This document shows, piece by piece, positions 1-64,000 of a stretch of DNA of 64,000 nt (its first letter is position 1; each line of letters starts with the position of its first letter). Source of the stretch: Pezizomycotina sp. ARF18 (lineage: Eukaryota; Ascomycota). The notes below the pieces were generated by a model that was given only the letters and a program-made list of their open reading frames with translations, was not told the origin of the DNA and did no database searches. The translations under genes were made by a program, and so were the position numbers. Location of the stretch: positions 1-64,000 of the forward strand of contig AZLU01000015.1 of the NCBI GenBank assembly GCA_002224055.1, given 5' to 3'.

Positions 1-3000
1 AACGATGGCTACTTCCTTCCCGAGAAAATAAAAAACAAGGTCAAAGGTTTATATTTGCAAGTCGCGCCTATTCGACGCTATCATTTATCCACGCCAAACG
101 ATCATAAACATTCACTATTTTTTTTTACCTAATTTCGCAGTCGAGGCACTAAATTATCCTTCCAATATTCATAAATTTTGCTAGAAGCATCTGCGTCCGT
201 CATGATTCGAAATGATTGGTGTCAGGGTGAATTCAGCATATATCTAAGCGTACAGCTAGCGTACGCTTTGACGGAGGGCGGAACGCGTCGATCGATACAA
301 ACCTATGGGCACCCTTTTTTCCCCTCCTATGTTTATACACGCAACTTTAAAACTGGGAGAAAAGCTCAGGCGTCATAGCTTTCTATCTAATAAATACTAT
401 TCCCGGACACGCGTCTGCTCCTGCATAGCCTCCAAAGGATGACGCGCAGTTCGGAATCATCAGTTTTGAAGCGATAGGCGATTTGAAGCTAACAATACGT
501 TGATACGAAATATCTGTAGCTAATGGCGAAGAGACCCCCACAATCGATAACAAAGCAAATGACGTGAGAGTCAGTCCGAACTTACGGTCTGATGTATAGA
601 CTTCTATCCCGACGAACAAGACCTTGTTCAAGAATCTCCGCTCGCACTACGACCTTGACAACACGACATTTTACCAGGTGCATAGACAATAAGCCGTAGT
701 AAGACGTTTATCATCCGGCGATAAAACACTCTTCCTTTCCCTTCCACCCACAATAGCTCGAGTTCGAAACAAAAGAAAAGAATTATCTATGTGATGTATA
801 CACTGGCGAATATGGAAACCGCTACGTCATAGCATTGGCTATTGAATATTTGCAAAGGACGTACAATCCTCTGCTCTGTTTCAAAGAAAAGGCAGACGAT
901 CGATGTTTGTTACTTGACGTAGTTTTTAAATATTAGAGAAAGTTTCTTTATTGTCTACATAAATTAGAAGGAGGTTTTGGGGGCTGTGGATAAAGGCGAC
1001 AACGTTGCGATGAATTCCAAAAAGAAGCAACAAAAGAAAGAAAGAAAGAAAGAACAAGAGTGTGGTATTGGATAGCTCTCACTTGCTAAGCTAACTAACA
1101 ACCCCTATACTTCGCAATGAATGAAAATGGGTCCTACTTACGATAATCCTCACCTATGCACTGTTACCTCTCGAGCGTAAGATAATATATATTTCACGGC
1201 TTTGGTAAAATGGAAGCCAGTGACAGGGTATTTTTGTTGTAAATTCAAAAATCCATTCGGAGCTTTCAAGGCTCAGAACACCATTTCCACCCTCGATACA
1301 ATCGATCACAAATCACGGACTACCTCATTAGAGCCATACTTTGTAACGAAGCACCTCAAAGCTCGCAAAAACTTGTAGACGACGACATACCCAACAGGAA
1401 GCTTAAAAGGCTGACGATCGGCAAGAACAAGACGGTCCGGACGATAAACGTTGTGAGGACATTCGTCTTGACATTCAACGAATATTCCCTCCTAATAAGT
1501 CACATTATTTACCATTTTTCAAGGCTTTGACTTTGAAATACTTCGTGTAGGAACACCATTACCATACATCATGTATATGCCTTATTGTACATAAATAGGG
1601 GAGCTTTCCCCCATCATCTCCATCAAGGAACTCAAGGATCGATCCCTCTTCACGGTGTTCCAACACTTCGCAAAGGCTTACCATAAGTTTCAGCATCCCG
1701 TAGGGCAAATTAAAAAAAAAAAAAAAAAGAAGAGAGAAGAAGAGTAAATATCGGAGAGCTACGCTTCAATCATATTCAATTCTGTTATCCCGAGAATTAG
1801 GATCACTTATAATGTTTAAAGGACGTTATGTCTTCCTCCTACCCCGGCTCATAAGAGACGCAAACCCTCGCGGTCGTTAGAAACGAAAACCAACACCGCG
1901 CCTAGCGATATCTTCGACGAGAGGGCAACGAAGACACTATAGTCGAGGACTTAATGACTCCCCAACAACGAGCCATTTCATAAGTAAAGTTTCATTAGCT
2001 GCAATAACCATCGACGATGGTTGGCCCGTCTCTTTCGTATCCTCTGCGCGAGCAAATATGACCAGCTATAGCGTACAGAGAGACTCACCATGTTCTCGGT
2101 CTACTATAATCCACGTTAATCCCATCAACAAAAGAGCGTAGAAAATCTCTGAAATTGTAGAACTTGTACAAAGTCCTCTATAATCATATTTGACAATTAT
2201 TCAAAGGAGAAAAAGGTACATTCACATACAGACACATTGACACTACGCTTTCGTAAACGCGTGGTGGAAAATGGATATAACAACCATGACAACTTTAAAA
2301 AAAAAAAAAAAAAAAAGGAATTAACGAGGACCAGTAATATATCAATCCAAATCCAAATCCATGCAAGAAAGCTTCACTGAGGTTTTCGATATTAAAAAGA
2401 ACCTTATTCGACGGCATACAATAAAACAGTGGTCTGCGCTCAAAATACTTGAATACGTTGAGCAATTTACACAAACGGCAAAGTGCTGTGCACTACATAG
2501 CTAAAAAAAAAAAAAAAAAAAAAAAAAACCAGAACTGCATGCCGCCTATAAACCTCCGAAAACGTTTTTGCAAAGAAGTTGAGGGCAACAGATAGAAACT
2601 GGACTCAGTAGAGCGCGTCTTCGATATCCTTACCATTGATTTATGATTTGAAAGCCTGGAATAGCGCGTTGGTTACAGAACCGACGCCCGATACGAGTAA
2701 TCGAAGCCGTACAGGATCTGAATCGCTCATAAAGCTCCGGGCAGTGCAAGCCGAAGCTCGAGGCAGCATAGCGAATTACAATTAGGACAAGGAGTGGCGA
2801 GAGGTCGAGAAAAGATCAATAGAGGGGGTCTTGACATACTAAGCATTTCTCTTTTGACGGTTTGAAGACTGAACAGTTTAGTGGAGGCACAAGTATTCTA
2901 GAAAGATGGAAGCTGATAGAGCACTTTACAATATCGAAATAACGAAGAAAGCAAACTGTGAAGGAGGCCTATTCGATTTTTTCTATCTCGGTTATCAAAC

Positions 3001-3859
3001 GTGGTGATAATTTTTCGTTGATGGTTGCCGGCAGCGTTAACGCCTTACCGTGCACTTAGTAATATCATGGGATGTCTATTTACCTTGAGATCGCTCTTCC
3101 CGTTCAAAATGATACTTCACAGCTCAAAACAATGATAGCACTTTTCCCACTATAATACACTAAATTAGAAAGAAAAAGCACGCCAACAGCAACAACATAC
3201 GAACTAATGTAAAGGAATCCCACATTGTGATATCAAAAGGCCATGGTTTAAAACGAGAGCACGCTGCCCAATCTTCGTGTCGTCATTAGAAAGTTTTTAA
3301 GACGACGGTTCTATTACTCGAGTGGATTCACTCTGGAGTATAATCTGTAATATTATGAGGACTATTTGAAAGCTAGGAACAACGAAGAGGTTGGCGATAC
3401 GGATAAAACTGAGCGGGAAGAAGATGGAAAATATGGGGAAAAGATTGAATATGAGGAGACTGGAATGGAATGTGTATATACTGAAAAAAAAAAAAAAATC
3501 TTCGTCGTTTTCTCATTCTAGTTCAAATAACAAAAGGTTGTAGAGGTCGAAATCCGAAAACTATTATTAGAAGATTTCCAAGAAAAAAAATTTTTTTATG
3601 CCTACAAACAAACAGAAGTGGCTAAAAACAAACGCGGAAAGGTATGGCTCGTGGGAGAATTTTGTTTCGGAATTTCTATAGTCTTGAGAATTCGCGAGGG
3701 ATTTGAAAGTTTATATATCTATCTGATTGAGAACATATGCTTTTGTGAAACAGATAGTAAATGACCGAAGAAGACTAGCTATGGGATGTATGACATGACG
3801 ACCGCTGATCTGAACCTCCCAAGCTCTAAAGCGTGACGAACCACACAAATCGCCCGACA
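1..3859. other. AT-rich stretch without a supported gene
   Basis: I see no protein-like reading frame here; open frames are short and do not resemble known families. The stretch holds several A-runs on the plus strand (near 1711, 2298, 2503 and 3484) and a short GAAA run near 1036. A few phrases faintly resemble the repeat units found further right (for example GAAAGCTTC near 2368), but the spacing is not regular enough to claim the array extends here. Confidence 0.5.
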
Positions 3860-4402
3860 TCACCCTATTTTCATGCCCAGCATCGCGACCTCCAATATAC
3901 GATCCTGCATTACCTCGAAAAGTTCCACGAGACTCCTCCGTCTCCAGCATCTTCAGACTCACATTCTCGCTTATGAAAGTGTCCGGCTCCAAAATACCCA
4001 CGTACACGACCTTCAGCACGTCCTTGAGCCTCAGTATTCCTCGACGCAGGGCTTATTCCCGCTTAGCCTCCTGCTGCATGGTTCCATGGTGGTGTAGGAC
4101 AGTATTCTTCGGCAGTACACCGCCGATGTGCTCCTCCGCTCGTTCTTTGGGGAGGCGTGCTGTGCGCGACTTTTGATAAAGCAACATTGCTCCGCGTGCG
4201 TCTTGCCAGGATCCTCAACCATATCGTCGTGCGGTATTTCCATGGAGTAACCCGTCGACAGGATCTCGTTCTTGTCTGCGTCAACGAGAACTGCCCCGAC
4301 GCAAATTTACGCGGGGACGGAGGTGAGAGGCGGGCCTGTTCGAGGCATATTCCATGTATCCCTCGTGATCTCCGGCGGCAATCTGGGGGTGTGGGCAGCC
4401 AT
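3860..4402 (-). CDS. Cytidine/deoxycytidylate deaminase-fold protein (RIB2/RibD-type deaminase domain)
   Basis: A single-domain zinc deaminase of about 180 residues. On the minus strand the ATG at 4402 opens MAAHTPRLPP; the core then reads VGAVLVDADKNEILSTGY, THAEQCCFIK, VLPKNTVL, TMEPCSRRLSGNKPC and LKVVYVGILEPDTF, ending with ILEVAMLGMKIG and TGA at 3860. HAE supplies the zinc-binding His and the catalytic Glu; the two Cys of PC-x9-C complete the zinc site. The combination of HAEQ, EPCxxRLSGNxxC and YVGIxEPxTF is typical of fungal deaminases related to the DRAP deaminase of riboflavin synthesis. Substrate cannot be decided from sequence; other family members act on nucleosides or nucleotides. 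Reading it needs at least three one-base frame changes although the residues are well conserved, which points to sequence-level indels. The gene is convergent with nothing nearby; a TATATAT stretch lies about 125 bp upstream (near 4530). Confidence 0.75.
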
Positions 4403-5289
4403 TTTGACTTTCTGACAAGTTTTGTTGGAGAGAGCCGATCAGATTATGACTTCGGAATTTTTTTAAAGGTTGAAAAGGATTGTTAAAGAGACGAGGAAAA
4501 AGCTAGGACGGGCTACGGCTGAGATATATAGTGCCTCTCGGAAATCTTCCGACCATTCCACACCATGATTGTCATGTACCTTCGCTGTTTTTCTATCGCG
4601 CTTGAATCACTTCCGAATTCCCACTGCCCAACCCCCTGGATTCAGAAAGAATGAGCGATACCCGCTTGAAGCTGCACACTGCACAGCTAGATACTCGCGC
4701 AGTATACTTAGACCAAAAATACCAAAGAAGCCTCACCAATTTTTCAACCACGAACTTGAAAGACCTAATAGTAGTGAAAATCGTTGGAAATATATCAATT
4801 TAAATTATGATTATATTTCCAGTTTGCTTTCGTCTATAAGTTAAACTTTGATATAATTCAAATAGGTATATATATATATATACATGGAAAAATCGTGGTT
4901 GGAAAGGAGAGTCTATTGCTTACATATATCCACCTGTACGCATCACGCACGCTGCTGATCGGCATGGAGAATTGTTGGGACGCCACATTTTCATGCAGAA
5001 ATGCAGGCGCCGGCGCCTAATTCTGCATCTATTTGCAAGGGTTCTTGTAACTCTGAATCCATGACAGGTAATAATACATACAGGATTTGTTTTGTTTTTC
5101 TCATCTGGGGGATGAAGTACCCCGCCCTACTTCGTGCTCCATACTTAAGAGTTTCCATCAGAAATTGAACAGCTGGGTGAAACTCCCCTGAACGAAGGTA
5201 CTTTTTCTGGTCCAACATTTTCACCAGATCAAGCATTAAGGCGTTTCTAACTGACTGAACAAGCCATCACGTATAAATATGGTAATTTA
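4403..5289. other. Intergenic region between the deaminase and the STAND receptor
   Basis: The two genes are transcribed away from each other, so this stretch should carry both promoters. It has a TA microsatellite near 4868-4883 and a TATATA close to 4530 on the deaminase side. An 81-codon minus-strand frame at 4991-5236 shows no family resemblance and is not called. Confidence 0.4.
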
Positions 5290-8200
5290 GTGACTTCTAG
5301 CTTGCTCAACAAGGCTATCTGCGCATTTAGCTTCCCTCCTGATTCGGCTAACGTGGTTTGTCAGCCGATCAGGAGTTTCCGGCGAAAGGGCACTGGTAAG
5401 GCTCTACCCACCGGCTCTAGCACGCCTGCGTCCGGCGCCGGTCGCATCGCCAGGGCCGCGGCCATTACCGACGATGGTGCGAATGATCCCAGGGTATCTT
5501 GGGATTGAGTCTCCTCTACTCTCCTTCAGAGCCTTCGACCGACTTGATCTTCGTACACGGCCTCGGCGGCGGTTCTCGAAAGACATGGAGCAAATCACCT
5601 TCTTTAATGCACTACTGGCCGCAGGAATGGCTTCCCAAGGACCCTGTATTTAAAAATGTACGGGTGCACAGCTTCGGGTACGATTCAGACTGGGCAAAGT
5701 GGAAGGGGGACTGCCTAAACGTCAATCATTTTGGTAAATCGTTACTAGGTGCTATGAGCACGTCACCATATCTTAACGATGCTGAGAATCCAGTTCCGAT
5801 AGTGCTCATAGGGCACAGCATGGGAGGTTTAGTCATCAAGAAGGCGTATATCTTAGCAAGGCAAAATAGAGCGTACGAAGCCCTAGCGAAACGGATTCAT
5901 ACTGTCTACTTTTTGGCTACCCGCATCGAGGTTCAGATTCGGCGAAGCTCTTGGGTAACATCCTTCAGCTCACCTTCTCTGCGCGAGCGTACGTCACGGA
6001 TCTTGAAAGAGGCTCCGCGCTATACAATCTATCAACCACGGATTTCAACAATACTCGGCGGATATAAACCTGTGGTCACTTTACGAGACTCAAAAGGTGA
6101 GCGTTGGAATATTCAGTACGCTCATCGTTGACCCGGAATCGGCCGTCCTCGATACCCCGAAGAGAAGCAAATACCAGTGAACGCTGACCACCGCTCGATC
6201 TGCAAATTTGATACACCAACAGACCCAAAACTACCTAATCCTTCGCAATGCCCTCGCCTCAACTGTGAAAACTATCTTCAGTACAGGTATGATCCCACCT
6301 CAGCTATTAAGGATCGCACTAAGTAAGCAGCAGAGCAAACCTCGAAAGAGAAGATACGGCGCAATCAGCTCGCTTGTCTAAAAGACTACTTGGGCGCGCC
6401 TGAGGTACCAGAGGACGACCTCGCTGCCGTCGATGACGCACGTTTAACCGGGACTTGCGAGTGGTTCTCGGCAAGGAGTAGTTACATAGATTGGAAGGAT
6501 TTCAGACCAGACGCTCCAAATATACTATGGGTAAACGGAAAACCCGCGACTGGAAAGTCTGTCCTAGCGGGTTATGTCATCGGACAGCTGCAAAAAATGA
6601 ACGTGGACTGCAGTTACTTCTTCTTTAAGTTCGGGACCAGTCCAAGTCCCGCATCAACGCCTGTCTCAGATCCCTAGCCTTCCAAATGGCTTCGGTTAAT
6701 GTCCAAGCGCGAAAAATGGTTCTGGAGATGCAACAAAATAACATCACTCTTGATGCTGATAATGAACGCACAATATGGCAGAAACTATTTGCTTCTGGAA
6801 TTTTCCAAGAAAAGCTTCCCAAGCAATATTGGGTTATCGACGCCTTAGACGAATGCGTGAACCCGATGACCTTTTTCAACGTGGTCCTAGCAAAACTCGA
6901 TAGAGCGATACCGTTACGTATCTTGATTACCAGTAGGGACGCTCCAGATCTAGAAAAGCAGTTTCGGGGTCTTGGTGCAGACAACCTTAGATCTGAGAAG
7001 ATCACAATCCTAGATACACAACTCGACATGAAGCTCTTGGTCGAGCAAAGGGCGGACTCCCTTGCTGTGGAAGACGGAGAACGGCGACGACTGCTAGTGG
7101 AAAGAATTCTTGAGAAATCCAAGGGATCATTTTATGGACGGTCATGGTCCTTGCGAATTGTCAAATACTTACGGAGATAAGGAAATTGACCAAGTTATCG
7201 ACGAAGTCCCTCGAGGGATGGAACCATTCTACCAAAGATCACTTGACACGATGTCGAACGCCAGACATGGTCAGAAGTTGGCAAAAGCAATTCTCGTCTG
7301 GACAACATGTGTAACAAGGCCGTTGACTGTGAGCGAGCTTCAAGAGGCGCTCAGACTAGACATTAATGACAACTTTGCGAAATTAGATGAGAGCATTGCC
7401 GCGCTTTGCGGCCATTTTGTTACCGTTGACAGGTTTCACAAGGTGCAAATGATCCATGCGACAGCGAGGGAGTTTCTTTTGAATGAGGATCTGAAATCCG
7501 ACTTCGCCGTCAAGAAAATGGAGGCGCACACGCGTATTGCCAGAGCTTGTCTCAAATATCTCACTGGTGAGGAGATGCGACCTCCTCGGAACAGCAGACG
7601 TCCGGCGCTCACTAGGAAAAGAGCAGAAATTTCTCATTACGCCTGCTCAGCATTTTCGTACCACCTAGCCAACGCCGATCCAGTGGTGGATGATATCTTG
7701 TCCCTTGTGGAGGATTTCTGAGATCGAATGTGCTATCTTGGATAGAGGTTGCCGCCCGAAAACGAGATCTCGGTATTTTGATTCGCGCCGCAAAAGATCT
7801 GAAATCATATCTCAGTTCACGCGCTGCGGGCGGCCGACCTTCGGTAATGAGATGCAAACGATCCGAGGTTGGACGACCGACCTTATGCGGCTCGTCGCCA
7901 AGTTCGCCAATGCGCTTATAACTTCGCCATCGGCAATCTACGCGCTTGTCTTACCGCTTTGTCCCACGGACTCTATTATATACAAAGCTGCAACCCAGGG
8001 CGAAAATTATTAGTATTAGGAGCCTCGACGCCCAGTGGGACGATCGGTTATCTTGTATGCACTATCGCCAGGACCAAACGAGTGCCGTTTGCTATGGGAA
8101 AGAACTTTTCGCCGTCGGCCTTTTTACCGGAAGTATAACTCTATATCACGCAACGACCTGCCAGGAATTCAAGATCCTTGACCACGGCGAGCCTGTTAAG

Positions 8201-10096
8201 TTCCTCCGGTTTAGGCGCAAGTCAGATTTAATGGCGTCTTGTGGAATGATGACAATCAGGTCTGGGACATCCGGACGGGGGACCTTGTTTATCAATTCAA
8301 GGCCCCGGAACGGCCCATTGATCTCGAATTTGACGATAACATCCTCTTAGCAGCCTCTCGTAAGAACTATTTAGCAGGGTGGGATCTGGATAACCACGGC
8401 GTCAAATGTGCAGACATGCCGTGGACGAACTCAGGAGAAGATACAAGCACGTGGCACTTGGTACACCGTGTGCTGCCGCAATCTCCACTAGCCACAAAAT
8501 GTTGGCTGTCGCTTATGCGCGACAGCCGATAATGCTTTGGGACCTCGAAGTCGATGAATATTACGGCAGCTGCGGCAGAAATGTGCATCCTGTAACCGCG
8601 CACGTAGTCACCTCGCTTGTTTTCCACCCTAACTCAATGATTAGGCTCCTTGCTGCATCTTACCTCGATGGTATGCTCGCGCTCATGGACCCGTTTGATG
8701 ATCATATTCTGGTTCAGTTTCGTGGGAATGCCATAATCTCGCGGCTAGTCCGGACGGCCGCTTCCTCGGCGGCGCAGCCGGGCCGACAATACACGTCTAC
8801 GACTTCGAAACCCTTAAACTTGTTTACCGAGTCAAGGCCTCGAACTCCTATATTAAGCAGCTGGCATTCAGCGAAGACGGCTTGCATATTGTCGACATTA
8901 GGGGGTCTCAGTGTAATGTTTGGGAGCCCGCTGCCCTCTTTGGAGGCTCCGTAAGTGACGAAAGTAGCGAAGTTTCATCGGGCTCGATCGTGGACGCAGT
9001 CGCAAGCGATGCGGGCGTCAAAACCAGCGCGTTGGCGTTGCAACCCGAGGGAGAAGTCATATTCTGCGGCAAGAGCGATGGTTCTGTTTCCATCTACGAT
9101 CTCAAGTCCGGAAACCCAGTCCGAGTGCTCTATTGTCACAAGTCGCGCGTTCGCAACCTTACGTGGTGGTCAAAAAGCGCAATCGTCATGAGCGTGGATA
9201 TTTCCAATGCAATCTACGCATGGAAGTTAAAGAAAACACAGACCGACGGATGGATGCCCGAAAAATGATACTTCAGTCTCGCTTATACGGCGGACACTCT
9301 ATTATCCAAGTTCTACAAGACGAAGTAACCGGGAAATTTATCCTATCGACCCGCGAAACAGACCATCTCTGGAGCATTAACGGTGAGGAAGTCAACCTGC
9401 GGGCCTACTCTGATAAACCGCGAGTTCGAAGATGGCTCCAGCATCCGGATCTCCTCTCCACTTAATTTCCACGGATGGAGCGGTAGCCCGCATCTATTCA
9501 TGGAGCGACTTGTCTGAAATCGCAAAAATCGACCTCGGCACAGACATAACGGGACTGCAAATAAAGAGTTGCATTCCCTATAAAATTGACCAATGTACGC
9601 GGATAATACTTGAGTTTTCTGAACTGGACGGTGCAGCAGCTACACGCGGTCTTCATCTATTTGACGCGTCGTTTCTAAATATAATGAATTTCTCATTGGT
9701 TCACGTGAAAGAGCGGGCGCCACTGCTTCTGAAAACATTTCTGAGGAGGATATCGCCGCGAGTCTAAAAGCTTCAATAGCACTCTATGGCGCACAGCTGG
9801 TGACCGTAGCTGATCGTGTTGCTCATATAATCAATATTCTTGATTCAGGGCGCGTCATTTTCCTCGACAATACTTCATGGGTTTGTTCCATGGATCTCCG
9901 TGAAGTAAGAGGTTCGTCTGTATCTTACTTGAGACACTTCTTCGTACCCTACGATTGGTACTCCGGAACGAGAGATATCGTCTGCGCAGCCACGCAGCGA
10001 GACATTGTCTTCGCCCGGAATGACGGTGTCGCCATCATTCGAGATGGACTTGAGTATGTAGAAAAGGTTAACATACGTACGGGAGAAGATTCCTAG
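5290..10096 (+). CDS. STAND/NLR-type receptor: alpha/beta-hydrolase (SesB-like lipase) - NACHT - WD40
   Basis: A host non-self-recognition type receptor of roughly 1500 codons. Domains in order: (1) an N-terminal serine hydrolase at about 5507-6290, with LLYSPSEP, the oxyanion-hole motif FVHGLGGG, the nucleophile elbow IGHSMGG and a following HRGSDSAKLLG block, as in SesB-like lipase effectors; (2) a NACHT domain at about 6390-7180 with Walker A GKPATGKS, Walker B YWVIDALDEC and the sensor ILITSRD; (3) a helical/winged-helix stretch at about 7110-7720 (SELQEALRLD, MIHATAREFLL); (4) a WD40 half at about 8000-10090, with repeats such as CGKSDGSVSIYDLKSGNPV and QVWDIRTGDLVYQF. A short intron is likely near 6282-6330. 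The fold and motifs are conserved throughout, but the locus as given is broken by about a dozen frame changes; it is either a recently disabled allele or affected by assembly indels. The start is uncertain because the first residues are not conserved. Confidence 0.8.
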
Positions 10097-12390
10097 GGCA
10101 TATGGCGACCTGTCTGCCTATTAATCGTACCCACTCATAGAGCCTTTTTTGAAAATTTACCTTCTAGTCGTATATTTATGTGTGTATATCACAGAGGAAA
10201 CATTCAAGGCACGCCCACGTTTCCCGTAGCCCGCTGATACCGATACGCTCACTCGCTGCACAGCTTCCGCGACCAGCCGATATCCATAAATCATGATACG
10301 GGGCTGCGCCGTAAGCCGCCGACACTGGCACTGCCAGTAGCGGCATGCCTCCACGGCCTGTCAAAACGCAACTGCCAGTTACGGCACTGTGCTGCCGGCA
10401 ACTGGCATTGGTTCGTCTACAGTGGTACGGCCTCCTCGGACCACCGACACCCAATACCTGCGCACTGGACGGCATCGTTCTAAAAATATATTTAGTTAAA
10501 CTTTCACCCATTTATGTATTTCCTTTATATATTATAAGTTTTACTTAATAATAATAATCATATATGCCTGTTTTTACCTCCAATTGATACATAGAACTAA
10601 AAATCTTCGGAGGTTCTTGTTGCGGACTGGTTAGTACTGTGTAAAATAGACTAATTTTATAAAAAAAAGTAACTATTAGAATTTTGTTTCACTAATTATA
10701 ACCATAAGATCAAAAGTCTCCAAATTTTCAATCACGAACCCTTTTTACCCACCCGCTGGTATTCCCCTCAACCAACAAGCATGTGACGCTATTCACAATT
10801 GTAAAATGAGCGAGAATCTCCTACGAATTATAGCTGCAACTATAAAAAAATTCGAGAAAGGAGGAAAAGAGGAAGATGGTCTTCATATTTAGCATAGCCA
10901 AGATAGCAGGCTCGAATGAGCGGGAAACATCCTAAGACGAAGAGTCGAGCTATAACAAAAATACATTTAAAAAAAAAAGTAAGCCCAAAACTCGCAAAGC
11001 CTACGCTACAATGTGGAATGTTCGCGAGTTATATAGCAAACCAAAATAAAAATTGACTAGAAGCTTGTAAAGGTGAGATGAGCCTCTTGGTCAAGTGAGA
11101 ATGAACGAGGACGAATGGATATCAAATCAACCCCAACCACGAAAGTTCACAGATATCTTCGCATCTAAAAAAAACAGAAAAAAAAAAACTATACTTGAGG
11201 ACCAATCTTATACGATATCGGACGAAACCGTTATCTGTGTTTTTACTACTCGAATATACGACGAGCTATACATACAAGTAGTAACAGCAACGGGCGCGCG
11301 CTACAGTAAGAAAGAAGAATAGCTAGAAAACAAAGAGATGTACCTCTACATCTTTTTTAGCCAAGAGGGAGGATGCATGGATAGTAATCGAAAGCTAACT
11401 AGGAAGACTTCACCACTGCCTTCCTTCACTATAAAAGCCTACAACTCTGAAGAGAAGATTGTCTTGTGGGTGGTATACGTCGTGAAGGGAAATCGTCGAG
11501 CTTCCACCTAAAGATACAAGGCCATTAGAAATTTGCTCCAAGAGCGGGCCCATCTCACATTCCTTCTATCTTCTGGAGACCGAGATCACCTACTGTACAT
11601 ACATTGCAAATAATCGACACCTACTCTATAGGTGTCAATCTTCGCATTGGAGAAAAAGTCCGCTTTAGTATCCGCAGCCCTCCTTTCCCTTTCCCAAAAA
11701 CGTAGGAATCAAGCACTGGAGCATAAAGTACTAAGTGCCCCCTAGAAAATCGAAAGCTAGCCATGGAACTGACTACACCACACTAGCTTAAATAGTCAAA
11801 GAATTTCGTCACCCTAGATACGACAGTCAGACCGTTCTTTCCCTAAGACACTAGCTCGGAAACGCTAAGTAGCACGTTTTTACTACCCAGCGTTCAGCAA
11901 ATTATACTTCGTATTATATAAGAAGTAGGTCCCCGTGATATCCACTAGGAGTTTTAACTAGAGGACATATTACGTTGAAAGAGAAATAATTAGTAGTGTC
12001 GACATCAAATTGCCTTTTGCTGGGTTTTCAACGAGGTTATAAGCTATTCGGCTACGCTCGAAGTTCCGCCATCTTAGTCCGCCATGCTGTAGAGTTATAT
12101 TGGGAGGCGTGGCTCAAGTGCTGGGAGAGCGTGAAATCAGGGAGTACTGATACAAGAATTACTTATTTGTTCGGGCTCAAGGGACTGCTTGTAAATAAAC
12201 GATGCTTACCAGTGGTACAGACGTTGACCATAATAAGATGGAGTCGGTGTCGAACGTATAACTTTGGTAAAGTTCAACGAGATCTAGCAGTTCCGCGCGA
12301 TAACCTGTCTTTGCAGACGCCGGGGAGGCGGGATTTATAACAAGAAATCGAAGGAGATGATAGTAAGTTGGAAAAGGAATATTCAGCAAC
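10097..12390. other. AT-rich intergenic stretch downstream of the receptor
   Basis: No gene is supported. The first 350 bp after the receptor stop are GC-richer and contain the short foldback listed separately. The rest is AT-rich with A-runs near 10967 and 11168. The 75-codon frame at 11095-11322 and the 114-codon frame at 11996-12340 have no recognisable family features. Confidence 0.4.
10326..10407. repeat. Short foldback with two copies of TGCCAGTWRCGGCA
   Basis: TGCCAGTAGCGGCA at about 10332 is nearly repeated as TGCCAGTTACGGCA at 10373. The second copy is followed by an inverted partner ending AACTGGCA at 10407, so 10373-10407 can fold with an 8-bp outer stem (TGCCAGTT/AACTGGCA), an inner CGGCA/TGCCG stem and a short loop. 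The first copy overlaps an 11-bp palindrome TGGCACTGCCA. It lies about 280 bp past the receptor stop, so a 3' RNA structure or the end of a small mobile element are both possible. Confidence 0.5.
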
Positions 12391-15300
12391 GTTGATACTA
12401 AAATCTTTTCCCCCTGAACGTTCAGTGAGAATTATAGGCTATCTGTCAACCCTTTGACCGCACAGCCTATACCGTAGGAGCGACTGGAAGAAGAAACGCG
12501 ATAGATGTTGATGAAAAGCTACGGCATGCCAACGTCTACTAATACGAAAGTTTTATTTCCTAACTCTTCGAGTTGAAGTGACTGCGTACGAACAAATTAT
12601 GTTGTACCGGTGACCCGGACCTCCATTCATTCACGATGAAGGAGATGGAACCGAAGCTGACACAGAACTGATAAAGAATTGTCAGTGACGATTCTGAGCG
12701 AGATTTGGCCTTGCCGAAGAACATCTACGTCATATTCACATTTAGGAAAGTGAAGAGAATATTGGCAATAAACTTTTTTTTTTTCTCGGGTAGAGATTGC
12801 CTGATATGAAGGTCTCTCTTAAATGATGACAGGAAATCAATAAATGTCCAGCCACGCTCCCATCTCCGTAAACGAAAATACCGTACTGTATAGGACAATA
12901 GGACAAAGGTATACAAGAGATCTCGGAGACTCAAAGCATAAAGAACCTCTCAGACGAAGGTTTCCATTGATTTCAGGAATCAGGTGATCTACTTAAAAAC
13001 GACTGCCGCTTAACATGTCGTCACGAAGGGCAGACCATAACGAATGAAATGGAATCGCCGCCGGAGTCGAACGCGCGGTGTTGATAAACTCGGTAATCGC
13101 ACTTCTGCACGATACATTTTATTTCGCAGAAGGCTGATCTGGGGAGGTGCACTATGAAGTCAAAAGATGAGGCCGACCCTATGATAGATTTTAGGAGAGA
13201 TAGCGCATTTTCTCCTGGTACTATAAAGTTTACTGCCCTAACACCAACGTGGGAATTGGGAAACTATCTACGTTTAAAGCACTAAGTTCTTAACAAAGAG
13301 AAAAATAATACCGCAGAAAACAATAGAGGAGAGATGACTGCGACGGGTACTCGAGGATACAGCACGGCGGTGACAAACTTATCAAGAAAAGTTTCAGCTA
13401 TTCCAATAGAAGCGAGGGCATTATAAAAACACTCACAGTCAAGAAACATCGATATGCAGTCTTTTCTCGTGGTTACCAGAAATCAAGATACATCGTTCCT
13501 TTTAAGAGTTTCGAAACAGAATCAAGATATCGATAGGCGTTGCATGTTCGGAGAGAAATACTCCCGGGGCACCGATATGAAGTTTATTTTCATCGATGTA
13601 AACGTTGAGAGTTATGAAACTACCAACACCGAAGGCCGTCAGGGGAAAGTCAATATTTCAGTTGAATGCACCTCCAAGAGGTGTGATGGTATTCTGGGAG
13701 GTACATTCTACGGAAACACGCCACATGAAGGACTATTTATATGAAATATTCTCTTAGCCGTTTGAGCCGAGTTGGACGTCATGAAACAGTCTCGAAAACA
13801 ATCTAGTAAAGAAAATGGTATACCCAAGAAATTACTATCCTGTTATAATTACGTAAAAAAATATTTCTAGAAGAAATAAAGAAGAGGGTATAGTTCGTAT
13901 CTCTCCCCTCATTATCTTACAGCAGCATTGATACCAAGTTCTTAAACACGCCACCAGGGAATGATAAATAATCCACGCTTAAAGCACCCGTCAGCTACGA
14001 GCACCATATATTAGAGGAAATCAGAAGGAGCCAGGATAAAAAGAGATATCACCGGTGCCACAGCAGATAGCTTTGATATCAATGGCTCTTTTCCCCTGAA
14101 TTATTCGAGTTAGGGTATATAAACCACCCACACTTAAACCGGTCAACGAGGAAAACCATATTGTAGACGTATGGAAGAGAAGTGGTGATAGCTACCAGAA
14201 AACAACGCCCCTTCGTTGACCTCCGATACACAGGACACTTTTCATTTGTTTGGGTCCCAATCGTCACTGGAATATCATAAAAAGCCTCGACATCCAAGCG
14301 GAGCTATAATGCCGGGGGAAAAGGGGCTACTGTTCTTTCGTAATTACAGGAAAGGATGCATACATTATTAATAATTTTAAATAGGAATGGAGAAGGCACA
14401 ATATCTATTTTTTCCTCTCGCTAACGTTTCCCGGCAGACGCCATATCGAATCCATTGCCAAACCTGACGTTCAGTTCCGATAGATTACCCGCGCTCAAAG
14501 GCACCCTTCAACTAAATATATCATATCTTAGTAACATTCAGATGAGTTAGCACAAAAGAATACTTAAAAATGAATGCCACAAAAGCTGGGAAATATCGAT
14601 ATGAAACTTCACTTTTTTCCTCGAATTTTCAAGCGGGCACTTGTATTGCCTCCGTGAAAACTCAACACAAGAGGGGCTACGCTTCATATGACACATTTGG
14701 AAGGGAAAAAAAGACCATAATAAATAGAGATATAAATTCGATTTCGCCAGCATTGATATCAAGTTTTTCCTCTCGAGTTATTCTATCTATCAGGTCGATA
14801 AGTATCCACGGCTCAAGATCTCGAAGGGTCGCACCATACTGTAGATTCAGCCAGAAAAGAAGAGGATGATAGCTACTAGAAAACACGCGCCGCCGTGTTG
14901 GCCGCCAATAAGAAGGGATTTCTTAACTATTCGAATTCAAAATGGGCAAACATTACAAAAAACATCGCAAATCTTGCATAGCGAGGCAAAAAACACCCCA
15001 AAATGATCCCCCCCCTCCCTTTTTTTTTCAAGTAAACTTCTAGAAGCAGGCCACATCGATACTTTCTCTTGGAGACCGTATGCAAGAGCTATAGCAGTTT
15101 GCCAGGAGGTCAATATCCCAGTGGACATATACTCAGTTTCCTGAAAAATATCCAAGCGGGGAGACCTTTATAACTCCCTCGCCGCTTTAAATCGTACATT
15201 GAGAAAAAAGAAATATTACAAAGTTCTTTTCGATTACGAATTGAAAGAGGAAGATTATGGTAAAAATTTCAAGAATTATTCAAAGGCTGCGATATTAACA

Positions 15301-18050
15301 ACAGAGCTTTTCTTCTTCCTCAGTGGTTTGGGGCCGAGCGGGGTTATTCGATGAACCGTGAGTTCTACGAGAAAACCACATATCGTAGAGACATCTGGAA
15401 GAAGTGGGATAGTACCCTGGGCGACGATACCACCTCGGTGATGACTGATACCAAAATATTTTCTTTACATTTTCGAACCGCAAGTTTGACATAATAAAAG
15501 GCCTCGGGAAGTCTACTAAAACCGTACACTAAAAATTATTCTGTTTTTCCGTGATAAAAAGGAATGAGTACACGTTGATATCCTTTAAAAAAATGATCTC
15601 GAAGGAAAACAGCAATAAGTTTTTTACTTGCCGTCAACGTTTCACGCTTGCCTTGATAATCAAAACTTCTAAAAGCAAATGACGAAGGAGTTATAAATCC
15701 ATTAGCATTTAAACCGTATCAAGCGAGATAAAAAGCATATCTAGCTTTTTCAGATTAAAAGCTGAAGAAGCCCTTGAGGATACCACGGCGATGCGTGCGA
15801 CGATAATCACAAACATTTTCCTTACCCATTTCGAATCCACGTGGCGTCCGTCCCCAATCATCACCTTTCATACCTAGGTTCTCATCAACTATGCGCTATA
15901 CTGATGATACATCTGAAGGGGAAGAAGGGGATTAGGGTAAATATCGATAGCTTACTTGCCACCACGGCTGGTACCGACACGCCCTGGAGATATATCTGTT
16001 TCTTCAGTTTGCTTTTCACGTAACGGTGCGGGGTCGTTTCATAAAACGATTTAAAGTCGAAGGCTGCGCAAGCCTAAAAAAACTTTTTTAATAATCGAGA
16101 AGAAATCGAAAGAAAGACAAATAATAAAATGAGATAGCGTACAAAACCACTTTTGCTGATACGAAAGTTTCTCTTCAACTGTTTTCATGTACAGACCCGG
16201 AGGTCCCGTATAAACAGTCTAACCCTAAAACGTCACGAACCAAACTCGCATACTTCAGCCGTCACATTCAAAAAGGACACCCATGCGTAATAGACGCCGG
16301 TAAATACTTTCCCGCAGCGGCTATCTGATACTAAAAAAATTTTCACTTGGTTATATCGAACGCCGGGGGTGATTCATAAACATCTCAGATCTTAACCGGC
16401 GTTTATAAAAGGAAGCCCATACCAAACGCGATGGTCACCAGAAAAAAAAGCCAGCGTTCCTGATGTTTATTTATTACTTTTTCATTCAAACTCGCCTTCG
16501 TCTATAAAGTAACCAGTTTTGTAAAATTCATCCAGTCTAGTTGGAGGTTTTCGTATACGAAGCTCTTAGCGCATAACGAGGAGCTCAAGCCAGCCATAAT
16601 TATGAACAAACATGTAACTAGTCGAGAAGTCAAGCTATGATAAAACGAAAAATACCAATAATACTCATATGGAAGCTTGTCCTAGGTTATTTATTCTCAA
16701 GGGTGTTTCCCCCGGGAAGAGTCATGCCGCTGATAAACGTTTCGGAGAGGACGTTCATGATAAAACAGGGTAGTTAAGTGCCGCACAAAGCTGTAATGAT
16801 GTGAACATGTTCTACCCTAAAAAAACGTTTTCAATCACCGAACCCCTATAAACAATTTACCATGGAAAACTGAGAACAAAAAGCGACATACTTCAAACAC
16901 CGCACTCGGAAAAAGGAAGGACCGACCATGAATTTATGATAAATTCGCCACATCAGCGACTACTGAGACAGAAACTTCTCCGAGTATTCATAAACATGCG
17001 CGTCTTACCCAGTGGCTAGAACAAGGGTTCATAGCAGGCGAGATGATCATCAGAAAAAAAAAATAATCGAGATTTGCTGATGTTTGTCATTTCTCGGAGC
17101 TACTGTCCTCCCGTAACCAGTTTCGTAAAATCCATCCAGATGAGGACTTATAGATTAAATACACTTAAAAGCCCCACTCAACGAAGAGCCGTACCGTCGA
17201 TAGCTCTCTAGGAGAAAATTGCTATGACAAAATGTTGAAATATGAGTACGGTATACCCCGCGATGATATGAAAGCTTCCTCTTGAAGCTGCTGTCTCAGG
17301 TACGGCCTCGGGCCCTTCTTATAAACAACCTGTGCTTAAAAGTCGCCAAGTTAAAGAACAAAAATTAATAAATCGGTAGAAGACCCCATGATGGAGATAC
17401 GTCTGGGGCGGTGGGATGCCGATATCACATTTCTCCTCTCGAAGATTGTCTAAGACTACCGACATTGTATAAACAAACCTTACACTTGAAGACCGCAAAG
17501 CGAATAGAAAACATACTCCAAACGGTGGCCGGAACGAAGAGTGTGATAAAAAAAAAAAAAAGAAAGATTATGAGTTACGCTACAGTCGTGGCGGAAAGAT
17601 ACAAAAGTGTTTTCTCTTTTATCGCAGGCGAGGCTAGGTCTATAGACTGACGATCTAAAGACGACATAAATGAAGCGACGGGGATCATGATACCAAGCCA
17701 TTAATGTATCCTGGTGGAAAAATGAGCCATGGTAAACCTAGATAACCACTGTAGCTGGCACTGATATGCCCCCGAAATAGAGATTTTCTCCAATTCTTCC
17801 ACCTACGATCCAGATCTTCTTCATAAAAACAACTTAAGGCTCACAATCTACAAAGCGGACAAAAAGCATACTTGATAAGAATTCGAAAAGACACAAGATC
17901 AAACAGAGATATACGTACGAAGCGGCTACTACTGATATGAAGCTTCTCTTGGATTGTTCACTGGATCGGGGCTTCTTCATAACAATCCAACCTTCAAAGG
18001 ACTAAACTCCACATACTTCAAACGTCGCATTCGAACCCCCCCCCCCCCCA

Positions 18051-18081
<31 letters not shown>

Positions 18082-18400
18082 GACGTTGAGCTATAATAAA
18101 TCCATTACATCAGCGACTACATACCGATACAGAAACCCCTCTGGGGGCTCATAAAACCATCCACGTCTTAACCCGTTGGCCCGAAGAAAACACCATAGCA
18201 GACGCCGTAAAAAAAAAAACCAGAAAAAGTCCGGAGTCGCGAATACCACGCTAGCATTCAATTTGTATCTTCGTTATAAAAGTGACATTTTTTATTTTCT
18301 GGTATAATTGCCTGCGATGTTTTACAAAGTTTCTCTCACGATGGTGATACAATCTTTTTCTCTTTCCCCCATTCTATATATCCCACCCCTTCCTCCCTTT
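12390..18400 (+). repeat. Highly diverged tandem satellite-like array, plus orientation, mean period about 161 bp
   Basis: Short anchors recur in a fixed order. One anchor is GATAY followed by GAAR-TTTCTC (at 12394, 12541, 13930, 14075, 14598, 14755, 15447, 15577, 15802, 16158, 16327, 17265, 17421, 17763, 17934). The next is ATAAACAAYC then CTTAAA (ATAAAC at 16210, 16376, 16848, 16990, 17321, 17469, 17823, 17979, 18151). A third is GAAAACCATAC..GACG and then an A-run. Counting the wider gaps as two or three units, 16210 to 18151 fits 12 units of about 162 bp. Single steps range from about 130 to 225 bp. Units share only short words, so this is an old or fast-drifting array and ordinary self-comparison at high identity would miss it. 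No coding potential is visible inside it. Confidence 0.7.
18036..18077 (+). repeat. C14-A28 homopolymer block
   Basis: Fourteen C followed directly by 28 A, lying inside a repeat unit after the CATTCGAA phrase. Similar blocks in the opposite orientation (T-run then G-run) occur in the right-hand array at 30135-30155 and 42334-42363, so the C/A block appears to be part of some units rather than chance. Confidence 0.8.
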
Positions 18401-18428
18401 TCCTTCTTCCTTATATATATCTATCTCC

Positions 18429-20190
18429 TTAATCCAACTCCGCCTCATCCATATTCCTCAAGAAAGTCCAGTACCACTTCACGGCATAAACATGCATATC
18501 AACATCAATAAACTCATCGACCGTATGTATATTCCCCATCTCCATCGCGCCCCTACTCGGGTTAAACCTGAAAATATGCCGTGTCAACTGCCAATAATGC
18601 TTCGTATCCGTCCACCCGTCATCAATCCCGGCGACACTACAACGTCATCCGTAGCTAGCGCTTTCGTAGTCCCAGATAAAATCCCGTACGGAGTAATGCC
18701 GGCGATTGAAGTGGGCGTTGTAGGTGCCGGGTTAAACGCGTTCGAGAGGATAGGATAATACAATTCGTCGCGTGTTCGGGGCGGAGGTGAAGGGGTATAC
18801 GGTGAGGTTATAGAGCTTCGCGACGGCTCGCGCGTGGTTCTCTTGGACGCGCTGATGTCGTGCAACGAAGAGCCGATGTTTATGCGATGGTTTAAGGTGG
18901 CGGTGACGTACTCCGGTAGCGCGTTCGCTTTTACGCCGCCGGCAATGACGTCTGCGGCTACGGCGGTGGTCATGAGGTACTTCACGAACGGCGAGTGTTT
19001 GGCTGCTTCTTCGGCTAATGCGTCCCTCGTATTAGAGTCTTCTTCCTTTCCTTTAACTTGACGCCGGAGGCGGTCCTTGAGTAGCCTTCGGAGGACTTTA
19101 GGAAAACGAGGGGAGTGGGCGGCGCCGCAGTACAAGTAGTGTAAGTACGGGTTCGCATCGTGTAACCGCGGCCTGTACGGATTCGCCTCGTTGAGTCCGA
19201 TGAGCTGACTCATTACTCCGATAGCCGTATGCGACGGCGGAACGGAACTGTGGCCGCCGGGCATGCGTATTTCAACGATCACGTCTGCGTATCCCTTCTC
19301 TCCAGTTCCGGGCGCGGAGAATTGTAACCCCCAGTCTTCTCTAGCTCCGGGTCCTTCGTCGACGATCACGGCGACGGAATCCCTCCCGTATCTATCTTCG
19401 AGGAATTTACCGAGGTGTCTAGCACCCCTCGGCCCACCGATTTCCTCGTCAAACCCGAACGATAGTATAATAGTACGTCGCGGAGTAAACCCCGCGGAAA
19501 TTAACATCTCGAGCGACTCCAGCTGCGCGATGATGTTATTCTTGTCGTCGCTGGACCCGCGGCCCCAGACGTACTTCCCGTCGTAGTGCCCCGAGAACGG
19601 CGGGTGCGTCCAGCTCCCCTCCGTAGTCTTCGCACGGGAACGACGTCGTAATGCGCCATTAATACCGTCGGTTTTAATCCCTATCGCTACCCTCCCACGT
19701 ATACAATAGCCCGTGCTCGTTCACAGTCTCCGTCTTTAGTCTCTTATGAACGAGGGGAAAAGTATGTTTCAAATACGCGGCGAAGTTGTAATAAACCTCC
19801 CACCTCTCATCCTTATCATCACCAGATACCGGTCCCATATCGTCGTAACTAACCGTGGGGATCTTTACGGCGCCGGAGAGAGCACCGACGGAGAGATTAC
19901 GGTACTTTTGCGAACCGATGACGTTGAATGTTCGTCGAGGCGGGGCGTTGTGACGTGTGGTTTAGAGGGCGGACTTGCGGGCATTGGTGCGAGAGGACGA
20001 ACTCGAGCTCGGCGTCGTCGGTGAAGACGGAGAGGAAGTCGACGTACGGGCGGAGGAGGAGGATGAGGATGAACAGCCAGCAGGAGAGGAAGAGGACGAC
20101 GCGGAAGGGTGTGGCGCGGTAACCCCGGCGGGGCAGGGGGTTGTCCGGGGGCGGTTCGGAGGAGGGGAGGAGTTGGGCCTTTTCGGACAT
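18429..20190 (-). CDS. M20 family metallopeptidase, carboxypeptidase S (Cps1)-like, membrane-anchored
   Basis: A vacuolar-type zinc carboxypeptidase. The minus-strand ATG at 20190 begins MSEKAQLLPSSEPPP, followed by a single membrane segment (VVLFLSCWLFILILLL, about residues 28-45), as in yeast Cps1, which enters the vacuole as a type II membrane protein. Downstream are the expected motifs: LSGAVKIPTVSYDDMGPV, LLYTWEGSD, VLMAHYDVVPV (metal His and Asp), WGRGSSDDKNN (bridging Asp), LSFGFDEEIGG (catalytic and metal Glu), VDEGPG, GGHSSVPPS, APGLM-type VSPGLMTG, and the C-terminal HYWQLTRHIFRFNP and NIHTVDEFIDVD with the last metal His. The stop TAA is at 18429. The span equals about 587 codons, the usual family length, with no intron needed. 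Five or more one-base slips interrupt the frame (for example in the MAHYDVVPV region and just after SPGLMTG) while every catalytic residue is kept, so I expect the real gene to be intact. Confidence 0.88.
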
Positions 20191-22441
20191 CGTGGAGTTT
20201 CGTAGCACAGATCGTTTGTTGTCTCTTTTGTTGGTGATCGTTAAGGTGAATTGTTTTGTTGCTTTTTGTGTGGTTAAGTTTGAGTTTTTCGTGATACTCA
20301 AAAAAAAGAAAGATCTGGAGAGAAATAGGGGAGGAGGTTGGGGAAAAAAAAAAAAAAAAAAAGGAATATTCCACTTTATAAGGTTACACTACAGTCTACA
20401 GATGACAGCTCAATGATCCTCTCTTCCTCCGTGCCCAGAATCCTGAAGATCTAGATACGGAAGAATTACAGTCCATTAATGGAATAAAATAGCTCGTATC
20501 TACTCCTTTAAGCAGTCAATTGCGTCGTGGTTCTATTGCATTTACTTGGGAATTTCAGCTTTAAGTTCTCAGCTCCGGGCGTCGCATTTATAAGACAATC
20601 AAAGAATATTCCGTGGAAGCCTTGGGGGGTTTTATTGCTACTGTATGGTATCATCGACAAGGGGGGCGGGGAAGCAATTCGCAGATTCGCAGGCGGTGAA
20701 GTCATTATTGGCTTCTTCTTCATGCGCTCTTAGCCTCCCAAGCATGGTAAATCCCGGGGCCGGGTGCCGTTGCCCGTCTCGGCGTGTTCGCAGTGCCAGT
20801 GCCGTATTAAACCGACAACAAAGCTATTGTTCCCAACCAACCTCGCGTTTTCCCCCGATCCTCCAAAAAAACAAAAAAAAAAAAAAAATAAAATAAAAAA
20901 TAAATAAAATAAAATAAAAATAAAATCGCGAAAGTCACATGTTCATCCAGAAAACCCCGTGATCTTGAGTGTTTAGGATCATCCTTGAAGCCGTTGGTAT
21001 CAGGGTTCATTTATTCTGTGCTACGGTTACGCTAAAGCTTGTTCAATCCGTCAAGATACAAAACAAGCAAGACCAAGCTCAGGATGGATTACAAAGTTTT
21101 TATAATTTTCACAGTGAACCGCTCAATGCCGACGGTGAGTAGGGAGGGGGCAACAGGACGGCTTAGCAAGCGAACCCAAGGCTAAAAAAGCAGAAAAAGG
21201 CAAGTGGAGAAAGAATTGATTCAGTCCTCGCTCACTCGCTTGGATAATGATTCATTCAGAGGCGAAAAAACGGGGACCGGTGACGGTGACCGGTCTCGAT
21301 CTCGGTGGTAAAAAATAAGTGTTAGCTTGGGGGCAAAAACCAAATACGAATCGCTGTGAAATGTTGTTTTTTTGGTGATATGGATAATAGGGATAATGGG
21401 GATGTGTTGGTGGTGTGGGGTAAATGAACCACTTTGGCGGTATCACCAGATCGGCATCTCCAGCCGTTTATCAAGTAAAGAGATGATATTAAAGGGAGGG
21501 GCAGTAATATAGACAAGAGTATTGACATATGAATATAGAAGACACCGCTCATCGCCGCTTTAAGGGAATAAATAGAGGCACTGGCCTTTATAAGCAGAAA
21601 CAATTGCTCATAACATACGAGGAGAACATTGTATCCGTATGTATGTTCAGACGACTCTAGATCAGTACCGTCTTGCAGGAGTTGACAGCTCAGAGCGGCA
21701 GCATCCGGCAAAACAAAACGCTCAGACCCTTTAATTCTGTGATCGACAGTATCCCTATCCCTGGGAATTCTTTTGTACGTTGATTTATAAGTTCCTTCTT
21801 CCCCAGGTTTCTTCTCCGTACGCTCGTAAAAACATCCCGTAATTTGCATAATAGATCATCTTCTACACATATAATTTAATATAATTAATTAATTAATATT
21901 AATTGATTTCCTTTCCCACGTTTTACTTAGCGTGTTTCAACCATCGTTTCCCTGTCATCTCTCATCTTCGTAATCTCCGTTAACCCAAGTTCCCCAAGTG
22001 TTCCCCAAGCTGTTCCTCTCTTGCAGAATAAGTAGGATCACTTGCAGTAAATATAGCGTGGCAATACTTACTAGTGGGGAGAAACGTTTTTGGTGCATAT
22101 TTACGATTTTTTTTTTTTTTTAATTAACTTCTAGACTAGCTGATCCTGTACGGTGGGATTTTTGTATTATTGTTAATTGATTTCATTTTGATTTTTCATT
22201 CAGCCCTCTTAACCATTCGCCTCCGCTCCATCCCATCCCGTCCCCGTATATATTGCTGCTTTTGTTGCTACTTTGGCTCTTTCCTTTTTATATAGCGATA
22301 AAGCCCCCCTTTTTTTTCTAAATAATAAGTTCACGAACCTTCCATTTGTCCTCTTTCCTACTGTCTTAAAAATCTCCCCTCTGTTATCGCAGAAGACAAA
22401 AATACAACAAAGAAGCTAGTTACATCCTTTCTCCACGAATC
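20191..22441. other. Divergent intergenic region of the gene island
   Basis: The M20 and SPRY genes point away from each other, so both promoters lie here. A TTATAAAG box on the minus strand near 20377 could serve the M20 gene. The 160 bp before the SPRY-gene ATG are pyrimidine-rich with TATATA near 22249, a common fungal promoter layout. A TTAATTAATTAATATTAA-type AT palindrome lies near 21880-21905. A 175-codon minus-strand frame at 21322-21849 is not recognisable. Confidence 0.45.
20865..20925 (+). repeat. A-rich (TAAAA)n microsatellite
   Basis: An A-run grading into TAAAA/TAAA units. Similar tracts occur at 38255-38276 and 63852-63901. Confidence 0.85.
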
Positions 22442-24049
22442 ATGAAGAAGCTATTCTCCAAATGCGACACGGGCAGCAACGGCGGCGCTACGACTCCCCT
22501 ATCGCCTTCGCCTTCCTCCCCGCTGTCTCTCTACCCGACGCGATCCCTGCCATCCCCACAGACATCCCTGGAAAGCAATCAAAGACATCGACAACAAATG
22601 CAAATACAACCCCGCAAGACATTAACAACAACAACCACAACAACGACAACGACAATAAAGAAAACACAGACACTACCGGAAACATCGGCATCGCAATATC
22701 CCCTCCTCCTCCCTCCCACCCTATCACCAACAGTCTCCCTCTCCATCTCGCCAACGGATACCCGCACGCTCCCCTCACATCCTTCCACCCACAAAGCTCG
22801 ATACCACAAATTTAGAACCCGACTCTTCTTCGTCATCATCGCACTCACCGGGATCGGATACGCAAGCGCCCGTTACGCCTTCCTCGCCGCTAGATTCTAC
22901 GATATCACCAAAGTCCTCTATAGTACCGTCTGCGGCCCTACTTTCGCCGGCGGTACTACCACCGCGAAACCGCGACCGAGCGTGCACTTCGCGCCCAGCG
23001 TGCGTACATTCCTCGAAGCGCAGGGCTACACGCACCAGCAGCGGTATAATTTAAGTTGCGGCGCGCTGCAAGTCTTCGACCGACCACCGACGAATCATTA
23101 TAGGTTTAACACCCTACGAGAAACGGTGTCAGGGGAACGTATCTACAATTAGTAACGAGTAGTAGTACAGAAGGTATAAACCGTACGTGGGACAGTTGTA
23201 CGCCCTTGCCGAGTTTCGCGGCGCGGTATCAGAATACGTACGTTACGAAGAGCGAGAGGACGGTATACTTTGAGGTTGAGATATTGAGTCTGGGTTTTCG
23301 AAGTTCAGCTCTTTAGACGAAGGGAAACCGCCGCCGTTATCACCTCCTTTATCTCCAGAAAGCGGAGCGGGTATCGCAGCAGGAGGAGGGTTAAGCGTAC
23401 CAGTAACAGCACCCGCCCTCCACATCCCCATCCCCACCACAGCAAAACGGCATCGACAGCCCCCGCTTCGCAGACGACAGTAACCTCTCACCTACATCCC
23501 CCACCTCCCCCACTTCCAAAAAAAGGGGCGGCGGCATCGGCATCGGCTTCGTGGTCAAATGCGTATCGCCGGAAACGGTAGCGTACGTCCGCCGCCGCTC
23601 TCGCTGCGTCCCAACGACGAGATGCCGCTGCCGTCGTCCGTTAACGGCGCCGGTTTATTCTGGTGGTCCGGCGACGGCGACGTACACGTCGACGGCGTGC
23701 GCACCCACAAGCACGTCTTCGGCGGCGTGGGCGATACGGTCGGCATTGGATAACGTATAAACTACCGCCGAGTCTGGAGAGTAGTAGCGGGGACGTCACG
23801 GTGGAAGAAAAACAACGGCGGCGGAGTAGCTATTTGAGCGCGAATCTTGCGGCGGAAGAGTTACAGCCCATACCGACGAGCGTGTTTTTAACGGTTAATG
23901 GGGAGAAAACGGATGTTTGTAGCAGTACTTCCACGAATCCGTTCGAGGTTAAACTCCCGGAGTACCTTTTGGGTACGCACGACGTATTCCCGTGTATTGT
24001 CGTTCAAGGCGCGGGGGTGGAGTGTAAAGTACGCATCGGGAGGCGGTGA
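22442..24049 (+). CDS. Single-pass membrane protein with a SPRY-like domain
   Basis: The ATG at 22442 (context aatcATGa) opens a low-complexity Ser/Pro/Thr-rich N-terminus of about 125 residues that includes a run of threonines, then one strong membrane segment LFFVIIALTGIGYASARYAF. A divergent SPRY (B30.2-type) fold follows from about 23185: NRTWDSCTPLPSFAARY, VYFEVEILSLG, GIGIGFVV, LFWWSGDGDVHV, FGGVGDTVGIG, SVFLTVNG and HDVFPCIVVQGAGVECKVRIG. YFEV, SGDG, GDTVGIG, V-FLTVNG and PCI/A-V are the usual SPRY strand signatures. In yeast, membrane SPRY proteins (Ssh4, Ear1) are adaptors for the Rsp5 ubiquitin ligase, but I see no clear PPxY here, so that role is only a possibility. Frames change several times, with the same one-base slip pattern as in other genes; short introns could explain some. 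The true 3' end may lie further on. Confidence 0.6.
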
Positions 24050-24360
24050 AGTGGGACGGTGAGGGTGGAAGGGGGAGATGAGTAGGCTTGCGTTGGGGAT
24101 AAGAAGGCGGCGAAGAAGAAGAAGGAGGAGGGGAAGGGGAGAAAGATGGGGATAATGGGAAGAAGAAGGTTGGGTGGTGGAGGAACTTTGGGTGGGGTGG
24201 TGGGAGTACTACGAATGGGAGCGCGAAGGAGGCGGGGGAGAAGAAGGACGGCGATGGGGGAGGAGGAGGGAAGACGGTGGTGGTGCAGGGGATAGTGGAG
24301 GGGGAGGCGGCAACGAGTCCGAAGTCGCAGGCGCAGGGGGTGAAGGTTGAGGGGGCGGGG
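24050..24360 (+). other. Purine-rich low-complexity tract, possible C-terminal extension of the SPRY-like protein
   Basis: The plus strand is dominated by GGA/GAA/GGG triplets. One frame reads KKVGWWRNFGWGGGSTTNGS then a Lys/Glu/Gly-rich tail, which looks protein-like and could be the end of the SPRY-like protein after another frame change. The opposite strand gives a proline-rich frame that I regard as its shadow. Confidence 0.35.
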
Positions 24361-24999
24361 CGTGATCGGGTTTTGTTGGTTTTAGGGTTTAGGGTGGAAA
24401 TTTTTGTTTCGGTTGCTTTGGTCATGCATGTCGTTTTGAAGCTTTTTTTTGGAATTTTACATCTACAATTTTATAATCCTCCTCTAGTCTTCCATGTATC
24501 ATATATGCTTCATAGCTTTCTCGTCGTTCCCACCGTTTTAGCATTTTGCTTTTCTCTTCCTCATTCTATTCCATTAACAAATCAAGCAACTTCGCATTTT
24601 TTCTGCGTATCATTTTCTTGAAAAGCTTCCATGTTCAACCTTATTCTTTTTTACTATACCTCTTTGTTCCCTCCGTGTCATCTGTTATTAGTCGGTAAAC
24701 CCTTCATCCTTGCCGTTAGCGTTTCAAGTATCTATCTTTCTCGTATACTCGTTTTTTTTAATATCGCATTTTTTCTCCTCCGTTCATTTTTTCGCAGCTC
24801 ATGACGCTCCCTCTGAAGGTTCTAATAAAAACCATTTTTTCTATAAATCGAGATCATCGTAGGTAACATGTTCCCTCTCGTACTTGGAGAAGATGGTAAT
24901 TACTTTATCATTCGTGAAGCGGGCCCGTACGTAACGTTTTCATCGTCATCGTATCCTCCTTGCGTATTTTTTCTGCGAAGGTCGCGCGATATCAGATGA
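24361..24999. other. AT-rich stretch between the gene island and the right-hand array
   Basis: Pyrimidine-rich plus strand with several T-runs; no gene recognised. The first clear repeat anchors of the right-hand array appear somewhere after 25 kb. Confidence 0.35.
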
Positions 25000-27900
25000 A
25001 ACCGGTTTGTTCTAATTAAACAGACTGAAAATATGTAGAAATAGAAAAAAAATGGACTAAAATCTTTGATATCGACGACGAATCATTTCCCCTCAATCTG
25101 TTTAGTGATCTATATGAGCTTACTGTGGTGCTCATGTGTAGAGGTCGGAGTATAGGTGGAGAAGATAGTTCTGGTTCGTTGGAACGAGAGACTGGTATCA
25201 GGCGTTTTCTTGCCGATGGGAAAAGTTGGTTATCATTTTTGGATCCCTGCAAGTCAATCCGGCCTATGTGGAGGATCCGGTGATAGAGTTCTCGTGGGCC
25301 TCGTATGCTATCTAAATTCCGTTCTTGGAAATATCGTGTTTTTCTCGAAGGGAGCTTACGTTGGTCTAGATATATGCTACATTCTCCATCGTGAAGCTTT
25401 TCTCTGTTGTATCAATTGATCCTTTTCCGCCACACGCTTCCTGAGAATAAGATTAGTAGTAGTATGAAAGAATTATCGAACTTTTGAGAATTTTTTACGA
25501 TCAACGGTTCGATAATACTGCTGAGAACTAGTAGACAGCGGACGTAAGTTTTGATTAAACGACATATCATGATCCAATCTTTGTTCGGGTTTTCACAGCT
25601 TATGAAGACTTGGTCTATTAGTTCTGATAGAAACGTTTCTATCCATTGAGGTTGTCAACCAAATAAGCCCCCCCCGTTTTTACTTTAAGAAATACCAGTA
25701 ATTTCCTATCGTTCGTAGGTACGTAACAGCATTATCCCACAATCGCGTATTTTAACCCCAATTGCATCTTATCAGTTAAGGGACGTTGTATTCCGGTCGA
25801 CAGCGAAACATATGATACGAAAACGGAGTATTGTTGATATCTCTAGTTATCACTTCTCGTCGATCTATTTTTTTTAATATCCTATGCCTCTCTTGCTCTT
25901 TGTTCTAGAAGTAGATGCGGTCAATAGTATGGCACGAGTAGTTTTGCGCAAATTGAGGCACTTTGGGATCGTTGAGAGCGAGGCCCGATATGAAACTTTC
26001 TCCGTAACTTTAGTTATCGCCTGGGGAGAACGTCCCCTGTCCATGGTTTGTCTATGGGCGGATGGCATCAGAGAGCTCCAGGCTTTGTATGTCCCTTGTA
26101 TCCTTTCTCGGAGTATTGCAATTCGTCGACGGAGCTCGCGTACTCCAGATACGAACTGGAAACATTTCCTCTCTTGCCTCCTTTTTCTTTCTCTTTCTTG
26201 TTTTTGTTTGAATGGATAAATAAGCTGTATCGTCCATCGCTTCTCAGGTGGTAGTGAAACCCGGCGGGAGATTTTTTTTTTTTTTTTTTTATCGGTGGGC
26301 GTCTTCTAATTAGCTTCGTTTTAATTTTATCAATCGGTGATTTGCGCTGCGCTTCCTAATAGTACGGTTGTAGTATGAGAGGGCAAGGGATGCGTCGAAT
26401 TTGAGAGTGTCAAAATCAAACTTTTTTTATAACAGCGTTAGCAGACAGCGGATGTGACGTAACTGGGTGTTTATCGTTGCCGAAGGGGGTCTTCGCAGTT
26501 CAAGTCTATGTTGTCGAAAAGGTGCAGGATAGGTTTTCATGATCTTGCATGCGACGGATGTTTCCTCTTGTAGATCTCTGCTGTGCGGCGGGTGCTCGGT
26601 TTTACCCAATTATGATTTCAGTCCCTAAAGCGTCTTTTTATTCTCTTTTAAATGATCGACGAATAGTATCTAGCGGCATCCTTCTATTAGAGAATAATGA
26701 CTCTATCGTAAGGTCTCATTTGACGGGGGAGTATTTCTTATGACGCCTTCTGGTATCTACCGTTCCTATATCTCTCGCGCTCTGTAAACGCAGCCGTAGC
26801 ACTGCTATAAGCAGTGATATTGAGAGAACGTGAAGAGTTTGAAACAAAGTTTAGGTTATTGTTATCGAAGCCTATCATGATGCCTATAGGCAGCGAATGT
26901 AGACTTTGCGGAGGCAATTATCGTTTTTCTCGTCTTTCGGTATCTACGATAGATTATGGTAGGATGTATCGTGGGATTGTATGCAATTGGAGCGCTTCTT
27001 TGTGGAATATATCCTGTAGCGGCTCTAGATGATAGCCATTGATTTTTGTTTATAAGCGGATCACCTGTTTCCAAAAAAACAGAAAAAAAAAAAACGAAAG
27101 AAAGAAAGAAAGAAGAAAAGGAAAAAGAAAAAACTTTTAACGTGTAGTATCCGACGTCTTGAACGTAGCGGATTAGAGAGTAGTGTGACCTTGATTGGAA
27201 ATTTTTATCAATAGAAGGGGATTGCTTTTTTTTGTGCAGCGAATTCTCTATCGTGCGATCCCTCGCCTCGTTGATCAGGTTCGGAATATGAGTTGGTGAA
27301 GCGTTCTGGAGGCAGTTCGGGGTCGTAAGATTAGAGCCCATGATATCACTTGTGTGGTGCGGACGTAGTTTAACTAGTGACTTATCGGTCCAAAGGTTGT
27401 GGTTGTAGTTCGAGTTTGCATCATAGAGTAGTGTAGAATGTATCCGTCGGATTTACGTGCCACCAACGCCTTCCCTATCTATGGAATACCCATTATGCGA
27501 GAGCCGTGTGCATTAAACCCTATACCGCGGAGTCGGAGTTCCTTTCCTTTATTGCTGAAAGGGTTCAATATGTTGTATCAACGGGCACGCATCAAAGAGC
27601 AGTAATTCTATAACGAGGTTTGATAAACTAGGAAAAACACTCTTTCCCCGTTTTCGAAAGCTGTGTTTATGGGTCCTCAACGTATTTTGCTCGATATTTA
27701 GGTCGAGATATAAATCTAGGAAGTGTCTTAAAGAAAGTCTAAAGTTTTCAAATCGTCGGTTATGAGACGAAATGCTCCATGTCCTATTTACGAGCCTTAC
27801 GCAGCGGCTGCGTTCTCGCGGTTAAAACGCCATTCCCGGAGCTTATGGGGGTGATAGCCTTTTCATGATATTGCCGCTATTGGCTTGGGATAACCTATCT

Positions 27901-30900
27901 ATCGGGAGGATCTTGTACGTTCTAGATGTATCATCGAATCCTTTAACCCTGGTTTTATGAAATAGAGGCGGTAACAATTAAAATGTTCAGAACCACTCCA
28001 ATTGATGACGGATCTGGTGGACTACGGGGATGCCGTACATTATATTTCGGTTGGATGTCTCTTTTCAGGGGAATAGAGATGTACGTACGTACCACTTGCG
28101 GTTTGGGATATAGATCCTTCGCGCTCCTCCTCACTCTGATGGACTACGAGTAAGTTAGCTATGAAATGGGCATCGCGCAAACGGTGTGGATGTATGTGCG
28201 AATGGCAGCTGTAAATTGAAGCAGGGCGGGTTTTTCTATATCGCCTCCTGTCGAAAGGATCAAATGATAATCCCTTAGACTTGACGAAAACTTATCGGCA
28301 AGCCTCCTCACCGAAATTTGACTAATACCAGGATCTTCGACCTTTATCGGACGGTCTGCAAAAGGATTTTATTATCCATGGTGGGGCTTTTGTATGGATC
28401 AAAAATTGCATACTGGGAGCACGCTATTGTGCTCTGCCAGGCGCCGTATTCTCTTGGGGACCAGACACTTGTCCTGTCTTTTTCTCGCTGTTTATAGGTG
28501 ATGATAATAGCATTCATTTTAAGCCATGTATGGGTGTTTGCCGCTGGAATCAGTACAGTCTGGTAAGCTTGTCGTAAAGGATCCATCACCCGCCGCGTTG
28601 CAAAAATAACGGAAGACAAAAGAACAATATGAGAGGCGTTGAGCGCGTCTGCAGATTTTCTAGAAAAAATCCTGTTCCCCATTTTCTTCTTTTTATGTGT
28701 TTTGGTGGACCACCGCCGATTTCAAAGTTCTTCTTACGTCGAAAGAGTAAAAAGTTGGCTAATATGGCTTCTAGAAAGGGCTGAGAGGCCTTCTAGGAAA
28801 TTGCAGAATATTTTAACTGCGCTATTCGCAAGCACACAAAGTATCTACGGTCCTAGCAAATCGTTAATGCGTCGTTCGGTCTATCAAGTATTGAATCATT
28901 GATATGTGAACGTTTGGTTTCGCGCCGGGTCGCGTCCATTGCTCTCATGGCCGATATCCACGCGGTTAGGCTTGCGCCAGTGCTATGCGGCGTTGTCTGG
29001 CGCGTGCATCAGGTTTTGTCAGGTGTGCTTGTGTATGGTGGAGTTTCTTCGCAGATAAAGGTCCAGAAGTAGGTAGGTATGATATTTGTTCTTTCATTCC
29101 GCAGGTAATAGGGATATGTGTCGTTACGAGTATGATGGTATAAACTTGAAAACCTTAGACTAGTGAAGTATATTCCATTTACATTTTACGAAATCGAGAA
29201 CGCAAAGTCTCATCTCTTATGAAATTGCGCGAGCTATAAAAAAAAAAAAAATTTTTTTTTGGGATAAAAAAAGAAGAAAAAAAAATTAGAGAAGGAAAGA
29301 AAGAAGAAAAAGAAAAGTCTGCTCCAAATTTTCTATCTTGGCTTTCGTATCGAGTACCGGTTGTATTGTATCTGCGTTTTATAATGGCTTCTCTTTACCT
29401 TAAATGTATCGGTGGTATGGTTTTTTTTTCCTTTTTCTTTTTTTCTTTGAGAGGACTTAGGCATAGACAGTTTATCGATCTATATTAAAATCTTTAGTAA
29501 ATGATTTGAGATCGTGGCTGCTATGGAGGTTTGAATGAAAGAAATTACATATCACATCTTCCAGTCATTAAAGTATGGAAGTTAACCTAGTTCCCTAGGT
29601 GCCGAAAAGCAGTATCACTTTAGCTCATGGCTTTGTTAGACTATGGTGTTGCCGCGTGAAGTTGAACGTTAGGCGAGGACCCTTCGTATTCGTCGTTGGG
29701 ACCAGAGCACGTCTTCTCGGATGCGATCCAATATTCTTTCTTCTAGAAACATCTATAACATGTTTCTTTGTCAAAATACTTTTAAGCGTAGATTGTTTAC
29801 GGAAGCCTGTTGGCTAAGGCAACTCAAAAGGAAACATGATATTGATGCTGGCGATGTTTCGATTATATCTTTGTGATGCCATACATACGGTTGATGAGTT
29901 TATCGATGTGGATATGCGCGTTCACGCTGTAAAGTAAACCTAGACGTTTTAAAAAAAATATAGAGGCGGAGTTGGATTAAAATGTATATTAAAATAGGAA
30001 GGAGAAAGAAAAAAGGGAGGATGGATTTGTGGGGGACAGATGGTATAACCAAGGAGGACAGAACAAGAGACTGTACTCCTACGAGAAGTTTGTAAAACAA
30101 ATCCAATATATCTACATAAACGATATCACTACGGTTTTTTTTTTTTTGGGGGGGGCGAAATATCAAATTGAATCCCTTGCTTTTAGTTTTACGTTATAAA
30201 CCGGCGTATGCAAAAAGAATCATCTGCTATCGTACATTTACTGTACCTATGAGCACCGTTGGCGCCTTGATGTACACGATTAATTTTCATTGATTAAGAG
30301 CTCGTGCAAAAAAAAAAAAAAAACTGATATTCCGCCAGTCTAAGCTGTATCAATTTCTCCACTTCGACTCCTCTATGGGCCGTTTTTCTAGCTACTGTTT
30401 TAAGACGTAGAATGCTTATGATCGCCCTTGATACCACTAATAGATACCTTCGCATGTTTTTGCGTCTGCCAGGGCAGTATAGCTTTAATCCATCTATCTC
30501 ACCCTTTCCTTCATAACGCATCTGAATATACTTTGTCTGTGTTAAGCGCTTTAAGGGTCGATTTGTCTATGAATCCACTGACACGACACACTTAGGAGAC
30601 GCACTTCTCGTATCGTGACTCGCCTTTATCCCGTAAATCTCAGTAATTATCACATTGCCTGATCCTTCCTGATGCCATTGAAGTATACACATCTTCGTAG
30701 AAATCTTAGAGTGTTTATGAGCGATACCGAGTCTTGTACGTGAAAAAAAAATTTGATAGAAGCTTTAACATTAGGAGGTATAGATATGAATGATATCGCA
30801 TTTCCATCTCAATGTCTCTCATGGCTCCAATACCCCCAAAATGCTATCCGCAGCGTAGCTCCTCGTTGAGGACTTCAAGCGTGAATAGTCCACATAGCTA

Positions 30901-33900
30901 TTAACGGCCATCTGGGCAATTTTTGGGGAAGGATATATAAACCTAGTGTGAAATTATAGGACAAAGAGCGGGGCTCGAAGATTGAATGGTAAATATTTGT
31001 GAAGCCGAGGTTTTCCTAGGTTCCCGTAGTAGTGCCTACTATGGGATTCCGTTCTGGCCGCCGAATAGGACGTGGCCGCTTATGATTTTCCTTATTGATG
31101 CCGTTTATAGATGGCTTCATGTGACTCGGCGTTCGCAACTATAGTTTATCTCTAGCCATCTATTACATTTCTTTTTTTCTTTCCACCTTGCGTCCGAGGT
31201 AAGTTTGTTCTTATCGAGGGTTCAAACACAAATCTTTTTCATGCATGTTGGCCAGCCAAAAGTGCTCTCGAGAAATAAAACTGTTGATATCAGCGACAGG
31301 ATATAGCGCCTATATGTCAAGTCTCCTTTCGCTCAAATTGCATCACCTGAAGCTATGGCTACTCCATTTGTATCTGAGGCGTAGATGAGATTTATGTATG
31401 CTAGACGTAAGTCTTTAGTGGAAAAAAGTTAAAGCTTCCTATCGGGTACCGGTTGTTTGCACCTGCGTTTTTTATCACTGCCGCTGTATTCCTAGCTTCA
31501 AAATACTTCTACAGTATAGTTTGTTGTTGAATAGTTTTAAGAATAGACAATCTGTCACCTGTCATCCAGATATTTGGAAAGGGAGTTTGTTATATAATTG
31601 CTATAAAAACTTTGAAGTCAGAGCAATAACGTATGTCGCCTTTCCTCCGGCTCCTAAAGGAGCAATTTGCACCTTGTTCCCCGTAATCGCAAAGATAGTA
31701 CCTTTATTCGAAGTTGACGCCTGTCCACTTTTCAAGACGTTTTATGATAATCTACTTGTATCCGCGGAGGTCCTGGATTACTCATATAAGCAGTCTGTGA
31801 AGCGGAGTTTATCGCGCCTCCGGTCTACTAGACGTGTCCATGGTGCAGTTAGTCGTTGAGTACTTTAAGCGTAGATTGCTTATGGGAGTTCCGCCATAGG
31901 AGAAAGCTGTATCCCCGCCTCTGTGATACTGTACTTGCATCCTTTGTATACCATACCTCCTCTTCCAAATACCTTGTATGGACTATGGCTTTTCTGGTTG
32001 GGAGCTTCAAGCGCTGATAGTTTATACGTCCGCGTCTAACCGTTAAGGAAAAAAAAGACAAAACTCCATGTCAGTGTTTACCGCTCTGAATGGTCACTCC
32101 ATTTACTTTGGCTCCTTTCTTTCTAGACTATCATCAACAGCGTGGTCGTTCTTGTTGCAATTGAGAGATTTTGGGGGTAGGTAGTTTATCGACTGCCATC
32201 AAGATCTTTTGGGAATGACTCGATATGGTGGGCTGCTGTAAAAACTCTGAACGCGAGAAATAGTATCGCTGATATTCCTAATATTCTGGAGGTTATTCTA
32301 TATGCCCCTTTCTCCGCATCGCCGAACAAAACAGACCAGTTATCGCTTTCAGCGTGATGGCTCTTGCTAGGCTTTTTTCGAGGATGTTTATGGTGTAAAA
32401 CGGTTAGGAGAATTTTTAATATGAGCAATCCCTGAGTGATCTCGCCTCTTCCAAACCTCCGTACAGTATAAATTTTCATATCAATGCTTTTGAGTGTAGA
32501 TAGTTTATATATCCCTATTCGAAAAAAACCGAGGAGGAAAATTGAACTCTATATACTGCTACCAGCTGTCGTGGAACAGATGGTGATATCTCCGCTTTTA
32601 TCCTTGCTTTTCCATATCACGCTCAAGTATGGCACTTTAGCCGACCGTGTACTCTGGGCGAGGATAATTTATCAATCGTCATCTGGATGTTTTCGAAGAA
32701 TCTGATATCGCACTTGTCGGAGAACGTTGAATGGGAGAAATCGGTATCTGATTCTTCTACCCGCGGCTTCTAGGAGTATCAGTCCACACTCTCGCCGAAT
32801 CCCTTGTAATAACGAAAAAGCGGATCTTCTTAGGGTTATCGCTCTGCTGGACTTTGCGACCATTTATGGTGCGTCCATTTATCTCCGAACACCAAGGAGG
32901 CTCTCGTATCAGTCGTCCCTCGTGGGGGTTGTCAGACATCTCGGGCACTATCGCACCTTTTTGTTCCAGAAACAACGCCTGAAATATTCATTTTGTTTTG
33001 TAAGTCGACGGCCTTAGGAGTAGAATGTTTATCAAATCCCCTCAGCGCCCATTTAAAGAAATCCTGTATCAAAGAGTTCACTTCTAAACTTATTATCGGC
33101 TCTTGTCTAACTTCCCAAAGATATCAATACCTGCCTTATTCTCTGTAATCGGAAGGGAAAAGTATCGTCTCTAGAATATCCTTTGTACTAGACTTTTCGA
33201 GACTGTTCGAAGTGTTTCCATCTTAAAAGCAAGCGCGGAAGAAGACCTTCAGTATCAGCGACCACCAAAGCATTTTGTCTTCCAGGATCCTATTGCGCCT
33301 ATCCTTACAGATAATTTATCCAAACTACAATTCGTCCTATTGAAATACCGTAAAAACGGATGGTTATAATCTCTTCTTTGAGCATGCGTATCTTGAGGGA
33401 AGCTTCATATTAACGACTAACGTGAAAAATTAACGGGAAGAAAAAAACATATCGTCACTGTTTCCCGCTTTCTCTATTAAAAAATATTAATGATATATAC
33501 CTAACTTCCTGCAATCGCAAGAAAAGCCGATCTGCGCCTTGGTTTATGACCCTGACGCATTTCTTGAAGGCTAATTATGACGCTCCTGCTCGAAGTTAAA
33601 CACTTAAGGAAGACTCTTCGTACCGGCAGACATCACGGCGCGTGTCTTATATAATTTGCCGTGGTTCCGCTCTTCTGAAACTACAGTATAAGCTCCATCG
33701 TTGAAAACAGCGAGCACCGATAATTATCGACTCGTCCTTCGCAGACGCGTTTTAAGGAAAGTTTCTTATCGGTCCGCCTAAAAGTATTTCTCTCCAGCAA
33801 GCGACTCCTATAGTTATTACACCTGCTCTGCTTGGGGCTCCCAGAAGTATCGAGGTAGCTTTGAAGTATCCTTTCTAAGGGTACTTGCTTTACCAGACTT

Positions 33901-36900
33901 CAAATCATAACGCACCGCCATCGTACGCTACTTTAGTTCAAGCTTTTATGTACTCCTATAACTTTAAGTTATGTAGTTCCGGTTGGCACACGGTTTGTGA
34001 ATTACATTATTCGTGTTGTCTGAAAGTAGTAGATTTATGAATAGTACGTGGATCGTTCACATTGACTGGAGAAGGGTGAGAAGTGGAAACTTCATTGCTT
34101 CCATTTACTTCATACCGACTCCACCGCAAAATTTTCTATTCCAGCATACTATCATATCACCTTTCAATTTTGGTCAATATCGCGTAGACTAACATCTCGG
34201 TCAAATTCAGGCATCCCTAAGTTCCATTATTGATACGGTTATGCCACCTTGGGTATACCCTATAGCCTTATGTCGTTTGCCTTTCAATCTCGAGGTTTGA
34301 ATATCGGCATTATCCTATAGCAAGAACTACGAACAGTACATAGATTATTCATAATCAAGGAATGGCAGATTGCCTCGATGGAGGTTTCACCGTTTTGTCG
34401 CCAAGGTCTTATCCAATGCACTACAGTGGTCACTTGCAACCGTTAATAGATATTGTACAGGCTTTTCTTCTACGGAATACAAAATATCCCTCCCCCTGTC
34501 ATTTGTGCTTTATACCTGGCCGTTGAGCGCTCCCAAACCTTTCTGTTATGGGTGATCTGTGCCGCTATGCGGTTTTGCAGTTTTAAGTATCCGTGTTGTA
34601 TGTTGGCGATGGAATTTATGAGGAAATGGCGTAGGTAATTCGTTTTACACTTTTGGCGGTAAATTGTGTACGAAGTCCTCGCGAAATCTCCAGCTTTCGG
34701 GAGATTGTGTTTCAGCGGCATGGAATATCCGCAAAGGCGACGAGGTAAGAATTTAGATACTATACCCGGTTTCCTGTCCCGGGTCGAGTCTCAATGATCA
34801 TTTTCGTACAATACACTTGTATGAACTTATGCCTTTCGCGGCATTTGGAAGAGGATTGCCATTGCTCCGATAATCCGTTTTTATGGCGAAAACCGCTTGA
34901 CTCCTTGTCATAGGTAAGCGCTTTTATGGACTTTTTCGCGGTCGTCTTTGTACCTCACAGCCGCTTGGGGAAGAGAAGAAATGGACAGTATCAGTGCCTT
35001 GTCCTTCAGCGTGAATAGCAATATCAGGCCGTTTGATTTTCTCAGATTTGCTATGGCAGAAGGTGCTTATAGGTTCTTTTGGAACAAATAAAAATGTACT
35101 GGCTTATTAAATCGGACCATTTGAGGATGGAACAGTCTGACAGTTGTCTCATGACAAACGCCTGGGTGTTTAACGTAGTATCAGATAAGCGTTTAAATCA
35201 CTCGCTTCTTTCAATATTTGAGAAGTGAAGAGAATAATCGATGCTACTGTTCGCGATTCTAGCGTAAGTGAAACAGAAAACGAGTAGGATTGAAGATAGT
35301 ATGAGAATTTTAGCTTAAGTAATGAAATTAATTTTGTCGATTGTCTACTGTATATGGTAGGTCTTTTTCGAGACTTTCCGAGTAAGGAAAGATATATATC
35401 CAGCGTAGTGGAAATCTAATGTTTGAGGGAGACGGGGTCGACTGTTGGATCAGGTGAGGGTTCTTGGGTATTTGACATAATATGTAGTACCCCCGTCTTC
35501 GATCACTTAGAAAGTACAAAACGGGTTTTCTACTGCCGATTTTCCTTCACATATTATAGGAAAAGCGGGAGAACTGCGAATAGCCTCCTGATCTTTTTCT
35601 CTGGCGCGAAGATTAATGTCTATAAGACGAAGGCATTGAAACTCTGCAATACATGGCAATCTAGGGTCTATCGGAAGATCGGGAAACATATTTACTTCAC
35701 CGATTCGTCGATCTTTCTGGAGTGAAGGCTCGTGATATGTCTGATATGTCACTCGCGGAGTGCAGGTTCTCCGGAATTTCGCGCAGTATAGCACAACATC
35801 TCCGTTTCTTCTTTGACTTTTTCAGGGAAAAGAAAATTATACACATTGGTTGTTCCTTCATTAAGAAGCAGGGCGTTTCAAAATAAAGAATATTCTGCTC
35901 TTCTACGTAATACAAATACCAAAAGGGTTATACTGTCGAATGTATACTACGTTATTTCTAGTCATTTGTAGCATCGGAAAATTATATGGTGTTCGGTAAC
36001 AACCGTATCATTTGAGGGAGACGGTTCGACTACGCTACCTCACGATGCTTGTCTTTGATATTTCTACATACTTTCATGCACGACGACAATTTATCACGGG
36101 TTAAAGTAACTTCTCTCGAAATATCGGGACTTCAAGGTACTCAAACCTGTATAAAAGGTTACCTAACGCTCGAAATCTTATCCATTAAAATGAAGACCTT
36201 GGTCAAATTTTTTATAAAATTCTTTCGTCGTTGTTTCGTATATCTTGCCATACAGTTGATTCTCTTCATAGAGTTCACGTGCAGTTGTATTATTCATAGT
36301 TCCTGAGGGCTCTCCTTACCTTTTTACCCGTGTTTTGGTCGTGGATTGTGATAAGTCGGTTTGCTTTTCGGCGTATCGGTTGTAGTCACTTCGTAAATCC
36401 TTCACTTATAGCTTTGAGAGTTTATGGTTGTCTTTTTGTACGGAGTCTGTTATCCAAAAGAAGATGTATTCCGGTTGATTGTGAAGTTGGAGTAGCAAAT
36501 ATCACGCACGTTGCGTTGACTGTCGTTCTCGATTGCTAGTTTTATCTCAGTGAGGCAGTTGAAGGGGCATATGCCAAGGGTATCGATATCGTCTAGCTTA
36601 GGAACGTATCCTATTCTCGACTAACTTCAGAGCACAAGCACTATATATGAACTTCTTTCGTTCAATATCTCCATGTAATCGTTTTCTTGCACATATGGTA
36701 CGAAAGCAATTTTTAACCGCAATACTATCGTCCTTCAATTTAGTTACTCATCTGCGTAGACCGGTTTCCTATCTGTAAATAGACTCGCTTAGTGGACATT
36801 TTTCGATCTATAGCACCAGGTCAGGTACGTTAACATATCAACCACCGTAATCTCAGCATTAATCTTAAGTGATAACTACGCTGCAGGTACGTCTACGAAT

Positions 36901-38250
36901 ATTAGAGGTCGTGCTTTTGTTGGTATCCAATCCAAAGGCGCCCGGATCGTGCGCATGGGGACTTTTCTTTTTTCCTTGAATGGCTAAGGGTTCGCGCCGT
37001 TGAAATTAGGATGATTAACATCGACTTCAGCGATTTTAGGAAGAAGTAACATCCACGGCGGAAGAGATGCGATAAAAATAAGTTTCTGTTTTGCCTCTGA
37101 AATTATGCTTCGGAGAGCTATATACTCTCAAGAAGAAGAAAATTTTTTTAGCTGCGGTGATTACTACGAGTATGTTGTTCGAGGAATTGCTGGAGGTTGT
37201 GGGCTGGGAATGGTGGCGCTTGGAAATATATAATAGTTGGATTCCAGATTGCCTCTCGATTGTTGGCGTCAACTATTAAATTTCCGACACCTTGATCTTC
37301 GAGCTCAAAGACGGAGCGCAAGCAGTACTCGAACTAACAGGAGGAAGCCTATAATTCCCTTCTAAATCTTTTAATAATATAGCCTACTGTAGTATTATTC
37401 TTGACGTGCCTAGCGTGTTCTAAATATTCCCTCGCAGCCGCTAATGTGTACAGGCGGTGGATGACGGATTTAACCAACAGGAGGAGAAATAATCAGTATT
37501 CGGTGAAACAAGATAAATAAAAACGCATTTGACTATTATAATATTTCCCAATTATGGAAACCTTGAAGATTTATCATCATCAATTTTTAGAACCGGCGTT
37601 GCCATTCACTTTCAGTATTTCGAATGATGATATAGGGATTTAATTTTTGTCCGCCGTTTTAGGCTCTTTATTTGGAGATTTTGCCAACTCCATTATCGAG
37701 TAACAACAGGATCGATGGGATATCTGGCATGCTAAAATCCGACACAAGCAGTAGCCAGGATCGAATATATCGCGGTCATCTGGATGGCATCTGTGGATAA
37801 GATTCAGGAACGATACCAATTGATGAGGATCGAATTTGTGGATGTTCGCCAAGCAGATGGATCTTGTGGAGAAAACGCCGCTCGTATTCGCCTAGAAAGA
37901 CTCCCGATAAGCTAGCGCGAAAGTTCGCCTCCCAGTTTCACAGCTGGTACTGAGTGCTAATTTCTTCATCAGGCGTGGGGGAAGCAAGTTAACCCAGTCT
38001 CTCTCAGGGCGAGTAAGGGGGAAACATCTTTCGATCTTGGCGTGATAAGCGAAGTCAACCTTAAGTGCAGATGGCCTGGACGCCGTGTATTATATTTTTG
38101 TTGAAGCCGAAAAAATGGTCTTTTTTTCTTCCCGAAGAATATTTGGAATTACAATATAGCATTTGGAAATATAATATTGGAAAATCTAAATCAGGGAAAT
38201 GGTAATCGTGACGGCCAGGCTGGACTTCGCTGACATAAAAGATGCCTCAT
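25000..38250 (-). repeat. Highly diverged tandem satellite-like array, minus orientation, mean period about 160 bp (left block)
   Basis: Reverse complement of the 12.4-18.4 kb family. The best anchor is TTTAAGCGTAGATWGTTTAT, which mirrors ATAAACAATC..CTTAAA. Copies stand at 29465, 31545, 31872, 32015, 32178, 32354, 32497, 32661, 33021 and 33309. Steps of 143, 163, 176, 143 and 164 bp are single units, and 31545 to 33309 fits 11 units of about 160 bp. Copies at 29465 and 32178 align over some 60 bp (AGTTTATCGA, then AATCTTT/GATCTTT, then GAGATCGTGG/CGATATGGTGG). A second anchor, TACCGGTTG..CTGCGTTTT, recurs near 29360 and 31444. AGACAGCGGAYGT recurs near 25533 and 26442. No coding frame longer than about 160 codons occurs and none is recognisable. 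Confidence 0.65.
30135..30155 (-). repeat. T13-G8 homopolymer block
   Basis: Thirteen T followed by eight G on the plus strand, the mirror image of the C-run/A-run block at 18036-18077, in keeping with the opposite orientation of this array. Confidence 0.75.
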
Positions 38251-38254
38251 TCAC

Positions 38255-38276
38255 TAAAAATAAAATAAAATAAAAA
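38255..38276 (+). repeat. (TAAAA)n microsatellite
   Basis: Short TAAAA/AAAAT tract about 500 bp upstream of the rhodopsin-domain gene; compare 20865-20925 and 63852-63901. Confidence 0.8.
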
Positions 38277-38781
38277 TCCGGAAGCGCATCCGCATCGGCG
38301 AAGTTCGAGCTACTAGAGGGTACTCTGCAATCAGAGTACCTGTAGTCTTCGTCCCACATGTGCGATAATAAGGGAATGGGGTATCCATTCTGGGTCTTGC
38401 TTCAAAAGCTATTAGTTTCTTGTTTCTTTCTCTCGCAATCATTCTACCTATTGGTTGGAGGAAAAAATGTTTCGTGCGCAAGCCACCAGCAAAAGAATGG
38501 GGCGCCAGCGTTCAGTCGTATTTTATCAATACGAGGTCGCTTGGCGTGGGAGGTCTCCTCCAGGCACAACGACGGTTCTTGTAAAGATGGATTTCACGAT
38601 GAGAATCTTATAAAGATGCGTTATCCTTGTCCCTTGTGGCCCCGGACATACGCACAATCATTTCTACCGATTATCCTCTTCGCAATAAGTATTCTGCTTG
38701 AGAACAAGAGGAATAAGAAGAATAGCAATATCATAAATATTCATAATATATCCGTAATATCGTTGGTAAAATTATATCATC

Positions 38782-40245
38782 ATGGCCTGGTCAAGAAAGT
38801 GGATTAACGTAAGTCTCTTCTCAAGCTTATAGTCGCTTAGCCGCGACCCACTCTACAGTGTAAAAAAATTGTTTGTTTCTTCGGTTAACGAGAATTACTC
38901 TCCCAGGAAGATACAGATATATGGTCTTATTCTTTGTGCTAACGGAACAAACCTCTCTCTTCTGCTCAGGGTACATTGTGGTTTCTCGTAGCATTCACAT
39001 TGATACCTGTATGCAACAGAATCTACGTCCGGTTGACGACGGTTAATCGGCCATGGCGTGAGCTTCTCGTCATATTCGCCTGGCTTGTTTTTTAATCAAG
39101 GCTATCGCCCATACTGCTGCCTGGTACCACGTCAACATGCACAACATGCTCGCGCACGAAGCGCCACCGATGCCTGAAGAGATAACATATTATTACAAAG
39201 CGAGTTTGACATGTCCGCTAGCTTTTTCAAACGACTATTTACATATTTGTACTAATGGGGGCAAAACATAGATGGAGTTTATTGTCATGTTCTGTTTACG
39301 AATGGCCTTAACGCCTGCAAAGCCGTTCTCCTCCTCACTTGCCTCGATATATGCAACCGATACGTGTTTCCTAAGATATGGTGGAGCATCATGGTGACGT
39401 TCGCCATACTCTTCATAATGGAGTTCGGAGTGGCGACCATTTGGTTCTTCCTGCAATGCTTTCCGGACCACTGGATGCTTACTGGTAATTGAACACTATA
39501 CGTGATATATCAAGGGCCTTGTCTCTTGAGGTTTAGGAAGCTAATTTTTTTCCCTCAAACCGACAGGAGCTCGACCGCGGTTTGTTACAACACTAACTAC
39601 AACTTGACTCTTTGGACGACGAACGCCGGCACAGATATTATGCGTATGTAAAAAATCAGAAATTTCATTTTCTCTTTATTTTTCTTTGATATATATATAT
39701 ATATATCATAATGCTGTTTATTCTTTGAGCTGATCTTGCATCGTGAAAGTCACCATCATACCCCTCGTCCTGGTCTCCCATCTTAAATCTCTCGGCCGCG
39801 CTAAAAAGATCGGTGTCGCCGCCATGTTTGCGGTTGGTTTCGTCAACGTCCTAGCGGTCGTGACCGGTATGGTCGCCTTCCTGATACCGCGCTACTGGAA
39901 GAAATCGGACGCGGCGAAGACCTTGAAAACCTGGAACGGCAAAGGGCTCGACGTCTTCATGAACGTCCTCGTCTCCCGACAGCCATCATCGTCGTCTGCG
40001 TCCCGCAGTTGCGCCACTTCGGCAATTGGAATGCCGACCGAAAGGCGGCGGCTTCCCCTTCCGAACCCCCCTCTTGGACCTTTAAGGGGCCCTCCAACGA
40101 CGAAAGCACTATTGCATGCTCGGACCGGACGAAGACTGGAAATATCATTAATGGTATCAAACCCGCGGACGAGGAGAACCCGTTCATCATTACTCAGAAG
40201 CTGGTTCCCGAGCCCACTGTTCTCCCGCGTAATGATATCTCGTGA
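38782..40245 (+). CDS. Fungal rhodopsin-domain (Pth11-like) seven-helix membrane protein
   Basis: Exon 1 is ATG..AAC at 38782-38808 (MAWSRKWIN), followed by a 161-bp intron with GTAAGT donor and TCTGCTCAG acceptor at 38969. The reading continues GTLWFLVAFTLIPVCNRIYV (helix 1), RLTTVNRPWRELLVIFAWLVF (helix 2), KAIAHTAAWYHVNMHNM, ACKAVLLLTCLDICNRY (helix 3), WWSIMVTFAILFIMEFGVA (helix 4), SSTAVCYNTNYNLTLWTTNA with GTDIM (the loop and helix 5 start; the family has a Cys and an N..TD motif here), KKIGVAAMFAVGFVNVLAVV (helix 6) and TAIIVVCVPQLRHFGNWNAD (helix 7). A Ser/Pro-rich cytosolic tail ends at 40245. Two more short introns are likely, one starting GTAATTG near 39485 and one starting GTATGT near 39640. 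Family members act at the plasma membrane as putative sensors. The gene is the only one inside the right-hand repeat array. At least two frame slips occur. Confidence 0.7.
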
Positions 40246-40259
40246 TATTTAGTAATTAA

Positions 40260-43200
40260 AAATACTGGATTTCCTTTTTGAAACTTTTGTATAATGGATA
40301 ATTGAAAGAAATTTGCCTGATGTTTAATTGTTGGCAGGAAGAGCTCACCAACGCTACACTCCGGAATGGAAAGTTTATTCAATGTATTATTAATTGTATA
40401 ATACTTTTTTAGCAAACGTAAAGACGTAGGTTCTTTTTTTTTTTTTTTTTGCTTTAGTGTTAGTTAAGAAGATACGAAGTAGGTGTATATATATATATAA
40501 TGGGCTTCAAAATAGCTGGCGCGAGGACCACAATTTGACCCGAAGCGGACCGGGTTTGTGTATATAGCGTTTGCAAGCTTTTCGGGAATTACGCTTTGCA
40601 TATCGGAAAATTACTGTCCTGTGCAGAATACCGAATATGCTAGTATCTGATATGATCTCGTAGGAGACTATCGACACCTGTAGGGATACAGAGAGTGTAC
40701 TGTGTATCGAAACCGTCCTTAGGTTACTGTTAGGTTTCGATATCGTATATTCTTGGATATGCTCTCTTATGCCCAGTAAGAGGCTAAAGCTATTGCGAGT
40801 TTTCGAGTCAATGCCTGCGCGGGAAGCAGTATAGACGTTGCGTACGAAAACCCTTCCGGGCCTAGTTGGATGACCTACTTATATCAGGGGGAACCTCGGG
40901 AACATGCCCCTCGATTCGGGAGTGTTGTGGTCTACAACACTATCACCAGCATCCGGAAGTACTCAAATAGGAAATATAATCATATCTCCCGCACTATTGC
41001 ACTACCGAGCACTTTCTACTGCTTCGAACGCCTAAGCTCAAGACTACTTTTAGGAGCAGCCGTATCCTGCTTTCTAGAGGCTTCCATATTTTGCATAGAT
41101 TTTTATCTTGAGGCTCCATAGGAAGCATTCCCCTGGTTACTATGTTATCTAGACCACCAAGCGTCGTAGTTGTGTAAAAAGCCTTGCTTTGCACTCTACG
41201 GCTGGAGCTGATCGCGTGTTCGCTCATATTTCGCATGAGGATAAAGTGTAAAGCTTAGTAGTAGCACTTTTATTTGGAGATTTCTCTCTTGCGACTTGTC
41301 AATGATCAATATAGTCCCTCAACGCTTAAGATCATTCTCTATACGCCCCGTGGGAATCGACGTATTCTTTCACAAATTCCTCGTCAATAGTCCAATCGCG
41401 GCTGTCGGCTGCTCCTCCGTGTCCCCATTAAACACCAATAAGAGTATTCTTTCTTCAAGGCTCAATCACACGCAATACTACTGTCAGGATAATTTTTAAC
41501 GTAGGGTATAAAGCATCCAGTCATCTCACTAACGTTTACTTTATAGTACAATATTGGTACTATATTAGAGAAGTCAGCATCCATAATTGGCAATTTATCT
41601 GTATGCCGGCTGCTATTTTGAAGGTGTGGCTTCTATCGACTGCTCTTATTCGGCTTGACGAAGCTGCGTTCAGGCACTGTATGCATCGGGTAAATGCCAT
41701 CATGTTAACGCTATACGGTCTGGAGTTTATTTGTCAAAGACATTTTTTTGGTATGGAGATGTCCACTATCCTTACTTTATTATCGAGGAGGTAGTCAGAG
41801 AGACTGGATTTAGCGCGATTCAGATAAGGGCATGCGTATACGATACTCGGAGATCAGTATGGTTAGATATATACCCCAATCCCCAGTGAGTTGCTAGCAT
41901 GCCCTTTTGAAGTGTGAGAAATTAGTGAACTATGGCCGCGCGGTTGTGTTCTTGCGTAATTCAATCATTGTATTTGTACATTAATCTTGGGGTTGCCTCA
42001 CTTAGAGTCTATAGTTTTGGGATATTTCACCGTGCTGCTGGTGTCTTCATTATTAACCGCGCATTCGCTAATCTCATTTTTTAATTATCTTATTCGCCTG
42101 ATAAGCAAGAATATAATTCATCTTCCCGAAGGCTAATGCTGGCTCTCTCTGGAAAGTCGACGATCGTACACGGGCCATTTGGAAAACTATGGCTGCCTCC
42201 GAATATCAGAGAAGGCATATCGTCTTCTTCGATGCCTCGTTCAAATTTAGATTCTTGAATTGTTCATGACCATAGCCCGATTATATTTGGGAGGAAACTA
42301 TCAGTATGCAGCGAGATAGGGGTAGCTCCAGTATTTTTTTATTTTTTTATTTTTTCGGGGGGGAGGGCTGTTTCTCTGATGTGCAGCAATACCATGCGAT
42401 TGTGCATATTCATTTACTTCTCCGAAGTGTAACTAAAAGTTTATATGGGCGGCGATAAACTCGTTGAAGCAGTACATGTGTATATATCGTCAACTCACCA
42501 GTATCCACCAAGTTCTTTCAATGACATTGAAGGGAAATCTAATACTATAATAGCTGAGGTGTACCGACTATTCTACCGTGTCTTGAGGAAGCCCTTTAGC
42601 TATTTCTATGGCTGTCTAGGTCGATAATGGTTGATAAAAATAATATCAGCAGCTGAGATTATTTGCTATTCAGCACGCGTGCCACCCCAAAATGACGGGA
42701 CCCTTGGGAATTTAGATAGTTTGATGCGTTTTATCCGTTTGGTTCCCTTGGACGGATTATTTCTCAAGTATTACCGTGCAATAATCAGCTTTTTCGGAAG
42801 GTAATCTATCGCCGCAGCCCGAATTCTCTCGGTTTCGTAGAACCGCTTAGCCGCTTTGAAAGTTAATCGGATTTGGTTATTTATGCAAGGGACAATATTC
42901 TCCTCCTCCCGTATCACTTCTCACAGAGGCTTCAGTATCCTTTCACGCTGCCGCCTCCAAACTCGTGGATAGTTGCAATAAGTGCTATTAGAACGCATTT
43001 ATAAATTGAAAATCCACCAAAGTCCAGCTCTTTGGTACGTTACTAGCTCAGCAAAACAAATATACGGGAGGTTGTGTGTTTAGTTTATCTAGGTAGTTCT
43101 CGAGGTTCTATGTCTCGGGAACTTTCTTCCATATAGAGTCCCTTACTTGAGCATTCACCCGCTGTATAAAATTTTTAGGCGTTGCAGCAAAAGACGAAGC

Positions 43201-46200
43201 TCGTATGAGAGGAGTTTACGGTTTTGAAGCCGTATGAGATGTAGCGATGCAGCCAGTCATTCATATTATCTTGTAACGAGTGTACCATAGTTTCTACAGA
43301 ATTTATAGAACCCATTCAGACTGCGCCGCCTCTCTTTTTCTCGAGCTACACGATATCGCGTGGAGTTCGTCTAAAATCGAAAGTAGTGGAAGAATATGTT
43401 GTTTGAGCCATATTTCGGTGAACGTCTTTTCACCCGCGTTTATTTAATTGATTGATGGATTACTTTTCTTTATCTGAGAATCCAGGCTCCTGTACGGGCA
43501 ATTTCACGGTGGGAATAGCTTTTCGCCGTCAGAATAGCTCTCAATACGGTCTACGAAGTATGAAGTTCTCGTGCTATCGTTCATAATAAACATAACAGCG
43601 AATATCGCGTTGGCATGGCGTCATTATTGGTGATACATATCTTCCATCAAGAGCATGTATTGAATATCCGAGTCCTCTGAACTCCCCTTTTTTTAGTATG
43701 CAACGACGTACGCTTCTGGCAATGTATACATCATAAACAGCGCTGGGTCGGAGTTTATGCAGTTAAGGTCTCACTGTCGAAGGAAATTGTAGCTATGTGA
43801 CATGACCCGTGGCTCTATTTGATATCCTAAGAGCTAGATGTGGTCAAACGGATTGAATTGGGCGTAATTCCGATAATAACATGCATATAAAGCACCCAGG
43901 TTTGTCTTCATTCAGGTCAATAGATGTATGCTCTTTCGTTAGCGAGGAAGATGAATTATCCCGTTTCGGTGACTATACAGATTTACGGCTGGAACATGGA
44001 GTTTTGTATAATTTCCTAATCTCTTTGCTATCCTAGATTGAGAATAATCCCCGTCGCTCGAATTGTGGCTATGTTTGAGGGCAAAAAAGATGCTCCTGAC
44101 GTTTTCATTATAAAATTATCTGGATACCTTGTTTCGATTTACTATTAAGCTAAGTTTATTCTCCCCAAAGACAATACCGGCTCCAGACGGGCGATTGACG
44201 ATTACACACGACCAATCCACGGCGCTATGGTTGGTCTTTGTGTCGGAGAAGGCCTATTTTCCGGTTTCACGTTTCGCTCAGAATTCTCTCTTGGTATGGT
44301 CGGCGACCTTAAGATGCTTTCTTTTTCATGGGCAAAATATCGGTATGCGGCAAGATGTGATAGCGCCAGTATGTCGGGGTCTCTGATCTGCTGCGATATC
44401 ATGTCATCCTCGATATTTTTTTGCTTCTCAGATGTGCGACTAAATGGTTTCAAAGGGATATTATACATGGCGCAGAGGTACCGCATGTAAATATACTGTT
44501 GACGAGGCATGCGTCTACTGAGGCTTTCTCATGAGACCGAAGATAAATTTCAATACTACCATTGTAATATGGCCGAGATTTATTTCCTGCTCTGCCTATG
44601 TCCGGAGGCTGATCTAGTTCTCTCGATGCCCGACTTCTTTAGACGTAATTTAGAAATATCACCGCAGACCTTTTGCTCTCCTGTACACACGACACATCAG
44701 ACCAATACGCGAGCGCAAGTGAAACTATGCATCTGGAACCATGCGATTTTCTCTTCGGGCGGCTGTAGAGATGTTTTCTCACGGGCTATCGCGCGCTCCC
44801 AAATTCTACGGTGGTGCGCTATGAGGGCTTTGCTTGCCGTAGCACTTTAGAAGCCGATTAGCCATCTCGAAGTTAATTAAACTGTGTTATACTCGCAACG
44901 TGAATATCCTGGTCCTGCCTTCTCCGAGATGCTTCGATACCTTTCCTCCGTACTATGTATCTTTTGCCGATGATTGTAGGGAATGTTGATAGTAACCGAA
45001 GCCTAAATATCGGGAATGAGGATAAAATGTTTGCTTCTATGAGATGCTTGGTCGTGTCGTGATATAGATAACGACTCTAAGTACTATCTTCGAGGCTCCA
45101 CAGTGTTCTCGATGATTCATTTATATCTCTTCAGGCTGTTTCTGAATTATGCCTCGTGCAGTGCAGACCTTTCGCCCATGTATGTACAGCAGGACGCGGG
45201 GGTACGAGTTTAAAGAAAGAATACAAAATTCATGCACACCGGTCAAGTTCCTTCAATCAAACGGTATGGTGCGGCGCGACCCGGGCTGATAATTGAAATA
45301 CGGGAATCGCGTCGGCGGAGGGCGGCTATCCGGGATTTCCGGTTCGGCGGTTTCAGCAAAGAGTATCGACCACCTTTGGACCGACAGACGGTTATTGAAC
45401 GTACTAAGTTATCGTATCCAACTTTAACTTAGCTTCTGATAGATTTTGATATCTCGGGAGTCCTAACGACTCGACTGCGACTCTTTACTTGATTGCAATA
45501 GATATCACAGGGTGATCCATTTTATTTGATGTATGAAGTCGAGAGCAATAGCAAACTACTCTCCTTTTTCTAAGTTTATCCGGAGGTTTGGGAGATTTCC
45601 CAGATACTGCTGGATATGACAGGGGATTCCAATTAAAATTAAATTAGGGCTATGTAATGTCCGCTGGAGAGCGACTGTCGTCCACTGGATATTGTCTCTC
45701 ATTCGTATGCTGTTGCCTCGCATCGCAATAAGTAAATTATGACCCTTCCCTCCATATTCCTGATCAAGGCGCCAATGCTTCACCAAATATACGAAGTTGC
45801 GTTTCGTGAGAGAATCTTTATATGCGAATGGAGCTATAATAGCCTCTTAGTATGGGCCGTTTCCGAAAATTACGGTGCGTAGATAGTATGCCACTCGACT
45901 ACATCCCACCTTAAACTGTCTATGCAATTGCGGGTACGCTATTCGTATTATAGACGGAGTTAATATCGTAGGTTTCGTGCGGATGGGTAGTTTATAATCA
46001 CAATGCTTTTTAAATGTAATAATCTCACTTCTGTTCTATGAAAATGGTCCTTTAACAATTGATAAGGTGTTGCATGTCGAGTCCTTTTGTCCATTGAAGG
46101 TGAGATCCCGCAGTGATTTGAAGTTTATGCAAATTAGTGAGCGAATTTGTTTGTGAATTATTTGTCGGTAAAGTGTCTACTTTTCTTATCTCGAAAAGAG

Positions 46201-49200
46201 GAAGGAATTAAAAAAGAAAAAAAAAAAAAAATGGAAGGCCTATAAGTATGGCGTAAAAACGCTACATATATAAAAAAAAAATTACATAGTCCTTCAAATT
46301 CCACCGTCTACTGGCGAATTCTACACTAAAATGAGAGCTTCGATCGTTGTAATATCTTTGAAAGCCGAGAAGCCGCTTCGGAGTTACTCGAGTTGTGTTT
46401 TATCTATAACGAGGATTTTTTCTCCTCGCTTCTCCGACATGCTTCGGTACCTTTTCACTACGCCCTCTCTAAGCTTGTAGATAGGGTTTAATAAAAGCTA
46501 TTAGAGCTGTTATGAGCGATGGAGATACCAGACTCCTAGGGGATGCTGCTGGTTACATAATGATACGATCACCGCTGTATTATGGTCGGGCTCTTTGGAT
46601 GATTCTTGAGTATTCGTGCCTTATCGGGCAGCTCCCTTGAATAAGCCATTCTCAATTATCCTCTGAATTTCATAATATATAGGCGCTGACCCAAGAGACG
46701 GGATTTATAACTCCTGTCGAAGAATAAAATCTGTACAATAAACCAAGATGCGTCTTAATATGTACAGCACTGCGTGGGGTGGTGTTAGCAAGCAGCGGTA
46801 TCTAAGCGATTTTGAATAACGGAGTCTTGATATGCGAAGCGGTCGTAGCACCCTTGTAACTGACCTCTTACTGGTTTTATATTCGGAAAGCTTAACTTCT
46901 ACGATTCTCTACATGATCGCAGTTGATATCGCGGCGCGGTTCTTTTACTTCAGTGTATGCATTCTGCGTGTATTGAATGTTACTTCCCTTTCTCAGCTTA
47001 TGTGATATTTCCAACGGTTTCCTGAACATTACCCAATATGAGACGGAGCTCGGTGCGGATTAAATTACAGCTGTGGCCGATCATGCGAGGGCGATTGTCG
47101 TTTACTGATTTTTGCATCTCGCTCGTATGCGGATGTGTTGCATCTCAGCAAGTAAAGTATGAGTCTTCTTTCCTCAGTCTAGGTCGACGCATGATATTTC
47201 ATGGATCTTAAGAAGACTTCTTTCGTATCCAAGGGGAGTGCTATCTTTTTGCACGTGGAAAAACAAACGCCTTTTGATATCGGCCGTGTCCAGGTTTCTG
47301 CGCATAGATTCTATTCTGCGGCTTTGAATCGACGCTCGCTATCATATCCGATAACTTTGTGCTGTGTGTATACACGTATTATGGCTATAATGCTAAAGCT
47401 TAGATATATGTTATATTAATAATGCCCGCATAATCAGTTAATCGCGTGTATATTTCGTTTTGCCACGGTCTCTTTCATCATCGGTAAGAGAAATGAAGTC
47501 TTGTGAAATGAAGTCTGATAACGGTTGAAGGTCTATGTGTAATATGTAGCGGTCGTTCGTTGTTTATTTCTGAGTATCGAAAGTAGTGGAAGAATATGTC
47601 TTTGGGTGATTTGTTAGTGGATTTCTACTTGAATATATATTGTTTCAAAGCTCTACAACCTTCAGAACTTTTATCGTGGTTGGGAGTCTTCTGTTCAACA
47701 GTACCATAAGTATGGACCGAAATCTGTTCGTCCAAAATCGTCTTTATTCCTCTCTTCCTAAAAGTTTTCGGTTTTAGGGCGCGGATAGGAAATCCAGGTT
47801 ATGTGGGGGTCAGGTTCTAACTCCGCCGGCCGTAGCACGATATGGCTCCAATCTATACCACGCCCATAACGAATTATCGTTAGTTCTAGAGTAGCTTGAA
47901 GTCAGCCCCTACTTATAGAGAAAAATCTCCACAATAAAGGGACAGGCGCACTGGAAGGCTTTGGATATCACGCGGGGTTCTTAACACGCCATACGAAACT
48001 TCGCTTAGATGAGGTCTAGTGCCTGCCTCCCTAATTTATCATAGTAGCGGTTATCTTTGGTAGATCGATCCGATCGGTACTGAGATATGTCATGCCTTTG
48101 TTAGAGGCTCAAGAAACAAGTATAATGTTATTTCGTGTTGTGCAGAATTTAACAAGCCCCTTTAGGTCTTACCAGGCCTGCTATCCTCGGTCGCGACTCA
48201 CTTCACCCGCCGTCCTATACGTCAATGTTTAGAAGCGAAGCCATTGAAAGCAAATACTATATTGCGTTCAATAGCTGGCCTTTGTGTCGAAGCTATAAGT
48301 TACGACGTCGACTTTTTTTGGGCTTTCATAGTCCACTCTCTCGCGAGCCTGTCTCTGAATAATTTACTACGCTCATGTCTAGCTGGTCGCATATCGGTTG
48401 AAGCCGGGGATTCTCTAAGCCAGGTACTTACTGGTTATCCGGAGAAAAGATCTCTTTCTAAGGTAGAAGAAGTATTAACCACGTATGCATCTTCTATAAC
48501 GCCGGCGGTATTGTTTGTAGTACGACGGGAATGTTTGTCGAGCCCTCGATATTGAGCACTATACCTCGAACCTATTCAAATGCTACCTTAAGCCATTTTT
48601 GTCGCGTTTAGAATGGCTGTTCTACGTCAAGAGACAGCTTGTCTCTTAACTTAACTCAAGAGCCATTATCCATAATCTGGCGATGTCCGGTTAAGAAATG
48701 TTTGTTATATAAGCACCCAGTTGATTTGAGGTCCATAAATTAAAGACGAGATCGAGCGTCGACTCCTCGAATAATGGATGTTCTCCAGTTTTCTCTACTA
48801 ATCAGACCAGAATAACCGTTCCACAAACCTCTATGTGCTCAGGACTGAAGCATCATTATACTATACCCTTTAGCCCGCCTGCTATCTAACGTTTCTACTC
48901 TACTTGTTCATAGGTGGGGTTTTTTATACCGGTTCAAGGCCTTGAAGTTGTGACACAGAGATGGAAAAACCCCAGTATGGAAGCCCGAGTAGGAAAATTA
49001 AGAGGACTCTTAAATATCAGTCCCTGGTAGAATTGACTAACATAACTTCGAGGGCGATGTTTGAGTCGAACTTCTCTACTTCACTTTCTTCCACCAAAAT
49101 CACTCTGTATTTCGACTAGATATTTGTTAACGTCGAAGAAACGGCTTCGTTTTGATCTTGCTCTTTATCTCTCTCTCGTCCTCCTCTTCCAACCCTTTCT

Positions 49201-51600
49201 AGTTGTAATTATATCTCCCTATCATCGTCTAATTCTCTTCTCTACGTAATTATGGCCAAATGATGTGTTCTTCTTTTAAAATATAAGTCGAATATGCTCA
49301 CCCCATACGCTTCTGCTCTTTTTTTCCTTTTCTTGTCTGTAATTATATCTACGGCCCAGGCGTTCGTTCTCTGTAGTATCCGGCTTCCGGCACGCCCTCA
49401 GATATCTTTGGAATGCTTTCTAGTATGGATTGTGAATGCTTTCAGGTACTACAATATGATACCATAGTTTTATCCTAATTTTTTATAAAGCAACATTGGC
49501 AAGCGGTTTTGCCATTTCTCGATTGATTTTATAAGCAGCCGCTCGCTCTCCACAGAACCAAAATGGTTTAAAATATAATAAACTTATTTGCCCGTAGAGG
49601 GTCGTGTTGTGTAGACCCTCCACTGCAGGCTTACGAATTTGTGGTTGGGTTTATCTGCTGCTTTCGGTTTTGAGATAAGTAGAATCCGTCTAACTCGAGA
49701 TCTCCTTGAGGACTTTGATCATTTGGGAAAAATAGGGCCGGTAATTGTCTTTATAAACGAGCATTTTCATCGCCTAGATCGATCATGGGTCTCAATGTTG
49801 AGGGGTACGTGATCTGCGCGCGAGGGTTAAGTGTATTAGATATTGTCGACCTTCTTGACTTCGTTGCCATGCTTCGTATACTCCGATGGACTCTTCTTTC
49901 TTCCTTTCTCCCTGTTCTTTTACCAGAGGCTGCTCCCCATCCCCTCCCTTATTAATCATTGAAATGGGGGATTTATGCTTTTACAGCGGAACCCTGCCGT
50001 CGATACGCTGACGCTGAATGCGTCGCTTGCTCCTCCGTGCTACGAGACTCGGGATCATCTGAACGTTTTTGCGATGATTTATCGCTCGAGGTAACATAAA
50101 CTGTAGTAGATTAATCCGTGATATCTAAACTTCGGGTTATTAAATCGAACACATAATGCTGTTTGTATTTTAAGAATGTATACCCGATCACGATTACAAC
50201 GCTGATATTATACCCGTTGTTTTAAGTGCGATCTGAGTGTATAGGCTCCGCCTCTCCTTTTTAGCTCCTACAGAGGTCTGGATCTCGATTGATCTTCAAC
50301 GCCCCATAGAGCTTTCAAGGCGTTTACTTTTATTTTATTGGATAATTCAAGATATCTAAGAGCCTTAGCAGTGTTCTGGCTGCCGGCCTCTAGATCGAGA
50401 AATATCATTTGATACAATGTCTGCCGATTAATATCAATCGTTCACATCCACAACGCACCCCTAACAGTTTTGCCATAACATTCAGTTTTGGTGCGAAATA
50501 TATGCTTGGGAAGTAGTTATGCTTAGTGCTGTGCTGCGTGCGTGCCTGCAACACCCATTCGATGAGCCCAAATATCGTGGACGGTTTCCTCAATGGTTCG
50601 GTGTTTAGTATGGCATGAATGTACCCACGAGTTCGGGCTGTTGCAAACTCGGTAGAATGCCGGCCGAGATGAATACCGAAATATTTCACTGCTATTTTGC
50701 CAGAGCTTTCTACTCATGGCTGGGAATAGATGAAAATGAGGCTTTTTAGGCAGATATTGATCTTCCGAGATTATGCTCGAAATCGAAATGTTCTTCAAAG
50801 TTTCTATGAGTTGTGCGTCTCACCGCGTCATATCTCATTCGACCATACACACATTGAAGTTTTCTTGAGGCACATAATAATTTTCAGAACCTCTCTAGGC
50901 GTCGATGACTTTGAGTATAGTCTTAAAGCTACAGATCTCAATGAAATCGGCGTTACCCTTAACTTTCTTCTTGGCTAAAACTTTACGCTATGGACCGGCG
51001 CACGTTTTGCAATGAGTGGGTTATATTCCACCTAATACATTGTCATTTATACATTATTAACGTTTGTGTACTAAATATTCTTACCCTCCGAGTGACCTTG
51101 AATCTGAGGGGAGGTTTGCAGTTTCGCTGTATCATAGAGGCCCTCCGCACTTGGATTCGGATACCAGTATATAGGATTACCTATATTAAGCCAAAAACGT
51201 GATGGGATATCTCATCGGAAGCGGTCGCCAGGAAAGAGCAGCTGTATAATAATAGCGAAGAGGAAATTTGCAATCGTCTCTTTGGATATATCCGCGCAGT
51301 ATCTAAAGTCTAGCTGGAATCTCTTAGAAATTTCATGACCTGCCAATGCATATTTCGAGAATGTCCTGGATATCATTACTTGTTAGTCTGTAGACTGATC
51401 ATACGGCGTCAAGCGTATCGAACCAAGATTCGCGTGGTATCAGGCGACGTCGTGTAAGCGTCAATTGATTGAGCTAATTTATAGTCTTAATACGAGGTTC
51501 GCTAGAAAATCAACCGTTCCTATCGTAGAACGGAACAGTAGTACTAGACTGGCATTGGCAGCCCTTGTTATTATTAATGCGGTGTAAGGTTCATTTGAAA
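40260..51600 (-). repeat. Highly diverged tandem satellite-like array, minus orientation (right block)
   Basis: Continuation of the array beyond the rhodopsin gene. The clearest internal match is GAGGCTTCAGTATCCTTTCA near 42927 and ATGCTTCGGTACCTTTTCAC near 46440, where the following 50 bp also align (GATAG, then AATAA, then GCTATTAGARC). A third copy begins ATGCTTCGATACCTTTCC near 44929. A 23-bp identical word occurs at 43377 and 47577. I could not set the right border precisely; the last convincing anchors are before about 51.5 kb. No reliable gene is seen inside, although frames of up to 113 codons exist. Confidence 0.5.
42334..42363 (-). repeat. T-rich run followed by G-run
   Basis: Three T-runs split by single A residues and then CGGGGGGG, the third instance of the T-then-G block that mirrors the C-then-A block of the left array. 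Confidence 0.65.
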
Positions 51601-52130
51601 ATTTCGATTTTCGATTGCCGCTCTTCTGTTAAAATAAAATTTTTTCTGGTTGTGATTTTAGACTGTAGCCGCGATAGGTCGTTGAAAAAATGGTCGGTAA
51701 ATTTTTTTTTTCTTTCTTTTTTGCAGGAGCATTTCTGAGTCCCATCAAAAGGTCCGAAAGGTAGCCATACATTGTCTCGTACCCGCCTCTCTCCCCCTTG
51801 CTATCTATAGTAGAGAGGTGGCTACTACGCAAGCCATACTCTTGGTCTTCACGTTAAATATGTATATAGACGTGTATCTCAGCATCTTTGTTATCTTATT
51901 GCCCAAGTATTTAAGTGCATGTTGTATTATTATATTCATTCTTCTACTAAAATTCATAGACGATTCTGTCTTAAATGTCATGCAATTCGTTACAGTCGTT
52001 ATACAAGACGCGCTACTCTAAATATTTTACTATCAATATTAGTATATTTTTCTTCCTCCTCGGAAATCATTGAAGGTTGCTCGTAATTCAAAAATAGGGA
52101 GTAATAGCAATCTTAGTCCAACTAAGGTTT
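51601..52130. other. AT-rich intergenic stretch
   Basis: T-runs near 51700 and a 67-codon hydrophobic frame at 51818-52021 with no family features. It lies downstream of the protease-like gene and should contain its 3' end signals. Confidence 0.35.
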
Positions 52131-53260
52131 TTACTGCGCTGGTCTAAATCCGATATATCCGTTTGTATTGTCGTGGAGGTAATCGTAATTTTTCAGCACG
52201 TCAGTACCAAGCAAGAGCTTCGAAGCCGTCGCAGGGCTCTCTGGCACGTTGCTCACGCTCGCCATCGTCTGCTGATTATCGTCGAGGATGGTCACGGTCG
52301 CGGACTGGACAGCATTCTTCAGACCCTTCATCTGAACAGCCGTTTGGGAGTTTGATAAAGAAATCGATATCGGCAGGTTCCCCTTTACACCGCCGATCGT
52401 CAAGCTTTGCAACGGGTTCTTCCAGAAGCCACCAGCGCCAGCAGTGCATTTCTTAGTCTGGAAGTTCGGCGCGCTGAGGGAGTTGAGACCGATGTAGACG
52501 CCGCGACGGGTAAGCACGTATCCGTTGCACGTGTTGGGCTGCCTTCCGAGCACCTCGTTGTACGGCACCGCGAACGGATTCCCTTCGCCAGCGGTGGCGG
52601 GGTACTTGTTTATTACCGGCGACCACATTCCAATTCCCAGCGTGACGGGACGTTCTGTTTCACCATGTTAATGTCCGTCGTGTACATCGATCTACCTTTG
52701 CTGTCGCACTCGTGAGTCTTCGAGTCCCATTGGCCGTTGCACCAGAATATCGCCGTGACGACGAACACTGGCATGGAATTCAGACTAAATATCGAGCCGA
52801 CGCCGTTGGTGGAGCTTAGGAATTGAGTCCAGAAGTTATACCAGTAACCCTCCCGCACGATTCCGGTAGACGAGTCGAAGCGATGGTCTATGTAGCCTTT
52901 CGCTTGGAGGTCGGATAGCGGGATGGTGAACAAGGGGTTTTTCATGGGGATAACGATGCCGACGGTGTCCAGGTCGATAGCTCCTTCCCAGGTACCGCCA
53001 TCACTGCCCTCCGTCCCGCGCCCTCTGGGACTTTTAGAAGGGTCTTTGGAGTATAAAAGGAATTGCACGGTCGGCGGCCTATCCCAGTTGCTACTGTGGT
53101 ACCAGGGTACAAGCCAGGCGTTGATATAATGGGAGTAATCTTCAGAGCGTTTCGACAGCGCGGTGACGTCTTGTATCGGGGAGGCACTAGCAAAGCCCCA
53201 GTTTAAAACGGAAGAGCTATAGAGGAGAGCCTGTAAGGCTTTTGTGGCGTGAACTTTCAT
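52131..53260 (-). CDS. Secreted aspartic-protease-like protein (pepsin/retropepsin fold, divergent)
   Basis: Minus-strand ATG at 53260 begins with a Sec signal (LQALLYSSSVLNWGFASA, cleaved probably near residue 28) and a KR site at about residues 35-37 that could be a Kex2 processing point. The mature part reads TVQFLLYSKDPSK, AIDLDTVGIVIP (where the first catalytic DTG would sit, here DTVG), YWYNFWTQFL, VFVVTAIFWCNGQW, TLGIGMWSPVINKYP, NPFAVPYNE, GYVLTRRGVYIGLNS, LPISISLS and the end LLGTDVLKNYDYLHD with GYIGFRPAQ. The last block is the usual C-terminal strand of A1-type aspartic proteases (ILGDxFLKNYYxxFD..IGFA), and LGIGM..NPF..GYVLTRRGVYIGL is seen in fungal secreted relatives. Total length is about 380 residues. 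A single frame change near 52620 divides it. Catalytic competence is doubtful because the DTG is not canonical. Confidence 0.55.
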
Positions 53261-53443
53261 TGTAAATGGAATATAGACGGGATGGTAAGGTAATCAGAGC
53301 GAGAGGTATGGTAATTAGAGTCCGGAATGATACTATAGAGATTTGAAGAGAAATAGATATGCTTACAGATGTCGGGATGGCGAGGTAGCGGGAGGAAGGT
53401 TGATGCTGTTTAGTGAATTCACAAAGAATGACGATCTGGCGTC

Positions 53444-53452
53444 CTTTTTATA
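53444..53452 (-). promoter_or_regulatory. TATA-like box of the protease-like gene
   Basis: On the minus strand this reads TATAAAAAG, about 185 bp upstream of the ATG at 53260. Position and sequence suit a fungal core promoter with a long leader. Confidence 0.35.
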
Positions 53453-54556
53453 CAAGCTGCCCACGGTTCCCAAAAATCTTCTCAGCAATTGCCGAACATC
53501 ATCGCGGATTAAGAAAAGCCAACAAGAAAGCTTGATCGCTTTAGCTTGTTGGACATAAAACACCGAGAGATCAAGCGTCGAACGAAAATAATGTGATCTT
53601 TCTTAATGAAGCCCAAGTCCCCCAAATAAAGCTCCATGAAATAAAGCTCCACTACTCTATCCATACGCTCAATCGAATTAGGTCAGCATGCATTACTTGG
53701 AGCCTCGACGGGTGTTCTGAGATTCGCCTTGATCCACCATCGCCAAGATCTTGATCTCTCGTCTAGACGCAACGCAATGCGAGTGATTCTCCTAGGTTAA
53801 AATTCTGTGAAACCCACTCGAGCTCATGCGCCAAATATAATGTGTCCGACAGGAGACGCCACCATCGAAGCCTTTCGCCTCCCGAAACCTGACCTTGGTG
53901 GGTCGACAATAATGCTCCAGCAGTATCTACTAAAGGTTAGCGAGGCTTCAAGAGTGCTCCCTTACTTGGCGTGCCTAAAAGTCTTACCCCTATAACCTCA
54001 TGCTAAGCCCTATCCCACTAATAGTACTAGACAGTATTAAGGCTCTGTGAGTGAGGAAGAAAACTACGCCCTAATAACCATTGCTCTTGGGCGGATGGGC
54101 AAATACGATCTTGCTCTATATATATCTTTATTATTGATTGATTCGATTTACTCTTGATATTTGCTCTTTAAATAGCAAGTTAAGTCGATATCTAGCGGAA
54201 ACAATAAATAGCCAAGAAAGAACAGAAAACGGACCATGATCAAGCAAGCGATAGTAATAATTCCGCGAAATAAATGATATCTCAATTGTTACGATATATT
54301 CAGACGTCCGAGTGCTTAAAATCATTATTATACGTAAATTGGCCTTTCACAATTCGAAATTCTGTGCGTTAACTAAGTAATTCCATTTTATTTAGCTCTT
54401 CATGCCTAATTTTGAATGAGCCTCTTCCTAACTGATCCAAAAATACGGTTCCAACTCTCAAGAAGCTAAAAGTTTCATTCTAGATTAAATCGTTGCGCAA
54501 CTTCCAAAAACCCGGTTGGGAACCTCTCCGGACCTGATTTCTCCCAATGAGATAAT
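53453..54556. other. Intergenic stretch
   Basis: No recognisable gene. Contains the direct phrase ATAAAGCTCC twice within 20 bp near 53628-53650. Confidence 0.35.
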
Positions 54557-55191
54557 CAAGAACTAGCCAAGTTCTCCTGCCTCCTCAGATTCATCCACGC
54601 TTCGCACTTCGGGTTCTGGTCGTGTTTATTGCCAATATAACACCTGGAAATGTATCTTTGGGAAAGTCAGTTCAGTTGAAGACAGATTAGAACACGATGC
54701 TGGGAGAAACTTACATCAGCAGCAGCCTTCATCTCTGCTTCGCTAAGCACTCTATAATGCTGGTCCTGAAATAAATCCGCGACTCTGGCGCCTGGGCAGT
54801 GCCTCGTCTTTATGTGCTTAATGCAGCTGCCGATAGAGGTGAAATCATATTGAGTAGTATTAATAACACTTTCCTGCTCACACTTCATGCAAATATATGG
54901 CTTCAGGTGTTTGCCAATACACCTTGAACAATCAATCGAGATGTTAGCTTACTATCCAAGTCCTTCTAAAAGCTTTGAGTCTTGAAATCGAGGAATTTTC
55001 CAGGTGCAGGGATACCTTTTGTAAGACGATAGATTTTTATGAGCCGTCCTACAGCTGGGACACACAATCTGAGATCCGTCGGAAGATTGTAAAAAAACAA
55101 CGAAGGCGTCAAGGAATGGTCCCATTGGAATATCAAAGTTTTTCACCAAAAATCTGCCAGAGCAATTGTCGCAATCAAGATAAAACCTCAT
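54557..55191 (-). CDS. Cys/His-rich putative zinc-binding protein
   Basis: Minus-strand ATG at 55191 opens MRFYLDCDNCSGRFLVKNFD. Cys pairs recur: CDNC, CPSCRTAH, CSRCIGKHLKPYICMKC, then GSCIKHIKTRHCPG (a C2H2-like Cys..H-x3/4-H spacing). The segment VADLFQDQHYRVLSEAEMK follows, and after an intron with GTAAGT donor (54714 leftwards, acceptor CAG near 54644) a last exon reads CYIGNKHDQNPKCEAW and MNLRRQENLASS with the stop at 54557. I do not recognise the family; DNA- or RNA-binding or a protein-interaction finger are both open. It lies in tandem with the C2H2 gene upstream. One or two frame slips are needed between the finger blocks. Confidence 0.5.
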
Positions 55192-55344
55192 GTAACGCGG
55201 ATCACCAGACGTAAAATTGTCTTCTACAGCGACCTGACGTACCGAACTACAACGAGGCTATAAGAGTGTGAGTCCATATCTAGTTAAACTCGAGGTTTTA
55301 AACAAAGTTTAAGGGTGAACCTACACATTCAACGTCAATAGTAG

Positions 55345-57445
55345 TCATATTAGCCATGCCGCCGCTGTTAGGGCACCAAAGTCACCATAAGGTCCGCCAT
55401 CAGATTCGCCAGGAGAACGACGAAGACTACTCCGGGACTTAGGTGCATTGTCGTAGGGGTTTCTCTCCGTCCCAGTTGACGCGTGTTGGAGCGCCAGGTT
55501 GAACTTCGTTCTTTCCATAGTATCGGTTGGTATTTTCCCCGATTCTAATGGCACGTCTACCCCAGCTTTGCAGCTTTCTTGTAAGTTCGTTAAAGTTCCT
55601 TTCTCCTGCTCCTGTATCTTGTCTCCTATTACATTTTTAATATCTTCTCCTTCCCTAACTTCAAGGCCCAAGACAGTATTGAGCTCCCGAAGCGCTATTT
55701 CTTCCATATGAAAGCAGATATGGGAGATGAGTTCTGAGGCCTGAGCCACGAAGGTGTACCGGCAGAATGGACACCGAGTAGATGCTCCCGGCTCGTACTG
55801 AAAGACTTCCTTGGCAAAAAGAGAGCCAATTCCGCGGCTTCTAAACTGGTTCCTCTGGTAGTCCTTCACAGAGCACCTCCCGGTGGTTTGCCCAGCAATG
55901 TGCTCCAAAGCACTCCACTGTCTGATACCAAGTGTTGCATCTTTCAATGGTGCACTGGAAAGTAGCGATTTTTCTGTGAACATGATATTCGTGTGCCCAC
56001 CAATGCTTTCGGTTCGCAAATCTAGTCATATGTTGACTGCATTTGCCGAAGGTACATATGTAAGGTTTAATGTCGGAAAGCAAATGCTTCCTATTTGAAG
56101 ATATGTGTTACTGAAGATTAATTCAACGCTCACGATGGAAGTATGAAATTCTCAAAGGTGTGCAAGCTCATACCTCCAAGCCTTTGGATCCAGCACCGAT
56201 TTTTCGAGTAATTCGCCACATAGGGGACATACAGAGGGTGCACTAGGACCTAGATCTGCCGGAGCTAGTATTACCTCCGCTATTATGACATCCAAGGTAT
56301 GTTAGCTAGCCTTCGAGAACTAATAGGTTGTAATTTACGAAATATTTGCAAGACGTCGGAATATCCCCGTACATAATCCCGAATAATTCGTTGAAGCAAC
56401 CGACACGGCGTAGGTGACCTCGTACTGCTGCGGCACAATTGCTTTATGGGGTATTTGCCAATAATGGATGACGATGGATATACCGAGAAGTTTTCCGCGT
56501 CCGAACCGTTTCCCGTCTCTGATTTTATTATTTCCAATTCGTTTCTGTCGCTCCAGACCATCCTTTAAGCTATGAGGTAAATTCCACAATTGCTCTGCCA
56601 TTCTTCTTAAAAAGTCTTGATCTCCTTCTGGAAAGTTATCTAGGAGCCTTTTTTCGTGATGATCCTTAGGCGTCATGTCGTATCTTCCGATTACCTCAAG
56701 TTTATTTGTGCTGTCCTCTTCTTGGATATCGGCCTCCATACTTTTCATGGCATCCACCAAGAAACCCCCTAGTAAGCAAAAGTCTGCACTAAAGCTTAAG
56801 AAATCCTCACTAAGCCTTTTAAATGCAATTGCATCAGGCATTACATCGTCAATGCTCTCTGTGAATACGCAATCTACAGACGGTTATTCAACAAATCCCA
56901 TATTATGCTTTACTTTTACTCCTCAATATGTGTTCATAATAATACGTACTGGTCTCTCCGTAATCATCCTCCTTTTTAAAGAAACAAGGTTGATCCCGTT
57001 CAATCAAAGCAGTCGATAGAACGATGTCTATCTTCTCTTCTAGAACACTTAGTCTCAGGTATTCGTCGCAATTCAATGCTATATCTCTAGCGATCGGTTC
57101 TGCTCCTATGACTTAGCTCAATTCTCATGTAGTTCTTATTCCCTCAAACAATATACTCATTAATCCACAGTTGTGCTGTTCGATGACTGATAATGATTTT
57201 AATACCTCGTCTCAAAGGCGAAATAAAACCTTTGAGAGCTCCGAACAAAGATACTCTCAAGTCCTCTGACAGTTCTAGTAGCCGATCGAGCTTTCCATCG
57301 TTGATATGAAGGTCCAGGCTCCATAATTTGATCTTATCAAGTTCGTCTTTGATTGATTCATTGGGGTGATTCTGAGCGAACGTGCTATAACATTTCAGGA
57401 TTACACTTATTGCTTCGGGAACAATAGAGGTTTCGCTCGAAATAT
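55345..57445 (-). CDS. Fungal C2H2 zinc-finger protein with N-terminal helical domain
   Basis: Coding sequence runs leftwards from about 57445, though the exact start was not found. The N-terminal helical part includes ILKCYSTFAQNHPNESIKD, LWSLDLHINDGKLDRLLEL and LGALKGF-type LFGALKGFISPLRRG, then LSVLEEKIDIVLSTALIER. A middle part (about 56335-56841) holds the spacer ending IPHKAIVPQQYE. The finger region starts APSVCPLCGELL and LDPKAW, then an intron of about 75 bp with GTATGA donor near 56174, then LSDIKPYICTFGKCSQHM, RFANRKHWWAHEYHVH, FQCTIERC and CPFCRYTF..HICFHMEEIALREL. This order (CPLC / DIKPYICTF..C / H..E..H / H-x3-H-x-EEIAL) is the standard layout of a large Pezizomycotina family of uncharacterised C2H2 proteins, likely nuclear. 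The C-terminus is Ser/Pro-rich and ends at 55345. Several frame changes occur; some are introns. Confidence 0.7.
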
Positions 57446-57979
57446 AATTACCGTGATCCAGGTTTAGTCAGTAGTGTCAGGCATTCTTTCGAAGATACAG
57501 TTCAATTATACAATGGTAATAATTCGAATCATCATCTTATAACTGTAAAGTTGGCAATTTTGGTTCCTTTTGTCGAGGCAAAGGACAATTTCTTATACTT
57601 TCCTAACATCAATTACGAGGCTGAAGGATCGGGGAAGATCATCAGACTGAAAATTCTCATCCGCTTAATATTTGTCTGATTGGATATATTGTCCTCAGCC
57701 TACAGATCCCTCTGCATATTTACAGGTGGCTACGTTAACGTTCGTGATATAACATTACAGCAACCAACAAGGCTGAAGCCTTGCTATAGCATTTCCCCAA
57801 TCTGAAAGTTCAAAATTCGCTCATAGTCTGAAATCAACCTACTATATATGAGAATCCAACGCCTTGCTACTTGTGCAAGTAAAATATTTTTCTTCAAATG
57901 CATCTTTTTACCTCTTCCGTTGTCCGTGGCCACCGTCTATATATATCTACAATACTCGATCTTTTTCATTTCAATTAAT
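57446..57979. promoter_or_regulatory. Shared divergent promoter region of the C2H2 and DUF7580 genes
   Basis: About 530 bp separate the two head-to-head genes. TATATATAT at 57938-57946 sits about 35 bp before the DUF7580 ATG at 57980 and is a good core box. No clear box was seen for the C2H2 gene. Confidence 0.45.
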
Positions 57980-60088
57980 ATGTCGGGATTTGAGATTGTT
58001 GGAGTTATCCTTGCGGTTCTCGCACTTGCAGATCCTCTTTCAAGGCCAATAAAAGTCTTAACAGGGACTCTTTCAAAGTCCAGCAGTTTTGAACACGCCA
58101 TTAATACCGCTTTTCTGCACGTCCTAATCTACCGCGGGATGTTTAAAAAAACATGCATTGACCTTTTTAAGTTCTTAGGTCGTGATCAAAAGGAATTAGG
58201 ATACATGTTTGAGGATCTTAAGCACCCTAACTGGACTGACAAGGGTTGGGAGAGTAACATCACGGCACGACTTGGTAATTCAGGTAGCGATGTGGGTATG
58301 CCGATGAGATTAGTATTGATGAACTTCAAGGAATTAAAAAGACTGGTCGACGAAGTCTCCCATAGCAAGGTGGGCGAATATCTTGGTTCACATAAGTTTT
58401 ATGAATATCATTGACCACTTATATATTTAGTTTTGGTCGACACCTCTAATTGCTTTCGTTCAGGCATTCGATATGACTAAGATGCCGGACGAAGGTCAGA
58501 GAAAAATGAAAACCACCGAAAAGGGGCATTGGGCATTGCATGAGAAGAAAATCAACAACCATATCAATGAACTGAGAAAGTCCGTAAAGCTTTTGAAATC
58601 CATCGTGGACGACTTCCTCCGCATTTCGAGCCGACGTTTTTCCCTTGACACATTACCCCTCAGACCAGAAGCATAAGCAAGAAATGGAAGGATGTAAATC
58701 TGGTTATAAGTTCGTCCAGAGTGATTTCAGAACAATTCTCTCTGGTATTCCAGCGTCGCTGCTTGTGCCATTCAATGCATCTCCGGCTTGACTTGGACTT
58801 GATTGGACAAGTTCAGGCCCTGCAAGAGCACACTCTTCATGATTCAATTTTAAATACCAGATCGCTTCCCGGCGTGTTTCAAGTTTAATCACGATCGACA
58901 ATAGAGAGGAACTCCCTAATACAGGCTCGGCCGGTTCCCGTGCGCCGACTTGCGACATCCGAGTCCTACAGGAGTTAGAAATAAAAAGTAATCTCTGGGC
59001 TGTCATAGGAGCAGAGTCTGCTCCCTCAGATCTCGTCCATCGTCTATTAAATTCAAAGAAAATGCCTCCACGTCGAAACAATATCCTATCTGCGCCGGCA
59101 CTTTCCACTCCTACCATCGCGAAGCAAGCATCTTTACCGATCCCTGAAAGGAAAAGAAAGTTGAACGACGCATGGACTGTACATGTGTTGAAAAGAATTC
59201 GCCCGGAGAATGAACCTGACTTTTTACCGGAGATGCCCACCCCGCCGCCGCCGCCGTCGACAGCTTCATCTTCCAGTTTCTCTAACAACAACGATAATGG
59301 ATCAGTAGCCAACCCGATGCTACCATCCTTTGCGGAATATTTCCACCCCATGGCTAATTTATGCAAGCTTTTCTCACGCCTTCCACTGCCAGACGGCTGC
59401 AATACCGCTTTAGGCTTCATACCAGACGGAGAAGAGCTGAAATATGTTCTATACGACAAGCCTGAGTGTTATCGCAGTGGAAATGGGGTGCATGCCAATC
59501 TAACCTTACGAAATCTCATCCGAAGGGAAAATCTTACGGTAAACTGTAAGCTGAGGTTAGCTTATCACATTTCAAGCGCCCTCTTACAGCTTCACCCGCG
59601 CCCCTGGTTTAAAGTCGGTTGGCGAAGCCAAGATATTCTTTTGCTTAAAAATCCCTACTATGGTAGTGAAAACATTGGTAGCGCAGGAAGGACTACTGCT
59701 AAATGGTTCCATACGCGTTGAGGGATCTTACAGAGCAGGGACCTTGCAACAGTCCTTTGTCTTTATACGCGTCGCCTGTTTACAGACTCGCTATCTTACT
59801 ACTTGAAGTAGGTGAAGACGAACCGATGGAAGATCATTTGTTCATTTGGGCGAGATGCAGGCGGCTCGAAGGAGGCTAAACACAAATAAAGTCAGGGAAA
59901 ACCTCGGGGAAACCTATTGGGATGTTGTCAAGACGTGTTTGGAATGGCATAAACGGACTCATCTGGGCAGTCCAAGTGATTTGACCAAAGAGGAGGTGCA
60001 GAAGGAGTTCTTTGAGGCTGTTGTCGATCGGCTAAAACGCTGCCTCGATTGGCAAGAAAGATCCCTCTGCATTACACCATACGAATAG
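57980..60088 (+). CDS. DUF7580-type fungal protein (HeLo-like N-terminus)
   Basis: The ATG at 57980 is chosen because MSGFEIVGVILAVLALADPL matches the usual start of the family (MSGxEIVGVVLGxxPL), which forms a HeLo-like helical head. Exon 1 ends at 58369 (..EVSHSK); a 94-bp intron with GTGGGC donor and TTCGTTCAG acceptor (58463) joins in frame to AFDMTKMPDEGQRKMK. A helical stretch (INNHINELRKSVKLLKSIVD) follows. The C-terminal DUF7580 part has CLCHSMHLRLDLDL, FAEYFHPMANLCKLF, LRNLIRRENL, LRLAYHISSALLQLHPRPWF, DILLLKNPY, VYRLAILLLEVGED, YWDVVKTCLEWHKR and FFEAVVDRLKRCLDW. This kinase-like degenerate fold is common in ascomycete proteins of unknown role, some linked with prion-inhibition/propagation or incompatibility-type genes. 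A proline run (PTPPPPPS) interrupts the C-terminal half. The frame changes a few times, as in the other genes. Confidence 0.7.
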
Positions 60089-61472
60089 AAGCAAGAACGG
60101 ATCTCAAACTTTATGATATCGATACTTGAGTAATTACACCAGTATAATGTTTATACTGATAGATACACAACGTAAAACATTCCACATATGGTACCGTAAA
60201 TAGTAATTGATGCACCTACTAGAAAGTCGCATCCCGCACACGAGCTTATGCGTCTTTAGTACTAAAACTCGAATAAGAGAGCTCATCTTAAGGCCCGGCT
60301 TTCTCGTCGAAAGTGTGATGAGCAATCGCCAATACAGGACGAGTTTGGTAAATTGACTGCAATCCCACGATTAAATCGTGTATGTCTGTCAGGATGCGCA
60401 TCGCGAAGCATCGTGAAGCGTGGCGAGGCGAGTGCAGATATATGACAATAATTTGGATATCCGAACCAATATATTTGCCACAATCAATCGATACAATACC
60501 ATTTGGGTCAGTACGAATGGTACCAAGAGATTTCAGTGATGGTAATACAACTTCCCGCAAATGATCAGCGTCAATAACACTGCTGCACGTGGTAGTACAA
60601 ATTCCTCGCTAAAAATGTTCTAGACCCGGTTAGCTTGCTTCTTACCCTCTCACAAGTGTTTCCTTTTGGCGTTGAACCCCCATCTTTTTTTAGCGCGAAA
60701 CCCTTGCTTCACCTCCGATAGTAACGGATTTTTCAAAAACCCAACGCACCTCTAGTATCGCGTCGCACCAATGTGCTAACACATCCCTGAGGGTTTCTCC
60801 TCAACAGCCCTCCCACCTGATACTCCCCCTCTTCGTACCCGTTCTGATGCGGCAGAGGCAGCTACCCGGCCGCCGCTGCCCTACTCAATCCGCCGCATCT
60901 ATCGAGATCAGACCACTACCCACGAGCCCGTGTGTCGATCAATGCTCAGGTTTCACGAAGCTGCTGCACCGTTATTTGACGTTACACCACGGTTCCTTTT
61001 TCGAATTATTTCCAAAACGTTTCCTGTGTCATGCATACGCAGGGAGCCAGAGATAGCCGTGCTCTGCCGTTTGATTCCTCTGAGACACAGCCAGCGAACG
61101 TTTAAAAACGAGAAAGGTCTCCACAGGCGCCGTTAGCCTGTGCTCTAAACTATTAGGTTGTCTTATATCTCTGACCCTCGTTATTCAATCTCCCCGCACC
61201 CCACTCTCGTTCATATATAAACCTAGCTTCACTAAAGGTCGATAATGTCTCTGATCGCTCGCTGACATCCCTGTACTAGTTTGCGTAGCGACCGTTGAAT
61301 TTAAAGAGCCGCCAAACTTCCGCAAAAAAAAATTTGGAGCCGCTTCCTGGACATCCGCTTCGTTCCAGCCGAAGGCACAATCTCCTCCGGATTTTTCAAT
61401 TTCCACAATATCTTTCTCAGCTTCGTCAATCATATCTGTCTCAGACTTCTAGCCAAAAAAAGATCAGTTGCA
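60089..61472. other. Intergenic stretch with a TATA box
   Basis: No gene recognised. The right half is GC-richer and pyrimidine-rich, as expected for the promoter of the next gene; TATATAA at 61214-61220 precedes its ATG by about 255 bp. Confidence 0.4.
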
Positions 61473-61999
61473 ATGACCATGTGCTGGTCTGCGATTGAGC
61501 TCGAAGTACGCGATATAATTCAACATCCCCGCCACGTTTCCACCAATGATCTCAAACTAAACACATCCACTCCCTTTCACTAAATAAAAAACCTTCTATA
61601 GTGCGGTCATATAGTCCTAAAAACCCAATCCATCTGCTGCGAAAAGCTCATCGGCTTCGAGTACATAAACCCCCTCTCCTGCTTCCTCTGCGACACCGAA
61701 CTCCTCCTCGACAACTACACCCTCTCCTCCTTCTGCAAGCAAAAGCTCGGCATAAAACCATGGTACAAAGTCGTTTTCACGGGCTACGCGAAGGATATAA
61801 GCGACGGCGAAGAAGACGACGGAGACGAATTACAGCAGGCGACGATATTTTTGTACGATAATTTGGGAATATTATTGAGGCTACGCCGCCGCCGAAGCAG
61901 AAGGGGAGGAAGAAATGGACCAATGAGAGGCTGGAGGAGTTTTTGATGTGGGAGATTAGTCTGGGGAGGGTGGTAGATTTGGCGAAGGAGGCGAAATAG
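61473..61999 (+). CDS. Small cysteine-rich protein of the CWS..CGH type, unknown function
   Basis: Exon 1 is 61473-61505 (MTMCWSAIELE), with GTACGC donor; the 96-bp intron ends TTCTATAG at 61601 with a CACTAAA branch-like site. Exon 2 continues in frame as CGHIVLKTQSICCEKL, then INPLSCFLCDTELLLDNY, FCKQKLGIKPWYKVVF and an acidic stretch DGEEDDGDELQQ. The C-terminal part, after one frame change near 61865, reads GRKKWTNERLEEFLMWEI and ends at TAG 61999. Many ascomycetes carry short proteins that begin CW...F.CGH and have further Cys pairs, probably zinc-binding; none that I know has an assigned role. An alternative splice from a GT at 61973 to an acceptor at 62116 would join in phase to SACYVSLYGIVFEKK and extend the protein. 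Confidence 0.55.
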
Positions 62000-63764
62000 T
62001 CAATCTCGATGATGTACATATGGTTACGGAAACAAACTCTGTAATGTATCCCGCTGAGTGATTTCGCGGAACCTCTGGAAGGTGGGCTAATCAGAAGTTC
62101 TAATCGATCTTCTCAGGCCTTCAGTGCCTGTTACGTATCGCTCTACGGTATTGTCTTCGAGAAGAAGGCTTATAACGACGGGGAGTACTCGCCGTTCTTT
62201 GAACAAAATCGGGTAAAAAAAAAAAGAAAAAAAGCACGACACGATATCATATATCATATATCTCCTTATCTTCCTTCATTTCATCTTATGTAACGGCGTT
62301 AAACAGCCATCTCATGATCGGCGTTTTTATTGATTTCTCACGGTCACCAGATCTAACGATCCAACTATGTTGTTTTGTACTGTGTCGAAAAAAGCGATCC
62401 CTTTCGTAATTAGCATATTTCCTACTTATACCAAAAACGTTTTAACTTCAGTTCTGGAAGGCTGTCGTCGTGCCATATTTCCATTTTGTATATAGTCAGA
62501 AAGCTCACCTGGAACTCCATCCATGAAGAATTTACATCGATAGTTCCATCCAGATAGGCGATTCATTGCCGATAACCCTTCGATTCTCTGCTCGTTCTCT
62601 GGGGTAGTTCTATCGATCGTCGTATTTCAATTGGCCAAAAGTAATCACGGAAGCTATGTCATGCAGATAGAAGGATTGGAGTCCGGCTAAAGTGGTTCAC
62701 ATCTCCACGCTCATATCGCTAATTATAGCAGCCGAATTATAACGCTCATACAGCTGGGATCTCGATAATAGTGCATTCCTGAGTTTCAGATGACTTTTTT
62801 CTCCATGGCATTGATGACAGGCTCTATCCGAGGTTTCACATTATATTGATGATTCTAAGGTTAGTTCCATCAATTGCAATGCACTGATAGCTGACGGAGA
62901 AAGTTACATTCAAAGCTATGGGCTTCGCCATGAAGCAATCGTGTTGGAATTAAATATGAGTTCAAATTCATGTGCAACATAACTACAAAGTATAATTTCA
63001 TCTCTTCAATTTGGAATAAGGTCTCACTATGATCATACTAGAATAAAGCGACAAGCATCTTCACGTAAACCTTACGACGCAAATTGCCCACTAGACACAA
63101 AGCTCACGCGCGAAATAGAGAAGAGGGACGTCCTTCATAATTTGAGAGCAATAGCGACCGTACTTGTAATTTTAAATCTCGAAAATACTTAGAATATAGA
63201 GCTTAGCCTGGTTGATCTCCACATCCTGTGATTTTGCTTGCACAGGAGCACAGATACCGCTCATCCCGATTCTAACTACCCATCATACCGCAATTGCAAC
63301 ATTCTCCCATAAGGCTATTGGCATCTGGCCCGCTTTTCAAAGATATCTAAATCGCCAAAACAGACCGTTTGATCCTACTACTACGAACAACCATGCGATA
63401 TTATACCATGGATCTGAAATGCCACCATTCGCAAAAAGCCAACATAGCAATTACGGCAAGAGGCACAGGCATGTAAGCGCGTTTGTTGTTGCTACATCGA
63501 CCCCGCCAATAGCTATAGCTACGGGGATAGTGTACCGCCTGTTTGATGAGGTTATTCCCTGTAAGCGCAGCAAAAAAAAATATATCAGATCCTTCCGAAA
63601 GCCGTAGGATTACGGGAAGGCTGTTCCTTGCATAAGCGCCCGGCAAGGTATCGGTACCCACGATCTAGAACGAGATCTTCTAGTTGGCTATTGGGAACGC
63701 GATCACCTTTTTTTTTCTTCTTCATTTTATACTTGCTACTCGAGATGTCGTTATTCGATGCGCT
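62000..63764. other. Intergenic stretch with one possible exon
   Basis: 62117-62213 reads SACYVSLYGIVFEKKAYNDG with an acceptor (TTCTCAG) before it and a GTAAAA after it, so it may be a further exon of the gene to the left. Beyond that I recognise nothing; the 131-codon frame at 63212-63607 lacks family features. Confidence 0.3.
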
Positions 63765-63821
63765 GCCAGGCCAAAAATTTGCCAGCCAAAACCTCGCCAG
63801 CCAAAACTTTGCCAGCCACAC
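63765..63821. repeat. 15-bp tandem repeat GCCAGCCAAAACYTY, about 3.7 copies
   Basis: Copies begin at 63765 (imperfect, 16 bp), 63781, 63796 and 63811. The 15-bp unit keeps frame, so the minus strand would encode FWLAK, FWLAR and FWLAN in a row, but no surrounding gene supports that reading. Confidence 0.75.
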
Positions 63822-63851
63822 AAAATAAATATCAAAGTGGTTAACCATGGC

Positions 63852-63859
63852 AAAAATAA

Positions 63860-63890
<31 letters not shown>

Positions 63891-63901
63891 TAAAAATAAA
63901 A
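63852..63901 (+). repeat. (TAAAA)n / (TAAAAA)n microsatellite
   Basis: Ten or so TAAAA or TAAAAA units, the longest of three such tracts in the window. Confidence 0.9.
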
Positions 63902-64000
63902 TTGGTCCTCCAAAAATCCTTCAACAACAACAAAAATTTCATCTCATCGCCCAAACAGCTTATTAAAACGAACAAACGGCAATCACCAACATCCTTTCTC

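Follow-up and report, generated by a model that had tools for sequence, protein, structure and literature searches.

Results

Two facing arrays among genes and gene relics

The window, by which we mean the whole 64-kb stretch of DNA that was analysed, holds Pfam matches to a PGAP1-like hydrolase, to NPHP3_N and GPIID_WHD domains, and to an M20 peptidase, which are indirect support for a fungal source. It also holds two tandem arrays, A on the plus strand and B on the minus strand, which face each other with about 11 kb between them. Genes or gene relics adjoin the arrays and occupy this interval, and the arrays' units are set among disrupted reading frames. The features are as follows.

11,596-11,865, plus strand: outer flank of array A, matching 35,657-35,403 in inverted orientation (nhmmer E 2e-7 and 3.7e-6)
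11,994-18,235, plus strand: array A (posterior-decoded intervals), about 38-40 head-to-tail units of about 162 bp
14,041-14,195, plus strand: unit A14, nearest relative of B9 in array B
16,129-16,294, plus strand: example unit A26, carrying GATACGAAAGTTTCTC ... GTATAAACAGTC ... CATACTTCA
17,904-18,090, plus strand: unit A37 (forced tiling), 11 units past A26 and among its closest relatives
18,281-18,532, no strand assigned: inner junction of array A, comprising the final coding stretch of the minus-strand M20 peptidase gene and its 3' flank
18,584-19,720, minus strand: M20-family peptidase reading frame (Pfam Peptidase_M20, E 1.3e-14; M20_dimer, E 4.3e-6)
29,344-34,077, minus strand: array B, in which the repeat of array A recurs about 29-30 times on the opposite strand
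29,879-30,130, no strand assigned: copy of the M20 3' end in array B, with in-frame stops and array units on either side
32,437-32,596, minus strand: unit B9, partner of A14, with the exact block ATAAACTATCTACACTCAAA at 32,508-32,489
35,403-35,657, minus strand: outer flank on the side of array B, inverted match to 11,596-11,865

The original prediction had placed an array of short ordered anchors at 12,390-18,400. An array is indeed there, although with other boundaries, decoded at about 11,994 and 18,235. The anchors and their step of about 162 bp are present, and the 12 steps that had been read from 16,210 to 18,151 match the 12 units from the start of A26 (16,129) to the start of A38 (18,091) in a forced HMM tiling, which placed 40 units in array A (11,990-18,290) and 30 in array B (29,330-34,090). 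Counting only steps of 110-220 bp in array A (the remainder are mostly multiples with an undecoded anchor), the mean step was 162.9 bp for the GATA anchor (sd 13.5; 17 of 23 steps), 165.9 for ATAAAC (sd 14.1; 19 of 25) and 161.9 for CATA (sd 11.8; 16 of 24); these values derive from a 161-column model, which favours steps near that length. Unit length varied by about 11-14 bp, and helical quantisation was absent from 36 typed steps (|r| 0.07-0.24). Because the optimum of a period scan of array A was broad (about 150-175, with a second rise at 324), that scan does not fix 162 to the base.

Divergence of the units

A raw autocorrelation peak near 161 had been expected and was absent: over 12,390-18,400 the top lag was 218 (0.275; lag 157 gave 0.274), below the maximum of 50 first-order Markov simulations (0.288). 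Tandem Repeats Finder reported no unit near 160 either. Ordinary repeat finders miss the arrays because the units share little beyond a few short blocks. Mean pairwise identity among 38 well-covered units was 0.451 within A, 0.455 within B and 0.453 between A and B, and adjacent units (0.455) were hardly more alike than distant ones (0.451). The units are thus not homogenised. A MAFFT alignment of 28 units was poor and was left unused.

Scoring across the two arrays

An HMM seeded and trained on array A alone gave the held-out array B 233 bits, against a best of -7.4 bits for 60 dinucleotide shuffles of it. Under three HMMs trained on shuffled array DNA, array B scored -12.4 to -7.7 bits, so that the anticipated advantage over a shuffle-trained model was found; one of these three gave real array A 7.6 bits. 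When a cyclic profile HMM was trained ab initio, with random chunks instead of chosen anchors as its start, it reached 1058 bits on array A (11,990-17,490) and 903 bits on array B, against 498-614 bits for nine other tiles and 474-567 bits for 11 shuffles. Also without hand seeds, all eight A-trained models scored array B positively (54-276 bits), as did all eight B-trained models array A (13.7-226 bits). In the controls, the best of five shuffles per model gave -15.3 to -5.0 bits, the wrong strand -15.2 to -5.7 bits, and nine tiles on both strands at most 12.5 bits. The weakest B-trained model on array A (13.7 bits) comes close to the 12.5 bits that A-trained models gave their best control tile, at 23-29 kb.

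Non-cyclic profiles found 5-9 matches in the held-out array versus 0-1 in 20 shuffles each. The matches were specific in both arrays; those in array A, with rms residuals of 43-50 (chance 46.8), were too sparse to fix the period, and those in array B had 21-28. The pattern ATAAACWATCYACRCTYAAA with at most three mismatches, which was built from the very data searched, matched nine times in the window (0.09 expected), every time within array A or B and on the expected strand. Single-block PWMs trained on the other array gave 3 matches versus 1.45 in shuffles (B to A) and 10 versus 0.85 (A to B), and autocorrelation of these PWMs showed periodicity no stronger than shuffles in both directions. 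By blastn, 13,959-14,138 (A14 region) aligned weakly with 32,677-32,489 (B9 region; 67%, E 0.081). The held-out, ab initio and cross-array HMMs, together with the unit tiling, support a common origin through tandem amplification, as the original prediction had proposed for the single array that it saw; it mentioned neither the minus-strand array B nor any higher-order structure or inverted duplication.

An extension of array B to 35.4 kb was rejected, as 34.1-35.4 kb scored at shuffle level. A pattern scan of IMG/VR returned two stretches, which scored -13.5 to 3.9 bits under the array model and were taken as chance. Titles and openings of abstracts among the matches listed from the open-access literature contain no description of the repeat.

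Higher-order structure and inverted duplication

There are signs of a four-unit higher-order structure of about 650 bp in array A. The diagonal correlation was 0.186 for A-A (maximum of 500 permutations, 0.169) and 0.121 for A-B (permutation maximum 0.098); for B-B it was not significant (0.044). In each array, lag 4 ranked first of 15 lags (z 4.4 in A, 2.7 in B), and array A had further lags at 7 (z 3.2), 11 (z 2.5) and 3 (z 2.2). The kinship of A37 with A26 is another sign of this structure. Unit order is collinear between A and B, with a chain score of 201 against at most 188 in 200 permutations and 127 for the reversed order. Spacer identity in the collinear pairs (11 of 15, four with an excess score below 12 being left out) was 57%, versus 57.5% in random A-B pairings and 56% with shuffled partners. 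Since this is no better than random, either the spacers are saturated or some pairs are not true counterparts. Block identity in random A-B pairings was 66%.

The region at 18.4-20.4 kb between the arrays holds an M20 peptidase gene or its relic; in a three-frame translation, peptidase-like sequence runs on in other frames to about 20.4 kb. The inner junction, 18,281-18,532, matches 30,130-29,879 (nhmmer E 4.6e-16), and its part at 18,388-18,530 does so by blastn (74% over 146 columns). Thus, the inverted duplication has matches at both ends, in the outer flank and in the M20 3' end. Judged from these matches, both arrays appear to lie within one ancient inverted duplication that includes both segments.

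Conserved blocks

The slower-changing blocks have the approximate consensus TGATATGAA..TTTCTCTT, TTCATAAACAATCTACGCTTAAA, CCATACT..AGA and an A-rich GAAGAA stretch. Column information had a lag-1 autocorrelation of 0.46, an sd of 0.303 and a best 6-column mean of 1.03. In 69 neutral simulations, not all of which were matched to the real likelihood, the three measures rose no higher than 0.25, 0.262 and 0.92. At lag 2 one of the 69 exceeded the observed value (0.279 vs 0.244), and at lag 3 several did. Conservation is thus shown to be clustered in short blocks beyond the neutral simulations. In close unit pairs (10 of the 11 most similar, the pair of rank 10, A18-B26, being left out), with informativeness taken from other units, 347 of 468 informative columns (74%) were identical versus 282 of 444 (64%) in the least informative third; the contrast was reversed in two of the ten pairs.

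RNA, coding and mutation signatures

Rfam at gathering gave no match in the whole window; array A alone, under another setting, gave one of E 4.8. Folding stability was at shuffle level (mean z 0.02 and -0.19 for the two strands; 58 of 70 units), and alifold, which found no structure, gave 0.0 for shuffled controls too and so does not tell the two apart. ARAGORN found no tRNA gene, the B box occurred at chance (3 matches, 3.9 expected), and a tRNA-derived SINE was rejected on these two grounds. A RIP signature was absent from the arrays (TpA/ApT 0.90 and 0.97; CpA+TpG over ApC+GpT 1.00 and 1.01), and their GC content (0.41-0.42) resembled that of other gene-poor parts (0.42); a RIP-mutated transposon relic was rejected, the ratios being neutral and GC not lowered. 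Phasing of AA/TT/TA at 10 bp in the arrays was no stronger than in shuffles. Pfam gave nothing below E 0.1 across the 8 array frames scanned, and no transposase in 40 frames (some scanned twice) out of the 114 of at least 90 aa.

Discussion

The locus is probably best explained as an ancient satellite-like array shaped by tandem amplification, inverted segmental duplication, and drift with slower-changing blocks. A non-coding monomer of about 162 bp would have multiplied in head-to-tail fashion, and some stretches of about four units (about 650 bp) would have been duplicated as a whole. A later inverted segmental duplication of outer flank, array and M20 3' end would have produced arrays A and B. 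With no recent homogenisation, the units would then have drifted to about 45% identity, while a few blocks changed more slowly. The motif blocks are possibly protein-binding: as the likeliest mode of working, a sequence-specific protein, in the past or at present, may have bound them once per nucleosome-length step, which would make the array a chromatin or spacing element. A stronger form seems to us unlikely: that these are fungal cis-element arrays of a type missed by standard repeat tools, whose nucleosome-spaced, strand-oriented protein-binding blocks were kept by selection while spacers and copies went unhomogenised, so that the array would have persisted beyond the similarity of its copies and through an ancient inverted duplication.

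One possible, if less than probable, alternative is a wholly dead satellite with the same duplication history that never had a function, its blocks reflecting uneven indel or mutation rates. The unhomogenised units amid disrupted reading frames, and spacer columns close to the shuffled baseline, agree with this. However, three block measures exceed the 69 neutral simulations, in which indel rates did not vary along the unit; 20 of these took the observed consensus as their start, and 16 of the 20 were GC-biased. Moreover, the A+T share of the consensus does not differ between the quartiles of highest and lowest information (0.75 in each), and AT bias therefore does not explain the blocks. It is rather improbable that the array is a chromatin element of the fission-yeast or Candida tropicalis type, nucleating heterochromatin or a centromere through a nucleosome-length array in inverted arms. 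The nucleosome-like step, oriented blocks and inverted arms around about 11 kb point that way, as do the three tandem-repeat regions that PMC4741521 mentions for most C. tropicalis arms; the M20 gene or relic in the core, genes or relics beside the arrays, diverged arms, neutral RIP indices and absent 10-bp phasing argue against it. The pericentromeric or heterochromatic role raised in the original prediction thus finds no support in these results.

The arrays might also be clustered modules of promoters or small non-coding RNAs, every unit being transcribed on its own downstream of a conserved block. The orientation and spacing of the blocks, and the variable sequence that separates them, would suit this reading, but it is very unlikely given no Rfam match at gathering (only that of E 4.8 in array A), no tRNA, folding at about shuffle level and a B box at chance. 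Foldback elements have inverted arms built of tandem subrepeats. The arrays here resemble that description in being inverted around about 11 kb, yet they hold part of the M20 gene; arms including outer flank and M20 3' end fit segmental duplication better, transposase is absent from the Pfam-scanned frames (40 of 114), and we regard a foldback-like mobile element with such long arms as highly unlikely. Decay of a protein-coding gene built on repeats of a domain of about 54 residues would agree with 162 being divisible by three and with a few units that look open in one frame (by eye, unscored); its probability is nonetheless slight, as steps and within-unit distances fall in all three residues modulo 3, conservation has no period of 3, and the 8 array frames scanned gave no Pfam match under E 0.1. 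Words recurring by chance in AT-rich DNA would leave raw autocorrelation at simulation level, as observed, but are refuted by the held-out HMM tests and deserve almost no credence.

The arrays are satellite-like and are not a classical satellite, because neighbours are not homogenised: they consist of head-to-tail non-coding monomers, as in a classical satellite, but neighbouring units are no more alike than distant ones. Multi-monomer blocks are repeated, as in higher-order repeats (A-A and A-B; B-B not significant). On what is generally known of satellites and on PMC4053949, they share with alpha satellite and plant centromeric satellites the head-to-tail non-coding monomer of about 160-170 bp and some multi-monomer structure, and differ in comprising about 70 units in the window at about 45% identity, unhomogenised and among genes. 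According to PMC7290008, Phytophthora parasitica has the satellites PpSat1 and PpSat2; in one family, by context PpSat2, monomers average 142 bp. This is likewise a satellite in a filamentous eukaryote; by its description it is set apart as a 426-member family of an oomycete, not a fungus. Inverted arms around a core recall the regional centromeres of Schizosaccharomyces pombe and C. tropicalis, the arms of the latter including some tandem repeats; according to PMC4741521, C. tropicalis arms are highly homogenised around a non-repetitive mid core, whereas here tandem arrays of diverged units form the arms, and the core, with the M20 gene or relic at 18.4-20.4 kb, is not gene-free.

Our results show that tandem arrays can hide in apparently empty fungal DNA once divergence has put them beyond the reach of Tandem Repeats Finder and autocorrelation, and that a cyclic HMM with cross-array scoring is a simple route to them. 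If block conservation reflects selection, the blocks would be direct candidates for a DNA-binding protein and for nucleosome phasing, and satellites would become testable in fungi, where transposon relics are thought dominant. Beyond the two arrays, the proposed history does not account for two faint traces on the plus strand: 2.2-2.9 kb scored 6.7 bits under the joint model, where 40 shuffles reached at most -1.3, and 23.3-29.3 kb scored 10.6 bits, where 15 shuffles reached at most -13.4.

Detection and anatomy of the repeat

A diverged unit of about 162 bp is repeated in tandem in two inverted arrays, called A and B, each decoded by the hidden Markov model (HMM) described below in several pieces with gaps:

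about 11,994-18,235, + strand, array A
about 34,077-29,344, - strand, array B

Forced tiling placed 40 units (A1-A40) in array A and 30 (B1-B30) in array B. The column consensus of these 70 tiled units is

....gA.A.a..c...a...g.ga...ctGATA..AAa..TTcTctT.a..t.tT......a.A..c....g.....t.ATAAAc.atCtac.cttaAA...t...cAac.a.aa.a.ccATAct..aga.g.a.tt.gaagaa...a.....a.g.tA.a

and carries about 73 bits per unit, a figure that includes the training fit. The original prediction of ordered anchor words at steps of about 161 bp between 12,390 and 18,400 was borne out by profile-HMM scoring. Only single-unit steps of 110-220 bp were averaged: ATAAAC and CATA recur at a mean of 160-166 bp, GATA at 163 bp in array A (17 of 23 steps) and at 150 bp in array B (9 of 17). 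When model length was scanned on array A, a broad optimum over shuffles was found at about 150-175, with a second rise at 324. Runs of at least five A cluster at columns 140-150 (13%) and 110-120 (9%). Inside array A, at 18,037-18,077, a 28-base A-run directly follows a C-run.

The autocorrelation peak that had also been predicted was not seen, as no peak of the raw autocorrelation exceeded 50 first-order Markov simulations, likely because unit length spreads by 11-14 bp and identity is low. Tandem Repeats Finder had no unit near 160 among its calls; both methods handle indels poorly. With a profile of six plus-strand units, nhmmer found seven more matches at E < 0.02, two within array A and five on the minus strand at 29.7-33.1 kb. 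Iteration converged on 18 matches, 12 plus (13,567-18,208) and 6 minus (33,049-29,741), and at E < 0.02 nothing was found in the rest of the window.

Chance was assessed with a purpose-written profile HMM, cyclic and including a background state. After seeding and training on array A alone, it gave 233 bits for the minus strand of 29,300-34,800, against -7.4 for the best of 60 dinucleotide shuffles and -8.3 for the wrong strand; on the same stretch, three models whose training data were shuffled array A DNA gave -12.4 to -7.7. Anchor-free training from random chunks reached 1058 bits in array A and 903 in array B, compared with 498-614 in nine other tiles of the window and 474-567 in 11 shuffles. 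The top two of these tiles (608 and 614) are those between the arrays, the second of which includes the first ~150 bp of array B. Sixteen random-chunk models, eight per array, scored 54-276 bits from A to B and 13.7-226 bits from B to A, with shuffles and the wrong strand at or below -5.0 and control tiles at or below 12.5. Thus the repeat survives the refuting condition set with the original prediction, an HMM no better than one trained on shuffled DNA. The common origin proposed for its units holds as a tandem origin.

Duplication history

The order of units is collinear between the arrays (chain score 201, at most 188 in 200 permutations, and 127 for the reversed order), and sequence matches in inverted orientation lie at both ends:

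11,596-11,865 versus 35,657-35,403, inverted, outer end of the duplication
18,281-18,532 versus 30,130-29,879, inverted, inner end of the duplication

The inner match corresponds to the 3' end of an M20 peptidase gene, whose copy at array B is a fragment with in-frame stops. The array and the adjoining gene end were therefore copied together, as one segment, in an ancient inverted duplication. Array A also contains higher-order blocks, seen from unit similarity: A25-A26 resembles A36-A37, and A31 resembles A38. Among the 15 lags compared, enrichment peaks at lag 4 in both arrays (z 4.4 in A, 2.7 in B); the B-B diagonal correlation taken alone is not significant. Identity between units is 0.45 both within and between arrays, independently of distance, which suggests that the units were amplified before the segment was copied in inverted orientation and are no longer being homogenised.

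Conserved blocks and possible function

Column information is clustered in blocks, with a lag-1 autocorrelation of 0.46, a standard deviation of 0.303 and a best six-column mean of 1.03. All three exceed the maxima (0.25, 0.262 and 0.92) of neutral simulations, of which 24 started from a known ancestor, 25 were seeded like the real data and 20 started from the observed consensus with transitions, 16 of the latter with GC bias; the observed autocorrelation was exceeded by one simulation at lag 2 and by several at lag 3. Across 10 of the 11 closest unit pairs, identity is 74% in held-out informative columns and 64% in uninformative columns; two of the ten show the reverse contrast. For collinear A-B pairs (11 of 15) the values are 75% and 57%, for random A-B pairings 66% and 57.5%, and for shuffled partners 58% and 56%. 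These sequence comparisons support slower change at the blocks and stop short of proving selection, since the pairs were picked by similarity and the blocks steer the alignment.

On the favoured reading the blocks are putative sites for a sequence-specific protein, which would recur at nucleosome-like spacing. The ATAAACA block is similar to a forkhead site, and the GATA block to a GATA-factor site; the usual site of such factors is GATAR, and the array word, GATAY, differs from it. The main rival to such protein sites is a dead satellite with uneven decay. A centromere is unlikely, given the divergence of the arms and the M20 gene or relic that they enclose. No rotational nucleosome signal was found in the arrays.

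A coding array was rejected, as unit spacing covers all residues modulo 3 with no period-3, and Pfam gave no match at E < 0.1 in eight array frames. Searches of the arrays gave no sign of structured RNA (Rfam; folding versus shuffles). An origin from tRNA was rejected by tRNA gene search and B-box count, and RIP-mutated DNA by the RIP indices of the arrays.

The inverted centromere arms of Candida tropicalis are described as highly homogenised about a mid core free of repeats, and most of them are said to include three tandem-repeat regions (PMC4741521). Tandem repeats have been discussed as a means of nucleosome phasing, and three yeasts are named as lacking high-copy tandem arrays at centromeres (PMC4053949). 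The oomycete satellites described include one with a mean monomer of 142 bp (PMC7290008). Among the open-access papers listed, judged by title and start of abstract, none seems to deal with the ~162-bp repeat of these arrays.

Other features of the window

Outside the arrays, the joint model picks out three stretches at 2,292-2,858 (+) and a single 24-base one at 25,979 (+). It gives 6.7 bits for 2.2-2.9 kb (+), where the best of 40 shuffles gave -1.3, and 10.6 bits for 23.3-29.3 kb (+), where the best of 15 gave -13.4. Such faint traces may stem from stray relic units or from local composition. Weak direct similarity was also seen between 11,102-11,308 and 2,321-2,500 (nhmmer E 0.001; possibly low-complexity A-rich sequence) and, between the arrays, of 20,703-21,038 to 26,916-27,254 (E 7.8e-5).

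Similarity to M20 peptidase at 18,400-20,400 (-) passes through several reading frames, possibly reflecting a pseudogene, introns or sequence errors. An NLR-like gene at 5,499-8,951 (+) has PGAP1-like hydrolase, NPHP3_N and GPIID_WHD domains, each in a separate frame; downstream, a match to a beta-propeller is very weak (E 0.02, well short of its cut-off). AT skew is zero or negative in all 28 one-kb bins of 24,001-52,000, only part of which is explained by array B, and mostly positive at 1-18 kb. The gene-poor stretch 41,481-47,626 holds separate old direct repeats (nhmmer E down to 1e-19):

41.5-42.6 versus 43.5-44.6 kb, direct repeat, lag ~2.04 kb
44.8-45.1 versus 46.3-46.6 kb, direct repeat, lag ~1.5 kb
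45.3-45.9 versus 46.8-47.3 kb, direct repeat, lag ~1.43 kb
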